Origin: Actinomycetes bacterium
GTDB taxonomy: Bacteria > Actinomycetota > Acidimicrobiia > Acidimicrobiales > JAJZXF01
Direction of reading: 5' to 3'
Assembly: GCA_021791755.1 (NCBI GenBank)
Contig: JAJYWA010000013.1
Location: 1-35,688 of the forward strand
Length of the DNA stretch: 35,688 nucleotides
Of the stretch, positions 1-35,688 are shown in pieces (within the stretch, counting starts at the first letter, position 1; every line of letters begins with the position of its first letter). A program made the position numbers and the translations under genes. Below the pieces are notes generated by a model, which saw only the letters and a program-made list of their open reading frames with translations, had not been told where the DNA came from and did not search any database.

Positions 1-147
1 CATTGCTTGCGCAGGGCCTGAAGCTCCCGCTGCCGGCACGACGGCCATGACTGCGAGCGTCACTGCTCCCAATATTGCCAGCCATGCCGAAATGGAAGAC
101 CAGGACGTGGTCCGTCCCGGCTTCATCTTTCGAGAGCGTCCAATCAT
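1..147 (-). CDS. N-terminus of an exported protein, cut by the window edge
   Basis: Reading the minus strand from an ATG at 147 gives 49 codons that run off the left edge. A strong Shine-Dalgarno (GGAGGAGG, 161-154) sits 6 bases upstream, so the start is well supported; a second in-frame ATG follows at 126. The product begins with a basic stretch (MIGRSRKMKPGR), then a hydrophobic core (AWLAILGAVTLAVMAVV) and an Ala-rich end (PAAGASGPAQA). This is a typical Sec signal peptide with possible cleavage after AGA or AQA. The mature part is outside the window, so no function can be given. Confidence 0.6.
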   Translation of the reverse strand, partial: MIGRSRKMKPGRTTSWSSISAWLAILGAVTLAVMAVVPAAGASGPAQAM

Positions 148-160
148 TACAAGCCTCCTC

Positions 161-176
161 CGTAACTCCGTAACTC
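161..176. repeat. 8-bp tandem duplication
   Basis: CGTAACTC occurs twice back to back (161-168, 169-176) in the leader of the left-edge exported-protein gene, just upstream of its Shine-Dalgarno. It is one of at least ten short perfect tandem duplications in the window. Confidence 0.8.
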
Positions 177-249
177 ATGTACTCCTGCATCTCCGCAGAA
201 TGCGATCCCGCTGCGGATCAGATCGTAGCACGCGGTACGGTATAGATGC

Positions 250-1920
250 GTGGACGATACTGAGCTCGAAGCTTCCGCTGGTGGACCACAGGACCCTATT
301 CGAGGCTGCGAGCCTGACGCTGTTGCTATAGAGCCAGCGGACGGCAACCAAGGATCGTTCAGCGAAGACCCGCCGTGGTTGGTGGATCCGGCGGGCTTCG
401 CCTGGTTGCGAGGTCTCGACATGCTGCGTCGCGGCACGAGAGAAGAGGCGCCCTTCCTGATCCGCCGCCGCCGGCTGCCTCCAGGCAGGCACGTGCTGAG
501 AGCCCTCGGCGCCTTCGGGCGAGCCCTTGCGCTCTGGTACTTGACGGACCGAAAGGGATCCTTGTCTGAGTCCCGCAAGGGAATGTCTCGGCGTCTCCGA
601 CTTGCATTTCACGCCCTTGGCCCTACGTACATCAAGCTGGGACAGATCCTCTCGGCGGGCGAAGGGCTGTTTCCCGAAGAGGTCGTCTCGGAGTTCAGGC
701 TTCTGAGGGACCATGTTCCTGCGGAGGACTTCGAGACGGTAAAGGAGACTATCGAGACAGAGCTCGGGCGCCCGCTTGAAGAGGTTTTTGCTGACTTGTC
801 CACCGAGCCCCTGGCGGCTGCTTCGATCGCTCAAGTGCACGCAGGCGTTCTGTTGGGCGGGGAGCGTGTGGTTGTGAAGGTGCAGCGATCGAAGGTGGCG
901 GATCTCGTCAGCAAGGATCTTGCCGTTATGAGCTGGTTCGCGCCAGCGCTGGTCGGGCGGATTCCTGTCGCAGCGCTAGCGAATCCGCCCGCGCTCGTGG
1001 AGGTGTTTGCCGAGACCGTCCTAGAAGAGCTCGATTTCCGACTCGAAGCAGGCAACATGCTTGACCTGGCGAGGGTTCTCGGCGAGCTTGGACAGCGCAG
1101 GATCATCGTAGCTCGACCCCACCCGCGACTTGTCACCAAGCGAGTTCTTGTCATGGAGCGGATCGACGGCTTTTCGTGGGGAGAACCCGAGAGCATGCGT
1201 TCATCCGGCATTGACACCGCTGCGGTGCTTCGTGCCAGCACCACCGCGTTCGTGGAGGGCCTCATGTTCCATGGCATGTTCCATGGCGACCTGCACGGGG
1301 GCAATCTCATCGTGAGGCCGGACGGGCGTGTAGCGCTGCTGGACTTTGGGATCATGGGACGGCTTGATGAAAGAGGAAGGCTCGCTTTTGTGCGGCTGCT
1401 CCTCGGCGTAGCGATGGGTGACGTCTCGTTGCAGGTCGAGGCGTTGCAGGCTCTCGGGGCTCTGCCATATGGCATAGACGAAGAGACGATCGTGCGGGAC
1501 TTCGGGCTGGATTCTCCGCCGAGAGATCCCCTGGCTATGAGCACCCAGGAGCTTTCGGCAGAGGTCCGGGAGATGACGAAGAAGCTCCTCAGCTATGGGG
1601 CGCGCATGCCGAAAGAGCTGATCTTGTTCGTAAAGGACATGCTGTTCATAGATGGCGCTGTCGCGGTGATGGCCCCCGACGTCGATCTCTTTGCTGAGGT
1701 CACCATGCTCGTGATGTACCTCGCAGGGCGTCATGGCGACAGGTTGGCTCGTGAGATCGGGTTGGATCCAAGCGAGGTCAAGGTTGACCTGAGCATGCTG
1801 CGCAATTCCATGGGGCTCGAGGAAACCGTTCAAAGTCTGAGCTACAACCAGTTGCGAGAGCGTCGCGAGATCATCCTGAAGAGGCTTGAAGGCAACAAGC
1901 GCCGACGCCGATCGCGCTGA
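250..1920 (+). CDS. ABC1/AarF/UbiB family atypical protein kinase
   Basis: This 556-residue protein carries the signature of the UbiB/ADCK kinase-like fold: the KxGQ motif (KLGQ, about 129-132), the Ala-rich loop (AAASIAQVH, about 189-197), the ATP-binding lysine (VVVKVQR, K210), the catalytic-loop analogue HGDLHGGN (345-352) and the metal-binding DFG (365-367). In proteobacteria UbiB supports ubiquinone synthesis, but actinobacteria use menaquinone, so the role here is open (lipid or isoprenoid homeostasis is a family-level guess). The start is a GTG with no clear Shine-Dalgarno. The first 60 residues are not recognisable, so a later start is possible. It faces trpA tail to tail. There is no obvious C-terminal membrane pair as in E. 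coli UbiB; the C-terminus is Lys/Arg-rich. Confidence 0.85.
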   Translation: MDDTELEASAGGPQDPIRGCEPDAVAIEPADGNQGSFSEDPPWLVDPAGFAWLRGLDMLRRGTREEAPFLIRRRRLPPGRHVLRALGAFGRALALWYLTDRKGSLSESRKGMSRRLRLAFHALGPTYIKLGQILSAGEGLFPEEVVSEFRLLRDHVPAEDFETVKETIETELGRPLEEVFADLSTEPLAAASIAQVHAGVLLGGERVVVKVQRSKVADLVSKDLAVMSWFAPALVGRIPVAALANPPALVEVFAETVLEELDFRLEAGNMLDLARVLGELGQRRIIVARPHPRLVTKRVLVMERIDGFSWGEPESMRSSGIDTAAVLRASTTAFVEGLMFHGMFHGDLHGGNLIVRPDGRVALLDFGIMGRLDERGRLAFVRLLLGVAMGDVSLQVEALQALGALPYGIDEETIVRDFGLDSPPRDPLAMSTQELSAEVREMTKKLLSYGARMPKELILFVKDMLFIDGAVAVMAPDVDLFAEVTMLVMYLAGRHGDRLAREIGLDPSEVKVDLSMLRNSMGLEETVQSLSYNQLRERREIILKRLEGNKRRRRSR

Positions 1921-1938
1921 GCCGAGCGCTGCTCAGAG

Positions 1939-1961
1939 TCCCCGTTGTCCCCGTTCCCGTT
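1939..1961. repeat. Short imperfect tandem repeat (TCCCCGTTG-type)
   Basis: Units TCCCCGTTG, TCCCCGTT and CCCGTT follow each other between the convergent ends of the kinase gene and trpA. No function is evident. It fits the general pattern of short duplications in this window. Confidence 0.6.
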
Positions 1962-2020
1962 CGAACTTCTCAGAGCGCGGGCTCCTCGGTTGCTGGAATC
2001 GTAGGTCTTCTCGAAACCTC

Positions 2021-2034
2021 GCCGTTGCAACGGC
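2021..2034. other. Perfect 14-bp palindrome between convergent genes
   Basis: GCCGTTGCAACGGC is a perfect palindrome without a loop, in the 133-base gap between the ends of the kinase gene and trpA. A loopless palindrome is more like a protein-binding site than an intrinsic terminator, and no T-run follows. Its function is unknown. Confidence 0.4.
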
Positions 2035-2053
2035 GGTGCGGTCTACTGCTTGG

Positions 2054-2992
2054 TCAGCCAGAGTCCAGGGACTTCCTGAAGCCGCCAAGGAACCTTGCTA
2101 TATCAGCGGGACTTGCCCCTTCCAGGATCCTGCGAACGACGCCAGAGCCGACTATCACGCCGTCCGCGTCCTGGCACACCTCAATTGCCTGGTCCGGAGT
2201 CGATATACCTACGCCGACTAGGACGGGGAGCTTGGTCATGGCTTTGAGGCGCGCCGCAACCTGCCGAGAGCTCTTGGCTAGGTCGGTCCGCTCTCCCGTG
2301 ACGCCCATCCGTCCTACCCCGTAGACGAACCCGCTTGCCGTGTTGCAGATCGACCGTGCTCTGTCGTCAGGTGTGGTGGGAGCGACCAGCATTATGTTCG
2401 CGATGCCTGCCGCCCGTGCTTCGCTGGTCCACTCTTCTGCCTCGTGTAGCGGAAGGTCGGGAAGGATGGCTCCCGTGATGCCAGCCTCTGCAAAAGTGCT
2501 GGCGGCTCGTCTGAGGCCGAGTCGAAAGACGACGTTGTAGTAGCTCATCAAGAACAAAGGCGCCGGTGGAAGAAGTGTCGTGCGCAAGCGTGCGATGGCT
2601 GAGATGACTTCCTGCACGGATGTGCCTAGCCCGAGGGCTCGACGTGACGCCTCCTGGATCGATGGGCCGTCCATCATCGGATCCGAGAACGGCGCCCCCA
2701 CCTCCACCCCGTCGGCGCCTGCCTCGAAAGCGGCTTCGACGAACTCCGCCCAGTGTGGTGTCATGCCCCCTGTCACATAGGGCACGAGGAGCTTGTGATC
2801 AGGCAGGAGGTGCATCCTGAAGGCATCACCTGGCGTGCCCTCCATGCGGACATTGTCGGCGTCGGCTGGCCCCGTCTCCCCAGCCGCCCCGGGCTCCCCA
2901 GCCGCCCCGGGCTCTTGTGATTGGCGACCTGGCACGGTGGAGTCCAATATCTCGGGCTCGCTGGTCTTCTGGCGGTAGCTGGTCAGCTTCAT
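2054..2992 (-). CDS. trpA: Tryptophan synthase alpha subunit
   Basis: TrpA cleaves indole-3-glycerol phosphate to indole and glyceraldehyde 3-phosphate in the cytoplasmic alpha2beta2 complex with TrpB. The signature [19 protein letters not shown] is present. The catalytic pair is E97 and D108, spaced exactly as E49/D60 in E. coli. The TIM-barrel core starts near residue 58. About 50 extra residues precede it, including a Gly/Ala/Glu/Pro repeat (GEPGAA twice) encoded by an 18-bp tandem duplication. The ATG overlaps the trpB stop as ATGA (2989-2992), with GGAGG touching the start, so re-initiation after trpB is likely. A start at the internal ATG at 2845 would give the usual family length but has no Shine-Dalgarno. 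It is the last gene of trpCFBA. Confidence 0.96.
2876..2914. repeat. 18-bp tandem duplication inside trpA
   Basis: The unit CAGCCGCCCCGGGCTCCC (18 bases) is present twice, with partial flanking extension. On the coding strand it encodes GEPGAA repeated in the extra N-terminal segment of TrpA. The reading frame is kept. Confidence 0.85.
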
Positions 2993-4254
2993 CCTCCGGC
3001 AGTGAGGTCCATGACCTGAGCGACATCCTTGTCGCCACGGCCCGAGAGCGTGATGAGAACGCTCGCGCCCCCTGGGATCTCACCGGCGCGAGCGGCTTCG
3101 ATGACGAAAGCCAGGGCATGGGCGGGTTCGAGAGCTGGAATGATGCCCTCTGTTCTTGAAAGAAGGCTGAAGGCGTCGAGAACCTGGACATCGTTCGCCG
3201 CGGTGTAGCGGGCGCGCCCGAGTGACGAGAGGTGGGCATGTTCGGGACCGGTGCCTGGGTAGTCGAGGCCCGCCGAGATCGACTGAGCCTCTTGGACTTG
3301 GCCGTCGTCGTCTTGGAGGAACATCGACTTCATGCCATGGACCACGCCTGGCACGCCGCGTGATATTGCCGCGCCGCCGCTCGCCTCTACGCCGATCAGC
3401 TCGCTGCTCGAATCGACGAAGCCCGCAAAGGTCCCCGCTGCGTTCGATCCCCCGCCGACGCATGCCACCACCACGTCGGGGTCCGCGCCGCCAAGGATCT
3501 CGCGACACTGCGAGCGCGCTTCGTTGCCGACGACGGCTTGAAGCTCCCGCACGATCCAAGGGTATGGATGTGGACCAACGACCGATCCGATGCAGTAATA
3601 GGTGCTCTCTACATTTGCCACCCAGTCTCTCAGCGCTTCGTTCACGGCGTCTTTGAGCGTCCTGCTGCCGTTGCTCACGGATCTGACCTTGGCCCCCAGG
3701 AGCTTCATTCTGAAGACGTTGAGCTCCTGGCGGTGCACGTCCATCTCTCCCATGTAGACCTCGCACTCCAGGCCGAAAAGAGCGGCGGCGGTTGCCGCAG
3801 CGACGCCATGCTGGCCGGCGCCGGTCTCTGCTATCAAGCGCGGCTTTCCCATGCGCTTCGCGAGGAGCGCCTGACCCAATACGTTGTTGATCTTGTGAGA
3901 ACCGGTATGGGTGAGGTCCTCTCGCTTGAGCAGCAACCTGATGCCCAGGTTCTCCGACAGCCGCCTGCACTCAGTGACTGGCGTCGGCCGCCCCGCGTAG
4001 GCGTGCAGTATCCCGTCCAGGGATTTGCGAAACGACGAGTCCGGCCAGGCGGAGCGAAAGGCTGTCTCGAGCTGCTGGCAAGCGGGCACCAGTGCCTCGG
4101 GCACGAACTGACCGCCGAACTCGCCGAAGTAGCCCCTACTGCCGGGATCTCCCATGAGTGTGATCCCGGCTGAGCTGGCGTGGCCCAGTCCTGCGTCCGG
4201 TCGCTCCGATCGGCTCAGCACGCCGTTGCCGTCCTCTCCCTGGTCAATGTTCAT
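2989..4254 (-). CDS. trpB: Tryptophan synthase beta subunit
   Basis: TrpB condenses indole with serine using pyridoxal phosphate. With the ATG at 4254 it is 421 residues. The PLP lysine lies in [10 protein letters not shown] (K121), the substrate-binding [10 protein letters not shown] follows (E143), and the phosphate-binding GGGSNA and C-terminal SGRGDKD are present. I chose the ATG at 4254 because it overlaps the end of trpF in the small-overlap style of the other genes here (trpF stop at 4244-4246). The open frame extends upstream to 4347 but would add 31 unconserved residues inside trpF. The first 30 residues before the conserved [13 protein letters not shown] are again non-family sequence. 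Confidence 0.96.
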
Positions 4255-5032
4255 CGTTTTTCCAGTCATAGATCGGCGGTGGAGAACCCCCCGTCGTGGC
4301 GCCCCCGACGGAAAGGTCTGAGCCGTCGCCGGCCCCGGTGCTCGCATCCCCTGGCCTCGCGCTCGCGCTGCGAGGCCAACCGAGCCTTGGCGTCTCAGCG
4401 CTCGTGCTCTGCCCTGGGCTGCAGTAGGCGTCAGACGCTTTTTTCACGCGGACGATGAAGTCCTTGAGCTTGTTGAAGTCCTTCCTTCCTGGCGAGACCT
4501 CTACGCCGCTCGACACGTCGACGCCGAAGGGACGCACGTAGCGGATCGCGTTGGTTATGTTGTCCGGGTTCAATCCGCCAGAGAGCATGAGCTTCGTCGG
4601 ATCCACCACTCCTTCGAGCAGCCTCCAGTCGAACATGCGTCCTGATCCTGGCGACGGGCCGTCGACCATGAGCACGTCGGCTCCAAACTCCGCGAAGTCT
4701 CGGATCCCTGGATGGCCTGCCGGGAACGCTTTGATCACTGCGCCGACCCGTTGGCGGATCCACCTCGTCTCGCCGGCGGTCTCGCTGCCGTGAAGCTGTG
4801 CGGCGTGCAGCCCGATCCCGTTCACGATCTCGACGAGGCGCTGGGCGGACTCGTTGCGAAAGACCCCGACGGTCACGATCTCGCGTGGCAGTCGCTTTGC
4901 TATGTCGCCCGCGAGCGAGGGCGCGATCTGCCGGGATGAGGGAGCGAAGACGAACCCAACGGCATCGGCGCCGAGCGCGACCGCTGCCAGAGCATCCTCC
5001 TCGTTGGTGATACCGCAGATCTTTATGAACAT
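4244..5032 (-). CDS. trpF: Phosphoribosylanthranilate isomerase with a C-terminal tail
   Basis: TrpF performs the Amadori rearrangement of phosphoribosylanthranilate. The N-terminus [14 protein letters not shown] is the classic start with the active-site cysteine (C6). [14 protein letters not shown] corresponds to the phosphate-binding region, and [10 protein letters not shown] to the late barrel loop. The family is about 200-210 residues; this one is 262. The extra 55-60 residues after KKASDAY form a Ser/Gly/Pro/Ala-rich low-complexity tail. The gene overlaps trpC by 10 bases (5023-5032) and trpB by 11 bases (4244-4254), so coupled translation is likely. Confidence 0.95.
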
Positions 5033-5850
5033 CGGGCGTGTTCTCCCGCAGCTGCCAGCTCGGCCACCGCCGACGAACGATCAAGCGACGTCATGAGGTG
5101 CTCGCCGACGAGCACCGCGTCGAAGCCAAGAGCGGAAAGCCTGCCGGCGTCCTCGGGGCCGTGCACTCCTGACTCTGCAACCTTGACCAGATCTTCGGGG
5201 ATCTTCGCGATGAGAAGCTCGGCAACTTCGTCCCGGATCGCGAAGGTGGTGAGGTCCCTCTGGTTCACCCCGATCATCGTCGATTCGCGCTGAGTCGTGC
5301 TGGCGAGAGCGTTGACGGCCTCCAGGCAGTGCCCGAGCTCGCGCTCGTCATGGACCTCGATCAACACGTCGAGCCCTACGTCGTAGGAGAGCTCCAAGAG
5401 GTCGGTTAGCTCGTGATCGTCGAGCGCGGCGACTATGAGCAGGATGGCGTCTGCTCCGATGATCCTTGTGTCGAGCACGTCGGCGGCGCAGACCGTGAAG
5501 TCCTTCCGCAAGATCGGCAGGTCGACGGTACGACGAGCTTCGAGGAGGTCAGCGGGCGAGCCTCCGAAGAAGTCATGGTCGGTGAGCACTGAGATACAGG
5601 CAGCGCCACCTGCAGCGTACTCGCTGGCGACCTTCGCCACAGCATGACGAGCCTCGATGAGGCCCTTGGATGGTGAGCGTCGTTTGATCTCCGCGATCAC
5701 CGCAAGGCCAACGTTGTCGCGAATTGCCCTTGCGAAGCCCCTTGTCGACCCCATGTCTCGAGCGCGCCTGTTGAGCGCTGCGATGTCGCGATCGTCTGCA
5801 GCGCTGGTGCGCCTGTGTGTGGAGATGATGTCCCCGAGGTACCCCGGCAT
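5023..5850 (-). CDS. trpC: Indole-3-glycerol phosphate synthase
   Basis: TrpC closes the indole ring to make indole-3-glycerol phosphate, the TrpA substrate. The start is the ATG at 5850, with AGGA about 8 bases upstream, giving 275 residues. The family motif EIKRRSPSKG (E54, K56) is present, as are the substrate lysine region LRKDF and the C-terminal VAESGVHGPEDA and DAVLVGEHLM. The open frame continues far upstream (to 6612) but that part lies antisense to the response-regulator gene and is a shadow. It is the first gene of trpCFBA and is divergent from the two-component genes, with a 150-base intergenic region that should hold the promoters. Confidence 0.96.
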   Translation of the reverse strand: MPGYLGDIISTHRRTSAADDRDIAALNRRARDMGSTRGFARAIRDNVGLAVIAEIKRRSPSKGLIEARHAVAKVASEYAAGGAACISVLTDHDFFGGSPADLLEARRTVDLPILRKDFTVCAADVLDTRIIGADAILLIVAALDDHELTDLLELSYDVGLDVLIEVHDERELGHCLEAVNALASTTQRESTMIGVNQRDLTTFAIRDEVAELLIAKIPEDLVKVAESGVHGPEDAGRLSALGFDAVLVGEHLMTSLDRSSAVAELAAAGEHARCS

Positions 5851-6000
5851 GGGAACAATCCTACTGTTCTGCGAAGAGCAGCTGGTGAACCGGCGGCTCA
5901 GGTCCGGCACGCGTGCGGTGGCGCCGCCGGGGGTGGCCTGGCAGTCATTGCCGGCGGCGTGCACGAGACACTGGGGCGCCTCTCGTGGCAGGCTGATGAG
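5851..6000. promoter_or_regulatory. Divergent intergenic region between trpC and the response regulator
   Basis: This 150-base region separates two outward-facing transcription units and must contain both promoters unless transcription reads through. A 10-bp palindrome GCACGCGTGC lies at 5907-5916. No T-box, leader peptide with Trp codons, or convincing -35/-10 pair is visible. Confidence 0.4.
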
Positions 6001-6690
6001 ATGGAGCCCGCTTCCGGCGCAGAGGTCGTAGTCGTAGTGGAAGACGATCTCAACATCGCTGAGCTTGTGAGCATGTACCTGGCTCACGAGGGGCTCAAGG
6101 TCGTGCGCGCTTCGGATGCCGCCCAGGGTCTCGCCCAGGTCGAGCGGTGCAGTCCGAGGATGGTCCTCATCGACATCGGGCTTCCTGGTGAGCTGGACGG
6201 CCTTGACCTTTGCCGTATGCTCCGGGCCAAGCTTGATGTGCCGGTCATCCTTCTCACCGCCCGTGACGACGAGATCGACAAAGTGCTTGGATTGGAGCTC
6301 GGCGCTGACGACTATGTGACGAAGCCCTTCTCGCCGAGAGAGCTGGTTGCCAGGGTGAGAGCGGTCCTGCGGAGGGCTGACGGCAAGGCGCGCGATGACG
6401 CCCCAGGACCGCTGGTGTTCGGTGAGCTCTCGGTGGATCTCGAGAGACGTGAAGTTCGTTGTGCGGGTGAGGCCATAGCGCTGACCCCGCGTGAGCTCGA
6501 TCTCCTCGCGTACCTGGTGAGACATCACGGCTTGGCGTTGAGCCGCCGGCAGATCCTGGATGGCGCATGGGGACCGAACTGGTACGGCGACGACCGGACT
6601 ATCGATGTCCATATTCGTCAGCTGCGCCGGAAGCTGGGTGACGCCCTACCCCTTGCTACGGTGTGGGGTGTCGGCTATCGGCTGGGATGA
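6001..6690 (+). CDS. OmpR/PhoB-type response regulator
   Basis: This 229-residue protein has a receiver domain (about 8-123) and a winged-helix DNA-binding domain (about 135-229). The acidic pocket is E14-D15-D16, the phospho-acceptor is D58 (LIDIGLPG), the switch threonine is T86 (LLTARDD) and the conserved lysine is K108 (VTKPFSPREL). The C-terminal domain has the usual LTPRELDLLAYL and DDRTIDVHIRQLRRKLG. I start it at the ATG at 6001. The frame is open upstream to 5815, but that would overlap trpC antisense and adds no conserved sequence. The partner kinase follows 106 bases downstream. Its regulon is unknown; trpC, which is divergent, is an obvious candidate target. Confidence 0.93.
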   Translation: MEPASGAEVVVVVEDDLNIAELVSMYLAHEGLKVVRASDAAQGLAQVERCSPRMVLIDIGLPGELDGLDLCRMLRAKLDVPVILLTARDDEIDKVLGLELGADDYVTKPFSPRELVARVRAVLRRADGKARDDAPGPLVFGELSVDLERREVRCAGEAIALTPRELDLLAYLVRHHGLALSRRQILDGAWGPNWYGDDRTIDVHIRQLRRKLGDALPLATVWGVGYRLG

Positions 6691-6796
6691 GCGACCGGTC
6701 CGCGGACTGCTATTCAGGTCGCGCCGATGCGCACGGGATCTCGGATCTGGGGATCCGGAGCGCGGAGGCGTTGACGCTGGGAAGGTGTGAGCAACA

Positions 6797-8200
6797 GTGC
6801 GCAGGCGCTTGACGATTGCGATATTGAGCGTAGTGGCGGGCACTCTCCTGGTGGCCACCGTGGGCGCCCTCGTGCTGGTCCATCGAGCTGCGATCGGAAC
6901 ATCCCGCCAGGAGCTGCTCTCTGAGACGATCGCGATCGGTGAGCACGCTCCGCCGGCCCTCTTCAAGTCGGGGCGGGTGGGCTTGGTTCACTTCGTGGAG
7001 CGCGCAGCCGGGATTCGCGCCGTCGATCTCGTGGCGGTGGGACCCGATGGAGCACTTGCGGGCCGGCTGCCACCGGGCATCAGCGCTCGCGATCTTCCTA
7101 TCTCCACGCTTGTAGACGGGTACCCGGCTTCGGGATCGGCCGGGAGCCTGGTGTTCGCAGCCGTTCCGGTGACGCTGTCCAAGGTGGAGGCGACCAGGCA
7201 GAAGCTGCCGCCCGCGTACCAGGACTACCTTCTGACCGAGCGCAGCGTCAGGAGCCCTGGCGGTGGCGCCGTCTACTTCGTGGCGATCGCGGGCGGGGCT
7301 CTCGCGATCGCAGCGATCGTGGCTGCGTTCTTGAGCAAGAGGTTTACCCGGCCGCTGGTTGACGCGGTGGAGACGACGAAGCAGATCGCCGCGGGCGACC
7401 TGGAAGCGAAGGTTCCGGTGGCAACGGGCGATCTGCCGGAGGTTGCGTCGCTGGCCACGGCTATCAACACAATGAGCGAGAGCCTGAGCCGCGCCAGGAG
7501 CATGGAGCGCCAGTTCCTCCTCTCGGTCTCCCATGACCTGCGCACCCCCCTGACGTCGATAAGGGGCTATGCGGAGGCGATAAGTGACGGAACTGCCCCG
7601 GATCCTACGGCCGCGGCCGCGATCATCAGTTCGGAGGCCAGGCGGCTGGACCGCCTGGTAAACGATCTTCTGGAGCTGGCGCGCCTCGACGCTCGGAGGT
7701 TCTCCCTCGACATGCAGAGGGTCAACTGCGCAAGGATAGTCGCCGATGCCACCGAGGCCCTACGACCCTTGGTGGATGCAGCGGGTCTCGACCTCGTCGT
7801 TTCGATCGAAGGCGCGCAGGGACCACCGGATCCGCTCTCATGGGTAAGCGCCGACCCGGATCGTCTGGGTCAGGTGGTGGCCAATCTGGTCGAGAACGCC
7901 ATCAAGTTTGCGACGACGCGTGTTGGGGTCAGCGTTGTTCACGGAGGCGATGTCGTAGATGTAATAGTCGAAGATGACGGCCCAGGGATAGCCTCTGAAG
8001 ATGTTCCGCGCGTGTTCGAGCGTCACTACACGGCCCGCCGCTCTCCCCAGCGCCTCGTGGGTTCTGGACTCGGCCTCGCGATCGTGGCCGAGCTGGCGCA
8101 TGCCATGGGCGCGGCAGTCGAGGTGGAGCCTTCATCGACGCTGCAGGGCGGCGCCCGCATGGTCCTGCGGTTGAACCGTTGGCAGTCGCTCAGCGGATGA
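6797..8200 (+). CDS. Membrane sensor histidine kinase
   Basis: This protein of 467 residues starts at a GTG with GGGAAGG upstream (6779-6785). It has a transmembrane helix (about 5-28), an extracytoplasmic sensor of about 130 residues, a second helix (about 158-180), and a HAMP domain (about 181-233). The DHp H-box is SVSHDLRTPLTSIRGY with phospho-acceptor H246. The ATPase domain has NLVENAIKF (N box), DDGPGIASEDV (G1) and GSGLGLAIVAEL (G2). It phosphorylates the regulator encoded just upstream. The sensed signal cannot be read from the sequence. The gene converges on ygfZ and the two ends overlap by 11 bases (8190-8200). Confidence 0.93.
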   Translation: MRRRLTIAILSVVAGTLLVATVGALVLVHRAAIGTSRQELLSETIAIGEHAPPALFKSGRVGLVHFVERAAGIRAVDLVAVGPDGALAGRLPPGISARDLPISTLVDGYPASGSAGSLVFAAVPVTLSKVEATRQKLPPAYQDYLLTERSVRSPGGGAVYFVAIAGGALAIAAIVAAFLSKRFTRPLVDAVETTKQIAAGDLEAKVPVATGDLPEVASLATAINTMSESLSRARSMERQFLLSVSHDLRTPLTSIRGYAEAISDGTAPDPTAAAAIISSEARRLDRLVNDLLELARLDARRFSLDMQRVNCARIVADATEALRPLVDAAGLDLVVSIEGAQGPPDPLSWVSADPDRLGQVVANLVENAIKFATTRVGVSVVHGGDVVDVIVEDDGPGIASEDVPRVFERHYTARRSPQRLVGSGLGLAIVAELAHAMGAAVEVEPSSTLQGGARMVLRLNRWQSLSG

Positions 8201-9206
8201 GCGGCAGCTCCCGGGCGGACGCCGCTCGAATATAGCCGGCATCGGAGACGGACACCTCGCTCGGCAGCGGGACGTCTCTGCTGACGATGGCGAGAGCTAC
8301 CGGTGCTTGCAGCTGGAGCGAGATCGAAGAGGTTGTCACGATGCCGCACGCGGCTCCATCGAGCCGGACCTCCGATCCCGGTCGTGGCCATGGCGAGGAA
8401 GGCTCGACCGTCTGTGCCATGTCACTGGACCCGAGCACGAGCCCGCAGATGCGTCGCGGCGCGCGGTTGTGCCTTGCGGCCATCCTTGCCACGAGCTCCT
8501 GGCCGGTATAGCAGCCCTTGGTGAAGCTGACCGTTCGCTCCAGGAGGCCGGTCTCAGCAGGGATGCTCCTCGTGGTGAGCTCCTTTCCCATCGCGGGGAT
8601 CCCCGCTTCGATCCTCACTGCCTCCCAGGCGAGCCAGGGTGACTCTGGCGCGCCCTGGGGAGTGGTCAGGTCGGAGAGGAGCTGCACCCCAGGTGGTACG
8701 GTGGGTGCGGGTCCGAGGATGTCCAGACCGGGAAGGCCCGGCCAGGATGCGTCGACGATGTTCGCGCCACCGGGCTGGTGGGAGCTACCTGGCTCCAGAG
8801 CGCCGTATAGGGAGGTGGTCTCTGGTCCCTTGATGGAGAGGCACTGCCATTCGAGCGGGCTGATCTCGACCCGCGCCCGGATCCGAAAGCGCTCCAGACG
8901 CTCCAGCACGGCGGGTCCCCAGCCAGCCGCGACGTCCAGCACGAGCCAGTCCGGGGCCGCGCGCGTCACCCTGAGATAGGCGTCCAGGCGTCCCTTCGGC
9001 GAAAGCACGAGCGACTCAGCGGAGCCCCCGACGGCCAGGGAAGACAGGTCCTGGGTGAGCTGGCTCTGGAGGAGCTCCAATGAGTCGGGTCCCCGGAGGC
9101 TAACGAGGTCGCGTTCTGAGTAGCATGCCCCCGCTGCTTCTCTCAGGGCGCGGTACGCAGGCGCGAACCCTTCGGGAACTATGAGGTCACCGAGCATCGT
9201 GTCCAT
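8190..9206 (-). CDS. ygfZ: Folate-binding YgfZ/GcvT-like iron-sulfur cluster assembly protein
   Basis: This 338-residue GcvT-fold protein carries the diagnostic YgfZ motif KGCYTGQE (230-237, with the conserved C232). In E. coli, YgfZ uses tetrahydrofolate to maintain certain Fe-S enzymes such as MiaB. An N-terminal segment (SLRGPDSLELLQSQLTQDL, about 36-54) matches the folate-binding GcvT core. The ATG at 9206 overlaps the trpE end by 20 bases, so it is the last gene of the long hem/his/trp run. Several Fe-S enzymes in the window (ThiC, the radical SAM maturase) could in principle be clients, but that is inference. Confidence 0.9.
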   Translation of the reverse strand: MDTMLGDLIVPEGFAPAYRALREAAGACYSERDLVSLRGPDSLELLQSQLTQDLSSLAVGGSAESLVLSPKGRLDAYLRVTRAAPDWLVLDVAAGWGPAVLERLERFRIRARVEISPLEWQCLSIKGPETTSLYGALEPGSSHQPGGANIVDASWPGLPGLDILGPAPTVPPGVQLLSDLTTPQGAPESPWLAWEAVRIEAGIPAMGKELTTRSIPAETGLLERTVSFTKGCYTGQELVARMAARHNRAPRRICGLVLGSSDMAQTVEPSSPWPRPGSEVRLDGAACGIVTTSSISLQLQAPVALAIVSRDVPLPSEVSVSDAGYIRAASARELPLIR

Positions 9207-10827
9207 CGTCGTCCGCAGGCTGTGCTCGCTCGGTGCGCCCGCCGGCCATGGCCCGCAGCCGGGACGCGGTCATTCGCCGCGCAGCTGGAACTGCGGCCAT
9301 CAGGGCGGCGGCCTTGTTCGCGCACTCTTGGTCCTCGGCCTCGGGATCGCTGTCGGCTACGATTCCCGCCCCTGCTTGTACGTGACCCTGGCCATCGGGT
9401 GAGATGAACATGGTCCTGATCGCGATGGCTGTGTCGAGGTTGCCGGAGAAGTCCAGGTACCCGACCACGCCCGCGTACGGTCCGCGCTTGGTCACCTCGA
9501 GATCGTCGATGATCTCCATCGCTCGGACCTTTGGGGCTCCTGACATCGTTCCGGCAGGCAGTGTAGCTCGCAGAACGTCTACAGGGCCCTTGCCGGGAGC
9601 GAGGACCCCATGCACCTGGGACGTAAGGTGCATGACATGGCTATAGCGTTCGACGGTCATGAGCTCATCGACCTCCTCGGTCCCGAAGGAGGAGACCCGA
9701 CCTAGATCGTTCCTGGCTAGGTCGACAAGCATGACGTGCTCGGAGCGTTCCTTAGGGTCCTCTGCGAGCTCGCCGGCGAACCGGGCGTCTTCGATCTCTG
9801 TGGAGCCGCGCCCCCGTGTGCCCGCGATCGGCCGCGAGATGACGATGCCGTCTCTCACTCGCACCATCGGCTCGGGCGACGAGCCCACAACAGTAACCTC
9901 GGGGTGGCGGATGAAGTACATGTATGGGCTCGGGTTCACCTGGCGCAGCACCCGGTACAGGTCGAACGGGTCCGCGTCGAGATCGACGTCGAAGCGCTGC
10001 GACACGACGACCTGGAAGGCGTCTCCGGCAAGGATGTGCTCTTTGGCTGCTTCGACCGCACGTAGGTAAGTGCCCTTCGGCACCGTGCGCCGTGGGGTAA
10101 CGGGAGCCTCTTGCGGGTCGGGCGTGTCTTGGGCGAAGTCCGTTGTCGGGGCAAGCAGCTCGGCCACCAGCCGGTCCAAGCCCTTGCAGGCGCTCTGGTA
10201 AGCGACAGCCAGCTCCGCCGGTCCCCAAGAGGGGTCTGGTACGACGTTCTTGATGAGCACGACTCGCTGGCGCCAGTGATCGAAGGCGGCCAGCTCGCCG
10301 ATCACCGATAGGAGCGCGTCGGGGAGGCCTTGGTCATCTGGCGGCGCTCCCGGGAGCCGTTCGATCTCGCGCACGACGTCATAGCCCAGATAGCCGACGA
10401 TGCCCGAGTGAAGTGGAGGGAGGCCAGGCAGGTTCTCGGATCGACATCGCGAGAGCAGGTGCTCGAGCGTGTCGAGGACGCCGCCTGCCGGGCGGAGCTC
10501 TCGGGAAAGCTCTCCGGTGATCTCTATGGATCCGTCGCGGGCCACCAGCGTAGCCAGAGGTGCGCGCCCTATGAAGGAGTACCTGCCCCAGCGTTCGGCG
10601 CTCTCTGCGGACTCGAAGAGGAAACCCGGATCGTCGCCGACCAGCCTCAGGAACGCCCCCACCGGGGTCACCGTGTCTGCGAGCACCTCCCGCCAGACGG
10701 GCACTACGGTGTGGTCTCTCGCCGATCGTACGAGCTCCTCCAATGTCGATCCAGCATATGAGCCGACTCGAGCCCGCTTCCCTTCCGGCGCTGTGCTGGA
10801 GGTACTTGCGCGGAGATCACCGTACAT
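9187..10827 (-). CDS. trpE: Anthranilate synthase component I
   Basis: TrpE makes anthranilate from chorismate with ammonia supplied by a TrpG partner. At 546 residues it has the N-terminal regulatory region with FLFESAESAERWGRYSFIG (the feedback-inhibition LLES-like element) and the chorismate-binding core with VVVSQRF, NPSPYMYFIR, SRPIAGTRGRG, HVMLVDLARNDLGRV and the late GAGIVADSDPE. It is separated from trpCFBA by ygfZ and a two-component system, and no trpG or trpD lies in the window. It follows hisI after 20 bases. The C-terminus has a short Arg-rich tail. Confidence 0.95.
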   Translation of the reverse strand: MYGDLRASTSSTAPEGKRARVGSYAGSTLEELVRSARDHTVVPVWREVLADTVTPVGAFLRLVGDDPGFLFESAESAERWGRYSFIGRAPLATLVARDGSIEITGELSRELRPAGGVLDTLEHLLSRCRSENLPGLPPLHSGIVGYLGYDVVREIERLPGAPPDDQGLPDALLSVIGELAAFDHWRQRVVLIKNVVPDPSWGPAELAVAYQSACKGLDRLVAELLAPTTDFAQDTPDPQEAPVTPRRTVPKGTYLRAVEAAKEHILAGDAFQVVVSQRFDVDLDADPFDLYRVLRQVNPSPYMYFIRHPEVTVVGSSPEPMVRVRDGIVISRPIAGTRGRGSTEIEDARFAGELAEDPKERSEHVMLVDLARNDLGRVSSFGTEEVDELMTVERYSHVMHLTSQVHGVLAPGKGPVDVLRATLPAGTMSGAPKVRAMEIIDDLEVTKRGPYAGVVGYLDFSGNLDTAIAIRTMFISPDGQGHVQAGAGIVADSDPEAEDQECANKAAALMAAVPAARRMTASRLRAMAGGRTERAQPADDDGHDAR

Positions 10828-10847
10828 GCCGATGGCCGTCCTGCAGG

Positions 10848-11330
10848 CTAGGCGAGCTCGGCGCCGGTCGCAGACGGCGGATGGTCGGTGGCGCCACGGG
10901 CACCACCGTGGTGGTCAGTGATGCCGACATCAACCGGCTTGAAGGTCCTGAAGAAGCAGGACCATTCCCCAGTGTGGCACGCTCCCCTGCCCTGCTGGTC
11001 GACGATGACCAGGATGCAGTCGCAGTCACAGTCGTAGCGGATCTCTCGAACGATCTGGCGGTCCCCTGACGTGTCTCCCTTGCGCCAGTACTCACCGCGG
11101 CTCCGACTCCAGAACCACGTGTGGCCGGTCTCGATCGTCTTGCGCAGCGCGGCCTCGTTCATCCAGGCGAGCATGAGGACGTCTCTTGTCTCGTGATCCT
11201 GGACTATCGCGGGCGCTAGACCATTGCCCGCGTACGACATGGCGGACAGCTGAGCTTCCAGCTCCTCGTGGAAGACCGGCAACGGCTCTGGGAATTCAGC
11301 CGCAGCCTGGGGTTCTGGGTGCTGGTTCAT
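10848..11330 (-). CDS. hisI: Phosphoribosyl-AMP cyclohydrolase
   Basis: HisI opens the adenine ring of phosphoribosyl-AMP in histidine synthesis. Of 160 residues, the core (about 38-130) has AWMNEAAL, TWFWSRSRGEYWRKGDTSG, the metal site D100-C-D-C-D104 with C101/C103, and the zinc ligands C118 and C125 (ACHTGEWSCF). There is no fused HisE domain. The N-terminal 35 and C-terminal 30 residues are not family sequence. The ATG overlaps the stop of the upstream GroES-like gene as ATGA (11327-11330). It is an isolated histidine gene among haem and tryptophan genes. Confidence 0.95.
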   Translation of the reverse strand: MNQHPEPQAAAEFPEPLPVFHEELEAQLSAMSYAGNGLAPAIVQDHETRDVLMLAWMNEAALRKTIETGHTWFWSRSRGEYWRKGDTSGDRQIVREIRYDCDCDCILVIVDQQGRGACHTGEWSCFFRTFKPVDVGITDHHGGARGATDHPPSATGAELA

Positions 11331-11680
11331 AGGTACAGGCCAGTGCCGTTGTCTATGCGATCGGACGCTACGGCGTGGATATCCCGTTCCCGCAGGATCA
11401 GGTAGTCGTCGCCCCTGACCTCAACCTCGTAGCGGTCCTCGGGATTGAACAGCACGTTGTCCCCAGGTTTGATATTGCGTACGTGAGGACCGACTGCGAC
11501 GACCTCGGCCCAGCTCAGGCGTTTGGAGACCTGGGCCGTAGCGGGGATGAGGATGCCCGCCCGTGAGCGCCTCTCGCCTTCGGACTGGGGTACCTGTACG
11601 AGGACGCGATCAGCCAGCATGGTGATCGACTGCTTCGAGGCTTCATTCTCCACATATGAACCGTAGCGCCTCGCGAGCAC
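11327..11680 (-). CDS. GroES-like (Cpn10-fold) protein, actinobacterial second type
   Basis: The 117-residue product contains MLADRVLVQVP, GILIPATA, AEVVAVGPHVR, IKPGDNVLFNPED and DDYLILRERDIHAV, all positions of the Cpn10 barrel. The C-terminus TGLYL matches, from memory, a paralogue common in actinobacteria and distinct from the groEL-linked groES. No groEL is nearby. The start is uncertain: ATG at 11680, a GTG at 11653 or the ATG at 11620 that begins the conserved part are all possible. It sits 15 bases after hemL and overlaps hisI. Whether it caps GroEL is unknown. Confidence 0.85.
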   Translation of the reverse strand: MLARRYGSYVENEASKQSITMLADRVLVQVPQSEGERRSRAGILIPATAQVSKRLSWAEVVAVGPHVRNIKPGDNVLFNPEDRYEVEVRGDDYLILRERDIHAVASDRIDNGTGLYL

Positions 11681-11695
11681 CGGTGGCGCCAGCGC

Positions 11696-13006
11696 TCAAG
11701 GGGGGCTATCTGCGAGCTCCGTGAACACGTCGCGAGCTGCGGTCACCGTCATCTCTATATCGTCATGGCTGTGGGCGAGGCTGGGAAAGGCAACCTCGAA
11801 CGGGCTGGGAGCGAGTGCGATCCCCCTGTGGAGCATCGCGTGGAAGAACCGGGCGTAAAGGTTGCCCTCGCCAGCTCGCCGGGCGCCGTCGAAGTCGCAG
11901 ATCGGCTGGTGGGAGAAGGCGATGCCGAGCAACGAGGAGCATGCGGGCACCTGCACGGCGATCCCGGCGTCGCGGGCTGCCGCGCGCAGGCCGTCTGCGA
12001 GCGCTCGTGTAGTACGGGACAGCTTGGCGTACGACTCTTGGTCCAGTCGGGAGAGCGCTGCAAGCCCAGCAGCCGTGGCGACTGGGTTCCCCGACAGCGT
12101 TCCCGCCTGGTACACGTCTCCGCTGGGCGCGATCATCTCCATGATCTGCCGCCTGCCCCCGAACGCGCCGATTGGAAGCCCTCCGCCGATGACTTTCCCG
12201 AAGCACCAGAGGTCTGGTTGCACGCCAATGAGCTCGGTGTATGATCCACGGCACATGCGAAAGCCGGTGATCACCTCGTCTGCTATGAGCAGGGCGCCCG
12301 CCTCGTCGCACGCTTCGCGCAGGCCTTCGATGAACCCCGGTTGGGGAAGCACCAGGCCCATGTTCGCAGCAACAGGTTCGACGATCACGCAGGCAACATC
12401 CTCGGAGAGGCTTGGCAGCTGGTTGTAGGGAACCACCAGAGTGTCCCCGACCGCGCCTGTCGTTACACCAGCCGAGCTCGAGAGGCCCAGCGTTGCCACG
12501 CCGCTGCCACCTGCTGCCAGCAGCGCGTCCGAGTGGCCGTGGTAACAGCCGGCAAACTTGATCACACCGCTACGGCCGGTGTACGCCCTCGCAAGGCGGA
12601 TGGCGCTCATCGCAGCCTCGGTCCCGCTGGACGTGAGCCGCACCATGTCGCACCCCCTGACGGCATCGCAGATCATCTCCGCTAGGAGCACTTCACGTTC
12701 GGTCGGCGCCCCGTAGCTCGTACCTGCGCTAGCAGCCCTGACCACGGCTTCAGTGACTGCTGGATCTCCGTGCCCGAGTATCACGGCGCCGTACGATTGC
12801 ACGTAGTCGATGTACTCGCGACCATCCGTGTCCCACACGCGTGACCCCGCCGCATGGTCCACGAAGTATGGCGTACCTCCTACGGACGAGAACGCCCGAA
12901 CTGGTGAGTTGACCCCGCCGGGCGTGACACGCCGGGCGCGCTCGAACAGAGACTCGCCCGTTATGCGGCCAAGAGCACCGTCGGCGTCTTGACGTCTGCT
13001 ATCCAT
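11696..13006 (-). CDS. hemL: Glutamate-1-semialdehyde 2,1-aminomutase
   Basis: HemL converts glutamate-1-semialdehyde to 5-aminolevulinate with PLP/PMP, the second step after HemA. The PLP lysine lies in CFGKVIGGGLPIGAFGG (K271 from this start), and the cofactor aspartate in LIADEVITGFR. The conserved TPGGVNSPVRAF starts near residue 28. I prefer the ATG at 13006 because a GGGGGG run lies 5 bases upstream; the frame also has an ATG at 13018. The length of 436 residues is normal. It lies 102 bases after hemB and just before the GroES-like gene. Confidence 0.96.
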   Translation of the reverse strand: MDSRRQDADGALGRITGESLFERARRVTPGGVNSPVRAFSSVGGTPYFVDHAAGSRVWDTDGREYIDYVQSYGAVILGHGDPAVTEAVVRAASAGTSYGAPTEREVLLAEMICDAVRGCDMVRLTSSGTEAAMSAIRLARAYTGRSGVIKFAGCYHGHSDALLAAGGSGVATLGLSSSAGVTTGAVGDTLVVPYNQLPSLSEDVACVIVEPVAANMGLVLPQPGFIEGLREACDEAGALLIADEVITGFRMCRGSYTELIGVQPDLWCFGKVIGGGLPIGAFGGRRQIMEMIAPSGDVYQAGTLSGNPVATAAGLAALSRLDQESYAKLSRTTRALADGLRAAARDAGIAVQVPACSSLLGIAFSHQPICDFDGARRAGEGNLYARFFHAMLHRGIALAPSPFEVAFPSLAHSHDDIEMTVTAARDVFTELADSPP

Positions 13007-13031
13007 TAGACCCCCCATGGGAAGCAGATCC

Positions 13032-13060
13032 GCCTGCGGTCCCCGCCTGCGGTCCCCGCC
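13032..13060. repeat. 13-bp tandem duplication upstream of hemL
   Basis: GCCTGCGGTCCCC is present twice (13032-13044, 13045-13057) plus GCC, in the 102-base gap between hemB and hemL. It lies close to the hemL ribosome-binding site. Confidence 0.85.
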
Positions 13061-13108
13061 TTTGCATGGTTCTCATGTGCCCCGCGCCAGCTGGAGCCCT
13101 GATCCCCG

Positions 13109-14116
13109 TCACGTCATTTCCATTGCAAGATCCTTGGCAAAGTAGGTGAGTATGGGGCTTGCTCCAGCGCGCTTGATAGCCGCCATGTGGTCGCGCATCA
13201 CGGCCGGTCCATCGATCCAGCCCAGTTGCGCACCTGCTTTGATCATCGCGTACTCGCCACTGACCTGGAACGCAGCAACCGGTATGTCTACCGCTGCGCG
13301 TACTTTCGCTATCACGTCTAGGCAAGGAAGCGCTGGCTTGACCATCACGATGTCCGCACCCTCTTCCACGTCGAGGGCCACCTCTGTGAGGGCTTCGCGC
13401 ACGTTGCGAAAGTCTTGCTGGTAGGCGCTGCGGTCTCCCGATCCCGATCCCGATCCGGCGCCGCCGGCTATGCGCACCTGGGCTGCATCTCTGAACGGCG
13501 CGTACATAGCGGAGGCGTACTTGGCCGAGTACGCGAGGATTGCCACATCGGCTGCAGCGTTCTCGTCGAGAGCGGATCGTACGGCGGCAACCTGGCCGTC
13601 CATCATCCCGCTCGGCGCCACGATATCGGCGCCTGCACGTGCCTGCGAAACAGCTATCTCGGCGTAGATCTCGAGAGTCGCATCGTTGTCGATTGCACCG
13701 TCGCTAGTGAGGACACCGCAGTGGCCATGATCTGTGTACTCGTCCAGGCACAGGTCCGCTATGAGCACCAGCGAGCTCCCGAGCTCTTGGCGAAGCTCGC
13801 CGAGGGCACGTTGTACGATGCCGTCGGGACTTCGCGCCCCTGAACCGCTGGCGTCCTTATGCTCAGGGATTCCGAAGACGATGACAGCAGGAACGCCGAG
13901 CGTTTGGAGCTCGGTCGCCTCGGCGACCAGAGACTTCATGGTGTGCTGGAGCACTCCAGGCATCGAGGGCACCGGAACCGGCTCGGTGATCCCATCCCGG
14001 ACGAACAGCGGCGCGACGAGGTCGTTGACCGACACAGCGGTCTCTGATACGAGGTTCCTCATGGCGGCGGAGCGTCGCAGGCGCCTTGGCCGTGTGGCGG
14101 GGAAGCTCATATGCAC
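13109..14116 (-). CDS. hemB: 5-aminolevulinate dehydratase (porphobilinogen synthase)
   Basis: HemB condenses two 5-aminolevulinates to porphobilinogen. The two active-site lysines are K199 (AYSAKYAS) and K260 (VMVKPALP). The metal loop reads DLCLDEYTDHGHCG, with cysteines at 123 and 133 and aspartate at 125. This keeps two of the three zinc cysteines and is, from memory, the usual actinobacterial form. A Gly-Ser repeat (GSGSGSG, about 221-227) is inserted where the family has a short loop before GDRSAYQ. It is encoded by a 6-bp tandem repeat. The gene starts 98 bases after the end of the cobA-hemD fusion, so it is probably in the same transcription unit. Confidence 0.96.
   Translation of the reverse strand: MHMSFPATRPRRLRRSAAMRNLVSETAVSVNDLVAPLFVRDGITEPVPVPSMPGVLQHTMKSLVAEATELQTLGVPAVIVFGIPEHKDASGSGARSPDGIVQRALGELRQELGSSLVLIADLCLDEYTDHGHCGVLTSDGAIDNDATLEIYAEIAVSQARAGADIVAPSGMMDGQVAAVRSALDENAAADVAILAYSAKYASAMYAPFRDAAQVRIAGGAGSGSGSGDRSAYQQDFRNVREALTEVALDVEEGADIVMVKPALPCLDVIAKVRAAVDIPVAAFQVSGEYAMIKAGAQLGWIDGPAVMRDHMAAIKRAGASPILTYFAKDLAMEMT
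13436..13456. repeat. 6-bp tandem repeat in hemB
   Basis: TCCCGA occurs three times in a row followed by TCC. It encodes the Gly-Ser repeat in the HemB loop near residue 221. Confidence 0.85.
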
Positions 14117-14214
14117 AGTCTACGGCTCGAATAGTGAGTGCCGTGATCGGAGACGCATTGCGGCAGCGAAGTCCCGTACCGCATGCGTGATCTTGATACA
14201 CGATCCAGCTTTTG

Positions 14215-15837
14215 TCATGCAGTTGTTTTGCCAGTGGATCGAGGTTGTCGATGCATTAACTCCTGTGCGTGCTCGATCAGCGCTGCAACTAGCCCGTCTG
14301 TGGTGTGGGCGCTGGCGACGACGTCGATCTCGACTCCTCGCGCTGTCGCAGCGTCGGCAGTGGTCTGGCCGATGCAGGCGACGACTGGCCGGGGATGTGT
14401 TGCCCGATCGGCTTGTAGCCAGGGACCCCGGGTTCCTCGGCGCCCCGATCCCTCAGCGTCGACGCCTGGTCTCAAAGGCCGCTCCGGCAGCCTTCCTGAG
14501 TCTCGAAGCTCCGCATATCTTTCCACCGCCGAAGGTGAGCAGAAGGTGATCGCATCGGCTCTGGCAAGCTCCGCCAGTTGGTTGCTGGCCGGCACTATGG
14601 GTTCAATTCTGTACGTCTCTACCTCGTCGACGATCCAACCAGAGGCGCGCAGCGCTTCGGGTAGGGTCCGTCGTGCTATAGAAGAACGCGGGAACAGCGC
14701 CCGGGTTGTGTCGCTGGGGGACGTGTCTTGGGCAAGTGCGGACGCAAGCTCCGCAGCGGTGTGGCCGGACGGTACGAGATCTGGCGCCAGGCTGTGCCTG
14801 AGCAACTCCTCTGTGGTTGCCGGGCCGACGGCGGCGATCTTCGTGCCGGCCAGCGATCGGGCATCTCTCAGCAGGGAAAGGAAGTGTGCAGCAGCGTTCG
14901 CCGAGGTGAACACGACCCAGTCGTAGGAGCTCACCGAGCGGGCGGCGTCGAGCAGCTCCTGGCTGGCGCTTGCCGGCGGCACCACGGACACGAGCGGAAC
15001 GAGTAGCGGCTCTGCTCCTGATGCGGCCAGCTTGGCTGCGAGGTCAGGAGCCTGAGTCGCATCCCTGGTCACCGCAACCGACCATCCGAACAGGGGCCGC
15101 TTCTCGACCCAAGCTATATCGAGCGCGGCGACATCCCCGATGACGATGGTTGCCGGAGCATCGAGGTCGGTCGAAGCGAGGCGCCCGAGCGTGGTCCTCA
15201 CGCACCGTTGCGCAGGCCAGGTGCCCCACTCGACCGCCATCACCGGTGTAGATGCATCACGGCCGGCGTCAATGAGCTTGCCTGCTATGGCGCCTCGGTT
15301 TGCAACGGCCATGAGCAGGACGATCGTGCCACCCAGTTTTGCTGCCGCGTCCCAGTCGATGCCACCTGCGTCGAGCTCGCCTGACCGTCCGGTCAGCACC
15401 GTGAAGGAGGTCGATACCCCCCGATGAGTCAAGGGAACGCCGGCGTAAGCTGGAACTGCAATGGCCGAGCTCACGCCGGGCACGATCTCGAAGTCTATCC
15501 CAGCTTCTTTGAGGGCCATCGCCTCCTCGCCACCGCGCCCGAGGACGAGCGGGTCGCCGCCTTTCAGACGGACGACGCGGAGGCCTGTACGAGCCTTGGA
15601 GATGAGGAGCGAGTTGATCTCGTTCTGGTCGAAGTGCGCTCCCGGCCTCTTGCCGACATCGACTGTTTCCACAGAGGCTGGTGCAATCGCGAGCAAGCGC
15701 GGATGCACCAGCCGATCGTGCACGACGACATCTGCCTGGGAGAGGACCTCCGCGCCTCTGAGCGTGATCAAACTTGGGTCACCTGGCCCAGCGCCGACCA
15801 GGTAGACCGATGGCTGCCGTCTGGCGCTGGACCTCAT
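14215..15837 (-). CDS. cobA-hemD: Uroporphyrinogen-III methyltransferase / uroporphyrinogen-III synthase fusion
   Basis: This 540-residue fusion has an N-terminal SUMT domain (about 8-245) with VYLVGAGPGDPSLITLRGAEVL, the VVRLKGGDPLVLGRGGEE motif and PVMAVEWGT. The C-terminal HemD domain (about 255-540) has DWVVFTSANAA, ITFCSPSAVE and ACIGQTTADAA. The synthase cyclises hydroxymethylbilane to uroporphyrinogen III; the methyltransferase leads to precorrin-2 for sirohaem or cobalamin. The ATG at 15837 overlaps the hemC stop as ATGA (15834-15837). Between the SPSAVERY and VACIGQTTA motifs lies an insert of about 30 low-complexity Arg/Gly/Pro residues that is not typical for HemD. Confidence 0.94.
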   Translation of the reverse strand: MRSSARRQPSVYLVGAGPGDPSLITLRGAEVLSQADVVVHDRLVHPRLLAIAPASVETVDVGKRPGAHFDQNEINSLLISKARTGLRVVRLKGGDPLVLGRGGEEAMALKEAGIDFEIVPGVSSAIAVPAYAGVPLTHRGVSTSFTVLTGRSGELDAGGIDWDAAAKLGGTIVLLMAVANRGAIAGKLIDAGRDASTPVMAVEWGTWPAQRCVRTTLGRLASTDLDAPATIVIGDVAALDIAWVEKRPLFGWSVAVTRDATQAPDLAAKLAASGAEPLLVPLVSVVPPASASQELLDAARSVSSYDWVVFTSANAAAHFLSLLRDARSLAGTKIAAVGPATTEELLRHSLAPDLVPSGHTAAELASALAQDTSPSDTTRALFPRSSIARRTLPEALRASGWIVDEVETYRIEPIVPASNQLAELARADAITFCSPSAVERYAELRDSGRLPERPLRPGVDAEGSGRRGTRGPWLQADRATHPRPVVACIGQTTADAATARGVEIDVVASAHTTDGLVAALIEHAQELMHRQPRSTGKTTA

Positions 15838-16862
15838 TGTTGCAATGGTCCGATGTCCGCGAGGATCGCATTGCCACCGTGCTCTTCGACCAGGGCATGC
15901 GCTACTTCGACGCCGAGTGCTCTTGCGACGGCGATGCACGCCGCCAGTGGGGAGGACTTAGGGAGCGTTGCCGACGCCTTGTGCCGTAGCACCCTCCGGC
16001 CATCCGCGCTCGCTATGAGGCATTCCAGAAAGAGCGAGTGGGCGAGAGGGTTTCCCAGGCGGTGCTCGGAGCCGCTTCCGGCCGGGCTGGTCGTGAGATC
16101 ACCGGCGTCCGTGTGGGAGATTCGCGCGTACGCAGCAACTGGAAGGTTGCACCCGCCTCCAACCTCGCGCAGGAAGGCCCTTTCGCTCTCGAGACAGAGC
16201 CGTGATCCGGGATGGTCAATTCTTTCCGCGAGACGGCGCATCGCGCCGTCCTCACTTCGGCACTCGACGGCAAGTGCGCCCTGTCCGGCTTGGGGCAGCA
16301 TGATTGCAGGCGCCAGGATCTCATTTGGGCGGACCGGCATGCCCAGCCGTTCCAAGGCCGCCGTGGCGAGCACCGTCGCGTCAAAGCGACGGGCCTTGCG
16401 TAGGCGCGTGCCGATGTTGCCTCGCAGTTCGGCGAAGGTGAGATCAGGCCGTAGCCAGGCCAGCTGAGCTCTCCTGCGAATAGATCCCGTAGCTATCAGC
16501 CCACCTGGTGGGATGTCGTCCAAGCGCGAGCCGATCAGGGCATCCCGAGGGTCCCTCCTTTTTGGCACGGCGGCTATGCAAAGATCCTCCGAGCCGAGCG
16601 AAGGCAGATCCTTCGCAGAGTGCACAGCGATGTCAGCTCTGTGATCCAGGACGGCTGCCTGAACCTCCTTTACGAAGACACCCTGGCCGCCAATGGCCGC
16701 AAGAGTCAGATCAGCCCTCGTGTCACCGGCGGTGTCGAAGGTCAACAGCTCGACCGCCAGCTCTGAGGATGCCGAACGCAGGAGATCTGCTACTTCACTG
16801 GCCTGCTGGAGGGCCAGCGGGGATCGCCGCGTGGCGATGCGTGCCACGCAGGGGCTACTCAT
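15834..16862 (-). CDS. hemC: Porphobilinogen deaminase (hydroxymethylbilane synthase)
   Basis: HemC polymerises four porphobilinogens. It is 342 residues from the ATG at 16862, which overlaps the hemA end by 8 bases. The N-terminal RIATRRSPLALQQA, VHSAKDLP, ATGSIRRRAQL and RGNIGTRLRK bind the substrate acids. The dipyrromethane cofactor cysteine is C238 in GGGCNLPVAAY. A stretch of about 20 residues (TTSPAGSGSEHRLGNPLAH, about 257-275) is inserted in the C-terminal domain before LECLIASADG. The frame is open to 16913, but conserved sequence begins only after the chosen ATG. Confidence 0.95.
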   Translation of the reverse strand: MSSPCVARIATRRSPLALQQASEVADLLRSASSELAVELLTFDTAGDTRADLTLAAIGGQGVFVKEVQAAVLDHRADIAVHSAKDLPSLGSEDLCIAAVPKRRDPRDALIGSRLDDIPPGGLIATGSIRRRAQLAWLRPDLTFAELRGNIGTRLRKARRFDATVLATAALERLGMPVRPNEILAPAIMLPQAGQGALAVECRSEDGAMRRLAERIDHPGSRLCLESERAFLREVGGGCNLPVAAYARISHTDAGDLTTSPAGSGSEHRLGNPLAHSLFLECLIASADGRRVLRHKASATLPKSSPLAACIAVARALGVEVAHALVEEHGGNAILADIGPLQQ

Positions 16863-18216
16863 CACCTGGTTCGAGGTCGAACAGGTCCCGTAGCGCTTCG
16901 GAGAGCCGATCACTCGCGCCGGACCTGCCAGCCTCTTTTAGCTTCACGGTGGGGCGATGAAGGAGCTTGCTCAGGATTGCCCGGGTAAGAGACTCGACCA
17001 ACTCGCGCTCGCGCTCGCCCATCGCATCAAGCTGGGAGCTGTGCCGGTCGATCTCCGAGCGCCGGATCTCTTCAGCTTGCTGGTGGAAGGCAGCCACGAG
17101 GGGGGCCACGTCCCGCTCGCGCCTCGAGAGCCCGTAGCGGACGACCTCCTCTGCAACGATTGAGCGGGCACGGTCCACCTCGGCTTCACGACCGGCCATC
17201 TGCGCGTTCACGAACAAGCGGAGCCTGTCCAGGTCGATGAGGGTCACAGAGGCGACCTTGCCGGCCTGGGAGTCCACGTTGCGGGGTACGCCGAGGTCCA
17301 CTACCAGAAGGGGGCGGTCTGGGCGCTGGGACATGGCCTCTTCGATCGCGGCAGCGCTCAGCACGAATGACGGGGTGGCCACCGACACCAAGACCACGTC
17401 TGCTGCAGCGAGCTCGTCTTGCAAGGCCGAGAGGCTGCGCCATTGGGCCCCCATCTGCTCGGCAAGCAGGGCGGCTCGCTCTACCGTTCGGCTGATGACG
17501 ACGATCTCCGGTCCACGGGCATGCTCCGAGAGGCCCCTTGCAGAGGGCTCCGTGGCGTGGGCGACCGGGTCGGCCGGGCTCTGCTGGGAGCTCGTCTTGG
17601 ATGCGAGCGCCGTTGCCATTCCCTTGCCCATCGCTCCGGCTCCGAGCAGTAGGACCCGACGGCCGTCAAGACCTTCCGCAAGGCGATCAGAAGCCAGGGC
17701 AACCGCAGCGTGTGAGAGAGATGTCATACCCCGTGCGATCGCGGTCTCGGATCGAACCTGCTTGCCGACCATGACGGCATGCCTGAAGAGGCTTGAAAGC
17801 ACCTGCCCGCACGTCTTCTCAGCGCGTGCAACGTCCCATGCGCGGCGCACCTGCCCGAGCACCTCGCCCTCACCGAGAACCGGCGAGCTCAAGCCGGCCG
17901 CAACCTCGAAGAGGTGCGCTGCGGCGGCGTCTTCGTACTTGCAGTACATGAGATCGGCGATGTCCTCGAACGAAGTGCCCAAGAGGCGTGTGAACAGGTC
18001 GTATATCTGGGCAACTCCGTCGTGGAACCGGTCCACTACGGCGTAGACCTCGGTGCGCATGCAGGTCGAGAGGATCACCACCTCCCGTAGCGCGGAGCAC
18101 TCGGCCAGCTCTTGAAGCGCCTTGATGGTCTCCCCATTGCTCAGCGTGGTGCGTTCGAACACGTCGATCGACGTCGAGCTCTGGTTCAAGCCTACGACGC
18201 AGAGAGGCTCAGCCAA
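16855..18216 (-). CDS. hemA: Glutamyl-tRNA reductase with an inserted loop
   Basis: HemA reduces glutamyl-tRNA(Glu) to glutamate-1-semialdehyde, the committed step of tetrapyrrole synthesis. I chose the TTG at 18216: AGGAG lies 7 bases upstream, and it puts the catalytic cysteine at C52 (ILSTCMRTEVYA), near the family value of 50. The NADPH domain has LLLGAGAMGKGMA, VISRTVERA and VDLGVPRNVD, and the dimerisation domain is at the C-terminus. About 30 residues (206-236: Ser/Pro/Ala/His-rich) are inserted after the Gly-rich loop before EIVVISRT. This segment is absent from the family as I know it. The start overlaps the end of the large membrane-protein gene by 8 bases. Confidence 0.95.
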   Translation of the reverse strand: MAEPLCVVGLNQSSTSIDVFERTTLSNGETIKALQELAECSALREVVILSTCMRTEVYAVVDRFHDGVAQIYDLFTRLLGTSFEDIADLMYCKYEDAAAAHLFEVAAGLSSPVLGEGEVLGQVRRAWDVARAEKTCGQVLSSLFRHAVMVGKQVRSETAIARGMTSLSHAAVALASDRLAEGLDGRRVLLLGAGAMGKGMATALASKTSSQQSPADPVAHATEPSARGLSEHARGPEIVVISRTVERAALLAEQMGAQWRSLSALQDELAAADVVLVSVATPSFVLSAAAIEEAMSQRPDRPLLVVDLGVPRNVDSQAGKVASVTLIDLDRLRLFVNAQMAGREAEVDRARSIVAEEVVRYGLSRRERDVAPLVAAFHQQAEEIRRSEIDRHSSQLDAMGERERELVESLTRAILSKLLHRPTVKLKEAGRSGASDRLSEALRDLFDLEPGDE

Positions 18217-21200
18217 GGTCGCTCTCCTCTTGCACCTCGTGCCAAGTGGCTCGCGCGATGCCGCGACGTCGTCTGTCAAGAGCCCAGGCTCCGCAGATCA
18301 GCGCCGCGATCAGTGCGACGCCGACTACGCTCGTGATCATCCACGGCGCCCAGACAGCCTGAGGCCCGTAGACCACGGAAGCCGTCGTGGCTGGCCCGGC
18401 AGGGATGATGGCGCCGGTCCAGAAGCCGTCGACGCAGATGGATGGCGTGCTTGCGCCTTTCGATCCATCGATGGCCACCTGCCAGCCTGCCTGGCATGGC
18501 ATGTCCGTCGTGAGCAGCTCAGGAGCTCTTCTTGCTGGCAAGCCGAGAGAGAAGGAGGTCGCGGACTGTCCCTCGATGGCGACCGGCAGGGAGATTGGAG
18601 TACTCGTTGGGGTGCGCTGAGATGCTTGTGCAGGCAGCGCCGGCGTGCCAGACGGCGCAGGCACCCGGAGACCGACAGGCGCCTGTGGCCAGAGCCCGAC
18701 CCGGCCGGCTTGGCTCGGCGTCAGCAAAGTTACGAGGTTGAGCGCGTTCGATCCCGTGTAATTCTCGATGCGAACCGTGTTGTCTCCACGGCGTCCAGAG
18801 AAGCTGCCTGCCACCAACCACCTGAAGCGTGTTCGCGTGGCGACGGTGCGAACGCTGCTAGCGGATGAGCCGTTGACGCTGATGTTGATGCCTCCCCCGA
18901 CTGGCGAGGTAAGCGTTCGTACGACGGCAAGGTAAGCGCCGGATCTTTTCAACGTGAAGTTCGCGGTCATGCTCACCTGACCCTGGGTGGTCGCGCTTGC
19001 CATCACTACGCCCTGGCCCATGTCGAAGAAACCGTTGTCGGCAAGGCCGGCGTTGATGACAGCAGAGTCCCATCCGCCGAAGCCGGAGTCCATCGGCGCC
19101 ATCGTTCGCATTGCGTTCCAATGCGTGGTCGAGGTGGCGTAGTTGTCTGTCTGGGCTGGCGCTATGACGCTTGCCACGCAGTGCGGATCTCCGAGGACCT
19201 GGGACAGCCCGAGAACCGCTGGCGAGCAAGACATCCCTGCTGAAACCGAGCCGGATGCCATCGCGTCAATGCCTGCCTTTGCAGCTCCGGGAAGCAGGAG
19301 CTGCGATCGGACTACGTAGCTCGTTGCGGGCGCGAGTCGTGTCAATGCGGACACGAGGCTTCCGGACCACATCGAAGGCGCACGCTTGGACAGGGTGAAG
19401 CCGCTCCGAGGCCCTGGAACCTGAAAAAGATAGACGCCGCTGCCGTAGGAGCCCACCTGTCTGGTGACCTTCCTAAGGTTCGTGAGCTGGGCGTTGCCCG
19501 TCGGCGCGGCGCCGACGATGTCGTTGTGGAATAGCACATATTTGATGTCGGCCTCCTGCAGCAGTCGGAGGAACGCGTTGGGGTCGCCGATGGCCAAAGT
19601 CTGCGCCCACCAGGCGAACTTCTGCAGCGGCGTCGTCATGTGATAATAGCCGATAGTCCTTGCTGGGATGCTCGCTGCCACTCCGAACCCGGTGATCCTC
19701 GATGCGTTCCAGGTGTAGGAGGCCTCGTCGTGAAGGCTGTTCTGGCCGAGGCCCGCGTAGTACGGGGCAAGGTCGAGGACCTGTCCCTGGCCCATGTGCA
19801 GGCTGGCAATTTTGCCGAAAGCACGACTGTACGCGGTGGGCAGGGGGATCGGTTTGTAGTAGTAGTCCAGAATTCTCACCGCGTTCACGCCGCTCGTGAT
19901 GCTGAACGCACCGAGGATCACCAGTGCGGCTACCGACCTGGCCGCGATCGGAGCGAAGGCCGCTATCGGGCGTCGCTCCCGACGTGCTCGCCACCGTCTT
20001 GCTACCCAAGCTGCCGCCTTGTGCCCAACGATGGTGAGTCCCACGGCCAGGAACACGGGTTCAGCGACCCACCACAGGTAAGAGGCTTTTTCGGGCACGC
20101 GGAGGACCCATCCGAGGGGCATGTTGAGAACGAGGAAGTAGTAGGAGTGCCTGAGCTTAGGGACTGCAGGCCACGCAGAGATGAGCATTGCCACTATTCC
20201 CGCCGGGTAGCACCATCTGAGCAGAAGTGAGCGGGGTCGGTAGCGGTAGGTCACGAAGAGCGCCAGGGCTATTGCAAGCACCGGCGCCGCAGCGACGAGA
20301 ACAGTCCGAAGGACTCCGGAGCCGATGATCACCGGGTGGTACCAGTTCACCCAGAGGTTCCTGCCGATAAGGACGTCGAACATCGAGCTGTGAGCACTGA
20401 GCGTCTTTAGCATGTCGACGTTGAGCTTGTAGCCCGGGGTGATGAGCCCTTCGGTGTTCAAGATGAACCCTGGCATCACCCAGTACAGGTTGGCCACGAA
20501 GGTGATGCCTACGAAGTAGGCAAACCGCTTCAGCAGTTTCTTCGTCGCCTCACGACGCCCGACTGCGTTCAGCATTGCCTTGCGTTCCTGCCAGACGACC
20601 ATGACCAGTAGGACCAGGCAGGCCATCGCCGTGAAGATCGTGTACTGGGGGGTTGATGCCATGATCGAGAACAACAGCACGGACGAGAGGAGCGCCAGCT
20701 TGCCGCCGTCCTTCAGGTGCTTGTAGAGCAGGAGAGCCAGCGCGGGCGTGCCGGCATAAGCAAGGTAGTAGTAAGGAGCCTGGTACTGCTGGGCGGCCCA
20801 CGGCGAGAACGCGAAGAGGAGACCCGCGATGACGGCGGTGGCTTCTCCGAGACGCGAGCTGCCCAGCCCGATCTCACGCAGGACTCTCCGTACTAGGAAG
20901 TACATTGCATACGCTGCGAGAAGTAGGCTCGCGAGCAGGTAAAGCTTGTACATTGTCGACAGAGAGATGCCAAGTAGGTGCGCTCCCCAGAGGAACGGCG
21001 TCGTTGCCCAGAACCGGTCGATAGATTCGAGGTTCGAGGTCTGCGAGTACTGGTTCCACATCGGTACGAACCTGGCCAGATAGTTGGTTAGGTTCACCGG
21101 ATAGCTCATGTCCCCGTGCATCGGCAGGCCTCGAGCGACGGAGTCAGGGAGCCAGATGGCGAGCACGACCGCCCCTAGGACGACTTTGGGCCACGATCGC

Positions 21201-21331
21201 TTTGGCATGCCTGCAGGAGCTCCATGCGCGGCGGCGGCTCCAGGCTCGTCCAGCTTGTCTGGGTTCGCCTGGTCCGGGTGCGCCGTCGAACGCTCGACGA
21301 TCGAGGACTTCTCGGGGATCTTGAGGGTCAT
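18209..21331 (-). CDS. Very large multi-pass membrane protein, possibly GT-C-like glycosyltransferase
   Basis: This 1040-residue protein starts at an ATG with GGGAG 3 bases upstream. After a charged N-terminus (about 45 residues) there are roughly 12 hydrophobic segments up to about residue 480. The first extracytoplasmic loop contains an acidic GDMSYP motif, as in GT-C enzymes. A long non-membrane part (about 490-985, Thr/Ser/Gly-rich, likely outside) follows, then one C-terminal helix (WAPWMITSVVGVALIAALI) and a basic tail. This layout recalls actinobacterial GT-C arabinofuranosyltransferase-like or YfhO-like proteins. That is an architectural comparison only, and the substrate is unknown. 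It lies 13 bases after the LmbE-like gene and overlaps hemA. Confidence 0.75.
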   Translation of the reverse strand: MTLKIPEKSSIVERSTAHPDQANPDKLDEPGAAAAHGAPAGMPKRSWPKVVLGAVVLAIWLPDSVARGLPMHGDMSYPVNLTNYLARFVPMWNQYSQTSNLESIDRFWATTPFLWGAHLLGISLSTMYKLYLLASLLLAAYAMYFLVRRVLREIGLGSSRLGEATAVIAGLLFAFSPWAAQQYQAPYYYLAYAGTPALALLLYKHLKDGGKLALLSSVLLFSIMASTPQYTIFTAMACLVLLVMVVWQERKAMLNAVGRREATKKLLKRFAYFVGITFVANLYWVMPGFILNTEGLITPGYKLNVDMLKTLSAHSSMFDVLIGRNLWVNWYHPVIIGSGVLRTVLVAAAPVLAIALALFVTYRYRPRSLLLRWCYPAGIVAMLISAWPAVPKLRHSYYFLVLNMPLGWVLRVPEKASYLWWVAEPVFLAVGLTIVGHKAAAWVARRWRARRERRPIAAFAPIAARSVAALVILGAFSITSGVNAVRILDYYYKPIPLPTAYSRAFGKIASLHMGQGQVLDLAPYYAGLGQNSLHDEASYTWNASRITGFGVAASIPARTIGYYHMTTPLQKFAWWAQTLAIGDPNAFLRLLQEADIKYVLFHNDIVGAAPTGNAQLTNLRKVTRQVGSYGSGVYLFQVPGPRSGFTLSKRAPSMWSGSLVSALTRLAPATSYVVRSQLLLPGAAKAGIDAMASGSVSAGMSCSPAVLGLSQVLGDPHCVASVIAPAQTDNYATSTTHWNAMRTMAPMDSGFGGWDSAVINAGLADNGFFDMGQGVVMASATTQGQVSMTANFTLKRSGAYLAVVRTLTSPVGGGINISVNGSSASSVRTVATRTRFRWLVAGSFSGRRGDNTVRIENYTGSNALNLVTLLTPSQAGRVGLWPQAPVGLRVPAPSGTPALPAQASQRTPTSTPISLPVAIEGQSATSFSLGLPARRAPELLTTDMPCQAGWQVAIDGSKGASTPSICVDGFWTGAIIPAGPATTASVVYGPQAVWAPWMITSVVGVALIAALICGAWALDRRRRGIARATWHEVQEESDLG

Positions 21332-21344
21332 CGTCTCCCGCAGG

Positions 21345-22061
21345 TCATCGTGTGTCGACTACTTGGAATGCTTCAGCGAGGCGTCCCTCGCCCAAGCCAG
21401 AGCGTACGGCGTTCTCCTGGAGCCACCCCCGGACCATCTCGGAGAGCCCACCGGCTGAGCCCAGCTGGCTCTCGTGGCAGCGAAGAGCGGCGATCTTGAG
21501 CTCGAAGGTCTCTGTGACGTCCACAGCGGTGGTCGGGTGTGGTGATGCCATCAGCCACACTTCTTCGACCACATGAGGCTCGAGACCTTCTTCGAGCAGC
21601 TCCGGGTAGGAGAATGGATTGCGTGAATCGGGGTAGACGGAGCGGATCAACGCTTCTCCGGCCGCGAGGTGGTCAGGATGGCTCGCATGGATGCGGCCCC
21701 AGTGCCTCTCCGGCGATTGGCATATGATCGATCGTGGTTTCGCGCTCCTGATAACCCGCGTGAAGTCCCTTCTCAGCTCTCTGGTCGGCTCCAGGCTGCC
21801 GTCTGGGTAACCGAGGAAGCGCACCTCGTCGACGCCGAGCGTCTTGGCTGCAGCACGCTGCTCTGTCTGGCGCAGCGCTACGAGGTCAACGGGCGCGATC
21901 GATGAGTCGAGGGCGCCTTGCGCCCCGTCGGTGACGATGCAGTAAGAGACTTTCACCCCACTAGACGTAAGCGCTGCGACGGTGCCTCCCGCACCGAAGT
22001 CAACGTCATCCGGGTGAGCGGAGACGACGAGAACGGGACCGGAGATCTGCTCCGCAGGCAT
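21345..22061 (-). CDS. LmbE/PIG-L family N-deacetylase-like protein
   Basis: The zinc-binding signature AHPDD appears in VVSAHPDDVDFGAGGT, with a later HxxH-type ligand region (HASHPDHLAAG). The fold is that of GlcNAc-type deacetylases such as MshB (mycothiol) and PIG-L (GPI). The conserved sequence begins about 14 residues after the ATG at 22061, which I therefore chose (238 residues), although it lacks a clear Shine-Dalgarno. The frame stays open to 22232. Pairing with the large membrane glycosyltransferase-like gene 13 bases downstream suggests a shared job in glycan or glycolipid modification. That is inference. Confidence 0.85.
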   Translation of the reverse strand: MPAEQISGPVLVVSAHPDDVDFGAGGTVAALTSSGVKVSYCIVTDGAQGALDSSIAPVDLVALRQTEQRAAAKTLGVDEVRFLGYPDGSLEPTRELRRDFTRVIRSAKPRSIICQSPERHWGRIHASHPDHLAAGEALIRSVYPDSRNPFSYPELLEEGLEPHVVEEVWLMASPHPTTAVDVTETFELKIAALRCHESQLGSAGGLSEMVRGWLQENAVRSGLGEGRLAEAFQVVDTR

Positions 22062-22130
22062 CTCGACGCATGGAACAGCCGCCTGTTCGATGTTCGGGTT
22101 ACTCGACACGGCTAGTACGTGATCGGATAG

Positions 22131-24260
<2,130 letters not shown>

Positions 24261-24308
24261 GTCGGAGCAGCCTGGTGTACTGGCGAGGCTCGCAAGTGGA
24301 TGCGTGGC

Positions 24309-24346
24309 GAGAGCTACGTGACTAGAGAGCTACGTGACTAGAGAGC
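24309..24346. repeat. 16-bp tandem duplication over a stop codon
   Basis: GAGAGCTACGTGACTA occurs twice (24309-24324, 24325-24340) and is followed by GAGAGC. The second copy contains the TAG stop (24338-24340, minus) of the oxidoreductase gene. The duplication therefore copied the 3' end and stop codon of that gene. Confidence 0.85.
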
Positions 24347-25207
24347 CTGCCTGTGGTCACGGGCAAACGCAATGACCGAGGAGTAGTCCAAGTCTCCGAG
24401 GTCTTTTTCGATGGCATCCTCCAGCCAGGATCGCGCAGCTCGGCCGACTCGCGGATCACAGCCCAACGCTTCAGCGGTCTCGACCGCGATCCTTGCATCC
24501 TTTGCAGCCAGCGCTAGCCTGAACCGCGGTGGGTAGCGACCTGAGTCCAACAGCTCGCGTTTGGACCTAACGGTCGCGCCAATGGGTGAGTCGGAGAGGA
24601 TGTCCAAGACCAGTTGCTGGTCAAGGTCGAGCGCGTCTGCGAGGGTCAGCGCCTCACCAAGCGTGGTCATCAGGCTGACCAGAGACGAGTTCACGACGAG
24701 CTTCATCGCGGCGCCTGATCCAAGGGGGCCAAGATGGCGTGGCTCCCCCATGGACGCTAAGAGCTCGCTGCAGCGGTCATACGTGCTTGGGTCGCCACCG
24801 ACGAAAATACGCAGAGTGCCATCCTGCGCTTGGGGTACGCTGCCGAGGACTGGAGCATCCAATAGCTCGGTTCCCCCGGGGAGGAGCGTTGCGGCATGTT
24901 CCAGTGCGCGAGGGCCGATGGTGGACATCTCGATGAGGACGGCATTCGCGGCGATCGTAGACACGACTCCATCCGATCCGGTCAATACGCTTCCCAGTGC
25001 CTTGGAATCAGCAAGCATGGTAACAACTACGTCGGCGTTTCTTGCTGCTTCGGCTGGTGTCGTGGCGAGAGCCGCCCCCTTCGCGACGAGGGGCTCCGCG
25101 CGAGATGGCGTCCTGTTCCACACGGTCACATCATGCCCGGCAGCAAGTACGCGTTCTGCCATTGGCAACCCCATTGATCCGGCACCAAGCCACGCGACTC
25201 TGTTCAC
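24338..25207 (-). CDS. NAD(P)-dependent beta-hydroxyacid dehydrogenase family oxidoreductase
   Basis: This 289-residue protein of the 3-hydroxyisobutyrate dehydrogenase / glyoxylate reductase superfamily starts at a GTG with GGGAG directly upstream. The Rossmann motif is WLGAGSMGLPMAERV (6-20), with VWNRTPSRAE after beta-2. The substrate loop is DAPVLGSVPQAQDGTL, and the catalytic lysine lies in GSGAAMKLVVNSS. All family hallmarks are present. The substrate cannot be assigned; the second beta-hydroxyacid motif DAPVLGS differs slightly from the commoner DAPVSGG. It is divergent from the VC0807-like gene. Confidence 0.9.
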   Translation of the reverse strand: MNRVAWLGAGSMGLPMAERVLAAGHDVTVWNRTPSRAEPLVAKGAALATTPAEAARNADVVVTMLADSKALGSVLTGSDGVVSTIAANAVLIEMSTIGPRALEHAATLLPGGTELLDAPVLGSVPQAQDGTLRIFVGGDPSTYDRCSELLASMGEPRHLGPLGSGAAMKLVVNSSLVSLMTTLGEALTLADALDLDQQLVLDILSDSPIGATVRSKRELLDSGRYPPRFRLALAAKDARIAVETAEALGCDPRVGRAARSWLEDAIEKDLGDLDYSSVIAFARDHRQAL

Positions 25208-25491
25208 TTCTCCCTGTATAGCGCATCGTGCGCAGGTGCGTGATGGAGGCCCACATCGGATCCCGCAATCGGAGCGTTTGGATCGCGCGACGTAGGTACC
25301 AGAAGCCAGGCACAGCACGAACCGTCCCCGGAAGCCTGGTGTCCAGAGTTGCAAACCAAGCACGAAGCGCGAAGCTTGGCGACCAACACCAGCGCCAGCA
25401 GCTGCTAGACTGGCGCTCCATCACTTCCAACGTTCCGCCCGCCACTGCACGCTGCCACTCTGTCCTGTCGACGCTTACCATTAGCGACACC
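25208..25491. other. Divergent intergenic region, 284 bases
   Basis: This is the gap between the oxidoreductase start and my chosen start of the membrane protein. The plus frame is open throughout from 25228, but the translated sequence is Arg/Cys/Gln-rich and does not look coding. No RNA, repeat or clear promoter was recognised. Confidence 0.35.
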
Positions 25492-26184
25492 GTGAAGGGC
25501 AAGGTATTGCACCTGCCTTCCCCGCGTGCTCTGTTGCGCCACGCGGTCCCGTCGCTTCTCGAGGCCATTGTCGTTCCCACAGCGTTGTTCTACGTGATCG
25601 TGGTCCTTGTGGGTTTTCAGGGTGCGTTGGTTGGCTCGCTGGCTTGGACGTACGCTGCAATAGCGCGGCGAGTGATCCAAGGCCATGGCCTGCCAGCGGT
25701 GCTCGTTCTCGGAGGTCTCGTGCTGACTGGCCGCAGCGTTCTTGCGTTGATCACCCACAGCTCGTTCCTGTACTTCGTACAACCTGCTGCCGCTACAGCT
25801 ATTGTCGCATTTGCTTTCATAGCGTCGACGCTGATCCGCCGTCCGCTGGCCGAGCGCCTCGCGCGAGACTTCTGCCCGTTTGACCCGGAGTTGTTGACCA
25901 GGCCGTTTATCAAGCGGTTCTTCTTGAGGATCTCGCTGCTCTGGTCGGCTCTGCTTTTCGCGAATGCGGGTCTCGTCCTGTGGTTCCTCATAGAGTCGTC
26001 GCTCCAATCGTTCGTGCTCGAGCGCGGCTTGATCTCTCTCGGCCTCGAAGCTGTTGGCATCGGGCTTTCGGTGCTCTGGTTCGTTCGCATGATGCGTGGA
26101 GAAGGAATTTCGCTGCGATGGGGTTCGCTGCGTCATTCTGCAGAGCACGTAGCTGTGGGCGGTCCCGTCCGTTCTGTTCGCTGA
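25492..26184 (+). CDS. Integral membrane protein, VC0807-like
   Basis: This product of about 230 residues from a GTG at 25492 has about six hydrophobic segments, starting with LLEAIVVPTALFYVIVVLV. The segments are linked by basic loops, including the motif RRPLAERLARDFCPFDPELL, and the order resembles the VC0807/intracellular-septation-A-like family. The start is not certain because no Shine-Dalgarno precedes it; the frame is open back to 25228 but upstream residues look non-coding. Function is unknown. It ends 121 bases before the convergent comF gene. Confidence 0.65.
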   Translation: MKGKVLHLPSPRALLRHAVPSLLEAIVVPTALFYVIVVLVGFQGALVGSLAWTYAAIARRVIQGHGLPAVLVLGGLVLTGRSVLALITHSSFLYFVQPAAATAIVAFAFIASTLIRRPLAERLARDFCPFDPELLTRPFIKRFFLRISLLWSALLFANAGLVLWFLIESSLQSFVLERGLISLGLEAVGIGLSVLWFVRMMRGEGISLRWGSLRHSAEHVAVGGPVRSVR

Positions 26185-26305
26185 TCGAAGGCGGCGTTGC
26201 TTGCAAGCTCGCAGGCTCGTTGCCTGCGTTTGGCCGTTGCGTCGGGATGCGGGGGCGAGGACGTGTCAGGGTGGCGCGGGGCGTGTCGCTGCTGGAGGTG
26301 GATGG

Positions 26306-27181
26306 TCAAGCTTCGCGGGAGTCGCTTGGTGAGTGGCAGATCGAGCATGCGCTGAAGCTGAAGGGTCGTGCGGACGCATAGGTCCAGAATCGCCGCGTGC
26401 TGGCGTCGAAGAAGGGATTGATGACGCGGCCGATGACCAGGCAGGCAAGCACTTGTGCGCCGGCGACAGACAGTGTGGAAGCAGCGCTCTGGATCCTGGC
26501 GCCGGTGGTGAAGGTATCGTCAAGGAGCAGGACGCGTTTGCCCGCGAGTGTGGGGTTGGCCACGCGGTACGCCCGAGGGCTCCCATGGTTATGGGCAAGT
26601 GGGACCTGTGGGTTCCGTTCTAGAAGTCCGGGCTCCAGCCGGCCAATATGCTCCGCTCTTCCAGCGAGCGCTTCCAGTGGATGAAGCGTGTCAACACCAT
26701 GAAGCTCGGGCGAGGTCGAGGGAACCACGCAGGCCAGGTCCCAGGATCCTCCGGCAGCTCGCGATATGCAGTGGTGATGGCCTTCGAGGAAGTGATCCAG
26801 CAACGTGAGCAAGTAGTGAGAGAAGCGTTCTCTGTCTGGACCGCGGTGGCTGCGCTTGTACTCGATCAAGACACGATGCAGCCGCCCTGACGGTTCTGTA
26901 AGGCTGATGGGAACGATGAGGCGGCAGGGGTGTGGGACCTGGGCGCAGCTCTGGAGGCAGCTGGTGCAGGCGCCTGATCGCGTGGAGGCGCTTCCGTGAC
27001 AGATGCGGCATGTTCCTGGGCCCAGTGGAGGTATGGGTGTGCATGCATGTCGGAGAAAGCGATCGGCGCCGTGCACATGGAGCGAGCGGGGGCTGCTCTG
27101 GGAGATCATCGCCGTGTCGAGGTCTTTGCTGCCAGCAGCAGGCGGCCTGTCAAAAGAGCCGCCCAACGTCGAAGCTGTCAT
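26306..27181 (-). CDS. comF: ComF family phosphoribosyltransferase-like protein
   Basis: ComF proteins are needed for DNA uptake in naturally competent bacteria and have a zinc finger followed by a PRTase fold. Here the finger is CRICHGSASTRSGACTSC, and the PRPP loop is VLLLDDTFTTGARIQSAA. YKRSHRG lies in the expected place in between. The region before the finger and some loops (about 190-215 with HPLEALAGRAEHIGRLE) are longer than I expect. The ATG at 27181 overlaps the dprA end by 32 bases; an ATG at 27109 avoids the overlap and is an alternative. The gene follows recA and dprA on the same strand. Confidence 0.82.
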   Translation of the reverse strand: MTASTLGGSFDRPPAAGSKDLDTAMISQSSPRSLHVHGADRFLRHACTPIPPLGPGTCRICHGSASTRSGACTSCLQSCAQVPHPCRLIVPISLTEPSGRLHRVLIEYKRSHRGPDRERFSHYLLTLLDHFLEGHHHCISRAAGGSWDLACVVPSTSPELHGVDTLHPLEALAGRAEHIGRLEPGLLERNPQVPLAHNHGSPRAYRVANPTLAGKRVLLLDDTFTTGARIQSAASTLSVAGAQVLACLVIGRVINPFFDASTRRFWTYASARPFSFSACSICHSPSDSREA

Positions 27182-28211
27182 GAGGTACCGCTGCTCCGAT
27201 GGCGTCAATGATGTCCTCTGCATCGTGGATCACCCTGACCTGCGAGAAGCGTCGTGCTAGCGATCTGGCCCAGGGCTCGTTGTCTAGGAGGACCCGTGGA
27301 AGTAGGAGGATCCTGGACTGAGCGAGAGCGAGCATTGCCTGCTGGAAGGCGCCGCCGTTCTCACGTGCCTCGATAACGCAGGTACCAAGGGAGAGTCCGC
27401 TCGTGACTGCGTTGCGCAGCGGAAAGCTGTGTCGGCTTGCGTGTACGTCGGGGAGGAACTGTGAGATCACGGCGCCAGTCGCGCTGATCATGTCGGCGAG
27501 CGCGACATTCTGACGGGGGTAGACGCTCGACGTGCCGGAGCCGAGCACCGCGATCGTGCGGCCAGCCGCGTTGACGGCGGCTGTATGCGCAGCGGCATCG
27601 ATGCCGCGAGCAAGGCCCGAGGTGACGGTGACGCCAAACTGGACCAAGCCGTTGGCTATGTCGGCGGCAAGCGACAGTCCGGTGCTCGAGGGCCTACGGG
27701 CGCCTACGATTGCCACGGAGCGCTGGTCATCCTCGCTCAAGCCACCGCGGACGAAGAGATAGGGAGGGTGCCTCGGGACGGCCCGGAGGTTGGCCGGGTA
27801 GGTGGCATCCAGCACCGTTACGAGGCGCGAACCGTTCGAGGTATGCGCGCGGTGGATCATCGAGCGCCAATAGCCCAGAGTGGCGCGTATCGCAGAACGT
27901 GACTCGCTACTGGAGAGGAACGCCGCGAGATCAGCTCTCCAGCCGCTGAGGTGGGCCATGTAGGCGAAGGATGAGCCCGTGCTCAGGATGGCGGATGCGC
28001 TTGGGACACGTTCGAGGAGGTCTGCTACTCGCCACGGTGCAGCAGGCGCGGCGTGGACCACCGCGAGGACGAGTGCGCCCGGTTGGTCAGCGCCTGATGG
28101 ATCTGTGTTCGATGGCCCTGTGCCCACCAGATCTGTGTTGGCGGCTCGACAAAGGCTGCCGGCGTCGCCGGGCGCAACCAGCTCGAGCTTGGAATCGAGC
28201 TTGGTGTGCAC
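27150..28211 (-). CDS. dprA: DNA processing protein DprA (Smf)
   Basis: DprA binds incoming single-stranded DNA during transformation and loads RecA on it. The Rossmann-like core has YLFVRGGL, VAIVGARRPSSTG, TSGLARGIDAAAHTAA, AVLGSGTSSVYPRQN and FPLRNAVTSGLSLGTCVIEARENGG, in the family order. It is 353 residues from a GTG at 28211, with GAGG just upstream. The N-terminus (about 1-45) is Thr/Pro/Gly-rich with a repeated NTD segment and no homology visible to me; the C-terminus lacks a clear winged helix. It starts 65 bases after recA, where many actinobacteria have recX. Confidence 0.92.
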   Translation of the reverse strand: MHTKLDSKLELVAPGDAGSLCRAANTDLVGTGPSNTDPSGADQPGALVLAVVHAAPAAPWRVADLLERVPSASAILSTGSSFAYMAHLSGWRADLAAFLSSSESRSAIRATLGYWRSMIHRAHTSNGSRLVTVLDATYPANLRAVPRHPPYLFVRGGLSEDDQRSVAIVGARRPSSTGLSLAADIANGLVQFGVTVTSGLARGIDAAAHTAAVNAAGRTIAVLGSGTSSVYPRQNVALADMISATGAVISQFLPDVHASRHSFPLRNAVTSGLSLGTCVIEARENGGAFQQAMLALAQSRILLLPRVLLDNEPWARSLARRFSQVRVIHDAEDIIDAIGAAVPHDSFDVGRLF

Positions 28212-28276
28212 GGCCTCAGGTCCTGCTTGGAAGTGCTTTGCCGTATCTCGCCGCCCCTACAGCGCCTCGCCGACCT

Positions 28277-29470
28277 TTACCGTGCCGCGCCGTTGGTTGA
28301 CGCTGCCGCCATCGGCTCGGTCTTTGAGACGCCGGTATCTGGCGCCGACGAGGCTGTAGCTGCGAGAAGGGCGGCTTTTGCCCCCCTGACGTCTCTTGCC
28401 GCTTCCTTCGTACGGCCCCCGTTGGTCTTTACGTCCTTTGCGGCCCCGGAGGCCGCTGCTTCGGCGGGCGTATCTTGCCTGGGTGAGGTGCTGATGGCGA
28501 GCTTTTCACGTACGAGGTTGTCGATCTCAGCCATGAGAGCTGGATTGTCCCTGAGGAACTGCTTTGCGTTCTCTCTGCCCTGGCCGAGTTGCTCTCCCTG
28601 GTAGGTGAACCATGCTCCGGACTTCTTGATGAGACCCTGCTCGACCCCTACGTCGAGCAGCGAGCCCTCCCTGCTTATGCCCTTGCCGTACATGATGTCC
28701 ATCTCCGCGGTCTTAAAAGGCGGGGCAACCTTGTTCTTCACGACCTTCACACGGGTACGGTTGCCAATCACGTCGGCGCCGTCCTTGATCGATTCGATCC
28801 TGCGTATGTCGAGGCGGACCGATGCATAGAACTTGAGGGCCCTGCCTCCAGGGGTTACCTCTGGTGAACCGTAGACGACGCCAATCTTCTCCCTGAGCTG
28901 ATTGATGAAAATTGCGATCGTGCGAGAGCGGTTCAAGGTCCCAGTGAGCTTGCGCAACGCCTGAGACATGAGGCGAGCCTGCAGGCCGACGTGGGCGTCT
29001 CCCATCTCTCCTTCTATCTCTGCCCGTGGAGTGAGCGCCGCAACAGAGTCAACGACAAGAACGTCCAGCGCTCCAGAACGGATCAGCATATCGGCGATCT
29101 CGAGAGCCTGCTCACCGGTGTCTGGTTGTGAGATGAGCAGGTCGTCAATGTTCAAGCCGAGGTTCTTGGCATAGAGAGGATCCATGGCATGCTCGGCGTC
29201 GATGTAGGCGCAGATCCCGCCGTCACGCTGCGCCTCTGCGACGACATGCATGGCAAGGGTGGACTTCCCGGATGACTCGGGGCCGTAGATCTCCACAACC
29301 CTGCCCCTCGGCAGCCCGCCTACACCGAGGGCGATATCGAGCGACATCGCGCCAGTTGGTATTGATTCGACTGCCATGTGAGCGTTCTCGCCCATTCGCA
29401 TGATGGAGCCCTTGCCGAAGCTCTTCTCTATCTGGCTCAAGGCCATGTCCAGTGCTTTATCGCGTTCCAT
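28277..29470 (-). CDS. recA: Recombinase RecA with an Ala-rich C-terminal tail
   Basis: RecA forms filaments on single-stranded DNA and drives strand exchange and LexA cleavage. The Walker A motif is GPESSGKST, followed by [15 protein letters not shown], Walker [10 protein letters not shown], and L2-region [30 protein letters not shown] chose the ATG at 29470 (397 residues) since the family begins close to [19 protein letters not shown]; a TTG at 29488 is the alternative. After DNLVREKL the last 70 residues are an Ala/Ser/Thr/Lys-rich tail, longer than the usual acidic tail. No clear actinobacterial SOS box was found upstream. It is followed by dprA and comF. Confidence 0.97.
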
Positions 29471-29758
29471 GTCCAATCGTCGCTCCAAGGTTCGGTTTGC
29501 TCTAGCCGCTAGCCGCTAGCTGGCACACCCTGCCGGGTGCTTTCCTGATAGTTCCCAACAGTACAGGGGTGGTCTGACATCGCGGTGGATCTGGCGCCGC
29601 AACTTGCAGTTCAGCTCCTGTAACCCTGCCAGTGTAGCATCGAACACGCGTACGTGAGTGGACATAGAGCGCCGCGTACTGGGGCCGGCACGAACCGCAT
29701 CGGCCTCGTGGCAATGACTTGCAGCGATGTACCGGCGACGGACACCACGTCGGCGATC
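29471..29758. other. Gap between thpR and recA, 288 bases
   Basis: This should contain the recA promoter. It holds a 7-bp tandem repeat (TAGCCGC, 29503-29516 plus TAGC) and a weak inverted repeat around GCACACC/GGGTGC (29523-29540) with no T-run. CGAACACGCGTACGTG near 29641 has one half of an SOS-like box only. Nothing else was recognised. Confidence 0.4.
29503..29520. repeat. 7-bp tandem duplication upstream of recA
   Basis: TAGCCGC occurs twice (29503-29509, 29510-29516) and is followed by TAGC. It lies 33 bases upstream of the recA ATG, in the likely leader. Confidence 0.75.
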
Positions 29759-30313
29759 TCAGCCGCAGTTGGAGCTGGGCGCTCGAGGTCGGCTGACCGA
29801 GCTGAGGATGCTGTAGCGCGGGCCGCCTTCGGAAAGGGTGGAGGCTACGAGGGTCAGCTGCTCCACCGGCCATGCCGCGGAGAACGGCGCTCCCGAGAGG
29901 CCAGCTATGCCGCCGGTCCGGCTTCCTGCACGGCGCCCACGGGCGAGCGTGAGGTGCCCGGTGAAGGAAGGGGCAGCTCGAAGCGCCCGCGAGCGTTCGA
30001 TGCGGGGTGGCAACGTGGTCTGGACGAGCTTGGCTAGCGCCAGCAGGCCATGGATCGGAACGTAGAGGACGCTGCGGCCGAAGCAAGCCGTCGCCGGCCC
30101 CGCCTCGGCCAATGTTCTCTCTTTCCAAGCAAGTCCTGCCCGTGCGAGCCCGTCCTTCGCGTCGTCGAGGTCGACGGCATCCCCGAGGAAGCTGAGCGTG
30201 ATGTGCCACTGCGCGGGTGCGGTCCACCGGACATCTGGGCGGGCTGGCCGGTCCAGGAGCTCCAGGCGGGCGACGATCTCTGGAGGTGGCCATATCGCGA
30301 CGAACAAGCGCAT
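29759..30313 (-). CDS. thpR: RNA 2',3'-cyclic phosphodiesterase (LigT/ThpR, 2H family)
   Basis: This 184-residue 2H-phosphoesterase opens RNA 2',3'-cyclic phosphates. The two catalytic HxTx motifs are HITL (H37, T39) and HLTL (H120, T122), and the start MRLFVAIWPP is typical of the family. The ATG at 30313 lies 13 bases after the marR stop, and the upstream open frame (to 30403) would overlap marR. A thpR-recA order is seen in other bacteria (for example after cinA), but cinA is absent here. The last 20 residues are low-complexity. Confidence 0.88.
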   Translation of the reverse strand: MRLFVAIWPPPEIVARLELLDRPARPDVRWTAPAQWHITLSFLGDAVDLDDAKDGLARAGLAWKERTLAEAGPATACFGRSVLYVPIHGLLALAKLVQTTLPPRIERSRALRAAPSFTGHLTLARGRRAGSRTGGIAGLSGAPFSAAWPVEQLTLVASTLSEGGPRYSILSSVSRPRAPSSNCG

Positions 30314-30326
30314 GCGCGTGCTCGCA

Positions 30327-30848
30327 TCATGCACGAATTGGTGAGCCTTCGTCGTGCGTCGGTGGCTTAGAGGGCAGGCAAGGAGCCGCGACGGCTGCAG
30401 CATCAGGGCTCACACGGTCTCGCAGGCGTCTCAGCGCATCCGTCACCAGCTGCTCCTCGCCAGGATCGAGAAGCTCGTCGAAGAGGTCGTCGAGCTGGCT
30501 TTCATGGATGCGCATCACCCGCCTCATCTGCTGGCGTCCACGCCGGGTGAGCGCTGCGTAGGTGCCGCGCCGGTCGTTCTGACATCCCTGGCGGTCTACG
30601 AGGTTCAAGGCGGCGAGGCGATCGATCGCCCGGGTCAAGCCGCTCGGCGTCAGCGCTGCCTGCGCTGCAAGGTCGCTCAGCCTGAGGCGCTTGCCTGGGC
30701 TGCGGACCAGACGGATGAGCACCTCGAGATCCCTGCTTCCCAGGCCAAGCTCCTTTTCGATCGCGGGATTGATGGTCTTGCGTAGCCCGGCCGCGATCTC
30801 GAGGATCAAGCCTACCGTTGTGACCCGGTCGTGCGTTCTCACCGGCAT
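30327..30848 (-). CDS. MarR family transcriptional regulator
   Basis: This 173-residue winged-helix regulator has LRLSDLAAQAALTPSGLTRAIDRLAALNLVDRQ (HTH and recognition helix), then the wing NDRRGTYAALTRRGRQQM, flanked by dimerisation helices. I chose the ATG at 30848, which has a GGGGGG run 6 bases upstream; an ATG at 30881 is also in frame but has no Shine-Dalgarno. It is divergent from yceI. The shared 210-base region holds three copies of TAGTTGCATA, two of them forming a perfect inverted repeat, so it probably represses itself and yceI. The ligand is unknown. Confidence 0.9.
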   Translation of the reverse strand: MPVRTHDRVTTVGLILEIAAGLRKTINPAIEKELGLGSRDLEVLIRLVRSPGKRLRLSDLAAQAALTPSGLTRAIDRLAALNLVDRQGCQNDRRGTYAALTRRGRQQMRRVMRIHESQLDDLFDELLDPGEEQLVTDALRRLRDRVSPDAAAVAAPCLPSKPPTHDEGSPIRA

Positions 30849-30950
30849 CGGGAGCCCCCCGTCCATCCATCGCGGCTCCATGCCCGCGCCGCGAGCCGGC
30901 GCCAGACCCGTCTTGACTGCATACTCGTAACTCTACTTCGAACGCGAAGA

Positions 30951-31018
30951 GATAGTTGCATACGCAAGGAGTGGCGTGTACACTTAGTTGCATAGTCAAA
31001 TATCGGCTATGCAACTAA
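30951..31018. promoter_or_regulatory. Candidate MarR operators between marR and yceI
   Basis: TTAGTTGCATAG (30984-30995) and CTATGCAACTAA (31007-31018) are perfect 12-bp inverted repeats with an 11-base spacer. A third copy of the core, TAGTTGCATA, lies at 30953-30962, 32 bases before the second, that is, about three helical turns. A weaker fourth, ACTGCATAC, is near 30916. Sites of this kind between marR and its divergent target are typical operators. Confidence 0.75.
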
Positions 31019-31059
31019 TCGTTGGCAACAGCAAGTATTCGATGACAAGGAGATGACTT

Positions 31060-31644
31060 ATGACCACACCCGACGCCGGAGCTGATCTCACCAGGACCGT
31101 TGACGGCGCAACTGTCCCGACGCCAGGAACCTTCGCGCTCGACCCTTCTCACCTCGAGATCGGTTTTGTGGCCAGGCACATGATGGTAGCGAAGGTGCGC
31201 GGCCGCTTCGCGAAAGCCAGTGGCGTTATCGTGATCGATGAGGATCTGGCTCGCTCGACGGTGGACGTGACGATCGAGACGGCCAGCGTGGACACTCGCG
31301 AGGAGAATCGAGACGGCCACTTGAAGTCCCCGGACTTCCTCGATGTGGAGCGCTTCCCCGCGATGACCTTCAAGAGCACGTCGGTCACGAAGACGGGTCG
31401 CGAAAGCTGGAAGGTCGAAGGTGATCTCACGATCAAGGACGTCACGAAGCCCGTGACGCTCGACGTGGCGCTCGAAGGGGTGGTGCAGGATCCGTATGGC
31501 AAGCAGCGCATTGGAATCTCGGCTGTGGCAGAGATCGATCGTGAGGAGTTTGGCCTGACGTGGAACGCGGTCATGGAGGCGGGCGGCGTCGTCGTCGGGC
31601 GCCAGATCAAGATCGAGATCGACGCAGAGGCTATTCGCCAGTAG
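31060..31644 (+). CDS. YceI family lipid-binding protein (no signal peptide)
   Basis: This 194-residue YceI-fold protein starts at an ATG with AAGGAG 7 bases upstream. The family pattern is clear: FALDPSHLEIGFVARHMMVAKVRGRF, ASVDTREENRDGHLKSPDFLDVERFPAMTF and LTIKDVTKPVTLDV, ending with the barrel strand GLTWNAVMEAGGVVVG. YceI barrels bind polyisoprenoid or other amphiphilic molecules. Unlike E. coli YceI there is no signal peptide, so it is cytoplasmic. It is paired with a divergent MarR regulator, an arrangement common in actinobacteria. The stop lies inside a 9-bp tandem duplication that repeats the TAG. Confidence 0.93.
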   Translation: MTTPDAGADLTRTVDGATVPTPGTFALDPSHLEIGFVARHMMVAKVRGRFAKASGVIVIDEDLARSTVDVTIETASVDTREENRDGHLKSPDFLDVERFPAMTFKSTSVTKTGRESWKVEGDLTIKDVTKPVTLDVALEGVVQDPYGKQRIGISAVAEIDREEFGLTWNAVMEAGGVVVGRQIKIEIDAEAIRQ

Positions 31645-31654
31645 TGCCAGTAGT
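31637..31654. repeat. 9-bp tandem duplication over the yceI stop
   Basis: GCCAGTAGT occurs twice in a row. The first copy contains the yceI TAG stop (31642-31644), and the second adds another in-frame TAG. Confidence 0.8.
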
Positions 31655-31716
31655 AGTCGCCACGAACCAGTAATGCGACAGGTGCGACGGGCAGGAGGAC
31701 TGGTGTCGCGCCGAGG

Positions 31717-31748
31717 GTGGCGCCGCCGCTTTGGTGAGGTGGCGCCAC
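31717..31748. other. Possible stem-loop upstream of the small peptide gene
   Basis: GTGGCGCC (31717-31724) pairs perfectly with GGCGCCAC (31741-31748) over a 16-base loop. The second arm is also part of a 10-bp palindrome GTGGCGCCAC (31739-31748). No T-run follows, so it is a poor intrinsic terminator for yceI. It may be an operator or an RNA structure before the peptide gene. Confidence 0.3.
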
Positions 31749-31804
31749 TACTGGTGGAGACGTAGGCTCGCTCAGGGTTGTCGACGAGATGAAGGAGGCC
31801 CTCT

Positions 31805-32029
31805 GTGGTACCGGAGCGACCTGAAGTGATCGCCTATCGAAAGGCGTGTAGGACGACTGGCACGGGTCTGTCTCACTACGTGCTCTTGACCAATGGACCG
31901 CGCAAGGTTTCCCCGCGAGGCGCTACGGAGGCATCCCAGGGTGCAGTGTCGCAAAGTGCAGTGTCCCACGGTTTGGAGTCCCAAGGTTTGACGCCACCGC
32001 CTATGGCGGCTGCTGGCGGTCGTACCTGA
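31805..32029 (+). CDS. Small peptide, candidate precursor of the adjacent radical SAM maturase (CbpA-like?)
   Basis: This 74-residue product starts at a GTG. A near-perfect Shine-Dalgarno (AAGGAGG, 31792-31798) lies 6 bases upstream, which strongly supports translation. The N-terminal half has RPEVIAYRKACRTTGTGLSH followed by YVLLTNGPRK, with a single cysteine. The second half is four degenerate five-residue repeats (SQGAV, SQSAV, SHGLE, SQGLT), then PPPMAAAGGRT. It ends 16 bases before the radical SAM gene. Size, position and strand fit a RiPP precursor. From memory the AYRK-C-GTGLSHY motif recalls the CbpA family, but I could not check this. Which part is leader and which is core is unknown; the repeats look like a recent, genome-specific expansion. 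Confidence 0.68.
   Translation: MVPERPEVIAYRKACRTTGTGLSHYVLLTNGPRKVSPRGATEASQGAVSQSAVSHGLESQGLTPPPMAAAGGRT
31934..31993 (+). repeat. Four 15-bp degenerate repeats in the small peptide gene
   Basis: Four in-frame units of 15 bases encode SQGAV, SQSAV, SHGLE and SQGLT. The first two share GCAGTG and the last two share GGTTTG, which suggests two rounds of duplication. Confidence 0.8.
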
Positions 32030-32045
32030 GCGGGAGCGCGCTGCT

Positions 32046-33416
32046 GTGCCGTCTGAAGCGGGCGCTGGCGTGTCCCTCGCGCCCGTGAACATAGGCCATG
32101 GGCAGTACACGGCGCTTGTAGAGCCGAGCACCGCGTTCTGGTCGCTCGTCCGCAGCGACCGGGCTGGTGACATGATCTGCGATCCGTCCTTCTTGGGCCG
32201 GGTTGAGGCACGCATCGGAGAGTTTGCGACCGAGATGGAGCGCCTCCGCTATGGCCTGTTGCCTTCGGCCGTCTATTTCAACCCCACCGAACGGTGCAAT
32301 ATGAACTGCACGTACTGCTACTTGCCGGAGGGGATGCGTAGGCGTGGCGCCCATATGTCCAGGGAGGACATCTTCCGAGCACTCGTGGAGTTGCGCGGTT
32401 ACTTTCGGAGGACGCTTCCCGAGGGCGATATGCCGCAGGTGATCTTTCACGGTTCCGAGCCGATGATGAACCGAGCTGCTGTCTTTGAAGCGATCGACAG
32501 CTTCAGCGAAGACTTCGTGTTCGGCGTCCAGACGAATGGGACTCTCTTGGACTCCGAGGCGATCGAGTACCTGACTTCCAGGGAGGTGAGCATCGGCCTG
32601 TCTCTCGACGGTCCGTACTCAGAGGTCGCAGATCGTACCAGGCACACCTTCTCGATGCACGGCGTCTTCGATCGGGTGGTACGCGTTCTCGAAGCGTTGC
32701 GCGGCTACGAGAGCTACTCCGTGATATGCACCGTGACTCTGGAGAACCTGGACCACTTGAGCGAAATGGTTGATCTCCTCCACGCGCTCGAGGCGCCTAC
32801 GTGCATGTTGAACCCGGTCAGGTGCACGTTGGAAGGGGGTCGGAAGGCACGTCCTTCGGACTCCGCTCTCGCCGCGGCATACGTGCAGGCCCTGGATCGA
32901 AGTTACGAGCTGTACCAGGAGAGCGGGCGGAAGCTCGTCGTGGCCAACTTCGCCAACATCGTGCTCGCGATGATCGCGCCGACTGCCCGGCGGCTCATGT
33001 GCGACATCTCACCATGCGGGGGCGGCAGGTGCTTCTTCGCTGTTGATGCACACGGCGACTTGTTCCCGTGCAGCGAATTCATTGGTCTCGAGGGCTTTCG
33101 AGGCGGCAACCTCTTCAGGGGCGACCTGCAAGGCTGCTTTGACAGCAGTGCGTTCCGCTCCGTCACGCAGAGGGCTGTCGAGATGATCGAGCCGTGTCGT
33201 AGCTGCGTGTTTCGTCACTTCTGTGGGGCCCCATGCCCGGCCGAGGCTTTCGAGCTCAACGGCGCCACAGCGAGCCGGGGCGCATTCTGTGATTTCTACC
33301 AGGAGCAAGCCCGCTACGCGTTGCGGGTGATCGCGGATGGTCGTGAAGATGCGTTCCTTTGGGACGGCTGGGACCGCGACGTGGTGACCACCTTTGACGT
33401 CAATTCCATCAGTTAG
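32046..33416 (+). CDS. Radical SAM/SPASM peptide-modifying maturase (CbpB-like?)
   Basis: This 456-residue protein starts at a GTG with GGGAG 9 bases upstream. The radical SAM cluster motif CNMNCTYC (C84, C88, C91) is intact. FHGSEPMMN is the usual GGEP-like SAM contact, changed to HGSEP, and QTNGTLLD and GLSLDGP follow in order. The SPASM domain has all ligands: C319, C324, C329 and C342, then CRSCVFRHFCGAPC (C384, C387, C393, C397) and C415, giving two auxiliary 4Fe-4S clusters. SPASM enzymes of this kind install cross-links or other changes in ribosomal peptides. The upstream 74-residue gene is the obvious substrate. Similarity to CbpB is recollection only. Its 3' end overlaps the MFS gene by 8 bases. 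Confidence 0.9.
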   Translation: MPSEAGAGVSLAPVNIGHGQYTALVEPSTAFWSLVRSDRAGDMICDPSFLGRVEARIGEFATEMERLRYGLLPSAVYFNPTERCNMNCTYCYLPEGMRRRGAHMSREDIFRALVELRGYFRRTLPEGDMPQVIFHGSEPMMNRAAVFEAIDSFSEDFVFGVQTNGTLLDSEAIEYLTSREVSIGLSLDGPYSEVADRTRHTFSMHGVFDRVVRVLEALRGYESYSVICTVTLENLDHLSEMVDLLHALEAPTCMLNPVRCTLEGGRKARPSDSALAAAYVQALDRSYELYQESGRKLVVANFANIVLAMIAPTARRLMCDISPCGGGRCFFAVDAHGDLFPCSEFIGLEGFRGGNLFRGDLQGCFDSSAFRSVTQRAVEMIEPCRSCVFRHFCGAPCPAEAFELNGATASRGAFCDFYQEQARYALRVIADGREDAFLWDGWDRDVVTTFDVNSIS

Positions 33417-35241
33417 AGCGCGTAGGAGCGCCTTGCGGGTGCAGGACGTTCGCCGCTCGCCGGTCGGGAACGATCGCGTCCAGACGACGACGGCTGGTCT
33501 CCACGCCGGCTGCGCCTATCGCCACGGCAGCCGCGAGCATCGCCACGGCTGAGAGCGTCGCAGCGCCGGTCATGCTCGGAGGCGATATAGCGGCCACGCT
33601 CAGAGCGAGCGCGAGGACCCCACCAAGCTTGCTTGCCCCAGCAGCGAGGCCTGCGCCCGTAGACCGCATTCGCGTTGGGTACACTTCAGCGCTGTAGGGG
33701 CACAGTACCGAGATAGAACCCCACATCGAGATGAGAAGGACTACGAGCAACGCCTCGAGGAGGGCAGGATCGGTGGCGACCTTTGACCCGACCACCGCGA
33801 AGAGGCCGAGAGCTGCTGTGCACGAGGCCGCGAAGAACGCCATGGCCGCTTTGGAGCTCCGCCCGTACAGCCAGGCCGCAAAGACTGCGCCTGGGATCGA
33901 GAAAGCTGCCGCTTCGGACAGCACTGCAGTTACCTGCGCCTCGTGGATGGCCTTGTGAGCGCTGGCAAGATCGATCGGCAGCCAGACTATGAAGCCGAAG
34001 CTGACCACTCCCCACGCGAGACCGTACACCGACAATGCCGATGTGAGCCCTCTGAAAGGGCGTCGGAAGAGGCCGGAGAGGCCAAGGGCCTGGTCGTCCA
34101 CAGCGCCGCCCACAGCTCCCGAGGCTGTAGCGAACGCTGGAACAGGAGCCGTGCTGGGCGTGTTGGGCGAGCCCTCGACCACCGCGGCGCCGAATGCCTT
34201 CATGATCGCGAATGCCTCATCATAGCGGCCCTTGGCTATCAGGAACCTCGGCGACTCGGGGATGAGCTGGTTTATGCCTATTAGCGCAAGGCCGGTCGGG
34301 ATTCCGAGGAACCACATGATCCGCCAGTTGAACAGTGGCACGAGCCAATGTGCGGAGACGCTTGCAAGCAGGAACCCAGCGGCTGTGCCCACTCCTGCTA
34401 CGAGCACGACCACCTGTCCGCGCAGCCTGGATGGCACCGTCTCCACCAGCAGCGAGTACGCGATGGGTAAGAACCCGCCGACGGCGAGGCCCATGACGAA
34501 GCACATTGACTCGTTTTCCCAGAATGCAGGCATTGCGCCGCAGGCCGATGACGCGATGAAGATCATGCACGCGAGAAGTATTGACGCTCTTCGCCCCATA
34601 CGGTCGCCGAGGTAGCCCCAGATGACCGACCCGAGAGCCGTTCCGAGGATGCCGAAAAAAGGCAGCAAGGCGACTGGTGCGTGGCCGAGGACTTGGTGCG
34701 CCGGCGAGCTGAGATCGTACTCTTTGGCGACACCGGGCAGGATGAAGGTGAAGGTATAGGGCTTCAATGTGTCGATGGCGATTGCCACGACCAAGGCGGA
34801 CATGAGCCGGAGGTGGGCGCCTCCGATGCGGGTGCTGTCCAGGGCCCGGATCTGGACGTCGGCTGGATGATCGCCGTTCGCTCCAGTCGCTACGGTTGCT
34901 CCAGCGGCACGCCCTTGTTCAGCTGGCGCCTGGTCATGTGCATGGGAAAGCCCTTGCGACCACGCGAGCGACGGGTCGTTCGCCGCCCCACCGTTCGCCG
35001 CCCCACCGTTCGCCGCCCTACGGTAGAGCCCGTGGACCACTGCGGCGAGCCCTGCAGCCATCAGAGCCATGCCAATGATCATCTCCGGGTCCATCGGCAT
35101 CCCGTTGAGCACGTAATGATCACGGTGGGCGTCGATGTACATCGGCAACTGGAGGAGAACCCCTATCGTCACCGCAGCGGCGCCAGACCAGAACGACAGC
35201 GGGTGGCTAAAACTGGCTCGCATGTTGCGCGCCTGACGCAT
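33409..35241 (-). CDS. MFS transporter with an added two-helix N-terminal domain
   Basis: This 610-residue protein starts at an ATG at 35241. Residues 17-35 and 52-73 form two extra membrane helices around a loop with YIDAHRDHYVLNGMPMDPEM. A hydrophilic linker (about 74-145) begins with NGGAA repeats encoded by a 15-bp tandem repeat. The MFS core follows (12 helices, about 146-585). It has motif A GYLGDRMGRR after helix 2, PESPRFLIAKGRYDEA after helix 6 as in sugar or organic-acid porters, and YPTRMRSTGAG in the C-half. The substrate is unknown. It converges with the radical SAM gene; a role in exporting its product is possible but unproven. Confidence 0.88.
   Translation of the reverse strand: MRQARNMRASFSHPLSFWSGAAAVTIGVLLQLPMYIDAHRDHYVLNGMPMDPEMIIGMALMAAGLAAVVHGLYRRAANGGAANGGAANDPSLAWSQGLSHAHDQAPAEQGRAAGATVATGANGDHPADVQIRALDSTRIGGAHLRLMSALVVAIAIDTLKPYTFTFILPGVAKEYDLSSPAHQVLGHAPVALLPFFGILGTALGSVIWGYLGDRMGRRASILLACMIFIASSACGAMPAFWENESMCFVMGLAVGGFLPIAYSLLVETVPSRLRGQVVVLVAGVGTAAGFLLASVSAHWLVPLFNWRIMWFLGIPTGLALIGINQLIPESPRFLIAKGRYDEAFAIMKAFGAAVVEGSPNTPSTAPVPAFATASGAVGGAVDDQALGLSGLFRRPFRGLTSALSVYGLAWGVVSFGFIVWLPIDLASAHKAIHEAQVTAVLSEAAAFSIPGAVFAAWLYGRSSKAAMAFFAASCTAALGLFAVVGSKVATDPALLEALLVVLLISMWGSISVLCPYSAEVYPTRMRSTGAGLAAGASKLGGVLALALSVAAISPPSMTGAATLSAVAMLAAAVAIGAAGVETSRRRLDAIVPDRRAANVLHPQGAPTRSN
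34978..35019. repeat. 15-bp tandem repeat in the MFS linker
   Basis: GTTCGCCGCCCCACC occurs twice (34978-34992, 34993-35007), followed by a third copy that is complete for 11 bases and then diverges. On the coding strand it gives the NGGAA repeats between the two-helix domain and the transporter core. Confidence 0.9.
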
Positions 35242-35334
35242 CCTGCCAGCGTATCATCGACAACGTGGCCACGATGTGATGACGCATCGATCTGTCTGGC
35301 CGGCCGGCGCGCAGGGTGCATCGGGACGTCGCTT

Positions 35335-35600
35335 CACGAACCAGTCGGCGCCGAGATCGTGGTATGGGACCTTTCGATCGAGGATGTGGTGCGTGGCCGA
35401 CAAGCATCGAGTGGGCGACTGCCGTCACACCGGGTTCGCCATGTACTTTGCCAACCCGTACGCACCTTGGTTGCGCGAAAGGAACGGACACGCGAACACC
35501 CGGTTGGCGTGCCCTGCGGAGCTTCTCAATGATCTTATCGACGACTTTGTGCAATCGGATGTAGGGATGTAAGGGTCTGTGTTGCAATGACAGGTTGAGC
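35335..35600 (+). pseudogene. Decayed remnant of an IS30-like transposase (C-terminal part)
   Basis: In the 447 bases right of the MFS gene no intact gene is convincing, but plus-strand fragments align by eye with the C-terminal catalytic region of IS30-type transposases. The pieces are WDLSIE near 35367 and, in another frame, ADKHR, then HTGFAMYFANPYAPWLR (about 35428-35480), which resembles the family TG-x-VYF-x-DPxxPW. The next expected motif, NENTNG, is corrupted to NGHANT, so the catalytic glutamate is lost, and a frameshift is needed near 35390. No terminal inverted repeats were found. The call rests on short motifs only. Confidence 0.42.
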
Positions 35601-35688
35601 CCTACCCAGGGGCCGACTTCATGGCACGCGGCTGGGGGTCGCTGCGCCCGCTGCCAGCTGCTCCAAGAAGGCGACGCCAACCGGCGAC

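Follow-up and report, generated by a model that had tools for sequence, protein, structure and literature searches.

The window analysed here, a stretch of 35,688 nucleotides from an acidimicrobial genome (contig JAJYWA010000013.1), carries a short peptide gene just upstream of a gene encoding a radical SAM/SPASM enzyme. A first-pass annotation had proposed that the two form a RiPP system, and had noted a resemblance to the CbpA and CbpB families. The locus thus raises two questions: whether the genes truly are a precursor and its maturase and, if so, what the modified peptide would be for.

A precursor-maturase pair of a catalogued family

The peptide gene, cbpA (31805..32029 on the + strand, stop codon included), encodes 74 amino acids from a GTG start codon. 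This start is preceded, at a spacing of 6 nt, by the Shine-Dalgarno sequence AAGGAGG (31792..31798, +), and AAGGAG is found at a spacing of about 6 nt in most relatives as well. After a gap of 16 nt follows cbpB (32046..33416, +), which encodes a maturase of 456 amino acids. The first-pass annotation had reported this arrangement at the same place, and its further observations also held when we checked them, namely that the peptide contains one Cys and a GTGLSHYVL segment, that the enzyme is complete with its full Cys sets, and that no protease or ABC exporter adjoins the pair. The suggested family identity proved right by curated models. CbpA scores 39.4 bits against TIGR04164 over residues 8-30 (cut-off 35), and CbpB scores 671 bits over the whole of TIGR04163 (equivalog cut-off 375), while the next-best NCBIfam models for CbpB, PapB (138 bits, cut-off 340) and DynA (137 bits, cut-off 450), are far below their cut-offs.

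The names of the two models, cobo_pep and rSAM_cobopep, suggest that their curators had noticed a connection to cobalamin, and the former probably stands for ‘cobalamin operon peptide’. The family is thus present in NCBIfam, but a search of the literature available to us, which also covered the combination of a riboswitch with a RiPP, found no published product and no paper naming the CbpA/CbpB families or the motif. The window pair truly adds a member to this catalogued, uncharacterised family: it passes the model cut-offs and has the same gene order and conserved core, whereas its genus differs from the family in lacking a riboswitch (see below) and in having a long, unconserved CbpA tail.

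Using a scan of genome contigs and several family surveys, we collected 18 distinct loci, including that in the window, from at least three phyla. They comprise Actinomycetota (the window, L003, L004, L012, L029, L163, L164 and L165), Syntrophales and other records titled Deltaproteobacteria (L005-L009, L011 and L122) and Bacillota (L010, L151 and L152). Although the proposed pairing could have been called into question by homologous enzymes without such a peptide, a CbpA is encoded just upstream of CbpB in all 18 loci. In many relatives cbpA and cbpB overlap by one base, the last of the cbpA stop codon, as would be expected if their translation is coupled. The distribution of the pair is sporadic (5 of 395, 7 of 155, 3 of 113 and 1 of 40 genomes in the groups surveyed), and it is therefore an accessory system that cannot be essential for B12. 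In viral contigs we found only radical SAM proteins with 20-29% identity, and a viral origin was thus rejected.

The conserved parts of CbpA and CbpB

Over the 18 loci, the core of CbpA can be written as [YF]RKxCxxxG[TVI]GLSHY[VIL]L. In the first 15 loci, the RK, C, GTGLSHY and final L residues do not vary at all, and their codons change synonymously, which is the codon-level conservation that a genuine coding sequence should show among relatives. The Thr of the core is replaced in only two divergent members, by Val in L163 and by Ile in L165, and this position is therefore always occupied by a beta-branched residue. GTGLSHY, which the first-pass annotation had suggested as a possible recognition or modified part, lies in the part of the peptide that is conserved among them. 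In the window, the portion matching the family model is EVIAYRKACRTTGTGLSHYVLLT (31826..31894, +), and this is likely the region that is recognized and modified.

Comparison with the sister genome L003 separates this region from the remainder of the peptide. The first 32 codons of cbpA are constrained (dN 0.18, dS 0.75), while the C-terminal part (31901..32026, +) is only 38% identical, with a dN of about 0.9, and evolves freely. Since precursors outside the Actinomycetota consist of only 35-40 amino acids and have no such tail, the tail of the window peptide is an extension, and it is probably dispensable or removed. We also looked for tandem repeats in the tail, and found none.

For cbpB, the same comparison gives a dN of 0.19 and a dS of 1.71, close to the values for recA (0.14 and 1.59), which indicates that cbpB is under strong purifying selection, like recA. 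Alignment with relatives assigns C84, C88 and C91 to the CxxxCxxC motif, and C329/C342, C384/C387/C393/C397 and C415 to the SPASM set; C319 and C324 are also conserved. These Cys motifs are invariant in the alignment except in L012 (9824-11362, +), in which the SPASM Cys corresponding to window C387 is Gly in an otherwise well conserved enzyme. In L163 (5941-8656, -), CbpB is apparently split over two ORFs, possibly by a frameshift or in a decaying copy. Because both model cut-offs are passed, CbpA is present in all 18 loci, and the core is invariant with synonymous codon variation, comparison of the sequences confirms cbpA and cbpB as a precursor-maturase pair, far beyond what chance would produce.

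Proposed chemistry of the modification

In the mechanism we propose, CbpA would be produced from a strong ribosome-binding site, and CbpB, as a SPASM radical SAM enzyme, would modify a conserved 20-residue segment of it. The only Cys of CbpA is followed by a Gly at Cys+4 and by Thr, Val or Ile at Cys+5, and the residues at these two positions are therefore the predicted acceptors. By analogy with known maturases, CbpB probably installs one radical crosslink, most likely a thioether that joins the invariant Cys to the residue at Cys+4 or Cys+5 with loss of 2 H.

The solved structure that best matches CbpB is that of CteB, a thioether maturase of SCIFF peptides (ranthipeptides; PDB 5WGG and 5WHY; Foldseek E 2e-13, hmmsearch E 7e-30). 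In substrates of CteB-type enzymes, the crosslink is reported to join Cys32 and Thr37 in vitro, i.e. to lie at Cys+5, or to join Cys32 and Thr34 via a gamma carbon (PMC8326336), and CbpA likewise has a Cys and a downstream Thr. However, CbpB scores only 109 bits against the SCIFF maturase model TIGR03974, far below its cut-off of 425, and the SCIFF peptide has six Cys residues where CbpA has one. The PapB ranthipeptide maturases (NF047865) are matched by all 17 CbpB proteins tested, with the score of the window enzyme well under the cut-off, and CbpA does not have the repeated Cys-X3-Asp of PapB substrates. An argument against a thioether is that DynA, the dynobactin maturase, which makes a different crosslink, scores almost as well as PapB.

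The structure predicted for full-length CbpB is of moderate confidence (pLDDT 71.5), and its N-terminal domain is modelled as beta-beta-beta-helix-helix. A PqqD-like RRE in this domain was not supported, as a Foldseek search with the isolated domain gave no match at E<=0.001 and Pfam gave no relevant match.

Cobalamin riboswitches and operons in relatives

Nothing in the window sequence itself points to B12, and this context emerged only from the relatives. In 14 of the 18 loci, a cobalamin riboswitch (RF00174 in Rfam) lies upstream of cbpA on the same strand, with the end of the aptamer 123-213 nt from the YRK codon. Ten riboswitch-bearing genomes, with about 29.5 Mb in total, have 35 riboswitches among the matches listed, and we estimate from this density that a same-strand riboswitch would occur within 400 nt by chance with a frequency of about 2e-4 per locus.

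The four loci in which no riboswitch was found are L005, L122, the window and L003, of which the last two belong to one genus. The L005 contig ends just upstream of cbpA, and a cluster encoding CbiG, CbiQ and a tetrapyrrole methylase adjoins the pair. In L122, the pair is embedded in the operon cobT-cobS-cbiB-aminotransferase-PP-ATPase-cbpA-cbpB-DUF71-btuF-btuC-btuD. The DUF71 protein of this operon contains ENGEYH, the signature motif of the DUF71-B12 subgroup, a predicted B12-salvage family (PMC3541065), and is found in the btuFCD/cbiB context reported for that family; it is a neighbour of CbpB, not a homologue, and is not found beside cbpAB in the window. Downstream of cbpB in L004 come BluB (155.9 bits, cut-off 150) and then CobT, and CobT is also found after cbpB in L009 and L011. 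The presence of the riboswitch and of cobalamin operon neighbours thus gives good support to the conclusion that cbpAB belongs to the B12 regulon in these relatives. Since B12 riboswitches usually turn their genes down when the vitamin is abundant, expression of cbpAB is expected at low B12.

Some details of these loci may be recorded here. The cobT genes after cbpB in L004 (about 12000-12470, +) and L011 (2161-2601, +) appear truncated or frameshifted, and each of these genomes has a full cobT elsewhere. The PP-ATPase directly before cbpA in L122 (5108-6094, -) is asparagine-synthase-like (PF00733). In L164, a protein that by eye resembles the LarC nickel-insertion protein is encoded convergently with cbpB (2075-3436, -).

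No detectable riboswitch in the genus of the window

In the window, RF00174 has no match at the gathering score, and none at E<=10 near cbpA. No B12 riboswitch was detectable in either genome of the genus, with 96 candidates scored per genome, and no B12 gene adjoins cbpAB in the window or in L003. We considered a degenerate riboswitch upstream of cbpA, but rejected it, as there is no B12 match at E<=10 in either locus; the DNA upstream of cbpA shows little alignable similarity between the two before the gene start. Since the enzyme tree nests this genus among riboswitch carriers, the riboswitch was most simply lost there.

CobT and BluB are kept in both genomes of the genus (420 and 218 bits, respectively, in that of the window). 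By eye, the window genome also has ORFs resembling CobN, CobQ, CobB and CobS, and there are PF07685 matches. With neither a riboswitch nor a B12 gene nearby, the B12 role of the window copy rests on homology, and we infer that this role is unchanged in the lineage.

Among the other genes of the window is a tetrapyrrole precursor cluster, all on one strand (9187-18279, -), that consists of trpE, hisI, hemL, hemB, a fusion of hemD with a uroporphyrinogen methyltransferase gene, hemC and hemA, and a GCV_T-domain gene adjoins trpE. Some 14 kb separate the cluster from cbpA, and the two are not in tight linkage. An ORF of 1040 amino acids (18209-21331, -), flanked by hemA and a gene for a PIG-L deacetylase, has no Pfam match at E<=1e-5. 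Convergent with cbpB is a gene for an MFS transporter of 610 amino acids with a long N-terminal extension (33409-35241, -), which is conserved in L003.

What the modified peptide might do

In the role that we favour, modified CbpA would stay in the cytosol and, under B12 shortage, aid the salvage of corrinoids (B12) or the assembly of the nucleotide loop. Four genomes that carry the pair (G400, G402, G403 and G444) do not have strong CbiA/CobQ matches, which, in MAGs, may be explained by gaps in assembly. BluB is above its cut-off only in Actinomycetota carriers; the system is therefore not tied to aerobic DMB synthesis, and we rejected a role in DMB synthesis only. Together, these patterns argue for salvage or loop assembly over ring or DMB synthesis. 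An intracellular product is favoured because no conserved exporter or protease accompanies the pair. The cytosolic location and the role are inferred from these patterns, and the crosslink from likeness to other maturases. It counts against the explanation as a whole that no peptidase is linked to cbpAB. Taken as a whole, an explanation in which the pair makes a singly thioether-linked, cytosolic product for B12 salvage or assembly, and in which the window lineage has lost the riboswitch, seems to us probable. On the more specific proposal that this radical-modified RiPP acts directly in corrinoid salvage or assembly, and has escaped riboswitch control in the window lineage, our judgement is evenly balanced.

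B12 riboswitches also control B12-independent isozymes, and the modified peptide could instead, in the manner of PQQ or mycofactocin, be a small cofactor with a redox or catalytic function, used by an enzyme made under B12 shortage, such as one in a B12-independent replacement pathway. The short precursors outside the Actinomycetota, a core invariant across phyla and containing a Tyr, and the standalone riboswitch-cbpA-cbpB units in several loci would all fit such a cofactor. However, no peptidase, dehydrogenase or PqqD-like protein is adjacent, and the informative neighbours are genes for B12 synthesis and uptake rather than replacement enzymes, so we consider a cofactor unlikely.

A secreted scavenger of metal or corrinoids (a cobaltophore or corrinophore) would also be expressed under B12 limitation. 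Its metal could be bound by the Cys, His and Tyr of the core, and CbiQ in L005 and BtuFCD in L122 would be suitable neighbours. We find this improbable too, as the peptides have no apparent signal peptide, are strongly basic and look cytosolic, and are accompanied by neither a dedicated exporter nor a conserved receptor gene.

The enzyme class and its thioether-type relatives could further suggest an ordinary antimicrobial sactipeptide or ranthipeptide, but the absence of an immunity gene, protease or exporter, a core that barely differs between members of at least three phyla, and riboswitch control in relatives make this very doubtful. Finally, although an open frame extends into the aptamer region in some Actinomycetota loci, we can practically dismiss the idea that CbpA, rather than being a substrate, serves the riboswitch solely as a regulatory leader ORF, since its core is kept at the amino-acid level while codons change synonymously, and cbpA with its own Shine-Dalgarno sequence is retained in a genus that has no riboswitches.

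To return to the favoured role in salvage or assembly, the B12 context gives a peptide of unknown function a testable role in corrinoid metabolism, and suggests low B12 as the growth condition that would induce it. The comparison also leaves two adjacent residues as the likely acceptors of the crosslink. The genus of the window provides a natural experiment, in which the genes have been retained and the riboswitch is gone. If the proposed role is true, this would be, to our knowledge, the first RiPP with an assigned part in B12 metabolism.
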